Assembly (NCBI RefSeq): GCF_013044505.1
Contig: NZ_JABERD010000004.1
Span: forward strand, 1-64,000
Length of the DNA stretch: 64,000 nt
Reading direction: 5' to 3'
Origin: Streptomyces sp. S3(2020)
GTDB taxonomy: Bacteria > Actinomycetota > Actinomycetes > Streptomycetales > Streptomycetaceae
This document shows positions 1 through 64,000 of the stretch, piece after piece. The notes under the pieces were generated by a model, which was given only the letters and a program-made list of their open reading frames with translations, had not been told where the DNA came from and made no database searches. Each line of letters opens with the position of its first letter. Within the stretch, counting starts at the first letter, position 1. Made by a program: the position numbers and the translations under genes.

Positions 1-1
1 C

Positions 2-1144
2 CGCCACACGGTCGTCGTACCGGTCCGCGACCGCCCGCGCCAACTGGACCGGCTGCTGCGGAGCATCGGCACGGACACCCCCGTGATCGTGGTCGACGAC
101 GCCTCGCGCCACCCGGCCGCCGTGGCGGAGGTCGCCGCCCGGCACGGTGCCCGGCTCGTCGCCCTGGCCACCAACGCCGGACCCGCCGGTGCGCGCAACG
201 CCGGGCTCCGCCTGGTCACCACCCCGTACGTCGTCTTCGCCGACTCCGACATCGTGCTGGCCCCCGACACCGTTCCGACCCTGCTGCGGCACTTCGCCGA
301 CCCCCGCGTCGTCATGGCCGTACCCCGCATCACCGGCCTGCCCACCCCCGCCGCGAGCTGGATCGAACGCTACGAGAACGCCAGATCCTCACTCGACCTC
401 GGTGGGCATCCCGCTCCGGTACGGCCCGGCACTCCCGTCTCCTGGGCCTCCTCGGCCTGCATGGTGGCGCGCGTGGACGCGCTGGCGAACGGCTTCGACG
501 GGCGCATGCGGGTCGGGGAGGACGTCGACCTGTGCTGGCGGCTGCTCGCGGCGGGCGGCCGGGTACGGTACGAGCCCGCCGTACGGGCCGCCCACGAACA
601 CCGCGTCCGCGCCGGGGACTGGCTCCTGCGCAAGGCCGTGTACGGCACCGGGGCCCACCCCCTGGCCCGCCGGCACCCCGAGCACATCGCACCCGCCGTG
701 CTCGCCCCCTGGACCATGGCGTTCGCCGCCGCGCTCCTCGCCCAGCGACGCTGGTCGCTCCCGGTCGCGGGAACCGTCCTCGGCGCCGTCACCGTGCGGA
801 TCGCCCGCAGACTCGACGGCACCCGGCACCCCTACCGGCTGGCCGTGCCGCTCGCCGGCAACGGCGCCCTCGCCACCCTGACGCAGACCTCCGCGCTGCT
901 CACCCGCCACTGGTGGCCGCTGACGGCCGTGGGCTGTGTGCTCTCCCGCCGGGTGCGCAGGGCGACGGCGGTCGCCGCCCTGGCCGACATCGCCCTTGAG
1001 TACCGGCGAGATCAGGCCACCCTCGACCCCCTGCGCTACGGCCTCGCCCGTCGCCTCGACGACCTCGCCTACGGCGCCGGCGTGTGGTTCTCGGCCCTCA
1101 AGGGCCGCTCCACCGCCGCACTGCGCCCGCGCGTCACGCGCTGA
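2..1144 (+). CDS. mftF: Mycofactocin biosynthesis glycosyltransferase MftF (5' end missing)
   Basis: The reading frame is open from base 2, so the gene begins left of the window; the internal GTG at 83 is not a credible start because typical GT2 sequence (VVVPVRDRP) precedes it. The visible protein of about 380 residues shows the GT-A nucleotide-binding stretch (VVDDAS, then NAGPAGARNAG), the metal-binding FADSD, and the later GEDVDLCWRL acceptor-side motif; the C-terminal third is hydrophobic. The arrangement around SSLDLG, GEDVDL, YEPA and APLARRHP-type sequence is what I know from MftF, which adds a beta-1,4-glucan chain to mycofactocin. Known MftF is about 470 residues. The rest of the mft cluster should lie to the left. 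Two mycofactocin-type SDRs at 43826 and 46208 would use the product. Confidence 0.85.
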   Translation, partial: RHTVVVPVRDRPRQLDRLLRSIGTDTPVIVVDDASRHPAAVAEVAARHGARLVALATNAGPAGARNAGLRLVTTPYVVFADSDIVLAPDTVPTLLRHFADPRVVMAVPRITGLPTPAASWIERYENARSSLDLGGHPAPVRPGTPVSWASSACMVARVDALANGFDGRMRVGEDVDLCWRLLAAGGRVRYEPAVRAAHEHRVRAGDWLLRKAVYGTGAHPLARRHPEHIAPAVLAPWTMAFAAALLAQRRWSLPVAGTVLGAVTVRIARRLDGTRHPYRLAVPLAGNGALATLTQTSALLTRHWWPLTAVGCVLSRRVRRATAVAALADIALEYRRDQATLDPLRYGLARRLDDLAYGAGVWFSALKGRSTAALRPRVTR

Positions 1145-1174
1145 CGCGGCCGAGTCCCGGTCAGCGGAAACCGT

Positions 1175-1188
1175 CCAGCGGCCGCTGG
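1175..1188. promoter_or_regulatory. 14-bp perfect palindrome upstream of hsaA-like gene
   Basis: CCAGCGGCCGCTGG is a perfect inverted repeat in the 125-base gap between mftF and the monooxygenase gene. It could be an operator or a weak hairpin ending the mft transcript. Neither of the two shared regulatory palindromes of this window occurs in this gap. Confidence 0.25.
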
Positions 1189-1269
1189 TCCCGGGCCCCG
1201 ACACTGAGGCCGTCTGGCCGCCGGGACGCGCGGCACATGCGAGGGATCAGTCACCAGGAGGTGTGCGGC

Positions 1270-2451
1270 GTGACGCATGAAGTGGTCGGCCGTGTCGAGG
1301 AGCTGGGCGCCGAACTGGCCGGGCTCGCCGACGAGAACGAGTCACTCGGCAAACTGAGCGAGAGGACCGTCGAACTGCTCCGCTCCGCGGGGGTCATACG
1401 GCTGCTCCAGCCCAAGGAGTTCGGCGGATTCGGCGCGCACCCACGGGACTTCGCGGAAGCGGTGATGGCGGTCGCCCGGCACGACGGTGCCGCCGGCTGG
1501 GTGTGCGGAGTCGTCGGCGTCCACCCGTGGGAGCTGGCCCAGATGGACCCCCGGCTGGCCCACGAGGTGTGGGACGAGGACCCGGACACCTGGATCGCCT
1601 CGCCCTACATGCCCAACGGCGTCGCCGACCCGGTGGACGGCGGCTATGTCCTCAGCGGCCGCTGGCCGTTCTCCTCCGGCAGCGACCACTGCCGCTGGGA
1701 CTTCCTCGGCGCGCTCCTCGGCGACGGCAAGGGGAGGCCCGCCGGACCCATCACCGTGATGCACGTGGTCCTGCCGCGCTCCGACTACGAGATCATCGAC
1801 GGCACCTGGGACGTCGTGGGACTGGCCGGCACCGGCAGCAAGGACGTCGTCGTCGACAAGGCGTTCATCCCCGAATACCGCACCATCAGGCAGGAAGTGG
1901 TCCAGGACGGCGCCGCCGCCGAGGCGATCGGGCTGACCGACACGCTGTACAAACTGCCGTTCGCCTCGATGTTCCCGCTCGGCATCACGGCCGCGGTCAT
2001 CGGTATCTGCGAGGGCGCCCTCGCCGTCCACCTGGGCCAGCAGAAGGACCGGGTCGCCGTGACCGGCGTCCAGGTCCGCGACGACCCGTACGTCCTCTAC
2101 GCAGCCGGGGAGGCCGCGGCCGAGATCGCCGCCTCACGGGTCCAACTCATCGACGGCATCAGCCGGTTGTACGACCAGGTCGAAGCCGGCAAACCGATCA
2201 CGCTCGAAGACCGGGCCGACGTACGGCGCAACCAGGTCCGTTGCGCCTGGCGGGCCGTCTCCGCGCTGGACGAGATCTTCGCGAGGTCCGGCGGCAACGC
2301 GATCCGCCGCAACAACCCGATGCAGCGGTTCTGGCGCGACGCCCACGTCGGGCTCCAGCACATGATCCACGTGCCCGGCACCGCGTACCACGCCAACGCC
2401 CTGGCCCGGATGGGACTCGAACTGCCCGAGTCGATGCGTGCCCTGATATGA
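1270..2451 (+). CDS. Flavin-dependent monooxygenase, oxygenase component (HsaA-like, ACAD fold)
   Basis: A 393-residue protein with the acyl-CoA dehydrogenase fold but of the two-component monooxygenase group (HsaA, HpaB-like), which uses FMNH2/FADH2 from a reductase to ortho-hydroxylate a phenol. HsaA turns 3-HSA into the catechol 3,4-DHSA in steroid degradation and is about 394 residues. Visible signatures are the N-terminal helices with LLQPKEFGGF (about residues 55-65), WPFSSGSDHC (about 135-145), VGLAGTGSKDVVV (about 185-198) and the C-terminal RRNNPMQRFWRDAHVGLQH, all typical of the group. GTG 1270 is chosen because AGGAGG lies 8 bases before it; the frame continues upstream without another good site. 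It overlaps its reductase by ATGA. The true substrate may differ from 3-HSA. Confidence 0.8.
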   Translation: MTHEVVGRVEELGAELAGLADENESLGKLSERTVELLRSAGVIRLLQPKEFGGFGAHPRDFAEAVMAVARHDGAAGWVCGVVGVHPWELAQMDPRLAHEVWDEDPDTWIASPYMPNGVADPVDGGYVLSGRWPFSSGSDHCRWDFLGALLGDGKGRPAGPITVMHVVLPRSDYEIIDGTWDVVGLAGTGSKDVVVDKAFIPEYRTIRQEVVQDGAAAEAIGLTDTLYKLPFASMFPLGITAAVIGICEGALAVHLGQQKDRVAVTGVQVRDDPYVLYAAGEAAAEIAASRVQLIDGISRLYDQVEAGKPITLEDRADVRRNQVRCAWRAVSALDEIFARSGGNAIRRNNPMQRFWRDAHVGLQHMIHVPGTAYHANALARMGLELPESMRALI

Positions 2452-2972
2452 GCCGTCAGTTCCGGGACGTACTGGGCAACTTCCCCACCAGCGTGGTCGC
2501 GATCACCGCCACGGACACCGAGGACCAGCCGCACGGCATGATCGTCGGCACCTTCACCTCCGTGTCGCTGGACCCGCCCCTGGTGTCCTTCCTGGCAGAC
2601 CGCTCCTCCGCGACCCTGCGGACGATCAGGGCCGCCAACCGCTTCTGCGCCAACGCGCTCGCGGGCAACCAGGAACGGCTGTCCCGACGTATGGCGACCG
2701 GCCCGGCGCGGGAGCGGTTCACGGACACGACCTGGCAGCCGTCGCCCCTGGGCAATCCCGTCCTCGACGGAATCGTCGCCTGGGTCGACTGCGCGGTGGA
2801 GCAGGTCGTCGAGATCGGAGATCACCTGTTGGTCGTCGGGCGGGTCCATGACCTGCGCGCCGAATCGCCGGGCACCCCGCTGCTGTTCTTCCGGGGCGGA
2901 TACGGCGACTACCTGTCGAGCGCGGGACCGCTGCTCGACAGCCTCGTGGGCTGGCACGAGATCGGTCGGTAG
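2448..2972 (+). CDS. Flavin reductase component (HsaB-like)
   Basis: A 174-residue flavin reductase of the FMN-binding split-barrel family, the NAD(P)H:flavin partner of the preceding monooxygenase. The family pattern is clear: an N-terminal FPTSVVAITA strand, GMIVGTFTSVSLDPPLVSF (about residues 30-48), a FCANALA stretch and the late LLFFRGGYGDY motif. Its ATG overlaps the stop of the oxygenase gene (ATGA), so the two are translationally coupled, as expected for a two-component system. HsaB and HpaC are about this size. Confidence 0.85.
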   Translation: MSRQFRDVLGNFPTSVVAITATDTEDQPHGMIVGTFTSVSLDPPLVSFLADRSSATLRTIRAANRFCANALAGNQERLSRRMATGPARERFTDTTWQPSPLGNPVLDGIVAWVDCAVEQVVEIGDHLLVVGRVHDLRAESPGTPLLFFRGGYGDYLSSAGPLLDSLVGWHEIGR

Positions 2973-2989
2973 ACAAAAGGGAGCCGCAG

Positions 2990-3730
2990 ATGAAGAAAGA
3001 CCTCTACATCAGACTGCAACGCATATCGGCGTGGTGCGGCGTCATCCTCTTCGTGGGATTCCTCGTCGCGTTCGCCCTGGGCCATCTCACCCCGCCCATG
3101 AGCCCGACGGAAAGCCCCGAAGACGTCGTCGCCTTCCTCAAGGACCATCGCACGGGAATCCTCACCTGTGTCGCCCTCATGGTGCTGCTCGTCCCGTTCG
3201 AGTACCCGTACGTCATCGTGACGAGCATGCAACTGCGCCGGGTCGAGGGCGGCTGGGGGCTGCTGTCCATGACCCAGCTCACCACAGGCGTGGTGGCCCC
3301 GATCGGGTTCTTCTTCCCGCTCGCGATCCTCGCCGCCGCGGCCTACCGGCCGGAGAACCACTCCGTCGACGTCCTGACCGCGATGGTCGACACGTTCTGG
3401 CTCATGTTCGTGGGCAACGCCTGCATCTTCGTCCTCCAGGTCTGGTCGATCGGATACGCCGCGTTCATCGACCACACCCGGCAGAAGCCGCTCTTCCCGC
3501 GCTGGTACGGCTGGCTCAGCATCGTGCTGGGAGTGACGCTCATCCCGGGCGCCTTCGTCTTCCTCAACCAGGACGGGCCGCTCGCCTGGAACGGACTGCT
3601 CGCGAACATCATCCCCTCGGCCGCGTACGCCGTGTGGAAGATCGCCACACCGTACGTACTGCTGAAGGCGATCACCAACGAGGAGAGGGAACTGGCCGAC
3701 AAGCCGGCGAACGAACCGGTGACCGTGTAG
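2990..3730 (+). CDS. Six-helix membrane protein of unknown function
   Basis: A 246-residue integral membrane protein. Hydrophobic segments at about residues 13-31, 56-78, 97-118, 133-159, 173-192 and 203-225 suggest six helices with a charged C-terminal tail. I recognise no catalytic or transport motif. It starts 17 bases after the flavin reductase and is very likely in the same operon, so it may help substrate entry or anchor the monooxygenase, but this is inference from position only. Start ATG has a purine-rich AAAAGGGAG sequence at the right distance. Confidence 0.7.
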   Translation: MKKDLYIRLQRISAWCGVILFVGFLVAFALGHLTPPMSPTESPEDVVAFLKDHRTGILTCVALMVLLVPFEYPYVIVTSMQLRRVEGGWGLLSMTQLTTGVVAPIGFFFPLAILAAAAYRPENHSVDVLTAMVDTFWLMFVGNACIFVLQVWSIGYAAFIDHTRQKPLFPRWYGWLSIVLGVTLIPGAFVFLNQDGPLAWNGLLANIIPSAAYAVWKIATPYVLLKAITNEERELADKPANEPVTV

Positions 3731-3746
3731 GACAGCGGCGACTGCT

Positions 3747-3776
3747 GTGGCCCCGCGACGGTTGTCGCGGGGCCAC
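3747..3776. terminator. Bidirectional hairpin terminator
   Basis: GTGGCCCCGCGAC, loop GGTT, then the exact complement: a perfect 13-bp stem between two convergent genes. No T-tract follows, as is usual in Streptomyces. Confidence 0.8.
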
Positions 3777-3794
3777 CGGCGTGGGTACGGACTG

Positions 3795-4541
3795 CTAGAC
3801 GGAGAGTGCGAACCCGCCCGTCACCCGCAGGGTCTCGCCGGTGACGAAGGACGCCCTCGACGAGACCAGGTAGAGCAGCGCCTCGACGATGTCCTGCTCC
3901 CTGCCCTCCCGCTGGAGGATCTGCTCCGCGAGGACACGCTCCGCCTCCTCCGGGGACAGCTGGGCCCGCACGGTGTCCGTGAGGATCAGGCCCGGTGCGA
4001 TCGCGTTGACGCGGATCCCGTCGGCGGCGAACTCGCGGGCGAAGGACACCGTCAGACCCCGTACGGCGAGCTTGGAGACGCCGTAGACGCTGCGGTTCGC
4101 GTAGGCCGCCGACGAGGAGATGTTGACGATGCTCGCACCCGGCCGTCCGCGCATGGCCTCCTGGGCCGCGAGCGAACAGATGATGGTGCCCATGACGTTG
4201 ACGTCGAGCACCCGCCGTACCCTGGCCAGGCCCAGTTCGGTGAACGGCCTGTTGTAAGCGGCGTGCAGACCGGCGTTGTTGACCAGGATGTCGAGTCCGC
4301 CGTGGCGCCCGGTGATCTCGCGTACGACGGCGCCGACCTCCTCCTCGTCGGCCACGTCACAGGCGACTCCGGTCGCGCGCAGGCCCTTCGCGGTGAGTTC
4401 CGCCGCCGCCCCGGCCGCCGCCGCGCCGTCGATGTCGGCGAGCACGACATGGGCGCCCGAGGCCGACAGCGCCTCGCCGAACGCCTTGCCGAAGCCGCGG
4501 CCGCCGCCGGTGATCAGCGCCACTCTGCCGTGATGTTCCAT
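3795..4541 (-). CDS. SDR family oxidoreductase
   Basis: A 248-residue classical short-chain dehydrogenase. It shows the Rossmann motif GGGRGFG at about residue 12, NNAG near 89, and YGVSK as the catalytic Tyr-Lys pair near 155, ending in a TGETLRVTGG cofactor/oligomer segment. It is the last gene of a minus-strand operon behind an HSD10-like SDR and an ACAD, so a hydroxyacyl-CoA or cyclic alcohol is a likely substrate. I prefer ATG 4541 over the GTG six bases upstream because GAGG sits 8 bases before this ATG. The exact substrate is unknown. Confidence 0.75.
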   Translation of the reverse strand: MEHHGRVALITGGGRGFGKAFGEALSASGAHVVLADIDGAAAAGAAAELTAKGLRATGVACDVADEEEVGAVVREITGRHGGLDILVNNAGLHAAYNRPFTELGLARVRRVLDVNVMGTIICSLAAQEAMRGRPGASIVNISSSAAYANRSVYGVSKLAVRGLTVSFAREFAADGIRVNAIAPGLILTDTVRAQLSPEEAERVLAEQILQREGREQDIVEALLYLVSSRASFVTGETLRVTGGFALSV

Positions 4542-4551
4542 CAGCACATCC

Positions 4552-5316
4552 TCACTTCGGGCCGAACCGCTGGCCCGCGTCGAGCCGCAGGCACTGACCG
4601 TTCAGCATCGGGTTGTCGACCACGGCGAGCGCGAGCTTCGCGTACTCCTCGGGGCGGCCCAGCCGCCTCGGGAACGCGGCGTCCCTCACCAGCGCCGCCC
4701 GCGTCTCGGCGGGGATCTTCTCGGTGGCGCCCGTCTCGAACAGGCTGGGCGCGATGGCGACGACACGGATGCCGAGCGAACCGAGGTCGCGGGCCATGGT
4801 GAGGCTCATCCCGGCGATCGCCGCCTTGGCCGCCGCGTAGGCGACCTGGCCGATCTGCCCCTCGAACGCCGCGATCGAGGACGTGTTGACGATGACGCCC
4901 CGCTCGCCGTCGGGCTCCTCCGGCTCGTTGCGGCTCATGTGCGCGGCTGCCAGCCGGCTGATGTTGAACGTGGCCACCGCGTTGAGGTCCAGGACCCGCC
5001 GGAAGGTCTCCAGGTCGTGCGGACCGCTCCTGCCGAGCGTGCGCCGTACGCTGCCGCCGCCCGCGGTGGTGACCGACACATGCAACCCGCCGAGGGCCTC
5101 TACGGCGGCGTCCAGCGCGCTCGCCGTCCCCTCGAAGTCCGTCACGTCGACGGGATGGAAGCGGCCGTCGAACGCCGCGGCGACCTCCGCGCCGGCCGAT
5201 GTCGGACGGTCCAGTACGGCGACGTCGGCGCCGCGGGCCGCGAGGAGCTCGGCGGTGGCCCGGCCCATCCCGGAGGCGCCGCCGAACACCACGGCCTTCT
5301 TGCCCTTGATCTCCAT
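4552..5316 (-). CDS. HSD10-like SDR (type II 3-hydroxyacyl-CoA dehydrogenase)
   Basis: A 254-residue SDR that resembles 17-beta-HSD10/HADH2, an NAD+ enzyme oxidising 3-hydroxyacyl-CoAs and steroid alcohols. Features: GGASGMG nucleotide motif (about residue 12), FEGQIGQVAYAAAK around the catalytic Tyr-Lys, ARDLGSLGIRVVAIAPSLF after it, and the late LNGQCLRLDAGQR, matching the LNGxxIRLD ending of HSD10. The usual NNAG is VTTAG here, which is seen in this subgroup. The gene follows the ACAD at 5340 by 23 bases and precedes the next SDR by 10, giving an ACAD-dehydrogenase order suited to beta-oxidation. ATG 5316 has GAAAGG upstream. Confidence 0.8.
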   Translation of the reverse strand: MEIKGKKAVVFGGASGMGRATAELLAARGADVAVLDRPTSAGAEVAAAFDGRFHPVDVTDFEGTASALDAAVEALGGLHVSVTTAGGGSVRRTLGRSGPHDLETFRRVLDLNAVATFNISRLAAAHMSRNEPEEPDGERGVIVNTSSIAAFEGQIGQVAYAAAKAAIAGMSLTMARDLGSLGIRVVAIAPSLFETGATEKIPAETRAALVRDAAFPRRLGRPEEYAKLALAVVDNPMLNGQCLRLDAGQRFGPK

Positions 5317-5339
5317 CGGGAACCTTTCGGATCGTTCAC

Positions 5340-6464
5340 TCAGGCGGACGCGCCGGGCCGCCGCAGGAGGGTGCACAGCCGGTCGCGGTGCACGCCGGCG
5401 TCGCCGTACAGCACGCTGTCGGCCCGGGCGCGGCGCAGGTGGAGGTGGAGGTCGTGCTCCCACGTGAAGCCGATGCCGCCGTGCAGCTGGAGCGCCCGGG
5501 CCGCGACTTCGCCGGTCGCGGACGCGACGTACGAGGCGGCGGAGCAGGCCGCCCGCTCGGTGTCGTCGGCTTCCGCGTCCGCGGCCATCGCCGCGTAGCC
5601 GGTGGCCGCCCGGGTCCCGTGCACGAGCAGCGCCATGTCGGCGCACGCGTGCTTGACGGCCTGGAACGTACCGATCGGCCGCCCGAACTGCGCGCGGGAC
5701 CTGGTGTGTTCGACCGTGAGCTCCAGCATGCGCTCCATCACCCCGAGCGCGTCGGCGCACCGCAGCACCGACGCCTCGTCCAGCAGCCGCTGTATCTCGT
5801 CCGGCCCGCCGGCGAGGCGGCGCTCGTGCGAGACGCGTACGCCCTCGAAGCGGACCTCGTAGAACGAGCGGGTCAGGTCGAGGACCCGCTGGCGGCGGAC
5901 CCTCACACCGGGCGCCGTCCGGTCGGCCAGGAACGACGCCGGGACCCCGTCGTGGAGTGCGGTGACGAGCAGCCAGCGGGCGCCGCCCGCGTCCTGCACG
6001 GCGGTCTTGACCCCGTCGAGGACGATCGCGTCCCCGTCGGTCCGCGCGGTGGCGTGGACGCCGTCGAGGGACCAGGGAGCGCGCGGTTCGGCGAAGGCCC
6101 AGGCGGCCCAGCCGGACCCGGAGGCGAGCTCGGGCAGCACCTCGGCCCGCAGCCCGGACGATCCCGTCGCGCGGAGCGCCCGGCCGACGAGCGCGGTCGG
6201 TGTGAACGGACCCCGCCCGAGCGCCCGCCCGATCTCCTCGGCCACGAGGGCGAGTTCCACCAGTCCCTGGTCGGCGCCGCCGTACCCCTCGGGCAGGCCC
6301 AGTCCCGGCCAGCCCAGCTCGGCCATCAGCCGCCACACCTCGGGATCGACGTCCTCGTCACGGTCGGTCCACGCCCGTACGTGCCCGATCGGGGCCCGGT
6401 CCGACAGCAGGTCGCGCGAAGCCTCGCGCAACATGCCCTGCTCTTCGCTGAGCTCGAAGTTCAC
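5340..6464 (-). CDS. Acyl-CoA dehydrogenase lacking the usual C-terminal base
   Basis: A 374-residue ACAD (FAD-dependent alpha,beta-desaturation of acyl-CoA). The N-terminal helices, GLPEGYGG, the SRAQFGRPIGTFQAVKH helix and LQLHGGIGFTWEHDLHLHLRRA are clear. In the place where GTNE supplies the catalytic glutamate in many ACADs this protein reads YGDAGVHRD, so that glutamate is absent. Steroid-side-chain ACADs of the ChsE1-ChsE2 kind are heterotetramers in which one subunit lacks the base, so this protein may need a partner. GTG 6464 is the only plausible start; it has no Shine-Dalgarno, and a TACCTT -10 box ends 6 bases upstream, so the mRNA is probably leaderless. Confidence 0.8.
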   Translation of the reverse strand: MNFELSEEQGMLREASRDLLSDRAPIGHVRAWTDRDEDVDPEVWRLMAELGWPGLGLPEGYGGADQGLVELALVAEEIGRALGRGPFTPTALVGRALRATGSSGLRAEVLPELASGSGWAAWAFAEPRAPWSLDGVHATARTDGDAIVLDGVKTAVQDAGGARWLLVTALHDGVPASFLADRTAPGVRVRRQRVLDLTRSFYEVRFEGVRVSHERRLAGGPDEIQRLLDEASVLRCADALGVMERMLELTVEHTRSRAQFGRPIGTFQAVKHACADMALLVHGTRAATGYAAMAADAEADDTERAACSAASYVASATGEVAARALQLHGGIGFTWEHDLHLHLRRARADSVLYGDAGVHRDRLCTLLRRPGASA

Positions 6465-6470
6465 CGAAAC

Positions 6471-6483
6471 AAGGTATCCTCTT
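6471..6483. promoter_or_regulatory. AGTATACT-type operator/-10 element (degenerate copy)
   Basis: AAGGTATCCTCTT differs from RAGTRTACTY at two core bases. Its minus strand gives TACCTT, six bases before the GTG of the ACAD at 6464. Confidence 0.45.
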
Positions 6484-6527
6484 TTCTCTGTCTGGTCGAG
6501 GAATTGTGCGGTGTGACGCGGCATCTG

Positions 6528-6560
6528 TTGAATACTCGCTCATTTAAGTACTCTGAATTC
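6528..6560 (+). promoter_or_regulatory. Promoter of thiolase gene, probably leaderless
   Basis: TTGAATACTCGC and then TAAGTACTCT (6545-6554) precede the ATG directly; TACTCT ends six bases before the start codon and there is no Shine-Dalgarno. The AAGTACTCTG stretch (6546-6555) is a degenerate copy of the palindrome shared across this window. Confidence 0.5.
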
Positions 6561-7733
6561 ATGGTTGATGCCGTTCTTCTCTCCGCGTGCCGCACCGCGA
6601 TCGGAACCGCCCGCCGAGGAACCCTGCGGGACACCGACGCCTTCGAACTCGCCACGGTCGTCGTCCGGGAGGCCGTGCGGCGCAGTGGACTGCCCGCCGA
6701 GGCGATCGACGACGTCGTCCTCGGTGAATCCCTCGCCGGAGGCGGCGACATCGCCCGCTACGCCGCGCTGCGGGCGGGGCTGACGCACGTCCCCGGCCTG
6801 GCGCACAACCGCCACTGCGCCTCCGGCCTGGCGAGCGTGGCGACCGCCGCCGCGGGTGTGCGGGCCGGCATGGACCGGGCGGTCGTGGCGGGCGGGACCC
6901 ACTCGTCCTCGACCGCGCCGCTGGCCCGACGGCGCGTCCCGGGCACCGACGAGTGGCAGGACCCCTGGATGGCGCCGACCCATGTCCCGACGCCCCGGGC
7001 GCCCAACGACGACATGGGCGTCCTCGTCGGCTGGAACACGGCCCGGCTGGCCGGCCTCACCCGCGAGGAGATGGACGGCTGGGCACTGCGCTCCCATCAG
7101 CGGGCCGTACGGGCCATCGACGAAGGCCGGTTCACCGAGGAGATCGTGCCCGTGGAGGTCACCGGCCGGGACGGAGTGACCTCGGCCTTCGCCACCGACG
7201 AGCATCCACGGCGCGACACCAGCGCGGAGAAGCTGGCCGCGTTGAAGGCGCTGCATCCCGAGATCGAGGGGTTCTCCATCACGGCGGGCAACTCCAGCGG
7301 GGTCAACGACGGCGCGGCCGCGGTCGTCGTCGCCGGTTCGGACCTGGCCGCCGCGCACGGCCTCGCACCCATCGCGACCGTACGTGCCTGGGCGAGCGTG
7401 GGAGTCGACCCCGTCGAGACGGGGCTCGCACCCGTCGCCGCGATCCGCAAGGCACTGGGCCGCGCCGGGCTCGGCATCGACGAGGTCGACCTGTTCGAGG
7501 TCAACGAGGCCTTCGCCGCGGTGGCCGTCGCCACCACCCGCGAGCTGGGCCTCGACCCGGAGCGGGTCAACCCGTTCGGCAGCGGATGCAGCCTCGGCCA
7601 CCCGATCGCGACCACCGGCACCCGCATGCTCGTCACCCTCGCCCACGAGCTGCGCCGCCGGGGCGGTGGGACCGCGGTCGCGGCCATGTGCGCGGGCGGC
7701 GGCATGGGTTCGGCGATGGTCCTGACTGTGTGA
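6561..7733 (+). CDS. Thiolase (acetyl-CoA C-acyltransferase)
   Basis: A 390-residue degradative thiolase that cleaves 3-ketoacyl-CoA with CoA. The nucleophilic cysteine is C86 in NRHCASG, the catalytic histidine is H347 in SLGHPIATTG, and the second cysteine is C377 in CAGGGMG. NEAFAAV precedes the histidine as in the family. GHPIATTG rather than GHPLGASG places it among the less typical members, several of which act in steroid or aromatic pathways. It is divergent from the ACAD/SDR operon and would finish the cycle those enzymes begin. The ATG at 6561 follows a -10-like box immediately, so the transcript is probably leaderless; the much longer upstream frame is antisense to the ACAD. Confidence 0.85.
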   Translation: MVDAVLLSACRTAIGTARRGTLRDTDAFELATVVVREAVRRSGLPAEAIDDVVLGESLAGGGDIARYAALRAGLTHVPGLAHNRHCASGLASVATAAAGVRAGMDRAVVAGGTHSSSTAPLARRRVPGTDEWQDPWMAPTHVPTPRAPNDDMGVLVGWNTARLAGLTREEMDGWALRSHQRAVRAIDEGRFTEEIVPVEVTGRDGVTSAFATDEHPRRDTSAEKLAALKALHPEIEGFSITAGNSSGVNDGAAAVVVAGSDLAAAHGLAPIATVRAWASVGVDPVETGLAPVAAIRKALGRAGLGIDEVDLFEVNEAFAAVAVATTRELGLDPERVNPFGSGCSLGHPIATTGTRMLVTLAHELRRRGGGTAVAAMCAGGGMGSAMVLTV

Positions 7734-7748
7734 ACGACTGTGTGAACG
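7725..7748 (+). repeat. 12-bp tandem direct repeat over the thiolase stop codon
   Basis: ACTGTGTGAACG occurs twice in direct succession; the first copy contains the last codons and TGA stop of the thiolase. It looks like a recent slippage duplication with no effect on the protein. Confidence 0.8.
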
Positions 7749-7785
7749 ACGGTGGTTGCGGGCGGAGCCGGGGTACGGGTGGAGG

Positions 7786-8511
7786 TCAGGCGGCGGTGGC
7801 CTCGCCGAGGTAGCGGCGCAGCAGTTCGGGACCGGCCCGGTCGGCCTCCCCGGCCCATGCGATCCGGCCGCGCCGCAGCACCAGACAGTGGTCGGCGAAG
7901 TCCAGTGCCCGGCTCGCGAACTGCTCGATCATGAGGACCGCGACACCGGCGGACCGGGCCCGTCGCAGGCTCTCGAACACCACGTCGACCATCTTCGGCG
8001 CGAGGCCCAGGGAGAGCTCGTCGGCGATCACCAGGCGCGGGTCGACCATCAGGGCCCGGGCGAGGGACAGCATCTGCTGCTCACCGCCCGACAGGGTCCC
8101 CGCCGCCTGGCGCTGCCGCTCCCGCAGCACGGGAAAGATCTCGAAGGCCCGGTCGAGAGCCTCGGCCCTCCCGCGCCGGTCGCAGGCGGTGGCCATCCGG
8201 AGGTTCTCCAGAACCGTCAGTGTGGGGAACACCCCACGGCCCTCGGGGAGATGGACGAGCCCGGCCCGGCGGATCGCGTCGGGCGGCCGCCCGGTGAGGT
8301 CCCGGCCGTCGAGCCCGAAGGTCCCGGCGGCGGCGGGCACGAGCCCCGAGAGGGTCCGGGCCAGGGTGCTCTTGCCGGCGCCGTTGGGCCCCAGCACCGC
8401 GAGCGCGCTGTCGCGCGGCACGTCGAAGGTCACCTCCCGCAGCGCCGGGGCGTTGCCGTAGCGGACGGTCAGATCGCGGACGCGGAGCAGGGGGGAGCCG
8501 GTGAGAGTCAT
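7786..8511 (-). CDS. livF: Branched-chain-amino-acid-type ABC transporter ATPase LivF
   Basis: A 241-residue ABC ATPase of the LivF group. Walker A GPNGAGKST (about residues 39-47), the HLPEGRGVFP stretch typical of LivF (about 90-99), signature LSGGEQQML (about 140), Walker B LVIADE and the following switch region are present. It pairs with LivG, whose stop overlaps its ATG by four bases. Together with the fused permease and the lipoprotein at 11496 it makes a full HAAT-family importer. Within a catabolic locus these transporters often import aromatic, dicarboxylic or steroid acids rather than amino acids, so the solute is not settled. Confidence 0.88.
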   Translation of the reverse strand: MTLTGSPLLRVRDLTVRYGNAPALREVTFDVPRDSALAVLGPNGAGKSTLARTLSGLVPAAAGTFGLDGRDLTGRPPDAIRRAGLVHLPEGRGVFPTLTVLENLRMATACDRRGRAEALDRAFEIFPVLRERQRQAAGTLSGGEQQMLSLARALMVDPRLVIADELSLGLAPKMVDVVFESLRRARSAGVAVLMIEQFASRALDFADHCLVLRRGRIAWAGEADRAGPELLRRYLGEATAA

Positions 8512-9320
8512 GCGGACGCCCTTTCCTCGCCGTGTTCCGCGCCCAGATACGCGGCGCGTACGGCCGGGTCCGCCCGCACCTCCGCGGGGGACCCCTCGCT
8601 GATCTTGACGCCGAAGTCGAGGACATGGACCACGTCGCTCATCCCCAGCACCAGTTCGACATCGTGCTCGACCAGGAGCAGCGACACCCCGTGGTCGGCG
8701 ACGATCCGGGTGAGCGTCGCCGCCAACTCGTCGGTCTCACGCGCGTCGAGCCCCGAGGACGGCTCGTCCAGGAGCAGCACGCCCGGATCGACGGCGAGGG
8801 CCCGCGCGATCTCCAGCAGCCGGCTCGTGCCCAACGGCAGCCCGGAGACCGGCCGATGCGCCACCCCGGTCAGCCCCAGCGCGGCGAGCAGCGAGTCCAC
8901 CCGCCGCTCCTCGTCCACGGGCGGCCGACGGAAACCGCCCCCGGTGACGAGGTCGGTCCAGATCCGGTGCCGGGTGTGCCGCAGCCGGTACGCCAGCACC
9001 ACGTGCTCGCGGACCGTCAGGCCCGGGAACAGCTCCGGATGCTGGAAGGTACGCGCGAGTCCGCGCCGGGCCCGAGCCTGCGCACTGGCCCGCGAGACGT
9101 CCTGCCCGTCCATCAGAACGGCTCCCGCACCAGGCGTCAGCAGCCCGGAGAGGACGGCGAACAGGGTGCTCTTGCCCGCCCCGTTGGGACCCACCAGCCC
9201 GACGACCGAGGCCGGCGGCACCGCCAGGTCGACCTCGCTCAGGGCGAGAAGGCCGCCGAAGCGGACGGTGACACCCCTGGCTTCGATGCGGGCCGGGGTC
9301 GTGACGGAGGCTGTGCTCAT
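8508..9320 (-). CDS. livG: Branched-chain-amino-acid-type ABC transporter ATPase LivG
   Basis: A 270-residue ABC ATPase of the LivG group, with Walker A GPNGAGKST at about residues 41-49, ARTFQHPELFPGLTV after it, a Walker B LLLDEPSSGLD and the switch VEHDVELVLGM. The canonical LSGG signature is altered to SGLPLGTSRLLEIARALA, a change often seen in LivG proteins as VSGLPLG or LSYG. ATG 9320 is used because AGGGAGAA lies just upstream; that site is part of a 24-bp tandem repeat. LivG is coupled to livF by a four-base overlap. Confidence 0.87.
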   Translation of the reverse strand: MSTASVTTPARIEARGVTVRFGGLLALSEVDLAVPPASVVGLVGPNGAGKSTLFAVLSGLLTPGAGAVLMDGQDVSRASAQARARRGLARTFQHPELFPGLTVREHVVLAYRLRHTRHRIWTDLVTGGGFRRPPVDEERRVDSLLAALGLTGVAHRPVSGLPLGTSRLLEIARALAVDPGVLLLDEPSSGLDARETDELAATLTRIVADHGVSLLLVEHDVELVLGMSDVVHVLDFGVKISEGSPAEVRADPAVRAAYLGAEHGEERASA

Positions 9321-9324
9321 ACGC

Positions 9325-9390
9325 GTTCTCCCTACGGCGCTCAGACCAGTTCTCCCTGCGGCGCTCACACGAGTTCTCCCTGCGGCGTCG
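9325..9390. repeat. 24-bp tandem repeat carrying the livG ribosome binding site
   Basis: About 2.75 direct copies of GTTCTCCCTGCGGCGCTCAC plus four bases. On the minus strand each unit contains AGGGAGAAC, so the livG Shine-Dalgarno is present up to three times, and the stop codon of the permease lies inside the second unit. Confidence 0.8.
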
Positions 9391-11299
9391 AAGGCTGCCC
9401 GGCGCGGTCTCTCCGCCGCTCCCGCCAACGGCCCAGGTCGCGCAGTTGCCGGGCGTGCATCGCGATGATGCCCTCGGGGTTTCGGGCGAGCATGACCGCG
9501 CCGAAGCCGAACATGATCACCGGGACCTCGGCCCAGCGTGTCGGCAGATACGTCTGGAACACGCTGGGCAGCACGGCGAACGCCACTCCGGCGACCAGCG
9601 CGCCGACGACCGGCCGTGCCCCCACGGTGACCAGGACCGCCAGCCACACCAGCCCGGTGAACGGGTTGAACGAGTCCGGCAGCGCCGACTGGTAGGCGAG
9701 GGCGAGGAAACCGCCGCCGACCGCGGCGACGAAGGTGGCGACGGCGGAGACGAGCACCTTGACCGGCACGATGCCGAGGCCCAGCGTGCGCGAGCCGGTC
9801 TCGCTGTGACGGACCGCCGTGACGGCGAGCCCCGCCGTCGAGCGGCGCAGGTTCACGACGAACAGCCCCAGTGCGGCGAACACCGCCAGTGCCAGCAGGG
9901 CGAAGGTGCGGTTGTCCAGGGCCCAGTCGGGGCGCGGCAGGTAGATGCCCTGCCCCGAGTGGTAGAAGCGGTCCCGCATGAAGACCAGGTTCTGGGCGAG
10001 GAGTCCGAAGGTCAGCGTCACCAGGGCGACGTACAGATTGCCCAGCCGGATCGTCAGCACACCGAGCACCACCCCCACGGGGACCACGCACACAGCGCTC
10101 ACCAGGACCGCTGCCAGGGGCGGCCACCCGGAGTTGGTGGTGAGGTCGGCGGCGAGCAGGGCGCCGAGTCCGGCGAAAGTGATCTGGCAGAGCCAGATCA
10201 TGCCGCCCTCACCCGTGACGAGGGTGCAGGACAGCAGCGCCATGGCCATCGCGACCCCGGTCGCGACCAGTCCCGTCCAGAAGTCGTCGAGGAGCAGCGG
10301 AAGGCACGCGACGACGGCAAGGGTCAGCAGCGGGGCGAGGTAGCCGGACGAAGCCGTGGCGGCCGGGGCTCCCGCCTGCTCACTGCGGACCGCGCGGTCC
10401 AGCACACCGCTCACCGGAGCGTCGCCCGCCCGTCCGCGCACCGCGTGGGCGAGGAGGAAGACGAGCATGAACAGGAACGGGACGCTGGGCACGATCTGCG
10501 CGGCCAGCGCGCTCTGCGGATCGAGGTAGCGCTGGATCACGCTGGTGACGACGCCCATGGCGAGGGCCACCGCGACGGCCGTCGCCAGGCTGCGCAGCCG
10601 TGCCGCCACGACGGCCGCGAAGGCGGCCGCCATCAGGAAGGTCATACCGTCCACCGACAGCCCGGCGGTGGGCGCGACGAGGACCCCGGCCAGCCCTGCC
10701 AGCAGCGCGCTGAACGCCCACACTCCGACCGACACCCGTGCGGCGCTCACCCCCGACAGCGCGGTGAGCGCCTCGGAGTCGACCAGGGCGCGCACCTTGA
10801 GGCCGATGTCGGTGTACCGCAGCAGCGCGGTGCCGACGATCAGGACCACGGCGAGAGCGGCGTACGTGATCAGCTGGTTCATGTCGACCACCGCCCCGAA
10901 CGGCCGGTGGACCGCGACCGGTTGGGGCGCGAGGCCCGGCGCGGTGACGTTCACCAGCTGCCCGAACACCAGATTGACGAGAGGCGGCAGCGCGACCGAC
11001 AGACCGATCGTGGCGACGATCTTCACCAGGGGTGAGCGCAGTCGCAGATGCCGGAAGAGCACCGCGTGGAGCAGGACGCCCAGGGCCGGGCCGAACAGTC
11101 CGATCGCGACCGGCGCGGCCAGTGGCAGCGGCCAGCCCTGCTCGACGTACAGGAAGTAGTAGAAGCGGGCCACGGTGAACGCCATGGCCCCGAAGGCGAA
11201 GTTGAAGACGCCGGACGACACATGGGTGACGACCAGCGATGCCGCGGCGATGGCGTAGACGGCCCCGAGAGCGAGACCGGCGACAACGTAGGAGAGCAA
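9365..11299 (-). CDS. Fused LivH-LivM permease of the HAAT importer
   Basis: A 644-residue protein that joins two permeases usually encoded separately. Residues about 1-295 are LivH-like (YVVAGLALGAVYAIAAASLVVTH at the N terminus, then GLKVRALVDSEALTALSGV). After a polar linker at about 300-325 (RAGDAPVSGV, RSEQAGAPA) come the LivM-like helices, with TGEGGMIWLCQITFAGLGA, LAVTAVRHSETGSRTLGL and a late GARPVVGALVAG. The start is TTG 11299, six bases after AGGAGG; an earlier in-frame TTG at 11335 lacks a site. Fusion of LivH and LivM occurs in some actinobacteria. A single polypeptide would form both halves of the membrane pore, with LivG and LivF as ATPases. Confidence 0.85.
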   Translation of the reverse strand: MLSYVVAGLALGAVYAIAAASLVVTHVSSGVFNFAFGAMAFTVARFYYFLYVEQGWPLPLAAPVAIGLFGPALGVLLHAVLFRHLRLRSPLVKIVATIGLSVALPPLVNLVFGQLVNVTAPGLAPQPVAVHRPFGAVVDMNQLITYAALAVVLIVGTALLRYTDIGLKVRALVDSEALTALSGVSAARVSVGVWAFSALLAGLAGVLVAPTAGLSVDGMTFLMAAAFAAVVAARLRSLATAVAVALAMGVVTSVIQRYLDPQSALAAQIVPSVPFLFMLVFLLAHAVRGRAGDAPVSGVLDRAVRSEQAGAPAATASSGYLAPLLTLAVVACLPLLLDDFWTGLVATGVAMAMALLSCTLVTGEGGMIWLCQITFAGLGALLAADLTTNSGWPPLAAVLVSAVCVVPVGVVLGVLTIRLGNLYVALVTLTFGLLAQNLVFMRDRFYHSGQGIYLPRPDWALDNRTFALLALAVFAALGLFVVNLRRSTAGLAVTAVRHSETGSRTLGLGIVPVKVLVSAVATFVAAVGGGFLALAYQSALPDSFNPFTGLVWLAVLVTVGARPVVGALVAGVAFAVLPSVFQTYLPTRWAEVPVIMFGFGAVMLARNPEGIIAMHARQLRDLGRWRERRRDRAGQPSTPQGELV

Positions 11300-11348
11300 C
11301 GACGGCCTCCTGGAAGGGCGTGCTGGGGACAGCAACGGGTACGGATTA

Positions 11349-11358
11349 AAGTGCGCTC
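11349..11358. promoter_or_regulatory. Possible weak copy of the shared palindrome
   Basis: AAGTGCGCTC in an AT-rich context resembles RAGTRTACTY with two or three mismatches. It sits about 50 bases upstream of the permease start, in the divergent liv promoter region. Confidence 0.25.
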
Positions 11359-11412
11359 ATATAGGGTCCGCGTCAACCCTTAGGAGGCATTTCGCCGCAC
11401 GATCCGATGACA

Positions 11413-11422
11413 AAGGATACTT
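11413..11422. promoter_or_regulatory. AGTATACT-type operator in divergent liv promoter
   Basis: AAGGATACTT differs at a single base from AAGTATACTT and is embedded in CAAAGGATACTTAATATG. It lies between the divergent permease and binding-protein genes of the importer. Confidence 0.5.
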
Positions 11423-11495
11423 AATATGCTCCACTGTGCCTCGCGTACCACCTGTCGGGACCGTCGGGAGACGGGCCGAGGACGGAGGAGAGCAC

Positions 11496-12749
11496 ATGAG
11501 AAGAGCCGGTGCCATCGCCACCTGGACCAGCGCCGCCGCCCTGCTGCTCGCCGCTTGCGGCAGCGGTGGCTCCGCGGGGGCGGACAACACGGACGGACCG
11601 GTCAGGATCGGTGTCCTGACCGCACTGAGCGGTGCCGCCGCCGCGCACTACGCCGACACCGAGAGCGGCGTGAAGGCCCGCCTCGCGGCCTACGAGGCGG
11701 CGGGCGGGAAGTGCGCCTCGCGAGGCTTCGACGTGATCATGGGCGACGACCAGTCCACACCGCAGGGCGCGCTCACCGCGGCCCAGCGCCTGGTGCAGCA
11801 GAAGCACGTGTACGCGGTGCTCCCGGTGAGCACGTACTTCTACGGCGCCGGACAGTACGCGGGTACCCGGGCGGGCGGAACCCCCTTCCTCGGAGGCGCC
11901 TTCGACGGCGGCGAGCAGTGGTTCGACCCGAAGTACGACAACCTCTTCCCGGCGATGTCCGGCACCGACTACGACCGGGCGGCCACGACACTCGGCGTGT
12001 ACTGGAAGAAGCTCGGCGGGACCAAGGTCGCCGTGGTCGCCTACAACACCCCCAGTTCCGCGAAGGCCGCGGAGGGAGCGGCACTGTCCGCCGAACACGC
12101 GGGACTGGGGCGCGGCTACGTCAACGAGCGCATCCCGTTCGGGAGCAGTGACGTCGGAGCCATCGTCCTGGGCATCAAGAAGTCCGGCGCCGACGTGCTC
12201 TACGCCCCGGTGATCCCCGAGACCGGCTTCGCGCTCGCCACCGGTCTGCGCCGGGCCGGGGTGGAGATGAAGTCGATCCTGCTGGCCACCGGTTACGGGG
12301 CCGACCTGCTCAAGTCGCCGCCGACGCTGAAGGTCGCGCAGGGCGTGGGCTTCATGACGTCGTACGCGCCGGTGGAGACGGACACCGCGGCCACCCGGGC
12401 GTGGTCCGCGGCGCTCAAGAAGTACGGCGGTTCGGCCTCCGGTATCCCGTCCTTCTCCCAGGCGGTCGGCTGGATCAGCGCGGACCTGCTGCTGCACGGA
12501 CTGGAGAAGGCCGGCTGCACCGCGAGCCAGGAGGAGCTGATGTCCGCGCTGCGCGCCGACCGGACCTGGACGGCCGGGGGCCTGTTTCCGAAGCCCGCCG
12601 ACTTCGCGGACAAGGGCTCCTATTCGGTCGGCGGCCCCGGTGACTGCACGTTCGTCTCGCTCCTGGAGGGCGAGAAGTTCGTGCCGGACCCGGCGGGCGC
12701 CCCGGCCTGCGGAGAGCGGATCCCCGGTGTGAAGGTCGCCGTCGAGTAG
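11496..12749 (+). CDS. ABC transporter substrate-binding lipoprotein (LivJ/LivK-like)
   Basis: A 417-residue periplasmic-binding-fold lipoprotein. The signal peptide ends in the lipobox LLAAC with the acylated cysteine at residue 21. The mature part opens with VRIGVLTALSG, the usual start of HAAT-family binding proteins, and continues through two lobes to about residue 415. ATG 11496 follows GGAGGAG. It is divergent from the permease/ATPase operon and completes the importer. It has several extra cysteines (for example CTFVSLL and APACGER near the C terminus) that could form disulfides. The ligand is unknown; the catabolic context favours an organic acid of the degraded compound. Confidence 0.85.
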   Translation: MRRAGAIATWTSAAALLLAACGSGGSAGADNTDGPVRIGVLTALSGAAAAHYADTESGVKARLAAYEAAGGKCASRGFDVIMGDDQSTPQGALTAAQRLVQQKHVYAVLPVSTYFYGAGQYAGTRAGGTPFLGGAFDGGEQWFDPKYDNLFPAMSGTDYDRAATTLGVYWKKLGGTKVAVVAYNTPSSAKAAEGAALSAEHAGLGRGYVNERIPFGSSDVGAIVLGIKKSGADVLYAPVIPETGFALATGLRRAGVEMKSILLATGYGADLLKSPPTLKVAQGVGFMTSYAPVETDTAATRAWSAALKKYGGSASGIPSFSQAVGWISADLLLHGLEKAGCTASQEELMSALRADRTWTAGGLFPKPADFADKGSYSVGGPGDCTFVSLLEGEKFVPDPAGAPACGERIPGVKVAVE

Positions 12750-12768
12750 CGGCCGGGCGGCCCGCTCC

Positions 12769-14247
12769 TCAGCGTGCCGCCCAGCTCACGGTCTTGGTCT
12801 GGAGGTACTCCTCCAGCCCGAACTCGCCCCACTCCCGGCCGAGCCCGCTCTGCTTGTACCCGCCGAACGCGGCCCGCGGGTTCACCCCGGCGCTGCCGCC
12901 GTTGATCGCGACACCGCCGGCCCGGATCCGCGACGCCATCTCGTACGCGGCCAGGGTGTCGGCGCTCCAGACGGCACCGGCGAGGCCGTAGGGGCTGTCG
13001 TTCGCGATGCGCACCGCCTCCTCGTCGGTGCGGAACGGGATGACGACACCGACCGGTCCGAAGAACTCCGTGCGCGCGACGGTCATGGTGTTGTCGACGT
13101 CGGCGAAGAGCGTGGGTTCCACGAAGTAGCCCCGGTCCAGACCCGCCGGGCGCCCGCCCCCGTGGACCAGACGTGCCCCCTCCTTCTCGCCGACCCGGAT
13201 CAGTTTCTCGACCTTGTCCCGCTGGGCCTCGCTGATCAACGGGCCCATGGTGGTGGCCGGGTCGGCCGGATCGCCGACCCTGACCTCGGCGAGGGCCGCG
13301 CTCAGCCGGTCGACCAGTTCGTCGTGGACCGACTCGTGCACCAGCGTCCGGGTCAGCAGGGAACAGCCCTGACCGGCGTGTGTGGTGATGCCGGAGAGCG
13401 CCGAGCGGACAGCGCCGTCGAGGTCGCCGTCGGCGCGGACGATGTTCGCCGACTTGCCGCCGAGTTCGAGGACGACCTTCTTCAGGGAGGCCGCGGCCTG
13501 GGCGTAGACCGTCCGCCCGACCGTGTCCGAGCCGGTGAAGCTGACGAGGTCGACCATCGGGTGGGTGGTGAGTTCACGGCCGGCCTCGATGTCACCGGTC
13601 ACGATGTTGAGCACACCCGGCGGCAGTCCGGCGGCGTCGGCGAAGTCGCCGATCAGGAGGGACTCCAGGGGAGTGCTCGGCGCCGGCTTCAGTACGGCGG
13701 TGCACCCTGCCGCGAGGGCCGGGATCACCTTCATCATGCTGAGGAAGAAGGGGAAGTTGTAGGCGGAGATCAGGGCGCACACACCGAACGCCTCGCGGCG
13801 CAGCACTCCCTGGGAGATGCCGATGCCCGGCGCGATCGTCGGTTCCATGGGCCGTTCCCAGTCGAAGGCCGGCATCACCCGCTCGGCCATGTCGCGCAGA
13901 TGCGTCACCGGGACCCGGGTCTGGAGGGTTTCGGCCAGCGCCCGGATCGAGCCCGCCTCGGCCATGTTGACCGCCACGAGGTCGGGCAGCCGGCGCTCCA
14001 TCTCCTGCGCCATGCGCAGCAGTACGGCAGCCCGTTCCGCGGGCTTCATCCGAGGCCACGGGCCTTCGTCGAAGGCGCGCCGGGCGGCCTCGACGGCCGC
14101 ACGCACATCCGCCGGTGACGAGCCCGGGACTTCGGCCACCGTCTCCTCGGTCGCCGGATTGCGCACGAGTACCGGGGTGTCCGACCGGCCCGGGGTCCGG
14201 CGTCCGTCGATGTAGAGCTGCGAAGAGAACGAGTACGCCGTTGTCAT
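12769..14247 (-). CDS. Aldehyde dehydrogenase, NAD(P)+-dependent
   Basis: A 492-residue ALDH superfamily enzyme oxidising an aldehyde to a carboxylate. Catalytic residues are visible: N164 in SAYNFP, E261 in LELGGKS and the nucleophile C295 in GQGCSL; the NAD-binding FTGSDTVG stretch is at about 237-244. The length is normal. Start ATG has AGGAGACGG upstream. It is transcribed alone, divergent from the amidohydrolase, with a perfect copy of the TTGAGTGTACTCAA palindrome in its promoter. It could oxidise an aldehyde made by one of the P450s or alcohol dehydrogenases of the locus. Confidence 0.87.
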   Translation of the reverse strand: MTTAYSFSSQLYIDGRRTPGRSDTPVLVRNPATEETVAEVPGSSPADVRAAVEAARRAFDEGPWPRMKPAERAAVLLRMAQEMERRLPDLVAVNMAEAGSIRALAETLQTRVPVTHLRDMAERVMPAFDWERPMEPTIAPGIGISQGVLRREAFGVCALISAYNFPFFLSMMKVIPALAAGCTAVLKPAPSTPLESLLIGDFADAAGLPPGVLNIVTGDIEAGRELTTHPMVDLVSFTGSDTVGRTVYAQAAASLKKVVLELGGKSANIVRADGDLDGAVRSALSGITTHAGQGCSLLTRTLVHESVHDELVDRLSAALAEVRVGDPADPATTMGPLISEAQRDKVEKLIRVGEKEGARLVHGGGRPAGLDRGYFVEPTLFADVDNTMTVARTEFFGPVGVVIPFRTDEEAVRIANDSPYGLAGAVWSADTLAAYEMASRIRAGGVAINGGSAGVNPRAAFGGYKQSGLGREWGEFGLEEYLQTKTVSWAAR

Positions 14248-14280
14248 CTGCCGTCTCCTGATCGCCTACAGCGTGTTTAT

Positions 14281-14294
14281 TTGAGTGTACTCAA
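14281..14294. promoter_or_regulatory. Shared palindrome, perfect 14-bp copy
   Basis: TTGAGTGTACTCAA is an inverted repeat (TTGAGT, two bases, ACTCAA) 34 bases upstream of the aldehyde dehydrogenase start. Its core GAGTGTACTC fits RAGTRTACTY exactly. Confidence 0.65.
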
Positions 14295-14401
14295 TTAAGT
14301 CCCTCCGGGAAGGTGCGGTGAGACGTCAGCTTTATGTCAGCGGACCGTCAGCCTTTGGAGCTGCGTTGATCCACTATTCCGTATGCTGAATCATTGACTA
14401 G

Positions 14402-14411
14402 ACCGATCGGT
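14402..14411. promoter_or_regulatory. TetR-type palindrome ACCGATCGGT
   Basis: The perfect palindrome lies within CTAGACCGATCGGTACAG, about 70 bases before the amidohydrolase. The same GACC..CGGTACA pattern recurs at 36782 and 62309. Confidence 0.5.
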
Positions 14412-14482
14412 ACAGCTAACTTCGGCCTCATCCGCGGGGTGGGTTCTGGCACGAACGACGAGGTTCGAAAGAGGTACCGCCT

Positions 14483-15760
14483 GTGTTCAAGGAATTTGTC
14501 GTGTCCGGCGATTCGCACATCATCGAGCCGGTCGATCTCTTCAAGACCCGCTTGCCCAAGCAGCTTCGCGAGCGGGCACTGTGGGAAGAGGAGTTCACCC
14601 TGGACGAGCCGATCGTTCCGGGCGGCCACACCGAGTTCAAGAAGCTCCACACCATCGGGTTCGACGGCTGGACCATCTCCAAGTACCGCCAGATCGGCGG
14701 GGAGACCCCGGACGGCGACCCGGAGCACATCATCCGGGACATGAACCTCGACGGCGTCGACGCCTCGGTCATGTTCCCCAACCTCTCGCTGTTCGTCCTG
14801 TTCACCGACGACCACGAGCTGTCCATGGCCCACGCCCGGGTGTGGAACGACTACCTCGTCGAGCGCTACCTGCCCTACAAGGACCGGCTGCGCCCGACGG
14901 CGGCGATCCCGCTCACGGACGTCCCCGAGGCCGTGGCCGAGATCGAGCGCTGTGCGCGCATGGGGCTCGGGGCGATCCTGCTGCCGGAGATCCCGCCGCT
15001 GCCCTACTACGCGCGGGAGTACGACCCGGTCTGGGCGGCGGCCCAGGCACACGGGCTGCCGGTGTTCATCCATGTGGCCACCGGCGGAGTGAAGGTCAAG
15101 GAGGAGGTGTCCGGGACGGCGCAGACGGTCCGGGGCCTGATGACGGCCATGAACATGGGCAAGGGCAACCTGACCGACGACATGGTGGCGGGCCGGACCA
15201 TGGGCAGCGCGGTCGGCTCGGCCGTGGCCGGACCGCAGGGCATCATCGCCAGCCTCGTCGGCGGCGGCGTCTGCGAACGCTTCCCGGACCTGCACTTCAA
15301 CCTGATCGAGTACACGGCGGGCTGGCTGGTCTCCTTCATGGGCTACATGGACAAGGCCTGGAAGACCGGCACGGGTCAGGACCCGGACTGGTGGCTCGGC
15401 TTCTGGGACGACAACCGCGGGCCGAGGGAGCAGCCCTCCATGGGGCGGCTGTTCGCCATCAACGACCAGTGGCCCTATCCGCTCAAGCCCACCGAGTACG
15501 TCCGCCGCCAGATCCACGTCCAGTTCGCGGACGACCCGACCGCCGTCAAGGCCCGCCACATCACCGGACTGTCGACGGTCATGTGGGGCAACGACTACCC
15601 GCACGCCGAGGGCACCTTCCGCAGCAGCGCGGAATGTATCGCCGAGAACTTCGAGGGCGTTCCCGACGAGGACCGCGCGGCCATCCTGGGTGGCACGCTC
15701 GCCGACGTCGTGCACTTCGACAAGAGCAGGAAACTGGCGCCGCTTCCGCAGGACGCCTGA
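14483..15760 (+). CDS. Metal-dependent amidohydrolase (amidohydrolase 2 family)
   Basis: A 425-residue TIM-barrel hydrolase of the amidohydrolase-2/ACMSD-like group, which hydrolyses or decarboxylates cyclic substrates. The N-terminal metal motif is DSHIIEP (residues about 10-16); further ligands are expected in FIHVATGG (about 196) and in the late WGNDYPHAEG (about 372), a common ending of this group. GTG 14483 follows GAGG at 8 bases. It is a single-gene unit ended by a strong hairpin. A second, more distant member is at 44822; both would act on cyclic or acyl intermediates, but the reaction cannot be assigned from sequence. Confidence 0.78.
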   Translation: MFKEFVVSGDSHIIEPVDLFKTRLPKQLRERALWEEEFTLDEPIVPGGHTEFKKLHTIGFDGWTISKYRQIGGETPDGDPEHIIRDMNLDGVDASVMFPNLSLFVLFTDDHELSMAHARVWNDYLVERYLPYKDRLRPTAAIPLTDVPEAVAEIERCARMGLGAILLPEIPPLPYYAREYDPVWAAAQAHGLPVFIHVATGGVKVKEEVSGTAQTVRGLMTAMNMGKGNLTDDMVAGRTMGSAVGSAVAGPQGIIASLVGGGVCERFPDLHFNLIEYTAGWLVSFMGYMDKAWKTGTGQDPDWWLGFWDDNRGPREQPSMGRLFAINDQWPYPLKPTEYVRRQIHVQFADDPTAVKARHITGLSTVMWGNDYPHAEGTFRSSAECIAENFEGVPDEDRAAILGGTLADVVHFDKSRKLAPLPQDA

Positions 15761-15769
15761 GCCGCGGCG

Positions 15770-15800
15770 GAGGCCGGCCCCGGGGTGCGGGGCCGGCCTC
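15770..15800. terminator. Hairpin terminator between convergent genes
   Basis: GAGGCCGGCCCC, 7-base loop, exact complement: a 12-bp stem filling the gap between the amidohydrolase and the LLM-class gene and touching the latter's stop codon. Confidence 0.8.
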
Positions 15801-16817
15801 TCAGCCCTCGTCCGCGACGGAGCCGATGAGCCCGAGGGCGGCCAGGCCGTAGGCGGCCCGGCGCCGGGGGCTCACCAGGAAGCTCGGGGGCGCGAAGTAG
15901 CCGACGTCACGGGGCAGGGACCCGGCACGCCGGGCGAGGGTGTCCTTGGCGTCGGCGGTCGTCCCGCACACGGCGATCTCGTCGACCATCTCGTCGGTCA
16001 CCGCCCGCGCCATCGCGTCGGTGTCGCCCGCCCGGAACGCCGCGCGCAGCCGGGCGACGGGTTCCCCCCAGCCGTGGCGCGCCACATAGGGGTCGTACGT
16101 CTTGACCGTGAGGTAGAAGGCGATCATCCGCCGGGCGTCGGCGACCGCGCGCTCGGGAGCGGCGTCGTCGACCGCCGTGATGATCCAGCCGTGCTCGACC
16201 GGACGTGGCCCGCCGTCGTGGTCGCCGTCGCCCTCGTGGCCGCGGTCGACGGAGGGCCGTACCACCTCGTTCCACCAGGTGTCGGTGAACAGGCCGTGCC
16301 CGACGACCCCGTCGGCGACCCGGCCCGCGGTCGTGGCCATCCGGGTGTTGAACGCAGCCAGCAGGACGGGGATGTCGAGCCGGCCGAGCACCGGGGCGCG
16401 CACGTCGGCGTCGAGCGAGTGGAACTCGCCCGAGTGGCGGACGCGTTCACCGTTCTCCGCGTGCAGCCAGGCCCGTACGGCGCCGACGGTCTCGGTGATC
16501 CGCTCCACGGGGCGGTCCGGGGGCACGCCCAGCCAGTCCCGGTTGATCCGGAACGCCGCGCTGCCCAGCCCGAGGAACAGCCGGCCCGGGGCCTGGGCGT
16601 GCAGATGGCGCAGGGCGGTCGCGTGGGCGTAGGGGGTGCGGGCGAAGGCGTAGGCGATGGCGGGGCCGGCCAGGGCGTGTTCGGTGTTCGCCACGATGTC
16701 GGCCACGGTGAGATAAGCGTCGTGGTCGGCGAACTCCCCGGCGCAGAACGCGCTCACCCCGGCCCGCTCGGCCTCCCGTCCGACGTCCCGCCCCGGCCAT
16801 GGCATGCCGAACCGCAT
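15801..16817 (-). CDS. LLM-class (luciferase-like, probably F420-dependent) oxidoreductase
   Basis: A 338-residue TIM-barrel flavin/F420 oxidoreductase. Typical stretches are the N-terminal beta strand MRFGMPWPG, FCAGEFADHDAYLTVADI at about 24-41, GRLFLGLGSAA at about 78-88 and PVLLAAFNTRMATTAGRVADGVVGHG at about 148-175. The last is the usual substrate/cofactor loop of F420-dependent members in actinobacteria. ATG has GGGAGG six bases upstream. It lies 69 bases downstream of a crotonase on the same strand and probably shares its promoter or has its own, since a copy of the shared palindrome sits in the gap. Substrate unknown. Confidence 0.78.
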   Translation of the reverse strand: MRFGMPWPGRDVGREAERAGVSAFCAGEFADHDAYLTVADIVANTEHALAGPAIAYAFARTPYAHATALRHLHAQAPGRLFLGLGSAAFRINRDWLGVPPDRPVERITETVGAVRAWLHAENGERVRHSGEFHSLDADVRAPVLGRLDIPVLLAAFNTRMATTAGRVADGVVGHGLFTDTWWNEVVRPSVDRGHEGDGDHDGGPRPVEHGWIITAVDDAAPERAVADARRMIAFYLTVKTYDPYVARHGWGEPVARLRAAFRAGDTDAMARAVTDEMVDEIAVCGTTADAKDTLARRAGSLPRDVGYFAPPSFLVSPRRRAAYGLAALGLIGSVADEG

Positions 16818-16853
16818 GAGAGCCTCCCGCTGGTCACCCTGAAAACCTTAATA

Positions 16854-16863
16854 AAGGACACTT
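16854..16863. promoter_or_regulatory. AGTATACT-type element upstream of LLM gene
   Basis: AAGGACACTT reads AAGTGTCCTT on the minus strand, inside TTAATAAAGGACACTTATTT. It lies 37 bases before the oxidoreductase start. Confidence 0.4.
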
Positions 16864-16886
16864 ATTTAGGGGAGGGTAGGGGAGCG

Positions 16887-17660
16887 TCAGCGCAGTGTCC
16901 ACTGCCCCCGGGGCACCGCGGAGCGGTCCACCTCGGCCTTCCCGATCGGATTGCCGATCTGGGTGTACGACAGCCCGGTGCGCAGCGCCTGGGTGCGCGT
17001 CGCGTCGAGCGACTCCCAGATCGCCCGCACGGTGCCCTGGATCGCGGCGGGCGGTTTCGCGGCGATGATCCGCGCGATCTCGTCGGCCCGCTCCCAGAGC
17101 CGATCACGCGGGAGCACCTCGCTGACCAGGCCGATCTGCAGGGCGCGGGCTGCGGAGACCCGCTCGTCGAGGCCGAGCAGGGCGATGCGCAGCGCCTCGC
17201 CGAGCGGGATGCGCCGGGCGAGCCCGATGGGCTCCAGGGCCGCGGTGAGTCCGTAGCTGACATGCGGATCGAAGAAGGTGGCGTCCTCCGAACAGATCAG
17301 GATGTCGGCCTCGTTGAGCCAGTAGAAGGCGCCGCCGGCGGCCATGCCGTGCACCGCGCACACCAGGGGCTTCCACACCTGGTTGAGCTTGGGCGAGAGG
17401 AACTCGCCGGGGTCGGTCCGCGACCAGACGTTGGGGTGGCGGTCGATGCCCTCCTTCACGTCCATCCCCGTGCAGAAGGCCCGGTCGCCCGCGCCGCGCA
17501 GCACGACGACCCGCACGTCGTCGTCGGTCTTGACGGTGTGCCAGAGGGCGCTGAACTCCTCCAGCATCCGCTGGTTGAAGCCGTTCATGGCCTCGGGGCG
17601 GTTGAGGGTGACCGTGGCGACATGGTCGGTCACCTCGAAGGTGACGGTCTCGAGTTCCAT
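16887..17660 (-). CDS. Crotonase-superfamily protein without the hydratase glutamates
   Basis: A 257-residue crotonase-fold protein with the CoA/oxyanion-hole stretches AFCTGMDVKE (about 61-70) and HGMAAGGAF (about 104-112). In true enoyl-CoA hydratases two glutamates 20 residues apart activate water (GGGxE and QPE). Here the matching positions are Y113 and H133 (DPHVSYG). It is therefore unlikely to be a normal hydratase; isomerase, hydrolase, decarboxylase or C-C ring hydrolase activity is possible, since crotonases such as EchA20 open steroid-derived rings. ATG 17660 follows GGAGC. It is divergent from the small protein/CoA ligase/kinase operon, with an exact AGTATACT between them. Confidence 0.8.
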   Translation of the reverse strand: MELETVTFEVTDHVATVTLNRPEAMNGFNQRMLEEFSALWHTVKTDDDVRVVVLRGAGDRAFCTGMDVKEGIDRHPNVWSRTDPGEFLSPKLNQVWKPLVCAVHGMAAGGAFYWLNEADILICSEDATFFDPHVSYGLTAALEPIGLARRIPLGEALRIALLGLDERVSAARALQIGLVSEVLPRDRLWERADEIARIIAAKPPAAIQGTVRAIWESLDATRTQALRTGLSYTQIGNPIGKAEVDRSAVPRGQWTLR

Positions 17661-17694
17661 CGGGAAGCTCCGTTCTCGACGCGATCAAGTTAAG

Positions 17695-17704
17695 TAGTAT
17701 ACTC
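17695..17704. promoter_or_regulatory. Shared palindrome, exact AGTATACT core
   Basis: TAGTATACTC in GTTAAGTAGTATACTCTTCT, between the divergent crotonase (17660) and small-protein (17762) genes. TATACT is readable as a -10 box on both strands. Confidence 0.65.
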
Positions 17705-17761
17705 TTCTCTGGTTACTCGGTACTCGGAATCGGTGCCATGAGAGCCGCGGAGGACACTGCG

Positions 17762-18067
17762 ATGAGGCCACGCGTGGGGCAGATGCTCAGCAGTACGGTC
17801 GACACGACGGCGGTGATCGTCGTGCGGTGCCCGGACGGCGACCTGGAGATCACGTGCGGCGGGGCGGCCATGGCCGAGGGCAACGTGCCCGGGCCCACCG
17901 GCACGCCCGACCCCGGCCTGATGGGCGGGGCGCTGCTCGGCAAGCGGTACGCCGACGAGGATCTCGGCGTCGAGCTCCTGTGCACGAAACCCGGGCCGGG
18001 CACGCTGGCGGCCAACGGCGTCCCCCTGCCCGTGAAGAGCGCCAAGCCGCTCCCCGCCTCGGACTGA
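17762..18067 (+). CDS. Small conserved-looking protein preceding CoA ligase
   Basis: A 101-residue acidic-to-neutral protein of unknown function, starting at ATG 17762 (GGAGG 8 bases upstream; an earlier ATG at 17738 has no site). It contains a hydrophobic strand TTAVIVVRC, then ITCGGAAM, and a C-terminal half with a LLGKRYADEDLGVELLCTK stretch, suggesting a compact beta-rich domain with three cysteines. I have seen proteins of this kind next to acyl-CoA ligases in actinobacteria but know no function. It is 14 bases upstream of the CoA ligase and surely co-transcribed, so an accessory role in the ligase or kinase step is a fair guess. Confidence 0.6.
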   Translation: MRPRVGQMLSSTVDTTAVIVVRCPDGDLEITCGGAAMAEGNVPGPTGTPDPGLMGGALLGKRYADEDLGVELLCTKPGPGTLAANGVPLPVKSAKPLPASD

Positions 18068-18081
18068 AGGACGGGCGGCCG

Positions 18082-19593
18082 GTGAACATATCGATGCTGT
18101 CGGACATGGCCGCCGAGGGATTCGGCGACCGGGTCGTCATCGGGCGTACGGACGACGGGCTGAGCGCTCGCCGACTGCGTGAACTGGCCGCGGGCGGGGC
18201 TCGCCTGGTCACTGACGCCGCCGCCGACGCCCTCGTGTACCTCGCGGTGAACGGCCCCGCGCTCCCGGTCGCGCTGTTCGCCGCGGCCCGCGCCGGAGTG
18301 CCGCTGATCCCGGTCAACTACCGCCTCGGTGACACGCAACTCGACGCGCTGCTCGCGAACCACCCCCGCGCCCTCGGCATCGCCGACACCGAACACGGCG
18401 AGGCCCTGCGCCGTGCCGGACTGCCGGTGCTCAGCCCCGCCGAATGGCTGGCGCGCGCGGCCGGGCACCCGACCGACGGCGACCCGGTGCCCTCCGACGC
18501 GCCCGCCGTCCTGATCTACACCAGCGGGACGACGTCAGCGCCCAAAGGCGTGGTCCTGCGCCACCAGAACCTGGTGTCGTACGTGCTCGGCACGGTGGAG
18601 TTCGCCGGAGCGGGCCCCGACGAGGCGGCCCTGGTGAGCGTGCCGCCCTACCACATCGCCGCCGTCTCCAACGTGCTGACGAACCTGTACGCGGGGCGCC
18701 GCTCACTGACACTGGAGCAGTTCACCCCGGAGGGCTGGCTCGGTCTCGTACGCGAGGAGCGCGTCACCCACGCGATGGTCGTGCCCACGATGCTGGCCCG
18801 CCTCATGGACACCGACGGCCCGGACCGCTCCGCACCCTCGCTGCGAGCGCTCGCCTACGGCGGGGCCCGCATGCCGGTGCGGGTCATCGAGACGGCCCTC
18901 GGCGCGTGGCCGCACGTCGACTTCGTCAACGCCTACGGACTCACCGAGACCTCGTCCACGATCACCGTCCTGGGGCCGGAGGAACACCGGACGGCCGTGG
19001 CGAGCGACGATCCCGTGGTGCGGGCCCGGCTGGGCTCGGCCGGACTGCCCCTGCCGGGTGTCGAACTGGAGGTCCGTGAGGTGTCCGGCGAGGTCCTCGC
19101 GGCCGGCGGGACCGGTCAGATCTGGGTGCGCGGGGAGCAGGTGTCGGGCGAGTACGCCGGACAGGGCTCCGTCGTCGACGAGCGGGGCTTCTTCCCCACC
19201 CGCGACCAGGGGCACCTCGACGCCGACGGCTATCTCCACATCGAGGGCCGGTCCGACGACACGATCATCCGCGGCGCCGAGAACATCGCGCCGGCCGAGA
19301 TCGAGGACGTCCTGCTCGGCCACCCGGACGTGCTCGACGCGGTCGTCGTGGGCGTCCCGGACGAGGAGTGGGGGCAGCGGATCGAGGCGGTGGTCGTGCT
19401 GCGCGACGGTGTGACGGCCGACGTGGACGCCCTGCGCGCACAGGTACGCGGCACGCTGCGCGGCTCGAAGACACCGGACCGCATCACCCACTGGCGGGAA
19501 CTGCCCCGGACCCCGACCGGGAAGCTCGTCCGCCGCGACATCGTCAAGGCACTGACCGTCGAACACGGCCGGGTCGCCGGCCGGCAGGGATGA
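18082..19593 (+). CDS. Acyl-CoA synthetase (FadD-type AMP-forming ligase)
   Basis: A 503-residue ANL-superfamily ligase that makes an acyl-AMP and then an acyl-CoA. The ATP loop is YTSGTTSAPKG (about residues 151-161), the A5 region AYGLTETSS (about 291-299), the hinge region is around GRSDDTIIRGAENIAP and the catalytic lysine is in PTGKLVRRD (about 480). GTG 18082 is the first good start after the small protein. It is followed by an APH-type kinase with a gap of four bases. It is probably the entry enzyme for a free acid handled by this kinase and by the ACAD11-like enzyme at 21471. Confidence 0.85.
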   Translation: MNISMLSDMAAEGFGDRVVIGRTDDGLSARRLRELAAGGARLVTDAAADALVYLAVNGPALPVALFAAARAGVPLIPVNYRLGDTQLDALLANHPRALGIADTEHGEALRRAGLPVLSPAEWLARAAGHPTDGDPVPSDAPAVLIYTSGTTSAPKGVVLRHQNLVSYVLGTVEFAGAGPDEAALVSVPPYHIAAVSNVLTNLYAGRRSLTLEQFTPEGWLGLVREERVTHAMVVPTMLARLMDTDGPDRSAPSLRALAYGGARMPVRVIETALGAWPHVDFVNAYGLTETSSTITVLGPEEHRTAVASDDPVVRARLGSAGLPLPGVELEVREVSGEVLAAGGTGQIWVRGEQVSGEYAGQGSVVDERGFFPTRDQGHLDADGYLHIEGRSDDTIIRGAENIAPAEIEDVLLGHPDVLDAVVVGVPDEEWGQRIEAVVVLRDGVTADVDALRAQVRGTLRGSKTPDRITHWRELPRTPTGKLVRRDIVKALTVEHGRVAGRQG

Positions 19594-19597
19594 GGGC

Positions 19598-20629
19598 ATG
19601 AGCGCCATCACGAACACCGCCGACCCGACCGCGGAGCTGACCGAGCGCACAGCCGCCGTGCTGCGGGGCTGGGCCCCCGATGCCACGGTGGAGTCGGTCG
19701 AGCCGCTCACCGGCGGCACGTCGAGCCTGACGTACGTGGCCACGCTGGCGGGTGTGCCGGCCGGGTCCGAGCGGATCGTCCTCAAGACGGCCCCGCCCGG
19801 CCTGGAACCGGTCCGCAACCGGGACGTCCTGCGGCAGGCGCGGATCATGCAGGTGCTGGCGGGCGTGCCGGGCGTACGGGTGCCGAGAGTGCTGTTCTGC
19901 GACAAGGGGGCCCCGACGGCCCGTCAGCCCTTCGTCGCGATGGAGCTGGTGGCCGGCGACTGCACGGAGCCGGTACTCGTACCCCGGGGGACCGTTCCCG
20001 CCGGGCAGGTGCGCGAGCGGGCCCTGGACGCGGTCCGGATGCTCGCCCGTCTGCACCGGGCGAACCCGAAACGCACTCCCCTGGCGGTGGAGCCCGTGGT
20101 CACGCCGGGCGCCGAGATCGACCGCTGGACGAGGGCGTTCACGACCGTCCCCGACGACCTGCGCACCGGTTACCGGGCCGTCGCGGACCGGCTGCACGCC
20201 ACGAAGCCCGCGGCGATGATGCCGGTGTTCACCCACGGCGACTACCGGCTCGGCAACACGCTGTGCGAAGGCGGCTCGGTCACCTCGATCATCGACTGGG
20301 AGATCTGGGCGCTCGGCGACCCTCGTTCCGATCTGACCTGGCTGACCTTCTTCACCGACGAGGCCCGGCACCCGGCGTCACCCTCCGACGAGCCGACCGG
20401 GATGCCGGGCAAGGCCGAACTGATCGACGCCTACCAGGAGATCAGGGGCGAGGCGCTGCCCGACCTGACCTGGTTCGAGGCACTGACCAAGTACAAGGAG
20501 TCCGCCGCGACCGCCCTGCTCATCAAACGCGCCCGGAAGTCGGGGGAGTTGAAGGACATGCACCGGCGCATGCTGCCCGCGCTGCCGGTGCTGCTGGAGG
20601 AGGCGACGGAACTCCTTGGAAAGGGCTGA
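19598..20629 (+). CDS. APH-fold kinase, ACAD10/11 N-domain-like (candidate 4-hydroxyacyl-CoA kinase)
   Basis: A 343-residue phosphotransferase of the aminoglycoside/choline kinase fold. The catalytic loop is HGDYRLGN (about residues 209-216), the Mg2+ motif IIDWE (about 228-232), and GDPRSDLTW follows. This run, with GIPS-like PTGMPGKAELIDAY and the later WFEALTKYK, matches the N-terminal kinase domain of mammalian ACAD10/ACAD11 and the Pseudomonas LvaA kinase, which phosphorylate the 4-hydroxyl of acyl-CoAs. It is therefore more likely a catabolic kinase than a drug-resistance enzyme. It lies four bases after a CoA ligase, and an ACAD11-type dehydrogenase lies 0.9 kb away. Confidence 0.78.
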   Translation: MSAITNTADPTAELTERTAAVLRGWAPDATVESVEPLTGGTSSLTYVATLAGVPAGSERIVLKTAPPGLEPVRNRDVLRQARIMQVLAGVPGVRVPRVLFCDKGAPTARQPFVAMELVAGDCTEPVLVPRGTVPAGQVRERALDAVRMLARLHRANPKRTPLAVEPVVTPGAEIDRWTRAFTTVPDDLRTGYRAVADRLHATKPAAMMPVFTHGDYRLGNTLCEGGSVTSIIDWEIWALGDPRSDLTWLTFFTDEARHPASPSDEPTGMPGKAELIDAYQEIRGEALPDLTWFEALTKYKESAATALLIKRARKSGELKDMHRRMLPALPVLLEEATELLGKG

Positions 20630-20636
20630 GGTCGAC

Positions 20637-20688
20637 GCGCCCCGAAGGGGCGCGGGGAACTGCGCGACCAGCCACGACGGCGCCGCAG
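20637..20688 (+). repeat. Streptomyces-type intergenic repeat, copy 1
   Basis: A hairpin GCGCCCC-GAA-GGGGCGC followed by GGGGAACTGCGCGACC and AGCCACGACGGCGCCGCAG. It fills the gap between two convergent genes and probably ends transcription. Other copies lie at 55661 and 59128. Confidence 0.85.
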
Positions 20689-20697
20689 ACGAAGCAC

Positions 20698-21474
20698 TCA
20701 GTACAGCCCGCCGTCCACCCTGATCAGCGACCCGGTCGTGTAACTGGACGCATCACTCGCCAGGTACAACGCCGTACTGATGATCTCCTCCGGCCGCCCC
20801 GGCCGACCCACCGCACTCCGCGTAGTCTGCCGCTTCTCCTCCGGCCAAGCCTTGGAAATGTCCGTCAGAAACGGCCCGGCCGAGATCGTGTTGACCCGCA
20901 CCGTCGGCCCATACTCCAGAGCGAACACCGTGGTCAGCGTATTGAGCGCAGCCTTCGCACCGGCATACGGCCCGAACCGCGGCTGCGGAAACAGCGCACC
21001 CGACGACGAGACGTTGATGATCGAGCCCCCGTCCCCCGAGGCCATCCGCTCCCCGATCAGCGAGGCAAGCCGGAAGGGGCCCTTGAAGTTGACCCCGATC
21101 ACCTTGTCGAAGAGCTCCTCGCCGGTCTGAGCAGACGAGGGCGCCACCGGCGACATCCCCGCGTTGTTGACGAGGACGTCGACCCTGCCGAACTCCTCAT
21201 AGGCGGTGTCGGCGAGCCGGCCGAGGTCGTCCCAGTGACCCACATGCGCGGCAACCGGGAGGGCACGCTGGCCCAGGCCGCGGACCTCGGCCGCCAGCGT
21301 CGCGCACGCCTCCAGCTTGCGGCTGGCGATGACCACGTCGGCACCCGCCGTGGCGAAGGCCCGCACCATCTCCCGGCCCAGGCCCCGGCTGCCACCGGTG
21401 ACCAGCGCGACCTTGCCGGAAAGGTCGAACAGGTCGGCCGGAGCGATGGATTTGTCGTCGCGCCCGTTTGTCAC
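20698..21474 (-). CDS. SDR family oxidoreductase coupled to ACAD11-like enzyme
   Basis: A 258-residue classical SDR: GGSRGLG at about residue 26, NNAG at about 106, SSSGA around 157, and the catalytic YAGAK at about 172-176, ending TGSLIRVDGG. GTG 21474 overlaps the stop of the upstream ACAD by four bases, so the two are translationally coupled. If the ACAD11-like enzyme turns a 4-phosphoacyl-CoA into a 3-hydroxyacyl-CoA, this SDR would be the natural 3-hydroxyacyl-CoA dehydrogenase; this is inference from the pairing. Confidence 0.78.
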   Translation of the reverse strand: MTNGRDDKSIAPADLFDLSGKVALVTGGSRGLGREMVRAFATAGADVVIASRKLEACATLAAEVRGLGQRALPVAAHVGHWDDLGRLADTAYEEFGRVDVLVNNAGMSPVAPSSAQTGEELFDKVIGVNFKGPFRLASLIGERMASGDGGSIINVSSSGALFPQPRFGPYAGAKAALNTLTTVFALEYGPTVRVNTISAGPFLTDISKAWPEEKRQTTRSAVGRPGRPEEIISTALYLASDASSYTTGSLIRVDGGLY

Positions 21475-22790
21475 GCGTCCACCCGCCCCGCCAGGCTGTC
21501 GTCCTCGATGATGTGCGCGTACCGCTTGCGGGCCGCCTCCAGCTTCGGCGGGAGGTGCTCGCTGGGGAACAACCCTTCCGCGGGCCGGTAGTTCCTCAGC
21601 AGCTGCTTGGCGATCGTGGTGCGGTGCACCTCGGTCGGCCCGTCCGCGAGGGCGAGGTTGGGCGCGGCCATCCACCACTTGGCGAGCGGGAGTTCACCGG
21701 TCGTGCCGAGCGAGCCGTGCAGATGGACCGCCCGCTGGATGATGTCGTGCAGCACCTTGGCCGTCTGGACCTTGCACATGGCGATCTGGGTACGGGCGGC
21801 GCCGTGCGGCTGTGTGTCGATGATCCAGGCCGTGTGGAGGACGAGCAGCCGGAACTGCTGCAACGCCACCCAGGAGTCGGCGATGAACTGCTGCACCGCC
21901 TGCTTGTCGGCCAGCAGGGTCCCCTGTGTACGGCGGGACAGCGCCCGCTCGCACATCATGTCGAAGGCGCGGGCGCACTTGCCCACCGTGCGCATGGCGT
22001 GGTGCACACGGCCGCCGCCGAGCCGGGCCTGGGCGACCTCGAAGCCCTCACCGGGACCGCCGAGCATGGCGTCGAGCGGCACCCGGACCTGGTGGTAGCG
22101 GAGGTAGGCGTGGATCCCCTCGTCGAGGTTCTCGCGCTCGTCCATCGTGCCGACGTTGCGCTTGATCTCGATGCCGGGTGTCTCGGCCGGGACGATGAAC
22201 ATCGACATGCGCCGATGCGGCGGCGCGTCGGGATCCGTGACGGCCATGACGATCAGGAAGGCCGCGTACCGGGCGTTGGAGGAGAACCACTTCTCCCCGT
22301 CGATCACCCACTCGTCGCCGTCCCGCCGGGCGCGGGTCACGAACTCCTTGGGATCGGCGCCCGCCTGCGGCTCGGTCATCGAGAAGGTGGAGACGATCTC
22401 CCCGTCCAACAGGGGCCGCAGGTACCGCGCCTTCTGCTCGTCCGTGCCGAACATGGCCAGGATCTCGGCGTTCCCGGTGTCGGGTGCGGCGGTGCCGAAC
22501 ACCGTCGGGGCCCAGTAGGAGCGGCCGAGGATCTCGTTGAGGAGGGCGAGCCGCACCTGCCCGTAGCCGGGGCCGTCCAGTTCGGGGCCGAGATGGCAGG
22601 CCCACAGGCCCTGCTCGCGGACCTGTTTCTGGAGCGGCCTCAGGATCGCGCGGGCCTTCTCGTTGCGGGTGTCGTACGGGTCGCCGCCGTGCGGGAAGAG
22701 GAGGTCGAGCGGCTCGACCTCCTCACGCACGAAGGCCGCCGCCCAGTCGAGCTTGGCCTGGAAGTCAGGGTCGATCGTGAAATCCAGCAT
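21471..22790 (-). CDS. ACAD10/11-like acyl-CoA dehydrogenase
   Basis: A 439-residue ACAD, longer than the usual 380. Several stretches are those of the ACAD10/ACAD11 dehydrogenase domain: APDTGNAEILAMFGTDEQ (about 104-121), STFSMTEPQAG, GGGRVHHAMRTVGKCARAF (about 254-272) with MCERA after it, and the base motif LADGPTEVH near 397-405, with the glutamate in place. ATG 22790 is chosen over upstream in-frame options because TATACT ends nine bases before it and no Shine-Dalgarno is seen, which implies a leaderless or near-leaderless mRNA. See the kinase at 19598 for the split ACAD11 proposal. Confidence 0.82.
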   Translation of the reverse strand: MLDFTIDPDFQAKLDWAAAFVREEVEPLDLLFPHGGDPYDTRNEKARAILRPLQKQVREQGLWACHLGPELDGPGYGQVRLALLNEILGRSYWAPTVFGTAAPDTGNAEILAMFGTDEQKARYLRPLLDGEIVSTFSMTEPQAGADPKEFVTRARRDGDEWVIDGEKWFSSNARYAAFLIVMAVTDPDAPPHRRMSMFIVPAETPGIEIKRNVGTMDERENLDEGIHAYLRYHQVRVPLDAMLGGPGEGFEVAQARLGGGRVHHAMRTVGKCARAFDMMCERALSRRTQGTLLADKQAVQQFIADSWVALQQFRLLVLHTAWIIDTQPHGAARTQIAMCKVQTAKVLHDIIQRAVHLHGSLGTTGELPLAKWWMAAPNLALADGPTEVHRTTIAKQLLRNYRPAEGLFPSEHLPPKLEAARKRYAHIIEDDSLAGRVDA

Positions 22791-22798
22791 GCCGAAAA

Positions 22799-22808
22799 CA
22801 GTATACTT
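22799..22808. promoter_or_regulatory. Shared palindrome, exact AGTATACT core
   Basis: CAGTATACTT lies between the divergent ACAD11-like gene and the ten-gene operon. On the minus strand TATACT ends nine bases before the ACAD start codon. Confidence 0.65.
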
Positions 22809-22844
22809 ATTGTTGCCCTCGGTCCATACTCTGAGGCAGACTCG

Positions 22845-22868
22845 GCGCATTGGGTATGCGCAATTGCG
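22845..22868. promoter_or_regulatory. Overlapping inverted repeats before the ten-gene operon
   Basis: GCGCAT and ATGCGC (5-base spacer) overlap the perfect palindrome CGCAATTGCG. They lie 27-50 bases before the CoA-transferase start and could be an operator separate from the AGTATACT element. Confidence 0.3.
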
Positions 22869-22894
22869 ATATGAGCCGCGGAGGAGTTGGTCTG

Positions 22895-24127
22895 ATGCAG
22901 AGGCCGATGGAGGGCGTGCGGGTGCTTGAGGTCGCCCAGTTCACCTTCGTCCCGGCGGCCGGTGCCGTGCTCGCCGACTGGGGTGCCGACGTGATCAAGA
23001 TCGAGCACGCCGAACGGGGCGACGCCCAGCGCGGGCTGGTCCGGGTGCTCGGGTACGAGGCCGCCAGCAAGGGATCGTCGTTCTTCCCGATCATGGAGGG
23101 CCCCAACCGCGGTAAGCGCAGTGTCGGCCTCGCCCTGGAGAAGCCCTCGGCCCGCCCCGTGCTGGAGGAACTCATCCGCGACAGCGATGTGTTCCTCACG
23201 AACTTCCTGACGGAGGCGCGCGCGAAGCTGCGGATCGAGCTGGAGGACGTCCGGGCGATCAACCCCGACATCATCTACGTCCGCGGCAGCGGCTTCGGTG
23301 TCCGGGGCGAGGAGGCGGGCAAAGGCGGGTACGACAGCACCGCCTTCTGGGCACGCGGTGGCAGCGCCGCCGGCGTCACCCCGGCCGGCGCGGACCGGAT
23401 GACCCGCATGCCGGCCGGCGCCTACGGCGACTCGATGGGCGGCATGACCATCGCGGGAGGAATCGCCGCCGCGCTCTACTCCCGCGCCACGACCGGTGAG
23501 CCGTCCGTCGTGGACGTGTCGCTGGTCGGGGTCGGCGCCTGGGCGACACAGTTCACGGTCAACCTGGCACTGATGACCGGCGGCCCGCTCCCGGTCAACA
23601 CCCCGCCCCGGCACGGCTCCGCCACCAACCCGCTGATCGGCGCCTACCGCACCTCGGACGAACGCTGGATCGAGCTGTCGATGCTGCAACCCGGCCGCTA
23701 CTGGGCGGAGTTCTGCAAGCTCGCCGGTCGGGACGAACTCGGCACCGACGAACGCTTCGACAGCACCGAGAAGCTGATGGCCAACGCCGCCGAGGCCGCC
23801 GGCATCGTCGCCGACCTCATCGCCTCCCGCCCCTACGCGGAGTGGGTCGAGATCCTCGCCCGGGGCGACGGTCAGTGGGCGGCCGTCCAGAACGCCTGGG
23901 AGGTCGGCCAGGACCCCGCCCTGCGCGCCAACGGTCTCATCGCCCCCGTCGTCGACGCCGACGGCGTCGACCGCGAACTGGTCGCCAATCCCGTCCAGTT
24001 CGACGAGACCCCGGCCGACCTCACCCGGGCGCCCCAGTTCGCGGAGCACACCGACGAGGTACTGCGCTCCCTCGGCCTGAGCGACGAGGAGCTCATCGCG
24101 CTCAAGATCGACGGCGCGGCGACCTGA
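22895..24127 (+). CDS. CaiB/BaiF-type (family III) CoA transferase
   Basis: A 410-residue family III CoA transferase moving CoA between carboxylates. The N-terminal GVRVLEVAQFTFVPAAGAVL and ADWGADVIKIEH, GKRSVGLAL at about 73-81 and the FGVRG region match the family. The likely catalytic aspartate is D179 in AYGDSMGG. ATG 22895 follows GAGGAG by 8 bases; upstream ATGs have none. This opens a ten-gene operon running to 34418. A related family member at 30518 is a racemase, so the two have different jobs here: this one probably loads or swaps CoA on the substrate. Confidence 0.82.
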   Translation: MQRPMEGVRVLEVAQFTFVPAAGAVLADWGADVIKIEHAERGDAQRGLVRVLGYEAASKGSSFFPIMEGPNRGKRSVGLALEKPSARPVLEELIRDSDVFLTNFLTEARAKLRIELEDVRAINPDIIYVRGSGFGVRGEEAGKGGYDSTAFWARGGSAAGVTPAGADRMTRMPAGAYGDSMGGMTIAGGIAAALYSRATTGEPSVVDVSLVGVGAWATQFTVNLALMTGGPLPVNTPPRHGSATNPLIGAYRTSDERWIELSMLQPGRYWAEFCKLAGRDELGTDERFDSTEKLMANAAEAAGIVADLIASRPYAEWVEILARGDGQWAAVQNAWEVGQDPALRANGLIAPVVDADGVDRELVANPVQFDETPADLTRAPQFAEHTDEVLRSLGLSDEELIALKIDGAAT

Positions 24128-24151
24128 CCGACGTACGAGCAAGGAGCCGTG

Positions 24152-25351
24152 ATGAGTACGACGCTCGAACCCGAGGGGACCCACGAGGGTCTGCCCGCCT
24201 ACCACTTCGACAACCGGCTCGGCGGCCCGGTCCTCAGCCACCAGGAGCGCTGGGACACGATGGCCGGCGCCCACTCCGGTTTCCGCAGCACCATCGCCCG
24301 CGGCTACTGGGTGGTCACGGACGGCCCGGAGGTGCAGAAGGCACTTCAGGACTGGCGGACGTTCTCCAACAAGTCCGTGACGGCACTGGAACCCGACCCG
24401 AAGTTCCTCTGGATCCCCGAGATGCTGGACCCGCCCACCCACAGCGTGTGGCGACGCCTGCTCGGCCGGTACTTCTCCCCGGGCAGCGTCGCCGCCCGGG
24501 AGCCCGAGGTCCGGCAGGTCGCGGGGGAGATGATCGACGGGCTGAAGGGCCGTGAAGGCGCCGACGTGCTCGACGAGTTCGCACGCCGCTTCCCCACCCT
24601 GATCTTCATGCGGCTGATGGGCCTGCCGGAGGAGGACCTGCCCGTCTTCCTCGCGTGGACCCACGAGTTGCTGCACCTTTCCCATAGCGAGGACCCGGAC
24701 GGCGCCCGGCAGATGACCGCCATGCGCGAGGTGTCGGCCTACTTCGAGGAACAGATCGCCCTGCGCCGCAGGACGCCGCGCGACGACCTGCTCTCCCACG
24801 CCATGGCCTGGCGGATCGACGGCGAACCCATCGACGACCGGGACATGCACGCCTTCTGCGTCCTGATGTTCCAGGCCGGCTTCGACACCGTCCCGATCTC
24901 CATCGGCTGGGCGCTCTACCACTTCGCCACACACCCCGGGCAGCGGGCGGAGATCCTCGCCGACCCCTCCCTCATCCCCACCGGGGTCGAGGAGATCCTC
25001 CGCGTCTACTCGTTCGTCGTACCGGCACGCAAGGCGACCAAGGACGTAGAGATCGGCGGCTGCCCCGTCAAGGCCGGGGAGATGGTGATGCTCCCGCTGG
25101 CCGTCACCAACCGCGACCCCGGCAGGTACGACAGGCCGCTGGAGGTGGACCTGCACCGCGAGGCCACCAACCACATCGCCTTCGGCTCAGGACCGCACCG
25201 CTGTCTCGGCTCCCACCTGGCCCGGCTCGAACTCAACGTGGCGGTCGAGGAATGGCACCGGCGGATACCCGAGTACCGGATCACCCCGGGCCAGGAGCTG
25301 TGGCAGCACGGCAACATGTACGGCATCAAGTCGCTGCGTCTGGAGTGGTGA
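24152..25351 (+). CDS. Cytochrome P450 monooxygenase
   Basis: A 399-residue soluble bacterial P450. The heme thiolate is C351 in FGSGPHRCLGSH, the ExxR pair is E281/R284, and the I-helix oxygen-activation motif is AGFDT (242-246), which replaces the usual AGxET/AGHDT. MLDPPTHSVWRRLL and ATHPGQRAEI recall the camphor/terpene-oxidising P450s (CYP101, CYP108, CYP111) more than CYP105. ATG 24152 follows AAGGAG. Its place after the CoA transferase suggests hydroxylation of an isoprenoid or steroid carbon before or during CoA activation. A [3Fe-4S] ferredoxin at 47036 could supply electrons. No reductase is seen in the window. Confidence 0.85.
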   Translation: MSTTLEPEGTHEGLPAYHFDNRLGGPVLSHQERWDTMAGAHSGFRSTIARGYWVVTDGPEVQKALQDWRTFSNKSVTALEPDPKFLWIPEMLDPPTHSVWRRLLGRYFSPGSVAAREPEVRQVAGEMIDGLKGREGADVLDEFARRFPTLIFMRLMGLPEEDLPVFLAWTHELLHLSHSEDPDGARQMTAMREVSAYFEEQIALRRRTPRDDLLSHAMAWRIDGEPIDDRDMHAFCVLMFQAGFDTVPISIGWALYHFATHPGQRAEILADPSLIPTGVEEILRVYSFVVPARKATKDVEIGGCPVKAGEMVMLPLAVTNRDPGRYDRPLEVDLHREATNHIAFGSGPHRCLGSHLARLELNVAVEEWHRRIPEYRITPGQELWQHGNMYGIKSLRLEW

Positions 25352-25357
25352 CCGGTC

Positions 25358-25825
25358 ATGACCGCTCCCCTCGACGCGACGGATCTGTACCACACCGGGA
25401 TCGTGGTCCCGGACATCGAGATCTGGAAGTCCCGGATGACCGAGGTCGCGGGCCACCGGTGGACCGAGACCCTGTCCGCGCGATTGCCGGTCCGGCTGGC
25501 GGACGGCGACCGGACCCTGGACCTGCGCTACACGTACTCGCTGGACGCCCCGCACATCGAACTCGTGGAGGAGATCCCCGGCACACCGTGGACCGCGACC
25601 GCACACCTCGCGACCCACCACCTCGGCTACTTCTGCGACGACCTCACGACGACGTCGAAACGGCTGAGCGAGTCGGGCTTCGCCCTGGAGGCCTGCGCGC
25701 TGATCGACGGCGCCCCGTCGGTCTTCGCCTACCACCTCGCCCCGTCCGGCGTCCGGATCGAGATCGTGGACCGCGCGAGGATCCCCGACCTAGCCGCCTA
25801 TCTGAGGGCGAAGGCGTCGCCGTGA
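25358..25825 (+). CDS. VOC (glyoxalase-fold) protein
   Basis: A 155-residue single vicinal-oxygen-chelate protein. Candidate metal ligands in the order H/E/H/E are His in YHTGIVV (about 12), Glu in PHIELVEE (about 66-70), His in THHLGYF (about 86-87) and Glu in RIEIVDR (about 134). The family includes epimerases, isomerases and dioxygenases; methylmalonyl-CoA epimerase has this size. In an operon with an AMACR-type racemase, an isomerase or epimerase of a CoA intermediate is plausible but not shown. The stop overlaps the GTG of the ACAD that follows. Confidence 0.72.
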   Translation: MTAPLDATDLYHTGIVVPDIEIWKSRMTEVAGHRWTETLSARLPVRLADGDRTLDLRYTYSLDAPHIELVEEIPGTPWTATAHLATHHLGYFCDDLTTTSKRLSESGFALEACALIDGAPSVFAYHLAPSGVRIEIVDRARIPDLAAYLRAKASP

Positions 25826-26958
25826 CCGTGATGTTCACCGAGGAACACGAAGAACTCCGCGCCACCCTGCGCCGCTTCCTCTCGGACAAGGCGCCCAGCG
25901 AGGCGGTGCGCCGGTCGATGGAGTCCGAGGAGGGACACGACCCGCGCGTCTGGCGGCAGATGGCGGACCAACTCGGCCTGCACGGACTGGCGGTGCCACA
26001 GGAGTACGGCGGATTCGGCGGCGGCCCCGTCGAGTTGGGCATCGTCCTGGAGGAGCTGGGCCGGGCCCTGCTGCCCTCGCCGTACTTCGCCACCGTGGCC
26101 CTCGCCGCACAGGCCCTCGCGGTGTCCGGCGACGACACCGCGAAGGCCCGCTGGCTCCCGTCGATCGCCGACGGCACCCTGACCGGCACGCTCGCGCTCA
26201 CCGAGGAGAGCGGCTCCTGGGACGTCGGGGACGTGGCGACCGAAGCCGTCCGCGGCGACGCGGACTGGCGGGTGTCGGGCACGAAGATGTTCGTCGTCGA
26301 CGGTCACACCGCCGACCTGCTCCTCGTCGTGGCCCGCGCCGACACCGGACCCGCGCTGTTCGCCGTCGACGGCGGGGCGGCCGGCGTGACCCGCAGCCGC
26401 CTGGAGACGCTCGACCCCACACGACGACTGGCGCGCGTCGACCTCGACGGGGCTCCGGCGCTGCGCGTCGGCCCCGAGGACGCCGGAGCGTATCTGCGTA
26501 CGGTCCTCGACCTGGCGATCGTGGCGCTGGCGACGGAACAGGTCGGCGGGGCACAGGCCTGTCTGGACGCGGCCGTGGCGTACGCGAAGGCGCGGGTGCA
26601 GTTCGGCCGGCCCATCGGGTCGTTCCAGGCGGTCAAGCACAAGTGCGCCGACACTCTCCTGAAGGTCGAGGCCGCCCGGTCGGCGGCCCACCACGCGATG
26701 TCCGCGGCGCACGAGAGGGCGGGCGAACTGCCCGTGGCCGCCGCCCTCGCCGCCGCGTACTGCGCGGACGCCTTCACCCACGCGGCCAAGGAGAACATCC
26801 AGATCCACGGCGGCCTCGGCTGCACATGGGAGCACGACGCGCACCTCTACCTCAGGCGCGCGAAGTCGTCCGAGCAGCTCCTCGGGAGCCCGGCGACCCA
26901 CCGGGGACGGCTCGCCGACCTGGTCGGAATCTCCGCATCCACGGCGACGAAGGGCTGA
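25822..26958 (+). CDS. Acyl-CoA dehydrogenase lacking the usual C-terminal base
   Basis: A 378-residue ACAD of the same kind as the one at 5340. GLAVPQEYGGFGGG, ARVQFGRPIGSFQAVKHKCAD and IQIHGGLGCTWEHDAHLYLRRAK are clear. After that the sequence is SSEQLLGSPATHRGRL, without the GTNE-type glutamate. Such subunits are known in heteromeric steroid ACADs, so it may pair with another ACAD of the locus. GTG 25822 overlaps the VOC stop (GTGA); an alternative ATG at 25831 would shorten it by three residues. Confidence 0.8.
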   Translation: MTVMFTEEHEELRATLRRFLSDKAPSEAVRRSMESEEGHDPRVWRQMADQLGLHGLAVPQEYGGFGGGPVELGIVLEELGRALLPSPYFATVALAAQALAVSGDDTAKARWLPSIADGTLTGTLALTEESGSWDVGDVATEAVRGDADWRVSGTKMFVVDGHTADLLLVVARADTGPALFAVDGGAAGVTRSRLETLDPTRRLARVDLDGAPALRVGPEDAGAYLRTVLDLAIVALATEQVGGAQACLDAAVAYAKARVQFGRPIGSFQAVKHKCADTLLKVEAARSAAHHAMSAAHERAGELPVAAALAAAYCADAFTHAAKENIQIHGGLGCTWEHDAHLYLRRAKSSEQLLGSPATHRGRLADLVGISASTATKG

Positions 26959-26962
26959 GCAC

Positions 26963-28474
26963 GTGGGAATTCGCGACCGCCTGTCGCGGCTGCTCGCCGA
27001 AGCCGCCGCCGACGCCGAGGCGATCGAGCACGAGGGGGACTGGTGGACCTGGGGGCAGGTCCAGCGGACCGCCCGGCAGATCACCGAGGCGCTGGACGCG
27101 GCGGGCCTGAAGGCCGGCGCCCGCGTCGGCGTCGTCCTGGAGAACCGGCCGGAGCACGTGGCCGCGGTAGCCGCCGTGATCGCCTCCGGACGCTGCCTGG
27201 TGATGCTGAGCCCGCTGCAACCCGCGGCTCGGCTCGCGGCCGACATCGCCGCATGTGAGCTGCCCGTCGTCGTCTCCGGAGCCGAACCCCTGGCCCGCGA
27301 CGGTGTGGCGCGAGCGGCCACCGCGCACGGCGCGGCCCTGGAGCTGGGCGTCGACGGCACGCTGCGACCCGCGGGCGGCACGGCACCCGCAGCGGCCCCG
27401 GCCGACCCCGGCGTCGCTCTGGAGATGCTCACCTCCGGCACCACCGGCCCCCCCAAACGCGTCCACCTGAGCATCGGCCAGCTCGACCAGGCTCTCGTCT
27501 CCGGCGGCCAGAGCCCGAAGGCGGAGCGGCTGCTGTCACGGTCGGCGGCTCTCGTGGCCGCACCCCTCGTGCACATCGGCGGCCTGTGGCGGGCGCTCGC
27601 CTGTCTGGCCACCGGTCGCCGCATGCTCCTGATGCACAAGTTCGCCGTCGAACCGTGGGTGAGCGCCGTGGAACGGCATCGCCTGCGGGCGGCGAGCCTG
27701 GTGCCGGCGGCCATCCGCGCGGTGCTCGACGCGGGTGTGCCGAAGGAGCGGCTGGCGAGCCTCCAGGTCGTCACCTCCGGCACCGCGCCCTGCCCGGCCG
27801 AACTCGCCGACGCGTTCTTCCTGACGTACGGCATCCCGGTCCTGATGACGTACGGGGCCACGGAGTTCGCCGGAGCGGTCGTCGGCTGGACCCTGCCGTT
27901 GCACGAGCGCTGGTGGCGGCGCAAGGCCGGCAGCGCCGGGCGCGCCTTCGACGGCGTCGAGCTGCGGGTGACCGGCGAGGACGGCGCCGAACTGCCCGTC
28001 GGCAGGACCGGCCGGCTGGAGGTGCGCACCGAGCAGAGCACCCGGGGCGGCCGGGACTGGACACGCACCAGCGATCTCGCCCGCATCGACGCCGACCGGT
28101 TCGTCTGGATCGAGGGACGCGCGGACGACGCCATCATCCGCGGCGGCTTCAAGGTCCAGCCCGAAACGGTCAAGCGCGTCCTGGAGGCGCACCCGGACGT
28201 ACGGGAGGCGGCGGTCGCGGGACTGCCGGACACGAGGCTCGGCGAGGTGCCGGTCGCCGTGGTCGAGGCCGAACGGCGGCGGCCCGCCCCGGACCTCGCC
28301 GAACTGCTCGCCCTCTGCCGGGCCCGGCTCACCCCCTACGAGGTCCCGGCACACATCGTCGTCGTGGACGCACTGCCCCGGACCCCGTCGAGCAAGGTCA
28401 GCCGCGTGGAGCTGCTCGACCTCGTGCGCGCCCGGATCGCACAGCAGGACCGCGTGAAGGAGGACCAGCGATGA
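26963..28474 (+). CDS. Acyl-CoA synthetase (AMP-forming ligase)
   Basis: A 503-residue ANL-family ligase. P-loop motif LTSGTTGPPKR at about residue 155, A5 motif TYGATEFAG at about 295, WTRTSDLARID (A7) at about 362 and the C-terminal lysine loop PRTPSSKVSR at about 480. The A8 hinge is GRADDAIIRGGFKVQPE. It begins four bases after the ACAD and overlaps the MaoC gene at its end. It is the second of three CoA ligases in the window and the one tied to the ten-gene operon. Start GTG 26963 is preceded by a weak AGGGC. Confidence 0.83.
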   Translation: MGIRDRLSRLLAEAAADAEAIEHEGDWWTWGQVQRTARQITEALDAAGLKAGARVGVVLENRPEHVAAVAAVIASGRCLVMLSPLQPAARLAADIAACELPVVVSGAEPLARDGVARAATAHGAALELGVDGTLRPAGGTAPAAAPADPGVALEMLTSGTTGPPKRVHLSIGQLDQALVSGGQSPKAERLLSRSAALVAAPLVHIGGLWRALACLATGRRMLLMHKFAVEPWVSAVERHRLRAASLVPAAIRAVLDAGVPKERLASLQVVTSGTAPCPAELADAFFLTYGIPVLMTYGATEFAGAVVGWTLPLHERWWRRKAGSAGRAFDGVELRVTGEDGAELPVGRTGRLEVRTEQSTRGGRDWTRTSDLARIDADRFVWIEGRADDAIIRGGFKVQPETVKRVLEAHPDVREAAVAGLPDTRLGEVPVAVVEAERRRPAPDLAELLALCRARLTPYEVPAHIVVVDALPRTPSSKVSRVELLDLVRARIAQQDRVKEDQR

Positions 28475-29748
28475 CCAGGACACAGGAGAAGGGCGCCGGC
28501 ACGTTCGGCGTGCTGACCGACGAGGCCGTCGAGCGCTCCCGGCGCCGCCTCGGCATCCCCCAGCCCCAGCGCAACCCCCCGCACAACCACGAGGTGACCT
28601 GGGACGGCGTACGCCACTTCGCGTACGGCTACGGCGACGACAACCCCCTCTACTGCGACCCCGACCACGCGGCCGCCACCCGCTGGGGCTCGCTCGTCGC
28701 ACCGCCCACCTTCCTCTACACGATGGGCGAGGACGCCGCCCCGACACCGGACGCCGAGACCAAGGCGCTGCTCAGGGGCGACCCCTTCGCCGGACTCGGC
28801 TCGTACCAGGCGGTGATGGAGTTCGAGTGGTGGCGACCCCTGCGACTCGGCGACCGCTGCCGGGTGTTGCAGACCCAGGTGGGCGTCCACCTCAAACCCA
28901 GCAGCTTCGGCGGACGCACCGCCCACGTGGTCCGCGACTACCTCTACGCCAACGGGCGCGGTGAGATGCACGCCCTGCGCCGGGGCACCTGGATCAACGC
29001 CGAGCGGCACACCTCCCGGAAGCGGGCCAAGGAACAACTCGTCCAGGAACCCTACGAGCCCGGGCAGCTCGCCGAGATCGACGCGGCGTACGCGGCCGAG
29101 ACCAGACGCGGCGCCGAACCCCGCCACTGGGAGGACGTCGAGATCGGCGAGGAGCTCCAGCCCCGGGTCAAGGGACCGCTGACCACCACCGACGTGGTCG
29201 TCTGGCACCTCGGCTGGGGCATGCAGCTCACCCCGCCCGGGGCGTTCGGGATCGCCGCGAGGGTCCGGCGCAAGGCACCCGGCCTCTACCCGCCGAACCC
29301 GCTGAACGTCCCCGACACGGTGCAGCGCCTGCACTGGGAGCCCGAGCGGGCCCGGGAGTTGGGGCTCCCCAATCCCTACGACTACGGGGGCATGCGCGAG
29401 ACCTGGCTGTGCCATCTGCTGACCGACTGGATCGGCGACGACGGCTGGCTGTGGAAACTCCGCTGCGAACACCGCAGGTTCAACTACCTCGGCGACACCA
29501 CCTGGGTACGCGGCACGGTCGTCGACAAGCGACAGGTGGCCGGACGGGCCGAGGTGCACGTCGAGGTGCGCTGCGAGAACCAGCGGGGCGAGATCACCAC
29601 CCCCGGCACGGCCGTCGTCCTCCTGCCGACCCGCGACCGAGCCGTCGACCTGCCGGCCCCGCCGGCCGATGACCTGGACGGCATGGTCGCCCATGAACTC
29701 GCCCGGTTCGCCGTGACCGGCGATCAATCGCACGATTCGAGGAGGTAG
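28471..29748 (+). CDS. Double-hotdog MaoC/FAS1-like acyl-CoA (de)hydratase
   Basis: A 425-residue protein with two hotdog domains. The N-terminal one has FAYGYGDDNPLYCDPDHAA (about residues 50-68), the family hydratase motif GDxNP, but with Tyr where R-specific hydratases have the catalytic His. The C-terminal domain starts around residue 215 (HWEDVEIGEELQP) and includes TTTDVVVWHLGWG. This resembles the FAS1-like dehydratases and steroid hydratases such as ChsH1-ChsH2, where hotdog subunits hydrate an enoyl-CoA on a bulky substrate before the Ltp2 retro-aldol step. Its operon also ends in a DUF35-Ltp2-like protein, so the same chemistry is likely. ATG overlaps the ligase stop. Confidence 0.78.
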   Translation: MTRTQEKGAGTFGVLTDEAVERSRRRLGIPQPQRNPPHNHEVTWDGVRHFAYGYGDDNPLYCDPDHAAATRWGSLVAPPTFLYTMGEDAAPTPDAETKALLRGDPFAGLGSYQAVMEFEWWRPLRLGDRCRVLQTQVGVHLKPSSFGGRTAHVVRDYLYANGRGEMHALRRGTWINAERHTSRKRAKEQLVQEPYEPGQLAEIDAAYAAETRRGAEPRHWEDVEIGEELQPRVKGPLTTTDVVVWHLGWGMQLTPPGAFGIAARVRRKAPGLYPPNPLNVPDTVQRLHWEPERARELGLPNPYDYGGMRETWLCHLLTDWIGDDGWLWKLRCEHRRFNYLGDTTWVRGTVVDKRQVAGRAEVHVEVRCENQRGEITTPGTAVVLLPTRDRAVDLPAPPADDLDGMVAHELARFAVTGDQSHDSRR

Positions 29749-29750
29749 GC

Positions 29751-30515
29751 GTGTCGGACGAGGTGCTGGTGGAACGCCATGGCGCGATCCAGGTCATCAC
29801 GATCAACCGCCCGGAGAAGAAGAACGCCCTGGACGCCGGAGTGGCGGCCGGGGTGGCCGCCGCGGTGGACGAGCTCGACGAGTCGGACGAGTTGAGGGTC
29901 GGTGTCCTCACCGGGGCGGGCGGCACGTTCTCGGCGGGCATGGATCTCAAGGCATGGCTGCGCGGCGAGACACCCGGCATCGAGGGCCGCGGTCTGTGCG
30001 GGATCACCATGACCCCGCCGCGCAAGCCGCTGATCGCCGCGGTCGAGGGCTGGGCCCTGGCCGGCGGCTTCGAACTCCTGCTGGCCTGCGATCTCGTGGT
30101 CGCCTCGCGGACCGCACGGCTCGGCGTGCCGGAGGTGAGACGGTCGCTGGTCGCCCGCGCGGGCGCCGCGCTCCATCTGCCGCGCCGCATCCCGTACGCC
30201 ATCGCCCTGGAACTGCTCCTGACCGGCGAACCGATCGACGCGGAACGAGCCGCCGGGTACGGCCTCGTCAACCGGCTCACCGAGGAGGGCGGCGCCCTAG
30301 AAGAGGCACTGAAGCTCGCCGGGAGCATCGCCGGGAACGGCCCCCTCGCCGTCGCCGCGACCAAACGGATCGCCCGCTGCACCGCCGACTGGACGCTGGA
30401 GGAGGCGTGGGGGAGGCAGTTCGACATCGCCGAGCCCGTCTTCCGGTCGGAGGACGCCCGGGAAGGCGCCGCCGCGTTCGCCGAGAAGCGGGCCCCTGTC
30501 TGGAAGGGCCGCTGA
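29751..30515 (+). CDS. Enoyl-CoA hydratase
   Basis: A 254-residue crotonase. The oxyanion-hole segments are TFSAGMDLKA (about 59-68) and GWALAGGFELL, and both catalytic glutamates are present: E108 and E128 (GVPEVRRSL), 20 residues apart as in rat hydratase. GTG 29751 lies two bases after the MaoC stop with GGAGG upstream. It should hydrate a trans-2-enoyl-CoA in the side-chain operon. Compare the crotonase at 16887, which lacks both residues. Confidence 0.85.
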   Translation: MSDEVLVERHGAIQVITINRPEKKNALDAGVAAGVAAAVDELDESDELRVGVLTGAGGTFSAGMDLKAWLRGETPGIEGRGLCGITMTPPRKPLIAAVEGWALAGGFELLLACDLVVASRTARLGVPEVRRSLVARAGAALHLPRRIPYAIALELLLTGEPIDAERAAGYGLVNRLTEEGGALEEALKLAGSIAGNGPLAVAATKRIARCTADWTLEEAWGRQFDIAEPVFRSEDAREGAAAFAEKRAPVWKGR

Positions 30516-30517
30516 CC

Positions 30518-31624
30518 ATGACGACGGGACCGCTCGCCGGGGTCCGGGTGGTCGAGCTCGGCGGCCTCGGCCCCGGGCCGTTCGCCGGGATGCTGCTGGC
30601 CGACCTCGGCGCGGAGGTCGTCCGCGTGGACCGGCCCGAACGGGCCGGGGAGTCCGACGCGGGCGGCCCTGCGGACGTCCTCAACCGCGGCAAGCGGTCC
30701 GTCGTACTGGACCTGAAGGACCCGTCGGGAGCCGCCGCCCTGCTCGAACTCGTCGAGCGCGCCGACGTGTTGATCGAGGGCTTCCGTCCCTCGGTCACCG
30801 AACGCCTCGGCATCGGACCGCACGACTGCCTCGCCCGCAACCCCCGGCTGGTCTACGGCCGTATGACCGGCTGGGGCCAGGACGGACCCCTCTCGGCCAC
30901 GGCCGGACACGACCTCACCTACATCGCGCTGACCGGTGCGCTCGGCGCCATCGGTGACGCGGACGGCCCGCCCCAGATCCCGCTCAATCTCGTCGGCGAC
31001 TTCGGGGGCGGCGGCTGCTACCTCGTCATCGGTGTCCTCGCCGCGCTGCACGTCACCGCACGCACCGGCCGGGGGCAGGTCGTGGACGCGGCCATCGTCG
31101 ACGGCACCGCCCACCTCCTCGCCAGTACCTTCGCCAAGCTCGGGCGGGGGGAGTGGAGCGACGAGCGCGGGGTCAACAGATTCGACGGCGGGTGGCCGTT
31201 CTACGCCGTGTACGGGACGAGCGACGGGCGGCATGTGGCCGTAGGGGCGCTGGAGCGCAAGTTCTACCGGCGGCTGGTCGAACTGCTCGACCTGGGTGTG
31301 GACCCGGAGAGACAGCACGACCGGTCGGCCTGGCCGGAGTTGCGGGCACTGCTGGCGAAGCGGTTCGCGCAGCGGACACGGGACGAGTGGGCCGCGCTCT
31401 TCGAGGGGACCGATGCCTGCGTGGCGCCCGTCCTCAGTCTCACCGAGGCCGCCCGGCACCCCCATCTGGCCGCCCGCGCAAGCCTGTTCACCCGCGACGG
31501 AGTGGTCCAGCCGGCCCCCGCGCCCCGCTTCTCGGCGACCCCGGCCGCCGTCGGCCCCGTGGCACCGGCCGTCGGTGCCGACACCCGGGCGGTGTTCCAG
31601 GACTGGGGCATCCCGACAACCTAG
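30518..31624 (+). CDS. Alpha-methylacyl-CoA racemase (AMACR/MCR-like)
   Basis: A 368-residue family III CoA-transferase-fold protein that looks like the racemase branch. The catalytic positions known from Mycobacterium MCR (His126, Asp156, Glu241) are found as H131 in GHDLTYIALTG, D161 in NLVGDFGGGG and E246 in GALERKFY. AMACR epimerises 2-methylacyl-CoAs so that stereospecific ACADs can act. Its presence indicates that the substrate has a methyl-branched chain, as in sterols, bile acids or isoprenoids. ATG 30518 lies two bases after the hydratase stop. Confidence 0.87.
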   Translation: MTTGPLAGVRVVELGGLGPGPFAGMLLADLGAEVVRVDRPERAGESDAGGPADVLNRGKRSVVLDLKDPSGAAALLELVERADVLIEGFRPSVTERLGIGPHDCLARNPRLVYGRMTGWGQDGPLSATAGHDLTYIALTGALGAIGDADGPPQIPLNLVGDFGGGGCYLVIGVLAALHVTARTGRGQVVDAAIVDGTAHLLASTFAKLGRGEWSDERGVNRFDGGWPFYAVYGTSDGRHVAVGALERKFYRRLVELLDLGVDPERQHDRSAWPELRALLAKRFAQRTRDEWAALFEGTDACVAPVLSLTEAARHPHLAARASLFTRDGVVQPAPAPRFSATPAAVGPVAPAVGADTRAVFQDWGIPTT

Positions 31625-31632
31625 GAGTTCCC

Positions 31633-32778
31633 ATGCCAGACGCCGTCATCGTCGACGCCGTACGCACCCCGATCGGCAGGCGCAACGGCACCCTCGCCCC
31701 GGTGCACGCGGCGGATCTGTCGGCCGAGGTGCTCAAGGCGCTCGTCGCACGCACCGGCATCGACCCCGGCACGGTCGACGACGTGGTCTGGGGCTGTGTC
31801 ACCCAGATCGGCGACCAGTCCAGCAACGTCGGCCGGTTCGCGGTGCTCGCCGCCGGCTGGCCCGAACACGTCCCGGCGGTCACCGTCAACCGGGCCTGCG
31901 GCTCCAGCCAGCAGGCGGTCGACCAGGCCGCGCACGCCGTGCTGTCGGGACAGTACGACATCGTCGTCGCGGGCGGCGTCGAGACCATGAGCCGGGTACC
32001 GCTCGGCTCGCACCGGACCACGGGACAGCCCTACGGTCCCGCCGCCATCGCCCGCTACGGCGGATCCGGGTTCAGCCAGGGCATCGGAGCCGAACTCATC
32101 GCCGAACGCTGGGGTTTCACCCGCGCCCGCCTCGACGAGTTCGCCGCCGGGTCGCACGCGAAGGCCGCCGCGGCGATCGACGCGGGCGTCTTCGACGACC
32201 ACACCGTGCCGATCGAGGTGGACGGCACCAAGTTCACGGTGGACGAGGGGCTGCGGCGCGGAACGTCGGTCGAGACGCTGGCCGGCCTCAGGCCGTCCTT
32301 CAAGGAGGACGGTGTGATACACGCCGGGAACTCCTCGCAGATCTCCGACGGGGCGGCCGCGCTGCTCATCACCACCCCGCAGCGGGCCCGCGAACTGGGC
32401 CTCACTCCCATCGCCCGCTACCACTCGGGGGCGGTCAGCGGCGCGGACCCGATCACGATGCTCCTCGGACCGATCCCCGCGACCGAGAAGGTGCTGCGGC
32501 GCTCCGGGGTGTCCCTGGAGGACATCGGTGTGTACGAGGTCAACGAGGCCTTCGCCCCGGTCCCGTTGGCCTGGCTGGCCGAGACCGGCGCCGACCCGGA
32601 GCGGCTCAACCCGCTCGGTGGGGCCATCGGGGTCGGCCACCCGCTCGGCGGTTCCGGAGCCATCCTGATGACCCGGATGCTCGCCCGGATGCGGAACGAG
32701 AACCTGCGCTACGGCCTCCAGACCATGTGCGAGGGCGGCGGCACCGCCAACGCCACGATCATCGAGCTGCTGCGATGA
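31633..32778 (+). CDS. Thiolase (acetyl-CoA acetyltransferase type)
   Basis: A 381-residue degradative thiolase with the classical residues C89 (NRACGSS), H336 (GVGHPLGGSG) and C366 (TMCEGGG). NEAFAPVPLAW precedes the histidine. It starts eight bases after the racemase with GGAG upstream, and its stop overlaps the ATG of the DUF35-thiolase-fold fusion. It is closer to the housekeeping thiolase pattern than the enzyme at 6561. Likely role: release of acetyl- or propionyl-CoA from the side chain. Confidence 0.87.
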   Translation: MPDAVIVDAVRTPIGRRNGTLAPVHAADLSAEVLKALVARTGIDPGTVDDVVWGCVTQIGDQSSNVGRFAVLAAGWPEHVPAVTVNRACGSSQQAVDQAAHAVLSGQYDIVVAGGVETMSRVPLGSHRTTGQPYGPAAIARYGGSGFSQGIGAELIAERWGFTRARLDEFAAGSHAKAAAAIDAGVFDDHTVPIEVDGTKFTVDEGLRRGTSVETLAGLRPSFKEDGVIHAGNSSQISDGAAALLITTPQRARELGLTPIARYHSGAVSGADPITMLLGPIPATEKVLRRSGVSLEDIGVYEVNEAFAPVPLAWLAETGADPERLNPLGGAIGVGHPLGGSGAILMTRMLARMRNENLRYGLQTMCEGGGTANATIIELLR

Positions 32779-34418
32779 CCGGGATCGACCGGCCGCTGCC
32801 CCAACCCACCCTCGCCAGCGCCGAGTTCTGGGCCTCCGGGGCGGACGGCGTGCTGCGCGTCTCCCGCTGCGCGGACTGCGCACGCCACTTCCACCCGCCG
32901 CTTCCCGTGTGCCCCTCCTGCCGGGGCCGCGCGGTGGCACTCGCCCCCGTCTCGGGCCGGGCGGTGGTCGTCGGCTTCAGCGTCAACCACCAGATCTGGC
33001 ACCCGGAGTTCCCGCCACCGTACGTCGTCGCCGTGGTCGCCCTCGCCGAGGACGACCGGGCGCGGCTGACCACCAACATCGTGGGCTGCGATCCCGACGA
33101 GGTGCGCGTCGGCATGCGGGTCAAGGTGCGGTTCGAGCGGCTGGAGGACGACATCCACCTCCCGCTGTTCGAGCCCGACCCGGACACCGCCGAAGGGCCC
33201 CTGCCGGAACCGCGTGAGGTCCGGGCACGACCCATGGCCTCCCCGCGGAAGTACGAGGACAGGGTCGCGCTGACCGGCGTGGGACAGTCCCGCGTCGGCA
33301 GACGGCTCATGGTCGATCCGCTCTCCCTGACCGTCGACGCCTGTCTCGCCGCGGTCGAGGACGCCGGGCTCGATCTGGACGAGATCGACGGTCTCTCCAC
33401 CTACCCCGGTCCGCGCCCCGACGGCATGAGCGAGGGCGGCGTCACCGCTCTGACCGAGGCCCTGCAACTGCGGCCCACCTGGGTCAACGGGGCATCCGAG
33501 GTACCGGGTCAGATCGGCTCGATCACCGCCGGCATGCTCGCGGTCGCCGCCGGGCTGTGCCGTCACGTGCTGTGCTTCCGCACGGTCTGGGAGTCCTCCC
33601 ACAGCGCCCTGCTGCGCTCGGGCCGCCTGCAGCCGTCCGGCGGCCGGGCCACCGGCATGTTCGAGTTCCGCGCCCCCTTCGGCGCCCTGTCCGCCGCGCA
33701 GTGGATCGGCTGCAACGCCTCGCACTACCTGCACCGCTACGGCGTCGGCCGCGAGGCCCTCGGCGCGATCGCCGTCACCGCGCGGGCCGGCGCGGCACGC
33801 AATCCCGAGGCCCTGCACCGCGACCCGATGACCCTCGACGACTACTTCGACGCCCGAATGATCACCACCCCGTTCGGCCTCTACGACTGCGACGTCCCCT
33901 GCGACGGAGCGGTGGCCGTCGTCGTCTCCGCGATCGAGACGGCGTACGACCGTCCGCGCCCGCCCGTCCTGGTCGAGGCCGTCGGCACGGCGGTGGGGGA
34001 GCGGCTCAGCTGGGACCAGGACACCCTGACCCACACCCCCCAGTCGCTCGGCCCGTCCGCCCACCTGTGGACCCGCACCGGTCTCACCCCCGCCGACGTC
34101 GACGTCGCCCTGCTCTACGACGGGTTCACCTTCAACGCCCTGTCCTGGATCGAGGGCCTCGGCTTCTGCGGACCGGGGGAGGCGACCGACTTCATCGCCG
34201 GCGGCAAGACCATCGCCCTGGACGGCGACCTCCCGCTGAACCCGCACGGCGGCCAGCTCTCGGCGGGCCGCCTGCACGGCTACGGCTTCGTCCGCGAGGC
34301 CATGCTGCAACTGCGCGGGGAGGCGCACGGGCGCCAGGTGAGCGACGCCCGGGTGGCTGTGGCCACCGCGGGCGGGGGAGTGCCGTCGGGGGCGATGCTG
34401 CTGCGGAAGCCGGCGTAG
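32775..34418 (+). CDS. DUF35 (OB-fold/zinc ribbon) fused to Ltp2-like thiolase-fold aldolase
   Basis: A 547-residue fusion. Residues 28-135 form a DUF35 unit: zinc-ribbon cysteines C32, C35, C46 and C49, then an OB-fold. After a Pro/Glu-rich linker (about 136-158) a thiolase-fold lipid-transfer-protein domain runs to the end, with LLYDGFTFNAL and NPHGGQLSAGRLHGYG. The usual thiolase nucleophile region reads SEVPGQIGS without cysteine. In steroid catabolism Ltp2 needs the DUF35 domain of ChsH2 to perform a retro-aldol cleavage that removes the last side-chain carbons as propionyl-CoA. Here both parts are one chain, which supports an aldolase assignment. It is the last gene of the operon. Confidence 0.8.
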   Translation: MTGIDRPLPQPTLASAEFWASGADGVLRVSRCADCARHFHPPLPVCPSCRGRAVALAPVSGRAVVVGFSVNHQIWHPEFPPPYVVAVVALAEDDRARLTTNIVGCDPDEVRVGMRVKVRFERLEDDIHLPLFEPDPDTAEGPLPEPREVRARPMASPRKYEDRVALTGVGQSRVGRRLMVDPLSLTVDACLAAVEDAGLDLDEIDGLSTYPGPRPDGMSEGGVTALTEALQLRPTWVNGASEVPGQIGSITAGMLAVAAGLCRHVLCFRTVWESSHSALLRSGRLQPSGGRATGMFEFRAPFGALSAAQWIGCNASHYLHRYGVGREALGAIAVTARAGAARNPEALHRDPMTLDDYFDARMITTPFGLYDCDVPCDGAVAVVVSAIETAYDRPRPPVLVEAVGTAVGERLSWDQDTLTHTPQSLGPSAHLWTRTGLTPADVDVALLYDGFTFNALSWIEGLGFCGPGEATDFIAGGKTIALDGDLPLNPHGGQLSAGRLHGYGFVREAMLQLRGEAHGRQVSDARVAVATAGGGVPSGAMLLRKPA

Positions 34419-34441
34419 ACGACCTTTCGCGGGCAGCCGCT

Positions 34442-35471
34442 TCAGAAGGTCACGACGACCTTCTCCGCGGCCCCCGGCGTCAGGGCCAGCTCGAAGGCCC
34501 GCTCGACCTCGTCGAACGGCACCCGGTGGCTGATGAGCTTCGCGAACCGGTCCTTGTGCCGGGCGAGTTCGGCGGTGACCTCGAAGATCTCCGTGGGGTA
34601 GCCCTGCGAGGCGATCAGCGTCAGCTCGCTGCGCAGCATGCCGCCGAGGTCGATGGCGTCGGACTTCTTCTGTACGGCGACCATGACCAGCTTGGCGTGC
34701 CACTTCGCGGAGTCGATCACGGTCTGGAAGACGGCCGGTACTCCGGCGGCGTCGATGTAGACGTCGGTGCCGGGCCGGGGCTGCCCGAGGGCGTTGGCGG
34801 CTTGCCCGTGCAGCTCGGTCAGGCGTTCCGGCACGTTCTCCGTGCCCGAGTCGATGACCGTCCGCGCCCACCGCCAGCGCGGTCTCCAGCCGTTCGGGAA
34901 GGACGTCGGCGACGACCACATGCTCCACCCCGCGCAGCTTCAGCCAGATCGTCGCACCGAGCCCGATGGGCCCGGCACCGAAGACGACGACCTTGTCGGT
35001 GGGCTTCGCCCCGGAGCGGTTCACGCAGTGCCGGGCCACCGCCATCGGTTCGTTCAGCGCGGCCACGTCGAAGGGCAGTTGGTCCGGGAACACCGCCACG
35101 CTCTTGCCGAGGACGGCGTTCTCGACGAGCAGGTACTCGTTCATCCCGCCCAGTGGGCCACCGCAGCCGATGATTCCGGACGGCGCCGCCTGCGGGTCCA
35201 GGACCACCCGGTCACCGGCCTTCAGATCGGTGACCTCGGCACCGACCTCGACGATCTCACCGGCGGGTTCGTGACCGAGCGGCAGCGGGACGACCGAGCC
35301 GTCGGGGGTGTACGGGGTCCCGCCGGACCGGACGAAGAACGTGTCGGTGCCGCAGATGCCGCAGGCGCGGATGCGGACGAGGGCGTCCTTGGGGCCGGGC
35401 ACGGGGCGCTCGGTCTCCACGATCTCGATCTTGTTCTTCGCGCCGGTCAGGACGGACTTCATGGTGGCCAT
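34442..35471 (-). pseudogene. Zinc-type alcohol dehydrogenase, frameshifted
   Basis: The N-terminal 204 residues from ATG 35471 (AAAGGAG 8 bases upstream) form a medium-chain zinc ADH: catalytic C40 in CGICGTD, H67-E68 in GHEPAG and the nucleotide motif GAGPIGLG at about 165-172. In the middle of the Rossmann domain, at LAVGAD, the frame is lost; the remaining 139 residues (TVIDSGTENVPERL onward, to KVVVTF) lie in another frame. The break is at about 34859-34863, where one extra G or two missing bases would explain it. No full structural-zinc cysteine set is seen. It could be a true pseudogene or a sequencing error. It is 32 bases after the P450 and would be co-transcribed with it. Confidence 0.8.
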
Positions 35472-35503
35472 CGAGGCGGCTCCTTTCGCGGACGGCGGTT
35501 CGG

Positions 35504-36739
35504 TCACCAGGTGACGGGCAGCTCGTAGATGCCGTAGGCCTGCGAGTCCTCCTTGAACTTCAGCTCCGAGACGTCCACGGCGAGCCGCAGCGTAGGAATC
35601 CTGTGGAACAGGGTGCTGAACACGACGTGCAGTTCGATGCGGGCCAACTGCTGTCCGACGCACTGGTGCGGACCCCAGCCGAACGCGTGGTGGTGGGCCG
35701 CGGAGCGCGTGAGGTCGAGCCTGGCGGGCTCGGGGAAGGCCTCCGGATCCCAGTTGGCGGCCGGGAGCGAGGCGATGACGCCCTCGCCGGCGCGGATGAC
35801 CTCACCCTCGATCTCGATGTCCTCCACCACCGCCCTCCGCGCCAGCAGATGGGGGATCGTGAGATAGCGCAGCAGTTCCTCGACGGCCTTCGTCACGTAC
35901 TTCGGGTCGTCCGCGTGCTCCCGCAGCTCCGCCAGCTGGCCGGGGTGCTCCAGCAGCAGCGCGGTGCCCAGAGTGATCATGTTGGCGCTGGTGTCGTGGC
36001 CGGCGACGAGCAGGATGTGCCCGAGCGCCGCCGCGTCGGGCATGGAGAGCGCGCCCTCCTCGACCTTGGCGCCGAGGTCGGACAGGACGTCCTCGCCGGG
36101 ATCCGCCGTCTTGGCCTCGATGAGGCCGGTGATGTAGCGGCGCAGATCCGCCGTCGACCGTGCGGCCTCCTCCGGCGTCTTGAACCGGGCGTTGGTGACG
36201 CCGGCGTGCTCCTGGAAGAAGTCGTGGTCCTCGTAGGGCACCCCGAGCAGCGCGCAGATCATGAGCGAGGGCAATGGCAGGGAGAGCGCCTCGTTGAGGT
36301 CCACGGGGTTGGGGTCCGCGAGCATCTTGTCGATGAGGTCGTCGGTGATCCGCTGGATCTCCGGGCGGAGCTTCTCCATCCGGTGCCGGGTGAACGAGTT
36401 CGTCAGCATCCGGCGCCACCGCGTGTGCTCGGCGCCGTCGGTGTTGTTGATCGACGGCTGCATCTGGGCGGCGTGCGCCTTCATGGCCTCCGTCGTGTGC
36501 GGGTAGCCGGGCGCGCCGATGTTCGCGCTGAGCCGCGGGTCGGTGAGCAGTCGGCGCTGGGCCTCGTGGGAGGTGACGAGCCAGGGGGTGGTGCCGTCCC
36601 AGGTCCTGGCCCGGCGCAGGGGCTTGCCCGTGTCATGCAGTGCGAGGAGGTCCGGCGGCGGTGCGAACGGGCACCGGCCGGACCGGGGGGAGGGGAACTC
36701 CGGCAGTTCCCCGGCGGTTGCGGACACGTTCTCGGTCAT
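35504..36739 (-). CDS. Cytochrome P450 (CYP105/107-like class)
   Basis: A 411-residue P450. Heme cysteine C360 is in FGWGPHQCVGQQLAR, the I-helix motif is AGHDTS (246-251), and ExxR lies in EELLR (287-291). The N-terminal SGRCPFAPPPDLLAL is typical of Streptomyces CYP105-like proteins. ATG 36739 follows GAGGAAG; the frame is open upstream but no better start exists. An ACCGGTCGGT palindrome lies about 45 bases upstream, so it is probably regulated with the other genes bearing that motif, not by the AGTATACT regulator. Role: hydroxylation of an intermediate, perhaps followed by oxidation by the now broken ADH downstream. Confidence 0.85.
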   Translation of the reverse strand: MTENVSATAGELPEFPSPRSGRCPFAPPPDLLALHDTGKPLRRARTWDGTTPWLVTSHEAQRRLLTDPRLSANIGAPGYPHTTEAMKAHAAQMQPSINNTDGAEHTRWRRMLTNSFTRHRMEKLRPEIQRITDDLIDKMLADPNPVDLNEALSLPLPSLMICALLGVPYEDHDFFQEHAGVTNARFKTPEEAARSTADLRRYITGLIEAKTADPGEDVLSDLGAKVEEGALSMPDAAALGHILLVAGHDTSANMITLGTALLLEHPGQLAELREHADDPKYVTKAVEELLRYLTIPHLLARRAVVEDIEIEGEVIRAGEGVIASLPAANWDPEAFPEPARLDLTRSAAHHHAFGWGPHQCVGQQLARIELHVVFSTLFHRIPTLRLAVDVSELKFKEDSQAYGIYELPVTW

Positions 36740-36781
36740 GGCTTCCTCGCCTTTCTCGTGGCTGCCGCGAAGATTACGACG

Positions 36782-36791
36782 ACCGGTCGGT
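36782..36791. promoter_or_regulatory. TetR-type palindrome ACCGGTCGGT
   Basis: The element lies in ACGACCGGTCGGTACAAT, 43 bases upstream of the P450 start. It is extended on the right by GGTACA as at 14402 and 62309. Confidence 0.5.
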
Positions 36792-36836
36792 ACAATCAAT
36801 AACTCGCACGAGGTGCCGGAGACCGGCGATCAAGGG

Positions 36837-38036
36837 TCAGCTCGCCGCGCGCGGCATGCCTAGGCCGCGCTCGGCGACCTGGGTGCGCAGGACCTCGTTC
36901 GCCCCGCCCGCGATCGTGTAGGCGCGCGAGTACAGGTGGGCGTCCTGCCACCAGCCGTCGGCCACCGCCTCCGGGTCGTCCTCGGTGAGCAGGCCGTCCG
37001 CACCCTGGAGCCGCAGACCGAAGTCCACCAGGTCGTGGTTGAGCTCGCTGAAGAAGATCTTGCCGAGGAGGGCGTCGACGGGCCGCTCCGAGCCGTGCAG
37101 CATCCGTGACTGGGCGAGGGCGGTCATCGCGGCGTTCACCTGTACCCGCGCGGCGAGTTCACCGACCGCCTGCCGGGTGGCGGAGTCGTCGAGCGCGGGC
37201 CGCCCGCCGACCGGCGTCCGCGCGGCGAGCGCCACAAGGTCCTCCAGTACGGCGGACAGTTCGGCACCGCGCGCGGCCACACCGGAGCGCTCACGGCCGA
37301 GGCTGCTCATCGCGACCCGCCAGCCGTCGTCGACGCGGCCGATCACGTTCGCGGCCGGGATGCGCACGCCGTCGAGGAAGACCTCGTTGAAGTCCGTGGT
37401 CCCGGTGAGCTCGCGCAGTGGCCGCACCTCGACGCCCGGGCTGCGCATGTCGAGTGCGAACGCCGTGATGCCCTTGTGCTTCGGGGCGTCGCCGTCGGTA
37501 CGGGCGAGCAGATACCCCATGTCGGCGTGCTGGCCGTTGGTCGTCCACACCTTCTGGCCGTCGACCACGAACACCGCGTCGTCGCCCTCGCCCTCACGGA
37601 CCGCCCGTGTCCGCAGCGCCGCCAGGTCGCTGCCCGCCTCCGGTTCGCTGAACAGCTGACACCACACGTCCTCGCAGGAGCGGATGCGGGGCAGGAAGCG
37701 CTCCTGCTGCTCGTCGCTGCCGAACTCGATCAGGGCCGCCGAGGCCAGCGACGCCGCGCCGACCGGCGGCCAGGTGCGGGCGCGGGCGATCTCCTCGGCG
37801 ACGACGGACGGTTCGAGCGGGTGGGCGTCGGGCCGACCGCCGTACGGGGCGGGCCAGTCGATACCGAGGAAGCCCGCCCCGTACAGCTTCGCGGTCCACT
37901 CCCGGATCGCCGGCATCAGCGCCGGCTCGGGTGCCCGCACCCCGGAGTGCCTCTTGACGCCGGGCGAGTGTTGCGCCACGAAGGCACGTACCTTCCTTCG
38001 GAACGCCTCCAGTTCGGGCATGGACTCCAGTCGCAT
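36837..38036 (-). CDS. Acyl-CoA dehydrogenase
   Basis: A 399-residue ACAD of the FadE group with longer N-terminal helices (PELEAFRRKVRAFVAQH). GIDWPAPYGG, CQLFSEPEAGSDLAALRTRA (about 128-147) and the C-terminal IAGGANEVLRTQVAERGLG are clear; the glutamate of the GxNE base motif is present. ATG 38036 follows AAGGAGC. It is divergent from the tandem GntR regulator, with an exact AGTATACT between. It could be the base-carrying partner of one of the two ACADs (5340, 25822) that lack it. Confidence 0.83.
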   Translation of the reverse strand: MRLESMPELEAFRRKVRAFVAQHSPGVKRHSGVRAPEPALMPAIREWTAKLYGAGFLGIDWPAPYGGRPDAHPLEPSVVAEEIARARTWPPVGAASLASAALIEFGSDEQQERFLPRIRSCEDVWCQLFSEPEAGSDLAALRTRAVREGEGDDAVFVVDGQKVWTTNGQHADMGYLLARTDGDAPKHKGITAFALDMRSPGVEVRPLRELTGTTDFNEVFLDGVRIPAANVIGRVDDGWRVAMSSLGRERSGVAARGAELSAVLEDLVALAARTPVGGRPALDDSATRQAVGELAARVQVNAAMTALAQSRMLHGSERPVDALLGKIFFSELNHDLVDFGLRLQGADGLLTEDDPEAVADGWWQDAHLYSRAYTIAGGANEVLRTQVAERGLGMPRAAS

Positions 38037-38089
38037 CGCGGAAGCTCCTTGTGGTCGAGCGGGTCGCCGTGCGGCTGCTGCCCGAAAAT

Positions 38090-38099
38090 GAGTATACTT
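38090..38099. promoter_or_regulatory. Shared palindrome, exact AGTATACT core, at the regulator gene
   Basis: GAGTATACTT in AAATGAGTATACTTTAACC lies between the ACAD at 36837 and the tandem GntR gene. Autoregulation of the GntR protein through this site is the simplest reading. Confidence 0.65.
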
Positions 38100-38120
38100 T
38101 AACCGTGGTGTTGGCCTGTC

Positions 38121-38135
38121 TGCCAGTGCCTGGCA
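38121..38135. promoter_or_regulatory. Second inverted repeat in the regulator leader
   Basis: TGCCAG-TGC-CTGGCA, a perfect six-base inverted repeat with a three-base spacer, 53 bases before the GntR start. It is an alternative candidate operator. Confidence 0.35.
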
Positions 38136-38187
38136 TCTGTGGTGAATAGACTGGGGATCCGCAATATCCCCTCAGAGGAGTTGGCCC

Positions 38188-39663
38188 ATGGCGACTGCCG
38201 TCGACCGCGAACCCGCCGACGGCGAGGCCGGCGTCCCGGTGGGCAAGCTCGCCGCGCAGACCGCGCAGCGCATCGAGGCGACCGTGATCCGCCGGGGCTG
38301 GCCGGTGGGCGAGTCGCTGGGCTCCGAGGTGGACCTGCGGGAGCAACTCGGCGTCAGCCGGGCGGTGTTGCGTGAGGCGGTACGGCTGGTCGAGCACCAT
38401 CAGGTGGCCCGGATGCGGCGCGGTCCGGGCGGCGGCCTGATCGTCTGCGCCCCCGACGCGGGACCGGCGACCCGGGCCATGGTGATCTACCTCGAGTACG
38501 TCGGGACCAGCGTCACCGACCTGCTCCAGGCCCGTCAGCTCCTCGAACCGATCGCCGCGGGCCTGGCCGCCGAGCGGATCACCGAGGAGGGCATCGCCAC
38601 GCTGAGGGCCACCCTCGACTCCGAACTCGCCCACAACGACGACCCGTCGGTCCATTCGCAGGACCCGCTGCACCCGGTGCTCGGTCAGTTGTCGGGCAAT
38701 CCGGTGCTCCACCTGTTCATCGACGTGCTCACCCGCCTCACCGCCCGGTACGCGCACACCTCCCGGCGTATCTCCAAGGCGGAGATGCACGCGGCCAAGG
38801 AGGTCTCGCAGCGCGAGCACCGGGCCGTCGTCGACGCGGTCGTCGCGGACGACGGGGCGCGCGCCCAGAGCGAACTCACCGCCCATCTGGAGTCGGTGGC
38901 CGCCTGGATCGAGAAGCACCGGGTGCGCCGCGGCGGACAGCGGATCTCCGGGAGCGTGGTCGAGCCGGAACTGGTCGAGGGGCCGCGGGCCAAGCTCGCC
39001 GAAGTGGTGGCCGCCCGGATCCACGACGACATCGCCGCGCGAGGCTGGCAGACCGGCATGGTCCTCGGCTCGGAGGCGGACCTGCTGGCCCGCTACGAGA
39101 TCAGCCGGGCCGTGCTCCGGGAGGCCGTACGGCTGCTGGAGTACCACTCGGTCGCCCGGATGCGCCGCGGTCCCGGTGGCGGCCTGGTCGTCACCGAGCC
39201 CGAGCCGCAGGCGAGCATCGACACCATGGCGCTCTTCCTGGAATACCAGGGCGTCACCGCCGACGACCTGCGGATCGTTCGCAACGCCATCGAGCTCGGC
39301 GTCGTCGCCAGGGTGACCGCCCGGCAGGCCGAGGGCGACACCGAGGTCGCCGAGCGCCTCGGGAAAGCGGTCCGCTGGGCCACCGAGGGCCCGGCCGACG
39401 ACCTCCGCAAGGCGGACCTGTTCCACTCCGAACTGGCGGCGCTGGCGAACAACCCGGTGCTCTCGCTCTTCCTCGCCATCATCACCGAGCTGTTCCGTCG
39501 CCACGCGTCCGGCCATGACCGGCCGCTGCCCGGGGACACGGCGGCCGACGAGGTCCGACACGTCCACCAGCGGATCCTCGACGCGATCGTGCAGGGCGAC
39601 GCGGGGGTCGCCCGCCATCGGATGCGGCGGCATTTGGATGCACTCATTCCCTGGTGGCACTGA
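38188..39663 (+). CDS. Tandem double GntR/FCD (FadR-type) transcriptional regulator
   Basis: A 491-residue protein containing two complete GntR units. Unit 1: winged helix at about 18-88, FCD domain at about 105-245. Unit 2: winged helix at about 266-337, FCD domain at about 350-490. The recognition-helix stretch SRAVLREAVRL is identical in both (57-67 and 306-316), followed by near-identical VARMRRGPGGGL wings, so both DNA heads should read the same half-site. FCD metal/ligand residues are kept in each (D159/H162/H211/H233 and D410/H413/H460/H482). Normal FadR-type proteins are about 230-250 residues and dimerise; this one is a covalent dimer. ATG 38188 follows GAGGAG. It probably controls the AGTATACT sites of the window, with acyl-CoA or a pathway acid as effector. 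Confidence 0.9.
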   Translation: MATAVDREPADGEAGVPVGKLAAQTAQRIEATVIRRGWPVGESLGSEVDLREQLGVSRAVLREAVRLVEHHQVARMRRGPGGGLIVCAPDAGPATRAMVIYLEYVGTSVTDLLQARQLLEPIAAGLAAERITEEGIATLRATLDSELAHNDDPSVHSQDPLHPVLGQLSGNPVLHLFIDVLTRLTARYAHTSRRISKAEMHAAKEVSQREHRAVVDAVVADDGARAQSELTAHLESVAAWIEKHRVRRGGQRISGSVVEPELVEGPRAKLAEVVAARIHDDIAARGWQTGMVLGSEADLLARYEISRAVLREAVRLLEYHSVARMRRGPGGGLVVTEPEPQASIDTMALFLEYQGVTADDLRIVRNAIELGVVARVTARQAEGDTEVAERLGKAVRWATEGPADDLRKADLFHSELAALANNPVLSLFLAIITELFRRHASGHDRPLPGDTAADEVRHVHQRILDAIVQGDAGVARHRMRRHLDALIPWWH

Positions 39664-39700
39664 CCCAGGATCCCGATTCTCTGGACCGGGAGGACTAATT

Positions 39701-39710
39701 ACGTATACTC
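39701..39710. promoter_or_regulatory. Shared palindrome (ACGTATACTC)
   Basis: The element lies 26 bases upstream of the ACAD at 39737, in TAATTACGTATACTCAATAG. One core base differs from AGTATACT; TATACT can serve as the -10 box for the operon. Confidence 0.6.
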
Positions 39711-39736
39711 AATAGGGTCCGATCGAAGGAGATTCG

Positions 39737-40885
39737 ATGCGCCGGACCCTGTTCGAGCAGGATCACGAGGACTTCCGCCTCCTGGTCCGCGACTTCCTGG
39801 CCCGCGAAGTGCTTCCGGTGTACGAGGACTGGCGACGCGCCGGACTCGTCCCCCGCGACCTGTTCACCGCACTGGGCAAGCTGGGCATCATCAGCACGGC
39901 CGTCCCCGAGGAGTACGGCGGAGGAGGCCGGGACGACTACCGCTTCAACGTCGTCCTCCAGGAGGAGTGCGCCCGCGCGGGCGTGACCCTCGGAGGTCTG
40001 CGGACCCACCTCGACATCGTCGTCCCGTACTTCACGGGCCTCGCGAACGCGGAACAGCGGGCCCGCTGGTTCCCGGGGCTGGCCTCCGGCGAGCTCTACA
40101 CCGCCATCGCGATGAGCGAACCGGGCACCGGCTCCGACCTTGCGGGCGTCACGACCCGGGCGGTCCGCGACGGCGACCACTACGTGCTGAGCGGCGCCAA
40201 GACCTTCATCACCGGCGGCCACCACGCCGACCTGGTGATCGTCGTGGCCCGCACCGCCACCGACCCCGACGACCGGCGCGCCGGACTGTCCCTCCTCGTG
40301 GTGGAGAAGGACATGCCCGGCTTCACCGTGGGGCGCAGACTGGAGAAGCTCGGCCTCGCCGTCCAGGACACCGTGGAACTGTCCTTCGACGACGTCCGGG
40401 TCCCCGTCGCGAACCTCCTCGGCGAGGAGGGCGCCGCCTTCACCCTCCTGGGCCGCAACCTGGCCCAGGAACGGCTGGCCATCGCCGTCGGCGCCGTCGC
40501 CCAGACCCGCGCCGCGATCGACCTGACCCTCACCTACGTCCGCGACCGCACGGTGTTCGGCCGCCCGGTCGCCCACTTCCAGAACACGAAATTCGAACTC
40601 GCCGCCATGTCCACCGAGTCGGAGGCCGCCCAGGCCCTGCTGGACGCGGCGATCACCGCACTCCTCGCCGGCGAACTGACCCCGGCCGACGCGGCCAGGA
40701 CCAAGCTGTTCTGCACCGAGACACAGGGCCGAGTCGTCGACCGCTGTCTCCAACTGCACGGCGGCTACGGCTACATCCTGGAATCCCCGATCGCCCGGCT
40801 GTACGCCGACGCCCGGGTCACCCGCATCTACGGCGGCACCAGCGAGGTCCTGAAGACCATCATCAGCAAGTCCCTCGGCCTGTAA
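39737..40885 (+). CDS. Acyl-CoA dehydrogenase
   Basis: A 382-residue ACAD of normal length and pattern: AVPEEYGGGG, TAIAMSEPGTGSDLAGVTTRA (about 122-142), LSGAKTFITGG, RTVFGRPVAHFQNTKFELA, LQLHGGYGYILE and the C-terminal RIYGGTSEVLKTIISKSLG with the catalytic glutamate in GGTSE. ATG 39737 follows AAGGAG. It heads an operon with an HSD10-like SDR, another ACAD and a quinone-reductase-like enzyme. It is the best candidate here for a straightforward short/medium-chain or cyclic acyl-CoA desaturase. Confidence 0.87.
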   Translation: MRRTLFEQDHEDFRLLVRDFLAREVLPVYEDWRRAGLVPRDLFTALGKLGIISTAVPEEYGGGGRDDYRFNVVLQEECARAGVTLGGLRTHLDIVVPYFTGLANAEQRARWFPGLASGELYTAIAMSEPGTGSDLAGVTTRAVRDGDHYVLSGAKTFITGGHHADLVIVVARTATDPDDRRAGLSLLVVEKDMPGFTVGRRLEKLGLAVQDTVELSFDDVRVPVANLLGEEGAAFTLLGRNLAQERLAIAVGAVAQTRAAIDLTLTYVRDRTVFGRPVAHFQNTKFELAAMSTESEAAQALLDAAITALLAGELTPADAARTKLFCTETQGRVVDRCLQLHGGYGYILESPIARLYADARVTRIYGGTSEVLKTIISKSLGL

Positions 40886-40895
40886 GGAGTTTGGC

Positions 40896-41663
40896 GTGAA
40901 CATCGACGGATCGTCGGCGCTGGTCACCGGAGGCGCCTCCGGCCTGGGACTGGCCACCGCACGCCGCCTCATCGACCGCGGCGGCCGTGTCGTCCTCGCC
41001 GACATCTCCGAGGAACAAGGCGTCAAGGCGGTCGCCGACCTCGGCGAGGCGGCCCGTTTCGTCCTCGCCGACGTCACCGACGAGGCCGCGGTCGGCGCGG
41101 CCCTCGACGAAGCACGGCAACTCGGCCCGTTGCGCTGCGTCGTGCACTGCGCCGGACGCGGCGGCGACCGCACCCGGATCATCGACCGCGACCGCACCCC
41201 CGGTGACCTCGACACCTTCGCCGAGGTCATCCGGGTCAACCTGATCGGCACCTACAACGTGCTGCGGCTGGCCGCCGCCCGCCTCTCCGGCAACGACATC
41301 GTCGACGGGGACCGCGGAGCCATCGTCCTGACCGCCTCCGTCGCCGCCTTCGACGGCCAGATCGGCCAGACCTCCTACACCGCCGCCAAGGCGGGCGTGC
41401 ACGGCCTGACCCTCGTCGCCGCCCGCGACCTCGCCAGCTGGCAGATCCGCGTGAACACCATCGCCCCCGGCATCATGGACACCCCCATGCTCGGCCGGCT
41501 GCGCGAGGACATCCGCGACGGCCTCGCCGCGACCGTGCCCCACCCCAAACGCCTCGGCGACCCCGACGACTTCGGCCGCCTCGCCGTCGAGATGCTGGAG
41601 AACCCCTACCTCAACGGCCAGACGATCCGCCTCGACGGCGCCATCCGCATGGCCCCGCGATGA
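40896..41663 (+). CDS. HSD10-like SDR (3-hydroxyacyl-CoA/17-beta-hydroxysteroid dehydrogenase type)
   Basis: A 255-residue SDR very like HSD10: GGASGLG at about residue 12, DGQIGQTSYTAAKAGV with the catalytic Tyr-Lys at about 155-159, ARDLASWQIRVNTIAPGIMDTPML, and the diagnostic ending NPYLNGQTIRLDGAIRMAP. HSD10-type enzymes oxidise 3-hydroxyacyl-CoAs (notably 2-methyl-branched) and hydroxysteroids with NAD+. GTG 40896 follows AAGGAG by seven bases. The gene lies ten bases after an ACAD and overlaps the next ACAD by ATGA. Confidence 0.87.
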   Translation: MNIDGSSALVTGGASGLGLATARRLIDRGGRVVLADISEEQGVKAVADLGEAARFVLADVTDEAAVGAALDEARQLGPLRCVVHCAGRGGDRTRIIDRDRTPGDLDTFAEVIRVNLIGTYNVLRLAAARLSGNDIVDGDRGAIVLTASVAAFDGQIGQTSYTAAKAGVHGLTLVAARDLASWQIRVNTIAPGIMDTPMLGRLREDIRDGLAATVPHPKRLGDPDDFGRLAVEMLENPYLNGQTIRLDGAIRMAPR

Positions 41664-42838
41664 CACCGCCCGAGACCGACGACCGGTTCCGCGCCCGGCT
41701 GCGCGCCTTCCTGACGGAGCGGCACCCCGGCCGGCGCCCCAAGGACCCCGCCGAACGCCTCGCCTGGCGGAAGAGGTGGCTGGCCACGCTGTACGACACC
41801 GGACACGCCGGCCCGAGCTGGCCGCGCGAGTACGGCGGCATGGACCTCTCCTTCGCCCACCAGGTCGTCTACCAGGAGGAGTACGCCCGCGCGAGGGTCC
41901 CAGGGCCGCTGGGCACCGGACTCGGCATCGCCGCCCCCACCCTCATCACGTACGGCACGCGGGAGCAGAAGGACCGCTTCCTGCGCCCCATGCTGCGCGG
42001 CGACACGGTCTGGGCACAGGGCTACTCCGAACCGGAGGCCGGCTCGGACCTCCCCGCGCTGCGCACGACGGCACGCCGTGAAGGCGCGGAGTACGTCGTC
42101 AACGGGCAGAAGGTGTGGAACAGTTCGGCCGACATCGCCGACATCCTCTTCACCCTCGTCCGCACCGGTCCTTCCGACTCCCGCCAGGACGGCATCAGTT
42201 ACCTGCTGATCGACGCGCACGCCCCCGGCGTGACCGTGCGCCCGCTGCGGGACCTGACCGGGGACGCGCACTTCTGCGAGATCTTCCTCGACGACGTCCG
42301 TGTGCCGGTCGCCGACAGGATCGGCCCGGAGAACGGCGGCTGGCCCCTGGTCCGCACGAGCCTCGGCCACGAACGCGCCGCCGGAGCGATGAACCAGGCC
42401 GCCCTGTACCGGCGTGTGCTCGACGAGCTGATCGCGCTCGCCCACGAACGCGGAGCCACCGCCGACCCCCTGATCCGCGACCGGCTGGCGGACTTCGAGA
42501 TCCGGGTGACCATCATGCGGCTCACCGGGATGCGGACCATCGCCGACATCATGGCGAAGGGGGAGCCGGGCCCCGCCTCCTCGACGGCACGGCTCTTCAT
42601 CGTCACCTTCGAGCAGGAACTCCACGAGTTCGCCCTGGAGTTGCTCGGCCCCTACGGCGTTCTCGGCCGCCGCGACCCGCACGCCGTCCAGCGCGGACGC
42701 TGGGTCTGGGGCTTCCTGCGCACCCGTGCCTCGACGATCGGCGCGGGCACCGCCGAGATCCAGCGAAACACCATCGCCGAACAGGTGCTGGGCCTGCCCC
42801 GGGACCCGGCGATGCCGACCACCGGAAGGGCACGATGA
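41660..42838 (+). CDS. Acyl-CoA dehydrogenase
   Basis: A 392-residue ACAD of the FadE type seen in steroid clusters: SWPREYGGMDLSF at about 53-65, QGYSEPEAGSDLPALRTTA (about 119-137), VNGQKVWNSSADIAD, and the C-terminal STIGAGTAEIQRNTIAEQVLGLP with its glutamate in GTAE. ATG overlaps the SDR stop, and its own stop overlaps the next ATG, so it is firmly within the operon. The paired ACADs at 39737 and 41660 may form a heteromer or act in successive rounds. Confidence 0.86.
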   Translation: MTPPETDDRFRARLRAFLTERHPGRRPKDPAERLAWRKRWLATLYDTGHAGPSWPREYGGMDLSFAHQVVYQEEYARARVPGPLGTGLGIAAPTLITYGTREQKDRFLRPMLRGDTVWAQGYSEPEAGSDLPALRTTARREGAEYVVNGQKVWNSSADIADILFTLVRTGPSDSRQDGISYLLIDAHAPGVTVRPLRDLTGDAHFCEIFLDDVRVPVADRIGPENGGWPLVRTSLGHERAAGAMNQAALYRRVLDELIALAHERGATADPLIRDRLADFEIRVTIMRLTGMRTIADIMAKGEPGPASSTARLFIVTFEQELHEFALELLGPYGVLGRRDPHAVQRGRWVWGFLRTRASTIGAGTAEIQRNTIAEQVLGLPRDPAMPTTGRAR

Positions 42839-43818
42839 GAGCAGCGCGCTGCACGCGGTACGGCCTCCCGGACGCCCTGGAGGTCGTCGACCTGGACGAC
42901 CCCGAGCCCGGTCCCGGCGAGGTCCTGGTCCGGGTGCACGCCGCCGCGGTCAACTACCCGGACCTCCTGCTCGTCTCGAACCGCTACCAGGTCCCCGCAC
43001 CGCTGCCGTTCACCCCCGGCAGCGAGTTCGCCGGAGTCGTGGCCGCCCTCGGCCCCGGCGTGACCGGGCCCCCGGTCGGTACGACGGTCGCCGGGGCGGT
43101 GCTCACGGGCGCGTTCGCCGAACAGGTCGTCGTGCCCGTCGCCGGTCTGCGCCCCGTCCCCGACGGGCTCGACATGGTCCACGCCGCCGCCTTCCACGTG
43201 ACGTACGCGACCGCCTACCACTCCCTGGTCACCGTCGGACAGGGCGCGGCGGGGGAGTGGGCCGCGGTGCTCGGGGCCGCGGGCGGCGTCGGCAGCGCGG
43301 CCGTCGACATCGCGACCCGGCTCGGGATGCGCGTCGTCGCGGCGGCGTCGAGCGAGGAGCGGCTCCTGGTCGCGCGCAAGCTCGGTGCCGAGGCCGGGAT
43401 CGACTACGTCCACGAGGACCTCAAGACGCGGATCCGCGAGGTGACCGGCGGCCCGGGCGTCCACCTCGTGGTCGACCCGGTGGGCGGCGACCACGCGGAG
43501 GCCGCCCTGCGCGCGCTGCGGCGGGGCGGCCGGTTCGTGACCGTGGGATACGCCGACGGGAGGATCCCCCGGATCCCGCTGAACCTGGTGCTGCTCAAGG
43601 ACGCGGTCGTCCGGGGCTTCGAGATCCGCATGCTGCGCCAGTACGCCCCGGACGCGGTGGCCGCCGGCGACCGGGCGCTCGCCCGGCTGGTCCGGGACGG
43701 GATGCGCCCGCTCGTCTCCCGCGTCCACCCCCTCGCCGAGGTGGCCTCCGCCCTGACCGGCGTGGCGGAACGCCGGACCACCGGCAAGGTGGTCATCGAC
43801 ATGGTGGGCGGGGCGTGA
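42835..43818 (+). CDS. Zinc-free MDR enzyme, NADPH:quinone oxidoreductase/enoyl reductase type
   Basis: A 327-residue medium-chain reductase without zinc ligands. It has HAAAVNYPDLLL near residue 40, PGSEFAGVV at about 60-68, FHVTYATAYHSL, the nucleotide motif GAAGGVGSAAVDIA at about 143-156 and IDYVHEDL after it. This is the quinone-oxidoreductase branch, whose members reduce quinones or conjugated enones with NADPH. In a catabolic operon it may reduce a cyclic enone or an enoyl-CoA. Start ATG overlaps the ACAD stop. Only seven bases separate it from a convergent SDR gene. Confidence 0.82.
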   Translation: MRAARCTRYGLPDALEVVDLDDPEPGPGEVLVRVHAAAVNYPDLLLVSNRYQVPAPLPFTPGSEFAGVVAALGPGVTGPPVGTTVAGAVLTGAFAEQVVVPVAGLRPVPDGLDMVHAAAFHVTYATAYHSLVTVGQGAAGEWAAVLGAAGGVGSAAVDIATRLGMRVVAAASSEERLLVARKLGAEAGIDYVHEDLKTRIREVTGGPGVHLVVDPVGGDHAEAALRALRRGGRFVTVGYADGRIPRIPLNLVLLKDAVVRGFEIRMLRQYAPDAVAAGDRALARLVRDGMRPLVSRVHPLAEVASALTGVAERRTTGKVVIDMVGGA

Positions 43819-43825
43819 ACCCGGA

Positions 43826-44689
43826 TCAGAACGTGGGCAGTTGCGGACGCCGCTTGACGTAGCCGCCGGCGTCCACGCGCATCTGCATCCCGGTCACGTA
43901 CCTCGACTCGTCCGACACCAGGAACAGCACCATGTCGGCGATGTCCTCCGGCTCGACGTACGGGACACCGAACCCGGTCGTCGCGGGGAAGGAGGGCAGC
44001 GCGTCCTCACGGGTCGGGTGCTCCAGGTCGGGCCGGAACGAGCGGTACATGAGGTCGCTGTTGAGCATGTCCGTGTTGACGTTCGTCGGGTGCAGCGCGT
44101 TGACCCTGATCCGCCGGGACGCGAGGACCGTCGCCAGGTCGTGCACGAATCCGGCGACCTGGCGCTTGGCGAACGAATAGCCCAGTCCGCCGGGCCCGTT
44201 GGCCGGGTTGTCCGTGGTCGCCGGGATCAGCCCCGCGATCGATCCGGTCGCGATGATCGAGGCGCCGTCGGGCAGATGGGGCAGGGCCGCGTCGACCGCG
44301 TGGACCACTCCGTTGAAGTCGACGGTGACCGCGTCGAGGAAGGCCTGCGCGCTCTGCCCGGGCCCCAGCGGGCAGATTCCGGCCTGGGCGACGACCGCGT
44401 CGAGACGCCCCAGCTCCGCCACCCCCTCGGCCACGGCGGCCTTGAGCGCCGCGGGATCCCGGACGTCGGCCTTGCGGGCCGCGATGCGCCGGCCGAGCTT
44501 CTCGACCTGCCGGACCGTCTCCTCCAGGTCCGCCTCGGTGGCCAGCGGGTAGCCGTTGGTGGCGATGTCCTCGCACAGGTCCACGGCGATGATGTCGGCT
44601 CCCTCGGTCGCGAGCCGTATCGCCTGGGCCCGGCCCTGGCCGCGCGCGGCCCCGGTGATGAAGACGACCTTGTCCTGCACTCGACCCAT
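43826..44689 (-). CDS. Mycofactocin-dependent-type SDR oxidoreductase
   Basis: A 287-residue SDR starting MGRVQDKVVFITGAARGQGR, followed by AVDLCEDIATNGYPLATEADLEET. The insert after the first cofactor strand and the GAARGQGR motif mark the mycofactocin-coupled SDR group, which holds NAD(H) tightly and passes electrons to mycofactocin. The catalytic Tyr-Lys is in YSFAKRQ near residue 176. ATG 44689 follows AAGGAG. It is a single gene, divergent from the second amidohydrolase. It should oxidise an alcohol of the pathway, using the cofactor whose glycosyltransferase lies at the left edge of the window. Confidence 0.85.
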   Translation of the reverse strand: MGRVQDKVVFITGAARGQGRAQAIRLATEGADIIAVDLCEDIATNGYPLATEADLEETVRQVEKLGRRIAARKADVRDPAALKAAVAEGVAELGRLDAVVAQAGICPLGPGQSAQAFLDAVTVDFNGVVHAVDAALPHLPDGASIIATGSIAGLIPATTDNPANGPGGLGYSFAKRQVAGFVHDLATVLASRRIRVNALHPTNVNTDMLNSDLMYRSFRPDLEHPTREDALPSFPATTGFGVPYVEPEDIADMVLFLVSDESRYVTGMQMRVDAGGYVKRRPQLPTF

Positions 44690-44713
44690 GGGGTCTCCTT
44701 CCGTCGAATAAAA

Positions 44714-44723
44714 GAGTAGCCTT
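44714..44723. promoter_or_regulatory. Degenerate shared palindrome
   Basis: GAGTAGCCTT differs at two core positions from RAGTRTACTY; it lies in AATAAAAGAGTAGCCTTAATGG, 25 bases before the mycofactocin-type SDR and upstream of the divergent amidohydrolase. Confidence 0.35.
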
Positions 44724-44821
44724 AATGGGGGAGTTGGTGGCACGGATCCCGGTCATCGAGACGCGATCAGTACACGCAATCTGCCCGGTGTTAGAGAGTT
44801 CCGAGACCGAGGGAGCGCAGA

Positions 44822-45967
44822 ATGCCGTTGCAGCCATGGATGAAGTTGCTGTCGACCGACGATCATCTGATCGAGCCCCCGCGACTGTGGTCGGACCGCC
44901 TCCCGGCGAGGTTCCGGGACGTGGGCCCGCGCATCGTGGAGCAGCCGAGGGGGGAGGGGCAGGCGCCGGCCGAGGTGTGGGTCTACGAGGACCGGGTCTA
45001 CCCCTACATCGGCCTGAACGCCGTCGCGGGCAAGAAGCCCGAGGAGTTCGGCCTGGAGCCGACGCGCTACGACGAGATGATCCCGGGCTGCTACGACCCG
45101 AAGGCCCGCATCCGTGACATGGACCTCGACGGAGTATGGGGAGCGCTGTGCTTCCCGTCCTTCCCGGGGTTCGCGGGCACCGTCTTCCTGGAGGGCCAGG
45201 ACCGTGAACTCGCCCGGCTGTGCGTCCAGGCATGGAACGACTTCGTGCTGGACGAATGGTGTGCCGGCGCACCGGGCCGGCTGATCCCCCTGGTGATCCT
45301 GCCGCTGTGGGACGTCGAGGCCTGCGTCGCCGAGATCCACCGGACCGCGGCCAAGGGCGCCAAGGCGATCTCCTTCCCGGAGAACCCGGTCCCGCGAGGC
45401 CTGCCGTCCTTCCACACCGACCACTGGGACCCGGTGTTCTCGGCCGCCGAGGAGACCGGGCTCCCGCTCTGCCTCCACTTCGGCACTTCGGGCAAGCCGC
45501 CCAGGACCGCCGAGGACGCCCCGTTCGCCGTGACGATCGCGCTGTTCGGCTGCAACGCCATGTACGCCACCGCCGACCTGCTGTTCTCCCCGGTGCTGCA
45601 CAAGCACCCCAGGCTGAAGATCGGCCTGTCCGAGGGCGGCATCGGCTGGATCCCCTACCTGCTGGAACGCAGCGACGGCACCTGGGAGCGGCACCGCTTC
45701 TACCAGAACGTCAACCAGAACGTGCGGCCCTCGGAACTGTTCCACCGGCACTTCCACGGCTGCTTCATCGACGACCGGTTCGGCGTGGAGATACGCCATC
45801 ACGTCGGCGTCGACAAGATCACCTGGGAGTGCGACTACCCGCACTCCGACTCCTACTGGCCCAAGAGCCGTGCGTACGCGGCGGAGGTCCTGGCCGACGT
45901 ACCCGACGAAGAGGTGCATCAGATGGTGGAGCTGAACGCCCGCCGCCTCTACAACCTCCCCGCATGA
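44822..45967 (+). CDS. Metal-dependent amidohydrolase (amidohydrolase 2 family), second copy
   Basis: A 381-residue amidohydrolase-2 protein, related to but clearly different from the one at 14483. The metal motif is DDHLIEPP (about residues 13-20), with Asp in place of the first Ser of DSH; CLHFGTSG (about 222) and WECDYPHSDSYWP (about 337) provide the other ligands. It is followed, with an ATGA overlap, by a small coiled-coil protein, then a mycofactocin-type SDR and a ferredoxin. I know similar proteins next to P450 and mycofactocin-SDR genes in actinobacteria, but not their reaction; hydrolysis or decarboxylation of a cyclic acid is possible. Confidence 0.78.
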   Translation: MPLQPWMKLLSTDDHLIEPPRLWSDRLPARFRDVGPRIVEQPRGEGQAPAEVWVYEDRVYPYIGLNAVAGKKPEEFGLEPTRYDEMIPGCYDPKARIRDMDLDGVWGALCFPSFPGFAGTVFLEGQDRELARLCVQAWNDFVLDEWCAGAPGRLIPLVILPLWDVEACVAEIHRTAAKGAKAISFPENPVPRGLPSFHTDHWDPVFSAAEETGLPLCLHFGTSGKPPRTAEDAPFAVTIALFGCNAMYATADLLFSPVLHKHPRLKIGLSEGGIGWIPYLLERSDGTWERHRFYQNVNQNVRPSELFHRHFHGCFIDDRFGVEIRHHVGVDKITWECDYPHSDSYWPKSRAYAAEVLADVPDEEVHQMVELNARRLYNLPA

Positions 45968-46200
45968 GCCGCCGCCCGGAGTCCGAGCGCTCCGACTGGA
46001 CCGACCTCGACCTGCTCACCCGGGAGGAGGCCCACGGCCGGCTGCGCACGGAGATCGCCGAGACGGAGGCACGGCTCTCCGCGCTCGGCGACTCCGCGCT
46101 CGGCGCGTCCGACGGGGCCGAGCGTGAACTCCTCCGGTCCCGGCTGCGCGCCCTGCGTGAGGCCGCCGAGGACCTGATCGACCACCCGACGAAGGACTGA
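45964..46200 (+). CDS. Small helical protein of unknown function
   Basis: A 78-residue, highly charged protein with no recognised domain. Residues about 14-70 are rich in Leu/Ala/Glu/Arg heptads (LLTREEAHGRLRTEIAETEA and LRALREAAEDL), predicting a coiled coil or helical hairpin. ATG overlaps the amidohydrolase stop, and the SDR follows after seven bases, so translation coupling is strong. An assembly or chaperone role for the amidohydrolase is conceivable; there is no direct evidence. Confidence 0.65.
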   Translation: MSRRPESERSDWTDLDLLTREEAHGRLRTEIAETEARLSALGDSALGASDGAERELLRSRLRALREAAEDLIDHPTKD

Positions 46201-46207
46201 GGCCGCC

Positions 46208-47020
46208 ATGGGGCGTGTGGAAGGCAAGGTCGCGCTCATCACCGGCGCGGCGCGAGGGCAGGGCCGCTCCCATGCGGTGCGACTGGCCGAGGAAGGCGCG
46301 GACGTCGTCGTCACCGACGTCTGCCACGACATCAGTGACGAACTGCCGTACCCGCTGGCCACGAAGGAACAGCTCGAGGAGACAGCGGAGTCGGTCAGGA
46401 AAACGGGCCGGCGGTGTCTCGCCGTACAGGCCGATGTCCGGTCGATCGGCGAGACGCGAGCCGCCGTCGACGCGGCGCACGCGGAGTTCGGGCGGCTCGA
46501 CATCGTCGTCGCCAACGCCGGCGTCATGAGCTCGGGCGCCGCCTGGGAACTGACCGAGGAGGTCTGGGACGTCGTCATCGACGTCAATCTCAAGGGCGCC
46601 TGGAACACGGCGCGGGCCGCGATCCCCTCGATGATCGAGGCGGGGGAGGGCGGCTCGATCGTCATCATCAGCTCCGCGGCGGGCATCCGCGGCCATGTGC
46701 CGTACGCCCACTACGTGGCAGCCAAACACGGCGTGGTGGGCCTGATGAAGGCCCTCTCCAACGAACTGGCCCCGCACCGTGTCCGGGTGAACACCGTCCA
46801 CCCCACCGGGGTGAGCGACACGGGCATCAGCGTCGGAGTCCCGGTGGAGGAACTCGCCGCGCGCGAGCCGCTGTTCGCCCTCGCGGCCATGAACCCGCTC
46901 GCCCCCTGCGTCGAACCCCGGGACGTGTCCAACGCCGTTCTCTTCCTCGCCTCCGACGAGGCGCGGTACGTCACGGGCCTCCAGTTCACCGTCGACGCGG
47001 GATCGACCAACAAGCCGTAG
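46208..47020 (+). CDS. Mycofactocin-dependent-type SDR oxidoreductase, second copy
   Basis: A 270-residue SDR starting MGRVEGKVALITGAARGQGR, then VTDVCHDISDELPYPLATKEQLEET, the same insert as in the protein at 43826. The catalytic pair is in YAHYVAAKHG near residue 158-165; SNAVLFLASDEARYVTGLQFTVDAG ends the protein. It would oxidise an alcohol with tightly bound NAD and mycofactocin as electron acceptor. Co-transcribed with an amidohydrolase and followed by a ferredoxin. The two MFT-type SDRs lie on opposite strands about 1.5 kb apart. Confidence 0.86.
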   Translation: MGRVEGKVALITGAARGQGRSHAVRLAEEGADVVVTDVCHDISDELPYPLATKEQLEETAESVRKTGRRCLAVQADVRSIGETRAAVDAAHAEFGRLDIVVANAGVMSSGAAWELTEEVWDVVIDVNLKGAWNTARAAIPSMIEAGEGGSIVIISSAAGIRGHVPYAHYVAAKHGVVGLMKALSNELAPHRVRVNTVHPTGVSDTGISVGVPVEELAAREPLFALAAMNPLAPCVEPRDVSNAVLFLASDEARYVTGLQFTVDAGSTNKP

Positions 47021-47035
47021 AACGGAGTGGGTTGG

Positions 47036-47224
47036 ATGAAGATCACCATCGACACGTCGTCGTGCTCCGGGCACGCCCGGTGCGCGGCGGCCGCGGCCGG
47101 GCTGTTCCGCCTGGACGACGACGGCTACGCGCTGCCGCTCGACGGCGAGGTGCCCGAAGGCCTCGAAGGGGCCGCCCGCGACGGTGAGCGGGCCTGTCCG
47201 GAACGGGCGATCACGGTCGGATGA
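47036..47224 (+). CDS. [3Fe-4S] ferredoxin of P450-partner type
   Basis: A 62-residue ferredoxin with three cysteines, C10, C16 and C54 (CSGHARC and ACPERAI). The fourth position of a [4Fe-4S] site is taken by histidine 13, giving the CxxHxxC...CP pattern of actinobacterial ferredoxins that feed P450s; His variants are a known subgroup. Start ATG 47036 follows GGAG at eight bases. It ends an operon with an amidohydrolase and a mycofactocin-type SDR. It probably serves the P450 at 24152 or 35504, since no other ferredoxin is in the window, though neither P450 is adjacent. Confidence 0.85.
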   Translation: MKITIDTSSCSGHARCAAAAAGLFRLDDDGYALPLDGEVPEGLEGAARDGERACPERAITVG

Positions 47225-47227
47225 CAG

Positions 47228-47264
47228 GACTGAGCCCCACGGTCCCTGGCCGTGGGGCTCAGTC
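47228..47264. terminator. Strong hairpin terminator
   Basis: GACTGAGCCCCACGG, a 7-base loop, and the exact complement: a 15-bp perfect stem between the convergent ferredoxin and extradiol dioxygenase genes. Confidence 0.85.
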
Positions 47265-47282
47265 GTCTCCGCTCGCCGCGGC

Positions 47283-48155
47283 TCAGCCGGCCGGCTGCGG
47301 CGGCGGCGAGAAGTGGTGGCCCCAGAACGCGCCGTCCGTGATCTCGTAGACGGGCACGGGCTCCGGCACCTTCAGACCGTTCCAGCCGAACTCGACGGCG
47401 TAGTTCTCCGGCGACCACACATAGAACGACACCATGCGGTCGTTGGTGTGCTTGCCGAGCGAGTGCATCATCGGGATGTCCTGCTTGGCGGCCCGGTCGA
47501 GGGCCAGCCCGACGTCGTCCAGGGTCGCCCCCTCCACCATGAAGTGCAGCAGCCGCCCCGGACCCGGCATCGGCGTCACACCGAGCGTGTGGTGCCGCGC
47601 GTTGCATCCCATGAACCAGGTCGTGCCGCCCGGCGACTTCATCGTGTTGCGCTCGATGAAGCCCAGCACATTGACATAGAAGTCGAACGTGGCCCGGGCG
47701 TCCTCGGCGGAGATGATGGCGTGCCCGAAGCCCATGTCGCCGGTGACGAACCGCGAGACCAGCGGGGTGCGCACCGGTACATGGTCCAGGACGGCCCCGT
47801 AGAACAGCTCGACCGGGTTGCCGCCGGGGTCGTTGAACTTGGCGAAGCCCGTGACCTTCCGCTCCGCGGCCTCGGCCTCGGTGCCGGCCGTCACCTTGAT
47901 CCCGGCCTTCTCGACATCCGCGACCAGCAGTGCCAGCTGCCGCTCGTCGAGAACCTCGAAGCCCAGTGCCGTCATCCCGGGCTGGGCCCCCGGGGAGACC
48001 ACGATGCGGGCCGGGTAGTCGTCCATCCGGAAGGACAGCGACTCAAAGTCGCCGTCCCCGACCGGCATCAGGCCGAGGAAGTCGGCTCCGAAGGCCTTCC
48101 ACTTGTCGAGGTCGTTGGACTCCAGACGCAGGTACCCGAGTGAGCGAACACCCAT
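47283..48155 (-). CDS. Type I extradiol (meta-cleavage) dioxygenase, HsaC/BphC-like
   Basis: A 290-residue two-domain VOC dioxygenase. The Fe(II) ligands are H145 (GHAIIS), H204 (RLLHFMVE) and E255 (YAVEFGW); catalytic H189 (RHHTLG), H236 and Y245 are also present. The N-terminal non-catalytic VOC half is complete, so the size is that of HsaC and BphC. HsaC cleaves the catechol ring of 3,4-DHSA, the product of the HsaAB-like system at 1270. ATG has GGGAGGACC upstream. It is a single gene, divergent from the C-C hydrolase. Confidence 0.87.
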   Translation of the reverse strand: MGVRSLGYLRLESNDLDKWKAFGADFLGLMPVGDGDFESLSFRMDDYPARIVVSPGAQPGMTALGFEVLDERQLALLVADVEKAGIKVTAGTEAEAAERKVTGFAKFNDPGGNPVELFYGAVLDHVPVRTPLVSRFVTGDMGFGHAIISAEDARATFDFYVNVLGFIERNTMKSPGGTTWFMGCNARHHTLGVTPMPGPGRLLHFMVEGATLDDVGLALDRAAKQDIPMMHSLGKHTNDRMVSFYVWSPENYAVEFGWNGLKVPEPVPVYEITDGAFWGHHFSPPPQPAG

Positions 48156-48323
48156 CAGGTCCTCCCCTCACATCACATTCGGTCAGGTCCGGGGCGGCCC
48201 GTCGGGGCCCCGGTATCGGTACGTCCGTGACGGTAGACAGCCCGGCCCGCCCGCCGCCGGTGCCGTCCCACTGATCGGGAGACGCACGGCGACCGCCCTC
48301 CCGTGGGTGCCACGGTGAGTGTC

Positions 48324-49184
48324 ATGACACTCAGCTACGAGGACACCCTGCGCGAACTCCCCACCGACGACGGCACCCTGCGCTATCACGAGGCGGGTGA
48401 CGGACCTCCGCTGCTCCTGCTGCACGGGTCGGGGCCGGGCGTCAACGGCTGGCGCAACTACCAGCACAACCTGCCGGTGTTCGCCGAGCACTTCCGTTGC
48501 CTGGCGCTGGAGTTCCCCGGCTTCGGAGTGAGCGACCCGACCGCCGAGAACCCGATGGCGGCGGCCCCCAAGGCCGTGCTGCGCTTCCTCGAAGGACTCG
48601 GCCTCGACCGCGTCGACGTCATCGGCAACTCCATGGGCGGCTTCGTCGCGGTGGGGCTCGCGGTCGCCCACAAGGACCTCTTCCGCAGGGTGGTGACCAT
48701 CGGCGGCGTGGGCCGCAACCTCCTCTCCCCGGCGCCCAGCGAAGGCCTCAACCTGCTCGTGGAGTTCGCCGAGAACCCCACCCGGGACAACCTCGTCCAG
48801 TGGCTGCGGTCCATGGTCCACGACCCGGCCCTGCTCACCGAGGAGCTCATCGAGCAACGCTGGGCCAGCGCCACCGAGCCGGAGACACTGGAGGCCTCCC
48901 GCCGGATCTACGGCCGTCAGGCGATGGCCGCGATCCAGGCCGCCCAGGCCCAGTCCGACCAGCCCGTCTGGGCCGCGCTGCACAAGGTCACCTCGCCCAC
49001 CCTGCTGACCTGGGGCCGCGACGACCGGGTCACGCCCCTGGAGAACGCACTGCTGCCGCTGCGGACCATTCCCAAGGCCGAACTGCATGTGCTGCCGGAC
49101 TGCGGGCACTGGGCGATGATCGAACAGAAGCAGGCCTGGGAGAGCGCGGTCCTGGCGTTCCTCACGCGGCCGGAGTCCGGCTGA
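48324..49184 (+). CDS. Alpha/beta hydrolase, meta-cleavage-product hydrolase (HsaD/BphD/MhpC-like)
   Basis: A 286-residue C-C hydrolase. The motif LLHGSGPGVNGWRNY (about residues 32-47) with its Gly-rich oxyanion region is diagnostic of meta-cleavage-product hydrolases; the triad is S103 (GNSMGG), Asp at about 233 (GRDDRVTP) and H262 (DCGHWAM). HsaD splits the ring-opened product of HsaC to give 2-hydroxyhexa-2,4-dienoate and an acid. I place the start at ATG 48324; GTG 48303 in frame is possible. A TetR gene follows after eight bases, suggesting local control. Confidence 0.86.
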   Translation: MTLSYEDTLRELPTDDGTLRYHEAGDGPPLLLLHGSGPGVNGWRNYQHNLPVFAEHFRCLALEFPGFGVSDPTAENPMAAAPKAVLRFLEGLGLDRVDVIGNSMGGFVAVGLAVAHKDLFRRVVTIGGVGRNLLSPAPSEGLNLLVEFAENPTRDNLVQWLRSMVHDPALLTEELIEQRWASATEPETLEASRRIYGRQAMAAIQAAQAQSDQPVWAALHKVTSPTLLTWGRDDRVTPLENALLPLRTIPKAELHVLPDCGHWAMIEQKQAWESAVLAFLTRPESG

Positions 49185-49192
49185 GGACGGCG

Positions 49193-49783
49193 GTGCGGCC
49201 CCCCGCTGCCCCCGCGTCCGCGCGCCAGGCCGCCCGCCGGGTCCGTATCCTGCGCGCCGCCTCCGACCTCGCTTCGCGCGAGGCGCTCACCGACGTGCAG
49301 ATGCACGACGTGGCCAAGGAGGCGGGCGTCGCGATCGCGACCCTGTACCGCTACTTCCCGTCCAAGCCGTTTCTCTTCCTGGCGGTCCTCGAATGGCACA
49401 TCGAGCAGTTCCTCGGGGACCACGACGGGGACGACGACGGGGTGCCGGCCCTGACGCACACGGATCCGGTGACCGAGATCGCCGAGACCCTCGTCGCGCT
49501 CAGCGGCAAACTGCTCGGCAACCGCCTGCTGGCCTCGGCGGTGGCGCTGTCGTCGTTCTCGGAGTACGCGAGCGCCGTCCCGACCAAGGTCGACATCGTC
49601 GAGCGGGCGCTGGGACAACGCCTCCTGCGCCTGCTCGGGGACCGCGCAGAGGCACGCGGCAGGGTGCGGCTGCTCGTCTACAGCTGGTGGGGCCTGTTCG
49701 TGGCCGTGCTGACCGAGGAGATCTCCACCGAGCAGGGGGAGGCGGACCTGCGGCTGGCCGCACGGCTGATCGTGACGTCGTAG
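49193..49783 (+). CDS. TetR-family regulator next to ring-cleavage genes
   Basis: A 196-residue TetR-type repressor. The helix-turn-helix is at about residues 38-62 (VQMHDVAKEAGVAIATLYRY, then FPSKPFLFLAVLEW); the C-terminal ligand domain is all-helical, ending DLRLAARLIVTS. GTG 49193 overlaps the end of GAGG, which in turn overlaps the hydrolase stop. Co-transcription with the C-C hydrolase and closeness to the dioxygenase and KstD-like genes point to control of the hsa-like set, with a CoA thioester or ring metabolite as inducer. Confidence 0.83.
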   Translation: MRPPAAPASARQAARRVRILRAASDLASREALTDVQMHDVAKEAGVAIATLYRYFPSKPFLFLAVLEWHIEQFLGDHDGDDDGVPALTHTDPVTEIAETLVALSGKLLGNRLLASAVALSSFSEYASAVPTKVDIVERALGQRLLRLLGDRAEARGRVRLLVYSWWGLFVAVLTEEISTEQGEADLRLAARLIVTS

Positions 49784-49790
49784 CGCACAG

Positions 49791-49832
49791 CACTCCGGCC
49801 CGGGACACCCGTGGGTGTCCCGGGCCGGAGTG
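49791..49832. terminator. Very strong hairpin between convergent genes
   Basis: A perfect 20-bp stem (CACTCCGGCCCGGGACACCC and its complement) closed by GT. It separates the TetR gene from the convergent KstD-like gene. Confidence 0.88.
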
Positions 49833-49837
49833 TCACG

Positions 49838-51436
49838 TCAGTCCGTGGTCCCGGCCATGTCCAGCACCGCCAGATACCCGAACGCGAGACTCGAACCGAT
49901 CGGCGTGCCCGCGCCCGGGTACACGCGCCCCGACATCGCGGCCGCGGTGTTCCCGGTCGCGTAGAGCCCGTCGATCGGCCGCCCGTCCGGACGCAGCACG
50001 CGCGCGTGGGTGTCGATCTTCAGGCCGCCCTTGGTACCGATGTCGGACGGGACGATGGTCGCCACGTAGTACGGCGGCTCGTCGATGGGCAGGAGGATCG
50101 GGTTCGGCCACTCGGGCGCCGGCTTCGCGGGCAGGTTCTGCCGGGGGTCGGCCGGGAACGGGACGATGTGGTGGAACATCTGGTCCCACGGCGTCTCACC
50201 GCGGTGGAACCTCTCGTCGACGCCGGTCACGGCGTACCCGTTGAACTCCTCGACGGTCCGCTTCAGCGCGTCGAGCGGCACGTCGATCAGACGCGCCAGC
50301 TCCTCCAGGCTGTCGGCCCTCTTCAACGCCCCCGACGCCAGCCACTCCTCGGGCCCCGGGGTGGCGGGCGGGAAGCCGATGCCGTCCCGGTCCAGCTGCC
50401 GCTGGTCGAAGATCCAGTGGGCCGGAATGTGGCGCACGCCGGTGGTGTGGTGCAGCCGTACGATCTCGTGCGCGGCCTGGTCGTACGGCCGTGTCTCGTT
50501 GACGAAGCGTTCGCCCGCGCCGTTGACCCAGATGCCGCCCCGGGTGCCGGTGTGGAAGATGGGCAGGCCGTCCGGGTGGACCAGCCCCGGTACGAACCAG
50601 GCCTCGTCGAGCAGATCGGTGTCCGCGCCCACGGCGATGCCGGCCCGCAGGGCGTCACCCGTGTTGGCCGGGGCGCCGTCGGACCACTCTCCGGTGAGCG
50701 GGGACTGGTGCTTCTCGCGCAGCTCCCGGTCGCGCTCGAAGCCGCCGGCCGCGAGAAGCACGCCCCGCCGGGCCCGGAGCCGCAGTGGTTCGCCGTCGCT
50801 GACGACCTCGACGCCGACCACCCTGCCGTCCTCGACGATCAGGCTGTCCAGCGCGGTGTTCAGCCGCAGTTCGCCGTTGCCCGTCTCCAGGAAGGCGGAC
50901 AGCGCCCGGCCGATCAGCGCACGGCCACCGCTGAGCACCGGCCCCTCGTCGAAGCCGAACCGCTCGGCGGGCAGCGACTCACGCAGGAGCGCCCTGTTCT
51001 CCTTGAGCTCCGCGGCCTCGACCGGCGCCGGGAAGATGGTGTGGCCCGTGGGGGACGCCCCCGGAGCAGAGGCGTAGTAGTCCGGAACCGGGCCGTGGAC
51101 GAAGGACCGGAACCAGGGGTTCTGCTCCAGCTCGTCGATCAGCCGGGGCCCGGCGGCCAGATACGCGTCCTGGAGCGCTTCGCGCGAGGGGTCCTCGACG
51201 ACACCGCGCAGGTACGTCCGTGCCTCCTCGACGTCGCCTCCGAGGCCGGCCCTGGTCAGCGGAGCGGAACCCGGGAACCACAGGCCCGCGCCGGAGTACG
51301 CGACGGTGCCTCCGACCCGGTCGGTCTTCTCGACGACGAGCGTGCGCAGGCCGCGTGACGCCGCCACGTACGCCCCGACCAGTCCTCCGCCCGACCCGAC
51401 GACGATCACGTCGTAGGCATCCTCGTTGATGCTCAT
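49838..51436 (-). CDS. FAD-dependent 3-ketosteroid-delta1-dehydrogenase-like enzyme (KstD)
   Basis: A 532-residue flavoprotein of the fumarate reductase/KstD family. The FAD motif VVGSGGGLVGAYVAASRG is at about residues 11-28, the VLLAAGGFERD stretch at about 230-240, and near the end GLYATGNTAAAM is followed by Y506 in VYPGAGTPIG and G514, eight residues apart as are the catalytic Tyr487 and Gly491-type pair of KstD. Asymmetric spacing makes this a family-level call. KstD introduces the 1,2 double bond in ring A, needed before ring opening and the HsaA-HsaC steps. ATG 51436 follows GAGGAGG. The flavoprotein could also be a delta4-type dehydrogenase. Confidence 0.75.
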   Translation of the reverse strand: MSINEDAYDVIVVGSGGGLVGAYVAASRGLRTLVVEKTDRVGGTVAYSGAGLWFPGSAPLTRAGLGGDVEEARTYLRGVVEDPSREALQDAYLAAGPRLIDELEQNPWFRSFVHGPVPDYYASAPGASPTGHTIFPAPVEAAELKENRALLRESLPAERFGFDEGPVLSGGRALIGRALSAFLETGNGELRLNTALDSLIVEDGRVVGVEVVSDGEPLRLRARRGVLLAAGGFERDRELREKHQSPLTGEWSDGAPANTGDALRAGIAVGADTDLLDEAWFVPGLVHPDGLPIFHTGTRGGIWVNGAGERFVNETRPYDQAAHEIVRLHHTTGVRHIPAHWIFDQRQLDRDGIGFPPATPGPEEWLASGALKRADSLEELARLIDVPLDALKRTVEEFNGYAVTGVDERFHRGETPWDQMFHHIVPFPADPRQNLPAKPAPEWPNPILLPIDEPPYYVATIVPSDIGTKGGLKIDTHARVLRPDGRPIDGLYATGNTAAAMSGRVYPGAGTPIGSSLAFGYLAVLDMAGTTD

Positions 51437-51800
51437 CCGAACCTCCTCATGAGTGCCGACGTTGTTGGTGGGGGGTGTGCGGGACCGCGGCCACAGACGG
51501 GCGACGTCGGGCAGAGGCGGACACCGCGGAGCTCGCCCGACACGGCTCCGGCGCGGCACACATCGGCCACGGTGACAGGCCGGCCGGGGTGTCCCGCACT
51601 CCCGCCGGCCTCGGCCTCCCGTCACCAGCCGTTCAGCAGTTCGCCGGACGAAGGTAACGAGTCCCGGACACGCGGCTGTTCGGCCATCTCGCTCAGCGAG
51701 ACCAGCGCGGCGGGCGCCCGGTCCCGGTGAGCGGAACGCCCGCCGCCGTCGTGGCGCGCAGCCGCCCAGGCTGGGGACAGGCACGAACCAGAGGATGCGA
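51437..51800. other. 364-base divergent intergenic region, no convincing gene
   Basis: The region between the KstD-like and hydratase genes holds no copy of the two shared palindromes and no clear promoter by eye. Short frames on both strands have high-GC shadow composition. One minus-strand frame ends in VSLSEMAEQPRVRDSLPSSG plus ELLNGW, which looks slightly more protein-like than the rest and could be a relic or a tiny peptide; I do not call it a gene. Confidence 0.5.
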
Positions 51801-52634
51801 ATGACAGACGTTTGGGAACCGACGGTCGTCGCGCACCGTGAGACCGCCGTGGCCCGGGCCGCCGCACGGCTCACCCGCGCGGCCCGGGACCACCAGCCCT
51901 GTACGCCCGTACGGGACCTGCTCGGCGCGGCCGACATCAGCCTGGCGTACGCCGTGCAGCGACGGGTCGTCGATGAGCGGATCGCCGCCGGAGCACGGGT
52001 CGTCGGCCGCAAGATCGGGCTGACGTCCGAGTCGGTGCAGCGTCAAGTGGGCGTCGACCGGCCCGACTTCGGCGTCCTGCTGGACGACATGGACGTCACC
52101 GGAGCACCGGCCGTCCCCAGCGGGCGGCTGCTCCAGCCCAAGGTCGAGGCGGAGATCGCGTTCGTCCTCGCCGAGGACCTGGACGAGGACGCTCTCGACG
52201 TCGAGCGGGTCAGGTCGGCGGTCGGATACGCGGTGGCCGCGCTGGAGATCGTGGACAGCCGGGTGGCCGGCTGGGACATCGCGATCACGGACACCGTCGC
52301 CGACAACGCCTCCAGCGGACTCTTCGTCCTCGGACAACAGCGCGTCCCTCTCGCGGAGTTCACGCCCCGGGACGTGACCATGCGGCTGTTCGCCGACGGT
52401 GGGCTCGCCTCCGAGGGCGACGGCGCGGCCTGTCTGGGAGATCCGCTCGCCGCGCTGCTGTGGCTGGCCCGCACCGCCCGGGAGTTCGGCGACCCGTTGC
52501 GCGCCGGACAGGTCGTGCTCTCCGGCGCCCTGGGCCCGCTCGTCCCCACCCCGCCAGGCATCACCGTACGGGCCGAGATGTCGGGCCTGGGTTCGGTGAC
52601 CGCGCACTTCTCACCCGAGGAACAAGCAGGATGA
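51801..52634 (+). CDS. 2-keto-4-pentenoate hydratase (HsaE/MhpD-like)
   Basis: A 277-residue hydratase of the FAA-hydrolase fold that adds water to 2-hydroxypenta/hexa-2,4-dienoate. Family features: [16 protein letters not shown] (about 69-84), [24 protein letters not shown] with metal-binding glutamates (about 114-127), and [13 protein letters not shown] (about 150-162). ATG 51801 is preferred to the ATG at 51795 because GAGG lies six bases before it. It is first of a three-gene overlapping operon with the acylating aldehyde dehydrogenase and the aldolase, the classical lower meta pathway. Confidence 0.88.
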
Positions 52635-53593
52635 CGAAGACCAAGGTGGCCGTTATCGGCTCCGGCAACATCGGCACCGACCTGATGATCAAGGTGTTGC
52701 GCCTGTCCGAGACCCTGGAGATGGCCGCGATGGTGGGCATCGACCCGGACTCGGACGGTCTGGCGCGCGCCGCCCGTCTTAAGGTGCCCACCACCCACGA
52801 GGGCGTGGACGGACTGATCCGTATGGACGGCTTCGACGACATCGGGATCGTCTTCGACGCCACGTCCGCGAAGGCCCACGTCGAGAACGCCAAGAGGCTC
52901 GCCCCCTATGGCAAGCGGCTCGTCGACCTCACCCCGGCGGCGCTCGGCCCGTACGTGGTGCCGACAGTGAACCTGGACGAGTACCTGGCCGACACCGGCC
53001 ACGCTGTCGGCAACTTCAACATGGTCACATGCGGGGGGCAGGCGACCATTCCGATCGTCCACGCGGTCAGCCGGATCACCGCCGTGCCCTACGCCGAGAT
53101 CGTCGCCTCGATCTCCTCCCGGTCGGCCGGACCCGGCACCCGGGCCAACATCGACGAGTTCACCGAGACCACCTCCGGTGCCATCGAGAAGGTGGGCGGT
53201 GCCCGGCGCGGCAAGGCGATCATCGTCCTCAACCCCGCCGAACCCCCGCTGATCATGCGGGACACGGTGTACTGCCTGATCGGCGACGCCGACCACGAGG
53301 CGGTCCGTGACTCCGTCGAGGAGATGGTGGCCTCGGTCGCCGAGTACGTGCCCGGCTACCGGCTCAAGCAGCAGGTGCAGTTCACCCCGGTCCCCGCCAC
53401 GGACCCGATCCACACCCTGCTGCCCGACGACGTGCGGGAGCGGCCGACCACCAAGGTCTCGGTCTTCCTCGAAGTGGAGGGCGCCGCCCACTACCTGCCC
53501 GCCTACGCCGGCAACCTCGACATCATGACCTCGGCCGCACTGCGCGTCGCCGAGCGCATCGCCCGGCAACCGACCACCGAGGTGACCAAGTGA
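52631..53593 (+). CDS. Acetaldehyde/propanal dehydrogenase, CoA-acylating (HsaG/MhpF/DmpF)
   Basis: A 320-residue acylating aldehyde dehydrogenase. The NAD-binding N terminus [18 protein letters not shown] (5-22) and the catalytic C134 in [12 protein letters not shown] are as in DmpF and HsaG. It forms a channelling complex with the aldolase encoded next and turns acetaldehyde or propanal into acetyl- or propionyl-CoA. ATG overlaps the hydratase stop; its own stop overlaps the aldolase GTG. In steroid degradation the substrate is propanal, in phenol-type pathways acetaldehyde. Confidence 0.92.
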
Positions 53594-54606
53594 CCGCCAA
53601 CCGCAGGCTCTACGTGCAGGACGTCACCCTCAGGGACGGCATGCACGCCATCCGGCACCGGATCACGCCCGAGTTCGTGTCCAGGATCTCCGCGGCACTG
53701 GACCGGGCGGGCGTGGACGCGATCGAGGTCGCCCACGGCGACGGCCTGGCCGGCGGCAGCCTCAACTACGGGCCGGGCAGCAACACCGACTGGGAGTGGA
53801 TCGAGGCGGCAGCGGACGCCATCGACCGCGCGGTCCTCACCACCCTGCTGCTGCCCGGCATCGGCACCATCGCCGAACTCAAGCGGGCCTACGCCCTCGG
53901 CGTCCGCTCGGTACGCATCGCCACCCACTGCACCGAGGCGGACGTGGCCGCCCAGCACATCTCCACCGCGCGCGAACTCGGCATGGACGTCTCGGGGTTC
54001 CTGATGATGGCCCACATGGCGCCCCCGGAGGCCCTCGCCCGGCAGGCCGGGCTGATGGAGAGCTACGGCGCGCACTGCGTGTACGTCACCGACTCCGGCG
54101 GCCGGCTGACCATGGACGGGGTACGCGACCGTATCCGCGCCTACCGTGACGTGCTGGATCCGGAGACCCAGATCGGCATCCACGCCCACGAGAACCTCTC
54201 CCTGTCGGTGGCCAACTCCGTGGTGGCCGTGGAGGAGGGTGTGACGCGGGTCGACGCGTCCTTGGCCGGACAGGGCGCGGGTGCGGGCAACTGCCCCATC
54301 GAGCCGTTCGTCGCCGTGGCCAACCTCCACGGCTGGAAGCACGACTGTGATCTGTTCGCCCTCCAGGACGCCGCCGAGGACCTGGTCCGCCCGCTTCAGG
54401 ACCGCCCGGTGCGCGTCGACCGGGAGACCCTCACGCTGGGCTACGCCGGTGCCTACTCCAGCTTCCTGCGGCACGCGGAGACCGCGGCGGAGCAGTACGG
54501 GCTGGACGCCCGCACCATCCTGGAGGAGGTCGGCCGGCGCGGTCTGGTCGGAGGGCAGGAGGACATGATCGTGGACATCGCCCTGGACCTCACCGCCCGC
54601 GGCTGA
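53590..54606 (+). CDS. dmpG: 4-hydroxy-2-oxovalerate (or -hexanoate) aldolase (HsaF/MhpE/DmpG)
   Basis: A 338-residue class II aldolase of the HMGL-like TIM-barrel family. VTLRDGMHA (about 12-20) carries the metal-binding Asp and catalytic His, and [13 protein letters not shown] (about 196-208) the HxH metal ligands; a C-terminal communication domain follows. It splits 4-hydroxy-2-oxoacids to pyruvate and an aldehyde that is channelled to the dehydrogenase. GTG 53590 overlaps the previous stop. The operon ends here at an intrinsic terminator. Confidence 0.92.
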
Positions 54607-54616
54607 CGCCGACAGG

Positions 54617-54664
54617 ATGTACCGCTGCCCGGAATCGTTCTTCCGGGGAGCGGTACATTTTTTT
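54617..54664 (+). terminator. Intrinsic terminator with T-tract after the aldolase gene
   Basis: ATGTACCGCT pairs with AGCGGTACAT around an inner CCGGAA/TTCCGG stem (one GC/GG mismatch pair), followed by seven T residues. A full T-tract is rare among the hairpins of this window. Confidence 0.9.
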
Positions 54665-54682
54665 GTGCCCCCAGTCAAATAG

Positions 54683-54705
54683 ACCGATCGTCCCAATTAA
54701 TCGGT
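54683..54705. promoter_or_regulatory. Inverted repeat ACCGAT/ATCGGT upstream of IclR gene
   Basis: ACCGAT and ATCGGT with an 11-base AT-rich spacer, about 95 bases upstream of the regulator. The left arm looks like the TetR-type palindrome seen elsewhere, but the split form is different, so it may be the site of this IclR protein. Confidence 0.35.
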
Positions 54706-54797
54706 GCACGACTCTATCTCTGCGGCCCGGGGCATTGATACCTTGACGCCGGCGCCGAACTAGAATTGATTTCAGTTTGAGCAGAGAGGCACCGACG

Positions 54798-55622
54798 ATG
54801 ACGTCTGCCCTTCGCCTGAGCATGCGATCCTCCGAGGTCGACGGGCCCGCGCTGCCGCCGTCGATGATGGAGCGCGTGACGTTGATCATGGACCTTTTCG
54901 AAAGTCCGCAGACACACCTGACCCTGGAAACGGTTTCCCGCCGTACCCACCTGCCCCGCTCGACCACCCACCGGATACTCGACCAACTGGTCCGGCTGGA
55001 CTGGCTGCGCCACACGGTGGCCGGATACACCCTGGGGACCCGTGCGCTGGGTCTCGGAGGCCGGGAGATCGGACACAGCGCGCTGCGCGCCGCCGCCGCA
55101 CCGCACCTGCTGGATCTGGCGGTGCGGACCAGGATGGTCGTGCACCTGGCCGTGCTCGACGGGCCGGAGGTCTACTACCTGGACAAGGTGGGAGGCCGGG
55201 CGGCCGTGGACATACCGTCGCGGGTCGGCGGCAGGGCGGTCGCGCACTGCACGGGGCTCGGCAAGGCCATGCTCGCCTGGCTGAGCCCGGAGGATATCGA
55301 CGCGCGGTACGCGCAGGCCATCGAGCGCCGTACCCATCACAGCATCGGCAGCCTCGACCAACTGCACCGCGAGCTCGGCCTGGTGCGCCGCCGAGGCGGG
55401 TTGGCGATCGAGCGGGGCGAGTGTTTCCCTCATCTCGGCTGCGTCGGGCTCGCACTGCGTGGGCCGGACGGGCCGGTCGGGGCGATCTCCGTGGTCGGGG
55501 ACGGCCGCTCCTCGCTGGAACTCGTGGCTCCCCTGGTGGTCGGCGCGGTGCGGTCGGTCGCCGAGGACCTCTTCGGCACCTCCGAGACGTACCGCCGGGA
55601 CACGCCGGACGTCTTCGCCTGA
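54798..55622 (+). CDS. IclR-family transcriptional regulator
   Basis: A 274-residue IclR-type protein. The N-terminal winged helix spans about residues 24-85 (LTLETVSRRTHLPRSTTHRI is the recognition region), and the effector domain of about 170 residues contains VHLAVLDGPEVYYLDKV and the conserved CTGLGKAMLAWLSPE (about 149-163). IclR members control aromatic and steroid acid pathways, often as activators. It lies downstream of the hydratase-dehydrogenase-aldolase operon, separated by a terminator, and probably controls it. ATG 54798 follows AGAGG; an in-frame TTG at 54777 is less likely. Confidence 0.86.
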   Translation: MTSALRLSMRSSEVDGPALPPSMMERVTLIMDLFESPQTHLTLETVSRRTHLPRSTTHRILDQLVRLDWLRHTVAGYTLGTRALGLGGREIGHSALRAAAAPHLLDLAVRTRMVVHLAVLDGPEVYYLDKVGGRAAVDIPSRVGGRAVAHCTGLGKAMLAWLSPEDIDARYAQAIERRTHHSIGSLDQLHRELGLVRRRGGLAIERGECFPHLGCVGLALRGPDGPVGAISVVGDGRSSLELVAPLVVGAVRSVAEDLFGTSETYRRDTPDVFA

Positions 55623-55660
55623 GCGCTCCGCTGGATGAGCGGTGATGTGCCGTCGTTCGG

Positions 55661-55740
55661 CTGCGGTGCCGTCGTGGCTGGTCGCGCCAGCGCGGCGGTA
55701 GCCGCACATCGATACGGCCCCGTGCCCCTTCGGGGCGCGG
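55661..55740 (-). repeat. Streptomyces-type intergenic repeat, variant copy
   Basis: Reverse-oriented copy: CTGCGGTGCCGTCGTGGCTG GTCGCGC, then about 36 different bases, then the GCCCC-TTC-GGGGC hairpin. The middle part (GCGGCGGTAGCCGCACATCG) replaces the AGTTCCCCGCG of the other copies. Confidence 0.75.
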
Positions 55741-55849
55741 CCGAACCGCAGCGGACTTCGCCCGACCCGCTCAGCGAGAAGCCGCCCCGGTGCGAACAGG
55801 GGCGGCTCCGGTCGGACCCGGCCGTGTCAGTAGGCCGGTGGCGCGGTCG

Positions 55850-56620
55850 TCACCACGCCGTCCAGCCCCCGTCCACGGTGACGGTCGTGCCCGTCACGAA
55901 GCGGGAGGCGTCCGAGGCGAGGAACACCGCGGCGCCGCCCAGCTCCTCGGCGTCGCCGATCCGGCCCAGGGGGGTGCCCTTGACGATCCGCTCGCCCCAG
56001 CGGCTGTCCAGCAGGCCCGAGCTGAGATCGGTGCGGAAGTAGCCGGGCGCGAGGGAGTTGACCCGTACACCGCGGTCGGCCCACTCGACGGCGAGGGCCT
56101 TGGTGAGCGCCTCGACGCCGCCCTTGCTGGCCGCGTACGCCGCGATCCGTTCGAAGCCCGTGCTCGCGTGCACGGACGAGACGTTGACGATCGACCCGGA
56201 GCCCTGCTCCAGCATGACCTTGCCGGCTTCGCGGCAGCAGGAGAAGGTGCCCTGGAGATTGACGTCGAGCACCCGCCGGAAGTCCTCGTCGGTGACGTAC
56301 TCACTGCGGGTGAAGTGCGGGCTGATCCCGGCACAGTTGACGACGGCGTCCAGTCGTCCGGTCGCCCCGGTGATCCGCCCGACCGTCGCGCGGACCGCGT
56401 CCGGGTCGGCGACGGAGCACGGCAGCACGAGCACCTTGCCGCCGTGCCCGGCGAGTTCGGACTCCAGGCTCTCCAGGTCGGCGCCCGTGCGGGCGGTCAC
56501 CGCCACGTCCGCCCCGGCCTGGGACAGCGCGACCGCGATGGCCCGTCCGAGGCCCTTGCCCGCACCGGTCACCCAGGCGGTCCGGCCGTCGAGACGCAGA
56601 TCGGTGTTGACGTCGGCCAT
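55850..56620 (-). CDS. SDR family oxidoreductase
   Basis: A 256-residue classical SDR: TGAGKGLG at about residue 18-25, VNCAG at about 92 (NCAG in place of NNAG), VSSVHAS, catalytic YAASK at about 162-166 and FVTGTTVTVDGGW at the end. The pattern is that of gluconate 5-dehydrogenase or 3-ketoacyl-ACP reductase-like SDRs. It follows the CoA ligase gene by three bases in a two-gene operon, so it probably acts on the CoA ester product or on the free alcohol before activation. Confidence 0.78.
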   Translation of the reverse strand: MADVNTDLRLDGRTAWVTGAGKGLGRAIAVALSQAGADVAVTARTGADLESLESELAGHGGKVLVLPCSVADPDAVRATVGRITGATGRLDAVVNCAGISPHFTRSEYVTDEDFRRVLDVNLQGTFSCCREAGKVMLEQGSGSIVNVSSVHASTGFERIAAYAASKGGVEALTKALAVEWADRGVRVNSLAPGYFRTDLSSGLLDSRWGERIVKGTPLGRIGDAEELGGAAVFLASDASRFVTGTTVTVDGGWTAW

Positions 56621-56623
56621 GGT

Positions 56624-58156
56624 TCAGCCCTCCGCGGGGATGTCGCGCAGGGTCCGCTTGAGGACCTTGCCCGAAGGGGTACGGGGAAGTTCGTCGACGA
56701 CGTCGAAGCGGACCGGGACCTTGAACTTGGCCAGCCGCTCCAGACAGAACTCCCGCAGCTCCTCGGCTCCGGCGCCGGCTCCGGGCCGGAACACCACGAA
56801 GGCGCGCGGGACCTCGCCCCAGCGGGGATGGGTCAGACCGACCACGGCCGCCTCCAGGACGGCGGGGTGTTCGTACAGGACCCGTTCGACCTCGGGGGTG
56901 GCGATGTTCTCGCCACCGGAGACGATCATGTCCTTCTTGCGGTCGTCGATGTAGAGGAAGCCGTCCTCGTCGAGGTGCCCGATGTCCCCGGTGTGGAACC
57001 AGCCGTCCTTGAGGGCGGCGGCCGTGGCCTTCTCGTCGCGCCAGTAGCCCGCGAAGACCTTCGGGCCGCGCAGCGTGATCTCGCCCAGCTCGCCGGCCGG
57101 GACTTCCTGGTCCGAGTCGTCGACGATCCGCACGCGCGTGTGGGGCACGGGGCGGCCGACCGACCCCAGTTTGGACAGCGAGTGCTCCCGGTCGAGGAAG
57201 GTGTCGCCGGAGACGGTCTCGGTGAGGCCGTAGGCGTCGGCGAACCAGGCGTTGGGGAAGGCGTTCATGACGCGGCGCAGGACCGGTTCCGGGGTCTTCT
57301 CGCCGCCGCCGAGGATGAAGCGGACGGACTTGGTGTCGTAGGACTCCCGGTCCGGGACCTCCAGCACCGCGTTGACCATGGCGGGGGCCAGCCACGCGTT
57401 GGTGACGCGGTGCTCCTGGATCGCGCGCAGGGCGCACTCCGGGTCGAACTTGCGCTGGAGCACCACGCTGCCGCCCGTGTACAGGACGCCGAGGGCCGGC
57501 ATGTCCAGGCCGCCCACGTGGTAGAGCGGTCCGCAGACCAGCGTGGTGTCGGCCGCGGTCAGGCCGAAGTGGACGATGTGGGCCAGGTTCTTGGCCTGCA
57601 CGTTCCCGTACGTGATGCGCACGCCCTTGGGCCGTGAGGTCGTGCCGGAGGTGTACATCAGGCGCTGGAGGTCGTCGGGGCCGACATCCACCGGTTGGAC
57701 CCGGGCGCCCGGGTGCCGGTCGAGGAGCGCCTCGTAGCCGGTCCACCCGTCGGACGGGGGCTCGCCATCCACCAGGATCCGGTGCTCCAGACCGGTCAGC
57801 TTCGCGGCGATCCGGTCCGTCGGCCGCAGGAACTCCGGCTCGGTGACGATCGCCCTGACCCGCGCGTGATCCAGGATGTACGCCCACTCCTCCTCGGAGA
57901 GGCGGTAGTTCAACGGCAGGAAGACCGCCCCGACGCGGTTCACGGCGTAGACGAGTTCCAGGAACTCGGGCCGGTTGTAGAGCAGCAGTCCCACCACGTC
58001 ACCACGCCCGACACCCAGTTCTGTCAGACCGGCGGCCAGCCGGTTGACCCGTTCATGGAGTGCGCGCACCGTCAGGCGGCGCTCCTCCTGCGTCACGGCC
58101 ACGGCGTCGGGCCGCTGGGTGAGGTGGTAATCGAGGATGCTCGAGAAATTGTGCAC
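56624..58156 (-). CDS. Acyl-CoA synthetase (FadD-type)
   Basis: A 510-residue ANL ligase, the most canonical of the three in the window: MYTSGTTSRPKGV at about 163-175, DAYGLTETVSG at about 300, GWFHTGDIGHLDEDG at about 388, DRKKDMIVSGGENIATPEVE (A8 region) and PRTPSGKVLKR with the catalytic lysine near 500. GTG 58156 follows GGAGAG. The promoter, shared divergently with an enoyl-CoA hydratase, has both palindromes of this window side by side (58192 and 58219). Confidence 0.87.
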   Translation of the reverse strand: MHNFSSILDYHLTQRPDAVAVTQEERRLTVRALHERVNRLAAGLTELGVGRGDVVGLLLYNRPEFLELVYAVNRVGAVFLPLNYRLSEEEWAYILDHARVRAIVTEPEFLRPTDRIAAKLTGLEHRILVDGEPPSDGWTGYEALLDRHPGARVQPVDVGPDDLQRLMYTSGTTSRPKGVRITYGNVQAKNLAHIVHFGLTAADTTLVCGPLYHVGGLDMPALGVLYTGGSVVLQRKFDPECALRAIQEHRVTNAWLAPAMVNAVLEVPDRESYDTKSVRFILGGGEKTPEPVLRRVMNAFPNAWFADAYGLTETVSGDTFLDREHSLSKLGSVGRPVPHTRVRIVDDSDQEVPAGELGEITLRGPKVFAGYWRDEKATAAALKDGWFHTGDIGHLDEDGFLYIDDRKKDMIVSGGENIATPEVERVLYEHPAVLEAAVVGLTHPRWGEVPRAFVVFRPGAGAGAEELREFCLERLAKFKVPVRFDVVDELPRTPSGKVLKRTLRDIPAEG

Positions 58157-58191
58157 GGCGACTCTCCGGCTCGGCGGCCGGGATTGTCCCG

Positions 58192-58201
58192 ACCGGTCGG
58201 T
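58192..58201. promoter_or_regulatory. TetR-type palindrome ACCGGTCGGT
   Basis: In CCCGACCGGTCGGTTGCC between the divergent CoA ligase and hydratase genes, 36 bases upstream of the ligase start and 18 bases from an AGTATACT-type element. Confidence 0.5.
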
Positions 58202-58218
58202 TGCCCGCTACCAAGATT

Positions 58219-58228
58219 TAGTGTACCT
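58219..58228. promoter_or_regulatory. AGTATACT-type element (TAGTGTACCT)
   Basis: In AAGATTTAGTGTACCTCTTG. One core mismatch from AGTGTACT. This is the only promoter seen with both shared motifs. Confidence 0.45.
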
Positions 58229-58326
58229 CTTGGTCTATAAAACGTTGAGCCGCACTTTACGACGGAGCCCACTGGCCGACAACCATCCGGACGGGCCGAG
58301 TCGCTTCCCCCACCGAGGAGGGCCCC

Positions 58327-59115
58327 TTGCCTCGCATCCGCCTCGACACCGACGGCCCCGTCGTCACCGTTCGCCTCGACCATCCGCCCATGAACGCCTT
58401 CGACACCGCCCAACGCGCCGAACTGGCCGCCGCCGTGCGCGGGCTGGCGGACGACCGCGAGGTGAAGGCTGTCGTCCTCTACGGCGGAGAGCGACTCTTC
58501 GCCGCCGGGGCGGACGTCAAGGCGCTGGCCCTGATGGACTCCGAGGAGGTACGGGGCTGGAACCGGGCGCTGCAACGGACCTTCGACGAGGTCGCCCGGC
58601 TGCCCGTGCCGGTCATCGCCGCGATCACCGGGTACGCGCTCGGCGGCGGCCTGGAGCTGGCCCTCGCCGCCGACTACCGGGTGGCCGCCGACGACGCGCT
58701 CCTCGGCCAGCCGGAGGTGCAGCTCGGCATCATCCCCGGCTCCGGTGGCACCCAGCGGCTGACCCGGCTGATCGGGCCGTCGCGGGCCAAGAACCTGCTG
58801 ATGACCGGCCGCCGGGTGGGCGCCGAGGAGGCACTGCGCCTCGGCCTCGTGGACGAGGTCGTCCCCCCGGGCGAGGCCTACGACAGCGCGCTGCGGTACG
58901 CCCGGCGGCTGGCCGAGGGGCCCGCCGCGGCCCTGGAGGCGATCAAGGAGGCGGTGGACCACGGCGCCGACAGCTCTCTGTCCGCCGGACTGGCGCTCGA
59001 ACGGTCCCTGTTCACGGGGGTGTTCGGCACGGCAGATGCGGCCGGCGGCATCCGATCCTTCCTCGAACACGGCCCGGGCAAGGCCCGCTTCGAGGGACCC
59101 GAGCGAGACAAGTAG
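58327..59115 (+). CDS. Enoyl-CoA hydratase
   Basis: A 262-residue crotonase with both catalytic glutamates, E110 (GYALGGGLEL) and E130 (LLGQPEVQLG), 20 residues apart, and the oxyanion-hole motif RLFAAGADVKAL at about 56-67. IIPGSGGTQRLTRLIGPSRAK follows as in the standard FadB-like hydratases. The start is TTG 58327, five bases after GAGGAGG; no ATG/GTG with a site is present. It leads a small operon with an alcohol dehydrogenase and an ACAD, although a repeat element lies in between. Confidence 0.88.
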   Translation: MPRIRLDTDGPVVTVRLDHPPMNAFDTAQRAELAAAVRGLADDREVKAVVLYGGERLFAAGADVKALALMDSEEVRGWNRALQRTFDEVARLPVPVIAAITGYALGGGLELALAADYRVAADDALLGQPEVQLGIIPGSGGTQRLTRLIGPSRAKNLLMTGRRVGAEEALRLGLVDEVVPPGEAYDSALRYARRLAEGPAAALEAIKEAVDHGADSSLSAGLALERSLFTGVFGTADAAGGIRSFLEHGPGKARFEGPERDK

Positions 59116-59127
59116 GCGGGTTCGGCA

Positions 59128-59181
59128 GCGCCCCGTAAGGGGCGCGGGGAACTGCGCGATCAGCCACGACGGCGCCGCAGC
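59128..59181 (+). repeat. Streptomyces-type intergenic repeat, copy 2
   Basis: GCGCCCCGTAAGGGGCGC hairpin followed by GGGGAACTGCGCGATC and AGCCACGACGGCGCCGCAGC. It sits between the hydratase and alcohol dehydrogenase genes on the same strand and may partly terminate transcription. Confidence 0.85.
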
Positions 59182-59212
59182 AAACGAACAACCCATAGAA
59201 AGGGGAGGGAAG

Positions 59213-60271
59213 ATGAAGGCCTTGCGCTGGCACGGCGCACGTGATCTGCGGCTGGAAGAGGTGCCGGACCCGCCGGAACCCGGGCCGCACGAAGCCGTGA
59301 TCGAGGTGGCCTGGTGCGGGGTGTGCGGCACCGACCTGCACGAGTTCCTCGAAGGCCCCCATATGATCCGCAGCGATCCGCACCCGTTCACGGGGGCCAG
59401 TCCACCGCTCGCCCTCGGGCACGAACTGAGCGGCACCGTGGTCGCGTTGGGCCGGGCGGTGCCCGGTGTCGCGATCGGCGACCGGGTGACCGCCGACCCC
59501 GTCTGGCGGTGCGGCGTCTGCTTCTGGTGTGTGCGCGGCGAGTACCACATCTGCCCCAGGAGCGGCTCGGTGGGCCTCGCCTCGCCCGGTGCCTTCGCCG
59601 ATCGTGTCACCGTGCCGATCGCGGGGCTCACCCGGTTGCCCGGCAACGTCAGCGACGAGATGGCCGCCGTGGCCGAGCCGCTCGCGGTGGGCCTGCACGC
59701 GGTCACCCGGGCGGGAGTGCGGCCCGGTGACAACGTCCTGGTCGTCGGCGGCGGACCGATCGGCTTCGCCGTCGTCCTCGCGGCCCGCCTCGCCGGAGCC
59801 GCCGGGCTCTACGTGAGCGAGCCGCTGAAGGAACGCCGGGAGAAGCTCCTCGACCTCGGCGTCACGGAGGCCTTCGACCCGCGCGAGACGGACGTACGCC
59901 GGGAGCTGTTCCTCAGGACCGGCCGCATCGGCCCGGATGTCGTCATCGACGCCACCGGCGTCCCCGCGCTCGCGGGCCAGGCGGTGGCCACGGTCCGGCG
60001 CGGCGGCACGGTCGTGCTCGCCGGTGTCGGCCACGGCAACGTCGAGATCGACATGGGCCAACTCGTCTTCTACGAGCGGTCCGTGCTCGGCACGCTCGGC
60101 TACAACTTCGACATCCCCCGGGTGATCGACCTGATGAGCACCGGGCGTCTGGACGCCTCACCTCTGATCACCGGACGTTTCTCGCTCTCGGAAGGAGCCG
60201 GTGTCTTCGCGGACCTGGCGGCCGACCGCGCAAGGCACCTGAAGGTGCTGCTCACCCCGAAGGGACTGTGA
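59213..60271 (+). CDS. Zinc-dependent medium-chain alcohol dehydrogenase (butanediol/sorbitol DH-like)
   Basis: A 352-residue MDR with both zinc sites: catalytic C38 (CGVCGTD), H70-E71 (GHELSG), and structural C100, C103, C106 and C114. The FEGPHMIRSDPHPFTGASPP insert before GHE is that of (R,R)-butanediol dehydrogenases. The NAD motif GGGPIGFA lies at about 183-190. ATG 59213 follows GGGGAGGGAAG. It is followed by an ACAD one base after its stop, an unusual pair that suggests it oxidises a hydroxyacyl-CoA or an alcohol in the same pathway. It may replace the frameshifted ADH at 34442. Confidence 0.84.
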   Translation: MKALRWHGARDLRLEEVPDPPEPGPHEAVIEVAWCGVCGTDLHEFLEGPHMIRSDPHPFTGASPPLALGHELSGTVVALGRAVPGVAIGDRVTADPVWRCGVCFWCVRGEYHICPRSGSVGLASPGAFADRVTVPIAGLTRLPGNVSDEMAAVAEPLAVGLHAVTRAGVRPGDNVLVVGGGPIGFAVVLAARLAGAAGLYVSEPLKERREKLLDLGVTEAFDPRETDVRRELFLRTGRIGPDVVIDATGVPALAGQAVATVRRGGTVVLAGVGHGNVEIDMGQLVFYERSVLGTLGYNFDIPRVIDLMSTGRLDASPLITGRFSLSEGAGVFADLAADRARHLKVLLTPKGL

Positions 60272-60272
60272 C

Positions 60273-61427
60273 ATGGATTTCGACCTGCCGGAGGAGACGC
60301 GGGACCTGCAGGACATGGTCCGCGAGTTCGCGGCCAAGGAGATCGGCCCGAACGCGGCCGAGTGGTCGGAGAACGAGCAGTTCCCGACGCACATCTTCAC
60401 CAAGCTCGGCGAACTCGGCCTGATGGGCATGCTGGTGCCCGAGGAATACGGCGGCGCGGGCTCCGACACCGTGTCCTACGTCGCCGTGATGGAGGAACTG
60501 GGCGCCGCCGACCAGTCGGTCGCCTCCTCCTGGAACGCGCACTCGACCATCGCCACCCTGCCGCTGCTGGCCTACGGCACGGAGGAGCAGAAGCAGCGCT
60601 GGCTGGCCCCGCTGGCCCGGGGCGAGGCCATCGGAGCCTTCGGTCTCACCGAGCCCGGCGCCGGCTCGGACGCCGCCGGCATCACCACCACCGCCCAGCG
60701 GCGGGACGGTGGTTGGGTGATCAACGGCACCAAGATGTTCATCACCAACGCCGGCACCGACATCAGCCAGGGCGTCACCCTGCTGGCCACCACGGGCAAG
60801 GGCGAGGACGGGCGGAAACGGTTCGCCACCTTCTACGTCCCGACCGGCACGCCCGGTTACAGCTGCGGGGCGAAGCTGAAGAAGCTCGGCTGGCACGCCA
60901 TGGACACCCGGGAGCTGGTCTTCGACGACTGCTGGATCTCCGACGACCACCTCATCGGCGAGGAGGGGGGCGGGCTGCGCCAGTTCCTCTCCGTCCTGGA
61001 CAAGGGCCGGATCAGTGTCGCCGCGCTCGCGCTGTCCCTGGCGAAGGCGGCGCTCGCGCTGGCCGTCAAACACGCCACCGAGCGGCATCAGTTCGGCCGG
61101 CCGCTGTCGTCCTTCCAGGCGGTGGCGCACAAGATCGCCGACATCGGCACGGAGTTCGAGGCCGCCCGCTGGATGGTCTACCGCGCCGCATGGCTCGCCG
61201 ACCAGGGCCGCCCGTACGGCAAGGAGGCCGCGATGGCGAAGCTCTACGCCTCCGAGGTCGCCAACCGGGCCGCTTCCCAGGCGGTGCAGATCCACGGCGG
61301 CTACGGCTATGTGCGGGAGTCGGAGATCTCGCGGTTCTACGCCGACGCCAAGATCCTGGAGATCGGCGAGGGCACGAACGAGATCCAGCGGGACGTCATC
61401 GCGCGGGCGCTGGTGAAGCAGTTCTGA
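60273..61427 (+). CDS. Acyl-CoA dehydrogenase (short/medium-chain type)
   Basis: A 384-residue textbook [14 protein letters not shown] (about 54-63), [15 protein letters not shown] with the FAD-contacting TEPxAGSD (about 127-141), the [24 protein letters not shown] helix, and [21 protein letters not shown] with the catalytic glutamate in GTNE. It is most like butyryl/isovaleryl-type enzymes. It starts one base after the ADH stop, and the operon ends with a strong hairpin after it. Confidence 0.9.
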
Positions 61428-61429
61428 GA

Positions 61430-61465
61430 CGCGGGGGCCCGCGGTGTGCGCCGCGGGCCCCCGCG
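61430..61465. terminator. Hairpin terminator between convergent genes
   Basis: CGCGGGGGCCCGCGG, loop TGTGCG, exact complement: a 15-bp stem between the ACAD and the convergent TetR gene. Confidence 0.85.
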
Positions 61466-61467
61466 CC

Positions 61468-62175
61468 TCAGCTCGCCAGCGAGGTGGGCCCCCACCCGGC
61501 TTCGGGATCGAGCGGCAGATCGGGGCGGTCGCGTTTGAACGCCTCCGCCTCCCGCTCCACGTCCGGCAGGACGGCGCCGGGCGCGCCGAACCCGCGCAGC
61601 AGGGTGCCGCAGTACTCCCGCGACAGGAACGCGGCGTCCCACCGGCCGCCCGGCTTCGCCCACTGGTAGGTGTGGTTGTGCAGGTTGAGGAACTGGAGGG
61701 TGGCCACCCGCGGATCGACCGCGCGGAAGGCGTCCTGCTCGATCGCCTCCGTCAACAGCCCCTTGACCACCCGCTCGAACTCGGCACGCTGGCCCAGCAG
61801 GGCCTTGAGCGGGGCGCCGGTGAGGCTGCGGTAGTCGTGCTCGTACACCCAGATGTGGTCGAGCCTTCGGAAGATGATGGTCAGCAGTGACTCCGAGAGC
61901 AGCCGCAGCCGTACCAGCGGATGGGCGTCGAGTGCCGCGATCTGCCGGGCCCGGGAGAGCAGGGGCGTCATCACCCGGGACTGGATCTCGATCAGCAGGT
62001 TCTCCTTGGAGTCGATGTAGTAGTACAGCGCTCCCTTGGCGAGCCCGACCGCCCGGCCCAGGTCGTTGACGGAGGTCGCCGCATAGCCCCGGCGGGCGAA
62101 CAGCTCGGCGGCCGTGTCGATGATCTTCTGGCGTCTGACCTCGAAGCCCGGTCCGTGGCCCGGTGGTCTGGGCAT
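61468..62175 (-). CDS. TetR-family regulator (KstR2/AcrR-like)
   Basis: A 235-residue TetR protein. HTH at about residues 30-55 (SVNDLGRAVGLAKGALYYYI followed by DSKENLL), where the usual YYHF becomes YYYID. The C-terminal domain has a long helix set and the TetR_C_33-like region LQFLNLHNHTYQWAKPGGRW seen in acyl-CoA-responsive regulators such as KstR2 and FadR-type TetRs. It is divergent from the E1 gene, with an ACCAGACGGT near-palindrome in the gap. It is the best candidate reader of the ACCGRTCGGT motif. Confidence 0.85.
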   Translation of the reverse strand: MPRPPGHGPGFEVRRQKIIDTAAELFARRGYAATSVNDLGRAVGLAKGALYYYIDSKENLLIEIQSRVMTPLLSRARQIAALDAHPLVRLRLLSESLLTIIFRRLDHIWVYEHDYRSLTGAPLKALLGQRAEFERVVKGLLTEAIEQDAFRAVDPRVATLQFLNLHNHTYQWAKPGGRWDAAFLSREYCGTLLRGFGAPGAVLPDVEREAEAFKRDRPDLPLDPEAGWGPTSLAS

Positions 62176-62308
62176 TGCTTTTCTCCCCGCCTGATGTGTC
62201 GAAGCGTCATTACGGCATGCCCGTCCCCGTATCCGGACGGCTATGGGCAGTCCGGGGGGAAACGGGCCCGGGACATCGTTTTCTGTTGTGCTGGAATCAG
62301 TTTGCTAG

Positions 62309-62318
62309 ACCAGACGGT
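62309..62318. promoter_or_regulatory. Degenerate TetR-type palindrome (ACCAGACGGT)
   Basis: In GCTAGACCAGACGGTACATT, between the divergent TetR and E1 genes. It shares the CTAGACC...CGGTACA frame with the site at 14402. Confidence 0.45.
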
Positions 62319-62383
62319 ACATTAAAAGTACGACTCAGGCGGCGCGGCGATGTGCTGCCCGTGCGAGCAATGCGAGGACGCGC

Positions 62384-64000
62384 ATGACGACCGAGGCACC
62401 GCAGCAGACCACGACCGGATCCGCGCACGCGGATCAGCTCCTGGAGATGTACCGCCGGATGCGCCGCATCCGCCGGTTCGAGGAGCGGGCGTCGGAGCTG
62501 TACAAAGCGACGGAGATTCCCGGCTTCCTGCACCTGTCGATCGGCCAGGAGGCCAGTGCGGTGGGCGCGTGCTGGCCGCTCGGCCCCCGCGACGGCATCA
62601 CCTCCACCCACCGGGGCCACGGCCATGTGCTGGCCAAGGGCCTGGACTCGGCGTCTATGATGGCAGAGCTCATGGGGAAGGAAGCGGGCACCTGCCACGG
62701 ACGGGGCGGCTCGATGCACATCGCCGATCCCGGACTCGGCATCTACGGCGCCAACGGCATCGTCGGCGCCGGACTGCCGATCGCCGCCGGAGTGGCGACC
62801 GCGGCCAAGCTGCGCGAGGCGGGCGACGTGGTGGTGGCGTTCTTCGGGGACGGCGCGGTCGCCCAGGGCATGTTCCACGAGGCCGTCAACCTGGCCGCCG
62901 TATGGGATCTGCCCGTCGTCTTCCTCTGCGAGAACAACCACTACTCCGAGTTCTCCCCGGCCGCCGAGCAGCACCGGGCCACGCTCGCCGCGCGGGCCGC
63001 CGGTTACGGCATCGGGTACGCGCACGTCGACGGCAACGACGTGCTCGCGGTGGCCGGGATGATGACCGACGTGGTGGCACGGCTGCGGGCCGGAGGCGGT
63101 CCGGTCCTGGTGGAGGCCGAGACATACCGCTGGCACGGCCACTACGAGGGTGACCCGGAGCGGTACCGCGCCCCCGAGGAGGTCGCCGCCGCCAAGGAAC
63201 GCGATCCGCTGCTGATCGTCCGCCGGCATCTCGCCGACGCGGGCGTCGCGACCGCGCTCGCCGACGCCGTGGACGAGGAGATCGACAAGGAGATCGAGGC
63301 GGCGGTGCGGTGGGCCAGGAGCATGCCCGAACCCGCGCCCGAGACGCTCCACGACTACGTCTCGGCCCCGCGCCCGGCGCTGCCCGAGCCCGCCGCGCCC
63401 GCGGCCGGCGGGGAGATCTTCCGCACGATGGACGCCGTACGACTGGCCCTGGAGCACGAGCTGACGGCCGACCCGTCCGTCTTCGTCGCCGGCATCGACG
63501 TGGGCGCGGGCGGCAACGTCTTCGGCCTCACCAGGGGCCTCGCCCAGGCCTTCCCGGGCCGGGTCCGCGACACGCCCATCAGCGAGAGCGCGATCCTCGG
63601 CACGGCGGTGGGCGCGGCCATGGCCGGGATGAAGCCGGTCGTCGAGATCATGTACATGGACTTCATCGGTGTCGCCCTGGACATGCTGCTCAACCAGGCG
63701 GCCAAGCTGCGCTTCATGACCGGCGGCCGGGCCTCCATGCCGCTGGTGGTGCGCACCCAGTTCGGCGCCGGACGCTCCTCGGGCAGCCAGCACTCGCAGA
63801 GCCTGGAAGCGCTGCTCGCGCACATCCCCGGGCTGACCGTGGTGATGCCGTCCAACCCGGCCGACACCTACGGCCTGCTGCGGGCCGCCATCCAGGACCC
63901 CAACCCGGTGGTGTTCATCGAGAACCGGCTCCAGTACGGCTTCAAGGGCCCCAAGCCGCCGGCCGACCACACGGTCCCGCTGGGCCGGGCCAAGGTCGTC
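62384..64000 (+). CDS. Fused alpha-beta E1 thiamine-diphosphate 2-oxoacid/acetoin-type dehydrogenase (3' end missing)
   Basis: The frame from ATG 62384 (GAGGA upstream) stays open for 539 codons to the window end. Residues about 1-320 are an E1 alpha subunit: HRGHGH and AKGLD at about 77-86, GGSMHI at about 108-113 and the ThDP motif GDG (155-157) ending in NN (184-185). After a Pro/Ala linker (about 330-350) an E1 beta subunit begins with VFVAGIDVGAGGNVFG and ESAILGTAVGAAMAGMKPV. Alpha and beta are usually separate genes. The family includes pyruvate, branched-chain 2-oxoacid and acetoin dehydrogenases; E2/E3 may follow to the right. An acyl-CoA-forming role on a 2-oxoacid of this locus is likely. 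Confidence 0.85.
   Translation, partial: MTTEAPQQTTTGSAHADQLLEMYRRMRRIRRFEERASELYKATEIPGFLHLSIGQEASAVGACWPLGPRDGITSTHRGHGHVLAKGLDSASMMAELMGKEAGTCHGRGGSMHIADPGLGIYGANGIVGAGLPIAAGVATAAKLREAGDVVVAFFGDGAVAQGMFHEAVNLAAVWDLPVVFLCENNHYSEFSPAAEQHRATLAARAAGYGIGYAHVDGNDVLAVAGMMTDVVARLRAGGGPVLVEAETYRWHGHYEGDPERYRAPEEVAAAKERDPLLIVRRHLADAGVATALADAVDEEIDKEIEAAVRWARSMPEPAPETLHDYVSAPRPALPEPAAPAAGGEIFRTMDAVRLALEHELTADPSVFVAGIDVGAGGNVFGLTRGLAQAFPGRVRDTPISESAILGTAVGAAMAGMKPVVEIMYMDFIGVALDMLLNQAAKLRFMTGGRASMPLVVRTQFGAGRSSGSQHSQSLEALLAHIPGLTVVMPSNPADTYGLLRAAIQDPNPVVFIENRLQYGFKGPKPPADHTVPLGRAKVV

Follow-up and report, generated by a model that had tools for sequence, protein, structure and literature searches.

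Organization of the locus

The 64,000-nucleotide stretch of DNA from the soil bacterium Streptomyces sp. S3(2020) that we analyzed, hereafter the window, carries closely spaced genes for a kinase and an acyl-CoA dehydrogenase (ACAD), and the question raised by this locus is whether the two proteins work together as a split form of the mammalian ACAD10/ACAD11 fusion proteins, which phosphorylate and then remove a hydroxyl that would otherwise halt the degradation of fatty acids. The initial annotation had read them in this way, and its interpretation as a whole is partly supported by our results. The four genes on which it relied were all present, as judged by open reading frames and Pfam matches. 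An AMP-dependent acyl-CoA ligase with a putative LvaE-like role (18094..19593, plus strand, start at about 18082 or 18094; PF00501 and PF13193) directly precedes, as had been claimed, an APH-fold kinase (19598..20629, plus strand; PF01636), a putative 4-hydroxyacyl-CoA kinase, with a gap of only 4 bp. On the minus strand, an SDR that is a putative LvaD-like 4-oxoacyl-CoA reductase (20698..21474; PF13561/PF00106) overlaps, as had been noted, with the ACAD (21471..22790), by 4 bp; the latter is a putative 4-phosphoacyl-CoA phosphate-eliminating enzyme. Because the kinase and the ACAD lie on opposite, convergent strands, each with its neighbor, the window holds two transcription units and not one operon.

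Out of 20 loci retrieved through the kinase, 17 also carried orthologs of the ACAD and the SDR in convergent orientation with the kinase, with identities of 87–96% for the ACAD and 71–89% for the kinase, and this conservation indicates that the genes are real and not chance reading frames. The intervening gap exceeded 1.3 kb in 7 of these 17 loci (L053–L055, L057, L058, L060 and L061). In the remaining loci of the 20 (L056, L064 and L065), the ACAD was not found within the locus. An enoyl-CoA hydratase/isomerase family protein (16887..17660, minus strand; PF00378), which could catalyze a following step, had an ortholog at the same locus in 15 of the 20, and a CaiB/BaiF family CoA-transferase (22907..24127, plus strand; PF02515) lies divergent from the ACAD.

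Upstream of the ligase, an open reading frame beginning with ATG (17762..18067, plus strand) encodes a small conserved protein of 94–101 amino acids with no assigned family and no Pfam or NCBIfam matches. It was 67–94% identical across 16 rows and, wherever a locus had both genes (16 loci), lay within about 110 bp 5' of the ligase. In L125 and L126 it accompanies the ligase and not the kinase. Its predicted structure (pLDDT 50) supports no fold claim.

The dehydrogenase belongs to the ACAD10/11–LvaC branch

The ACAD had been likened to the C-terminal domain of ACAD10/11, and this held. The motifs APDTGN, GRVHHAMRTVG and LADGPTEVH cited for it were found in the translation, and it scored 260 bits against ACAD11 versus 148 bits against SCAD. 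In a tree of 55 ACADs and 16 other rows, built without duplicate loci and without many of the close orthologs, it fell with mouse ACAD11 and PDB 4HR3 in a 64-row clade (SH-aLRT 100) apart from other ACADs. Within that clade, 49 rows including the window ACAD formed a subfamily (SH-aLRT 100), named HAMR after its motif, that is sister to the canonical HCMR sub-branch. On sequence grounds we firmly assign the window ACAD to the ACAD10/11–LvaC branch, in which LvaC is placed by the available text of PMC11342911 and PMC12440821.

Alignment with ACAD11 showed that the phosphate-binding and catalytic residues are kept. R256 (22023..22025, minus strand) corresponds to R626, which binds phosphate in ACAD11 according to the available text of PMC12440821, and would by homology form part of the phosphate clamp. 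H264-A265-M266-R267 (21990..22001, minus strand) corresponds to H634-C635-M636-R637, with HAMR replacing HCMR, and D383 (21642..21644, minus strand) to the catalytic D753, where ordinary ACADs have Glu. Among 78 distinct family rows picked by similarity to the window ACAD (80 less two repeats of the same gene), equivalents of R626, R637 and D753 were present in all 78 and that of H634 in 75, with Tyr in the other 3. The Asp and the first Arg were found in none of 9 other ACADs. At the C635 position the window ACAD has Ala265, and it lies outside the canonical ACAD11/4HR3 sub-branch.

The best PDB match of the window ACAD was 4HR3 (275 bits), a putative ACAD from Mycobacterium abscessus. Like the window protein it reads HAMR, with Ala at the C635 position, but it differs in having GPGR/DGPDE as in the canonical branch, inside which it falls.

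The kinase and the dehydrogenase are linked across genomes

This genome has four ACAD11-like genes, and all four have a kinase match no more than 0.9 kb away, compared with a kinase match within 3 kb for 3 of its 41 other ACAD matches (Fisher p 0.0002); two of those 3 flank a pair already counted. When loci were selected through the ACAD, a kinase was found in the 1.5-kb flanks of 17 out of 29 and was absent from the flanks of 12, versus 2 out of 26 for other ACAD loci of this genome. An earlier tally of hand-picked ACADs among the matches listed, in which a kinase lay no more than 3 kb away in 45 of 93 cases (38 in tandem, 7 convergent and none divergent), is incomplete, carries no evidential weight and is superseded by the 29-locus count. 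No fused kinase–ACAD reading frame was seen among 55 ACAD and 58 kinase reading frames.

From the side of the kinase, all 20 genomes retrieved with it (kinase identity 69–89% in 19 and 51% in the other) carry the ACAD at 80–96% identity. Among the best 12 class-wide kinase relatives listed, an ACAD11-like gene lay within 1.5 kb in 8 and at 10–11 kb in 2, and the other two (G017 and G056) had no ACAD within the 20 kb examined. In Rhodococcus rhodochrous, kinase (56%), ACAD (75%) and SDR make up one operon, and two Nocardia genomes have the same kinase–ACAD–SDR operon (58% and 75%, and 57% and 76%, for kinase and ACAD, respectively). Given this shared operon and the co-occurrence in 20 of 20 genomes, the kinase and the ACAD of the window belong together. 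The proposal of a split ACAD10/11 module stands on operon linkage in relatives and on co-occurrence, and the two convergent units of the window itself speak against it.

In Massilia and Sphingomonas, ACAD relatives (67% and 71%) have directly upstream a kinase of the ACAD11-type branch, which is an exchange of the kinase partner at one position. That exchange beside close ACAD relatives, together with the kinase–ACAD–SDR operon, points to one intermediate shared by the two enzymes.

Proposed pathway and the role of the SDR

From the identity, residues, conservation and linkage of the genes, all of which are observed, we infer the chemistry, which takes in the kinase's CoA-ester substrate, the direction in which the SDR works and the substrate of the pathway. 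The reading that we favor, and consider probable, is a split Lva-type module that uses ATP to take a gamma-hydroxyl off a CoA ester. The ligase would convert an acid to its CoA ester, the SDR would reduce a 4-oxo to a 4-hydroxy group where needed, and the kinase would phosphorylate the gamma-hydroxyl at the expense of ATP. The ACAD would then hold the phosphate through R256, H264 and R267 and, with D383 as the base and transient use of FAD, eliminate it to give a 2-enoyl-CoA, which a hydratase (the enzyme encoded at 16887 or a MaoC protein at 28471) could pass on to beta-oxidation.

The initial annotation had the SDR working at the other end of the sequence, oxidizing a resulting 3-hydroxyacyl-CoA instead of making the 4-hydroxyl. 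SDR dehydrogenases that oxidize 3-hydroxyacyl-CoA are common. The initial annotation had assumed conversion to a 3-hydroxyacyl-CoA; in the available text of PMC11342911, ACAD10 yields chiefly 2-enoyl-CoA and less 3-hydroxyacyl-CoA, so that the published enzymes do give some of the latter. Against it, the kinase–ACAD–SDR order of the relatives is that of lvaA–C–D, LvaD reduces levulinyl-CoA (available text of PMC6692424), and the SDR gene accompanies that of the ACAD, on the same strand and within 400 bp, in all but one of the 18 members of the window ACAD group. Since gene content and order mirror lvaA-C-D(-E) and the reaction of LvaD is known, by analogy an LvaD-like 4-oxoacyl-CoA reductase is more likely than a 3-hydroxyacyl-CoA dehydrogenase; for this one step, oxidation is a possible but lesser reading.

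The favored reading takes the Pseudomonas putida lva operon (LvaA, LvaB, LvaC, LvaD and LvaE) as its closest model. Both that operon and the window bring together a ligase, an SDR, a kinase and an ACAD, although the lva order is matched only by the tandem genes of the window's relatives and not by the two convergent units of the window. No LvaB-like gene was identified. The window genes also differ in lying among ring-cleavage genes and in having a kinase outside the ACAD11-type branch.

Affiliation of the kinase

The catalytic residues of the kinase, D215, N220 and D233-W234-E235, match Asp220, Asn225 and the DWE motif of the ACAD11 kinase, and the two belong to one superfamily. In contrast, Q80 stands at the alphaC position, where the ACAD11 kinase has Glu, and A172 at the position of the CoA-contacting R176. 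Added to HAMR for HCMR in the ACAD and to separate instead of fused proteins, these replacements set the window apart from ACAD10/ACAD11, with which its ACAD has in common the branch, the R626/H634/R637 clamp residues and the catalytic Asp.

In a tree of 54 rows the window kinase clade was separate (support 99/99), and 3DXP grouped with the ACAD11 kinase. The clade counted 25 rows, that is 24 and one stray, OUT_L036, a 182-residue outgroup piece that is surely misplaced. The kinase trees likewise exclude repeated loci and numerous close orthologs. An AU test on 46 rows, with mouse ACAD11 and 3DXP standing in for LvaA, rejected nesting of the window kinase in the ACAD11/3DXP-type branch (p-AU 0.0001). 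Two arrangements fit, one with 25-hydroxysteroid kinase (25-HSK) and Rv3168 (p-AU 0.355) and one as sister to the ACAD11-type kinases (p-AU 0.339); the groups were named after the kinase tree had been viewed, and the outgroup rows are long branches. The initial annotation's likening of this protein to the ACAD10/11 kinase domain was therefore not upheld, and a plain ACAD11-type kinase is ruled out by the AU test, the separate clade, and Q80 and A172. As the kinase lies outside the ACAD11 branch and has neither Arg176 nor the alphaC Glu, its use of a CoA ester is not assured.

It could instead phosphorylate a free, non-CoA alcohol on a polycyclic ring or side chain, as 25-HSK does, and the ACAD would then act at another step or after later CoA activation. 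The Sterolibacterium 25-HSK (PDB 9FSG), which activates the hydroxyl of a free tertiary alcohol for elimination in steroid catabolism, is about 21% identical to the window kinase and shares with it the APH fold and the alphaC Gln. With phmmer the window kinase scored 44 bits against 3ATS and 42 bits against 9FSG versus 36 bits against ACAD11. In structural comparison 25-HSK was among the best matches, tied with 3DXP (Z 27.3 and 27.7); mouse ACAD11 (8v3u/8v3v) was not among the best 50 matches listed, which is no argument against a likeness. By sequence and fold, the kinase is thus as near to 25-HSK and Rv3168 as to 3DXP. However, the 25-HSK and Rv3168 rows have Arg in the R176 column, and a CoA-activating gene often stands upstream of the kinase: the ligase described here, no more than 100 bp away, in 14 of the 20 loci, and a CaiB-family CoA-transferase in L061 and L136. 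With the shared intermediate to which the operon and the kinase exchange point, we regard a free-alcohol substrate as unlikely.

Another kinase might serve the ACAD, either the second kinase (44–46%) that adjoins it in four genomes (L057, L058, L061 and G158, which is Streptomyces MMG1533) or a paralog encoded at another site of this genome; the window kinase would in that case act only on the product of the ligase. In those four genomes the window-type kinase may indeed act otherwise, and the nearest paralogs of the window ACAD (C1, 62%) and of the window kinase (C4:120441, 39%) in this genome are not the same pair. But no second kinase was found near the ACAD in the 12 Streptomyces loci of convergent layout, and in the Rhodococcus and both Nocardia genomes the gene that stands in tandem with the ACAD is itself a relative of the window kinase, so this explanation is quite improbable.

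A kinase that modifies aminoglycosides or macrolides and lies here by chance shares the Pfam family but is very improbable, and an aminoglycoside-modifying kinase is ruled out, by 36.5 bits with the APH(3') NCBIfam model (cut-off 205), 20 bits for macrolide kinase, 16 bits for hygromycin kinase, Z of 21.9 or less for aminoglycoside kinases versus at least 27 for the best matches, and the conserved position beside CoA genes. The initial annotation had named a kinase among aminoglycoside enzymes and an ACAD outside the ACAD10/11 branch as the outcome that would count against it; scores, structural Z and tree place neither protein there.

With the split Lva-type module still the favored reading, we tentatively suggest, as a less likely reading, that the window kinase may belong to a third lineage of small-molecule kinases, one that acts on the hydroxyacyl-CoA esters of bulky, polycyclic or terpenoid, compounds and lacks the ACAD11-type CoA arginine, and that HAMR ACADs may be its dedicated phosphate lyases, the pair performing an ATP-dependent dehydration when polycyclic compounds are degraded aerobically. 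The gene for the phosphate lyase of 25-HSK was not known in 2021 (available text of PMC8449060), and the lyase was still called "putative" in 2024 (available text of PMC11061730). If the suggestion is true, HAMR ACADs would be the kind of lyase partner that 25-HSK lacked in that literature.

Surrounding genes and distribution

The surrounding cluster seems to degrade a ring-shaped, polycyclic compound. It encodes a MaoC/FAS1_DH-type hydratase (28471..29748, plus strand; PF13452), a ChsH2-type zinc-ribbon/OB domain fused to a thiolase-like domain (32775..34418, plus strand; PF12172, PF01796 and PF22691), a 3-ketosteroid Delta1-dehydrogenase-like protein (49838..51436, minus strand; 444 bits against PDB 4c3x), and an HsaC-like extradiol dioxygenase (minus strand) with an HsaD-like hydrolase (plus strand) at 47283..49184. 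The NCBIfam scores were all below the curated cut-offs (372 bits versus 450 for HsaA, 274 versus 450 for HsaC and 267 versus 400 for HsaD). Genome-wide, no protein exceeded the HsaC cut-off and none matched PF19298 (KshA) at E 0.01. KstD- and Hsa-like ring-cleavage genes without KshA indicate that this is not the standard steroid pathway, and with the low Hsa scores a canonical 9,10-seco steroid cluster is not supported. The module probably acts on a gamma-hydroxy or gamma-keto acid, or on one formed from a lactone, that arises from the cluster's polycyclic compound; sapogenins and cardenolides were dropped as guesses for lack of evidence.

Phosphorylation followed by elimination is already known for levulinate, mammalian 4-hydroxy fatty acids and, for the kinase only, anaerobic sterol side chains. 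Among the titles and abstracts listed in searches of open-licence papers, none reported such a module in ring or steroid catabolism, which is weak evidence of absence. What appears novel here, judging from sequence, is the combination of a split layout, a kinase of a distinct branch and an ACAD of the HAMR subfamily, set among ring-cleavage genes. If the favored reading is true, the split module, with its distinct lineage of kinases and distinct subfamily of ACADs, would extend the chemistry to gamma-oxygenated polycyclic acids, and its proteins would offer a defined means of testing how such kinases read the CoA ester. ACAD11-like modules as such are not rare: beside the four ACAD11-like genes of this genome, 94 of the 148 genomes in a sample of the class carried at least one such gene (E 1e-60 or better).

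A conserved kinase–dehydrogenase module

All five genes of the module were found where the initial annotation had placed them, judging from the window sequence and family matches. A small conserved open reading frame (17762–18067), a CoA ligase ending at 19593 and an APH-family kinase (19598–20629) lie on the forward strand; an SDR (20698–21474) and an acyl-CoA dehydrogenase (ACAD; 21471–22790) lie on the reverse strand, so that the ligase–kinase and SDR–ACAD pairs are convergent. The source genome comprises 11 Mb, with the window on its contig C4, and the nearest named relatives of the locus are Streptomyces.

The association of kinase and ACAD is a real, conserved one. Within the source genome, all 4 ACAD11-like genes have a kinase match no more than 0.9 kb away, compared to 3 of 41 other ACAD matches with a kinase within 3 kb, 2 of which flank an ACAD11-like pair. 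When loci were picked on ACAD similarity alone, a kinase lay within the 1.5-kb flanks in 17 of 29 and none did in the other 12; among control loci around other ACADs of the source genome the count was 2 of 26, both flanking an ACAD11-like pair. Searching with the kinase yielded 20 loci (13 Streptomyces, 4 Nocardia, 2 Pseudonocardia and 1 other actinobacterium), with kinase identities of 69–89% in 19 and 51% in locus L064. Every one of these 20 genomes encodes an ACAD of 80–96% identity, convergent with the kinase in the same locus in 17. The ACAD is approximately 18 kb from the kinase in L064, approximately 29 kb off and adjoining another kinase in L056, and on a different contig in L065.

The 18 rows of the window's own ACAD group had a kinase within 1 kb in 14 and at 10 kb in 1, with none in the stretch covered for 3; the SDR was on the same strand within 400 bp of the ACAD in 17, the 18th ending at a record end. 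The best 12 class-wide kinase relatives had an ACAD11-like gene within 1.5 kb in 8 and at 10–11 kb in 2, and none in the 20-kb stretch covered in 2. Close relatives other than the orthologs form tandem kinase–ACAD–SDR operons on a Rhodococcus rhodochrous plasmid (identities of 56%, 75% and 79%) and in two Nocardia genomes. An ACAD (77%) and kinase (55%) are separated by 10 kb in genome G072, and in Rhodococcus sp. BH4 a single plasmid carries an ACAD–SDR unit with a 55% kinase approximately 50 kb from it. In Massilia putida and Sphingomonas paeninsulae, which have ACADs of 67% and 71% identity, the gene directly upstream of the ACAD encodes a kinase of the ACAD11-type branch. This pairing of close ACADs with kinases of two lineages argues for a single shared intermediate.

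Counting against the module reading are the 12 of 29 ACAD-selected loci whose flanks lack a kinase, and a second kinase (44–46%) that adjoins the ACAD in L057, L058, L061 and genome G158, where the window-type kinase lies elsewhere. This second kinase is directly upstream of the ACAD (L057, 5815-6714; L058, 15638-16537; L061, 18448-19350; and L151 of G158) in two Nocardia, one Pseudonocardia and Streptomyces sp. MMG1533, and was not seen in the 12 Streptomyces loci arranged convergently. Partner loss, or kinases for different stereoisomers, would be possible explanations.

The small conserved protein (17762-18067) has three cysteines and no match in Pfam or NCBIfam. Among the loci found with the kinase, its gene lies close upstream of the ligase in the 16 that contain both. 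It precedes the ligase even when the latter is far from the kinase (L125 and L126), and is present without a window-type ligase in L064.

Family placement of the dehydrogenase and kinase

The window ACAD scored 275 bits against 4HR3 (M. abscessus), 260 against ACAD11 and 148 against short-chain ACAD. In a 71-row tree, 64 ACAD11-like rows formed a single clade (SH-aLRT 100) with seven other ACADs outside; within it, the window subfamily (49 rows) and the branch holding mouse ACAD11 and 4HR3 (12 rows) each had an SH-aLRT of 100. Mutagenesis of ACAD11 is reported to mark R626, H634 and R637 as important (PMC12440821). The window ACAD retains all three equivalents and the catalytic Asp. Across 78 distinct family rows, R626, R637 and Asp were invariant and His was present in 75, with Tyr in 3, including paralog C4:121421; other ACADs had Asp, the first Arg and His in 0 of 9 each and Arg in the R637 column in 2 of 9. 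The Cys635 column held Ala in 61, Cys in 16 and Ser in 1 of 78. The proline of FAPDVF, by residue count human P463 (a position published in PMC11342911), is Pro in the window ACAD and in 73 of 78 rows. The clade, the retained clamp residues and the Asp uphold the ACAD10/11 affiliation proposed initially: the enzyme belongs to a sister subfamily within the ACAD10/11–LvaC branch.

The proposed likeness of the kinase to that of ACAD11 held in part. In sequence searches it scored 44 bits with 3ATS (Rv3168), 42 with 9FSG (titled 25-hydroxysteroid kinase), 38 with 3DXP and 36 with ACAD11, versus 20 and 16 with macrolide and hygromycin kinases. VIA-align comparison of the predicted model (mean pLDDT 88.8) gave Z 27.7 with 3DXP (rmsd 3.5, 312 aligned), 27.3 with 9FSG (3.5, 324), 27.1 with 9FT5 (3.8, 326) and 27.1 with 3ATS (3.6, 322), dropping to 22.1 or less thereafter among the matches listed. 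Catalytic Asp, Asn and DWE are retained, as is the helix C Arg (R79; the ACAD11 residue is printed as R86 in PMC12440821 and is R84 by chain count). Compared with ACAD11, the Glu beside that Arg is Gln, and Arg176, which contacts CoA in the modelling described in PMC12440821, is Ala. The window kinase fell in a 25-row clade (support 99/99; one row a stray outgroup), and a tree constraining it to the ACAD11/3DXP branch was rejected (p-AU 0.0001); neither of two deeper branch orders was rejected (p-AU 0.339 and 0.355). The kinase is thus not a member of the ACAD11-type family and may nonetheless work like one; given the lost Arg176 and Glu, we only infer its use of a CoA ester.

Two further loci of the source genome also carry kinases. 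L040 (G000:C1:115000-134999) holds paralogs of several window genes (thiolase 70%, ACAD 70%, ACAD11-like 62%) and a kinase of the ACAD11-type branch. L042 (G000:C97) has a kinase at approximately 14862-15647 that groups with 25-hydroxysteroid kinase and Rv3168; the ACAD lying 1.5 kb from it (17160-18017) is not ACAD11-like.

Proposed chemistry

In Pseudomonas putida, LvaE is described as forming levulinyl-CoA, which the SDR LvaD reduces to 4-hydroxyvaleryl-CoA; LvaA with LvaB phosphorylates this, and LvaC then eliminates the phosphate (PMC6692424, PMC9399607). ACAD10/11 reportedly require redox-active FAD but not an electron acceptor, and it has been suggested that their reaction passes through a 2,4-dienoyl intermediate (PMC12440821, PMC11342911). 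Since the window holds candidates for the LvaE, LvaD, LvaA and LvaC roles, we propose the same sequence of steps: the ligase would form the CoA ester, the SDR would reduce it to a 4-hydroxyacyl-CoA, the kinase would phosphorylate this and the ACAD would eliminate the phosphate. The LvaD-like role is proposed in place of the 3-hydroxyacyl-CoA oxidation first assigned to the SDR. In 14 of 20 loci the ligase lies no more than 100 bp ahead of the kinase, and a CaiB-family CoA-transferase takes that position in L061 and L136; a CoA-activating gene there fits a CoA ester as the kinase substrate.

Surrounding cluster

The rest of the window encodes HsaA-, HsaC-, HsaD-, KstD- and HsaE/G/F-like proteins, a MaoC protein, a ChsH2-OB/thiolase fusion and two CaiB-family CoA-transferases, one adjoining the module and another further along. 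The HsaA, HsaC and HsaD matches all fell under curated scores, no HsaC in the source genome exceeded its curated score, and KshA was not found there, so these genes appear to form a ring-cleavage cluster related to, yet distinct from, the standard steroid cluster. An earlier survey reported steroid pathways missing from 55 of 57 Streptomyces genomes (PMC4810484). The fusion (32775-34418) joins ChsH2-type zinc-ribbon and OB domains to a thiolase-like domain, which suggests a one-chain retro-aldolase. A 491-aa regulator (38188-39663) has two GntR and two FCD stretches, a tandem double regulator. As far as approximately 42 kb, most window genes have orthologs on a linear Streptomyces plasmid, beside mycofactocin genes; L124, from the linear plasmid of Streptomyces sp. 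NBC_00080, carries much of the cluster, and genes for mycofactocin synthesis and an IS630 transposase lie close to it.
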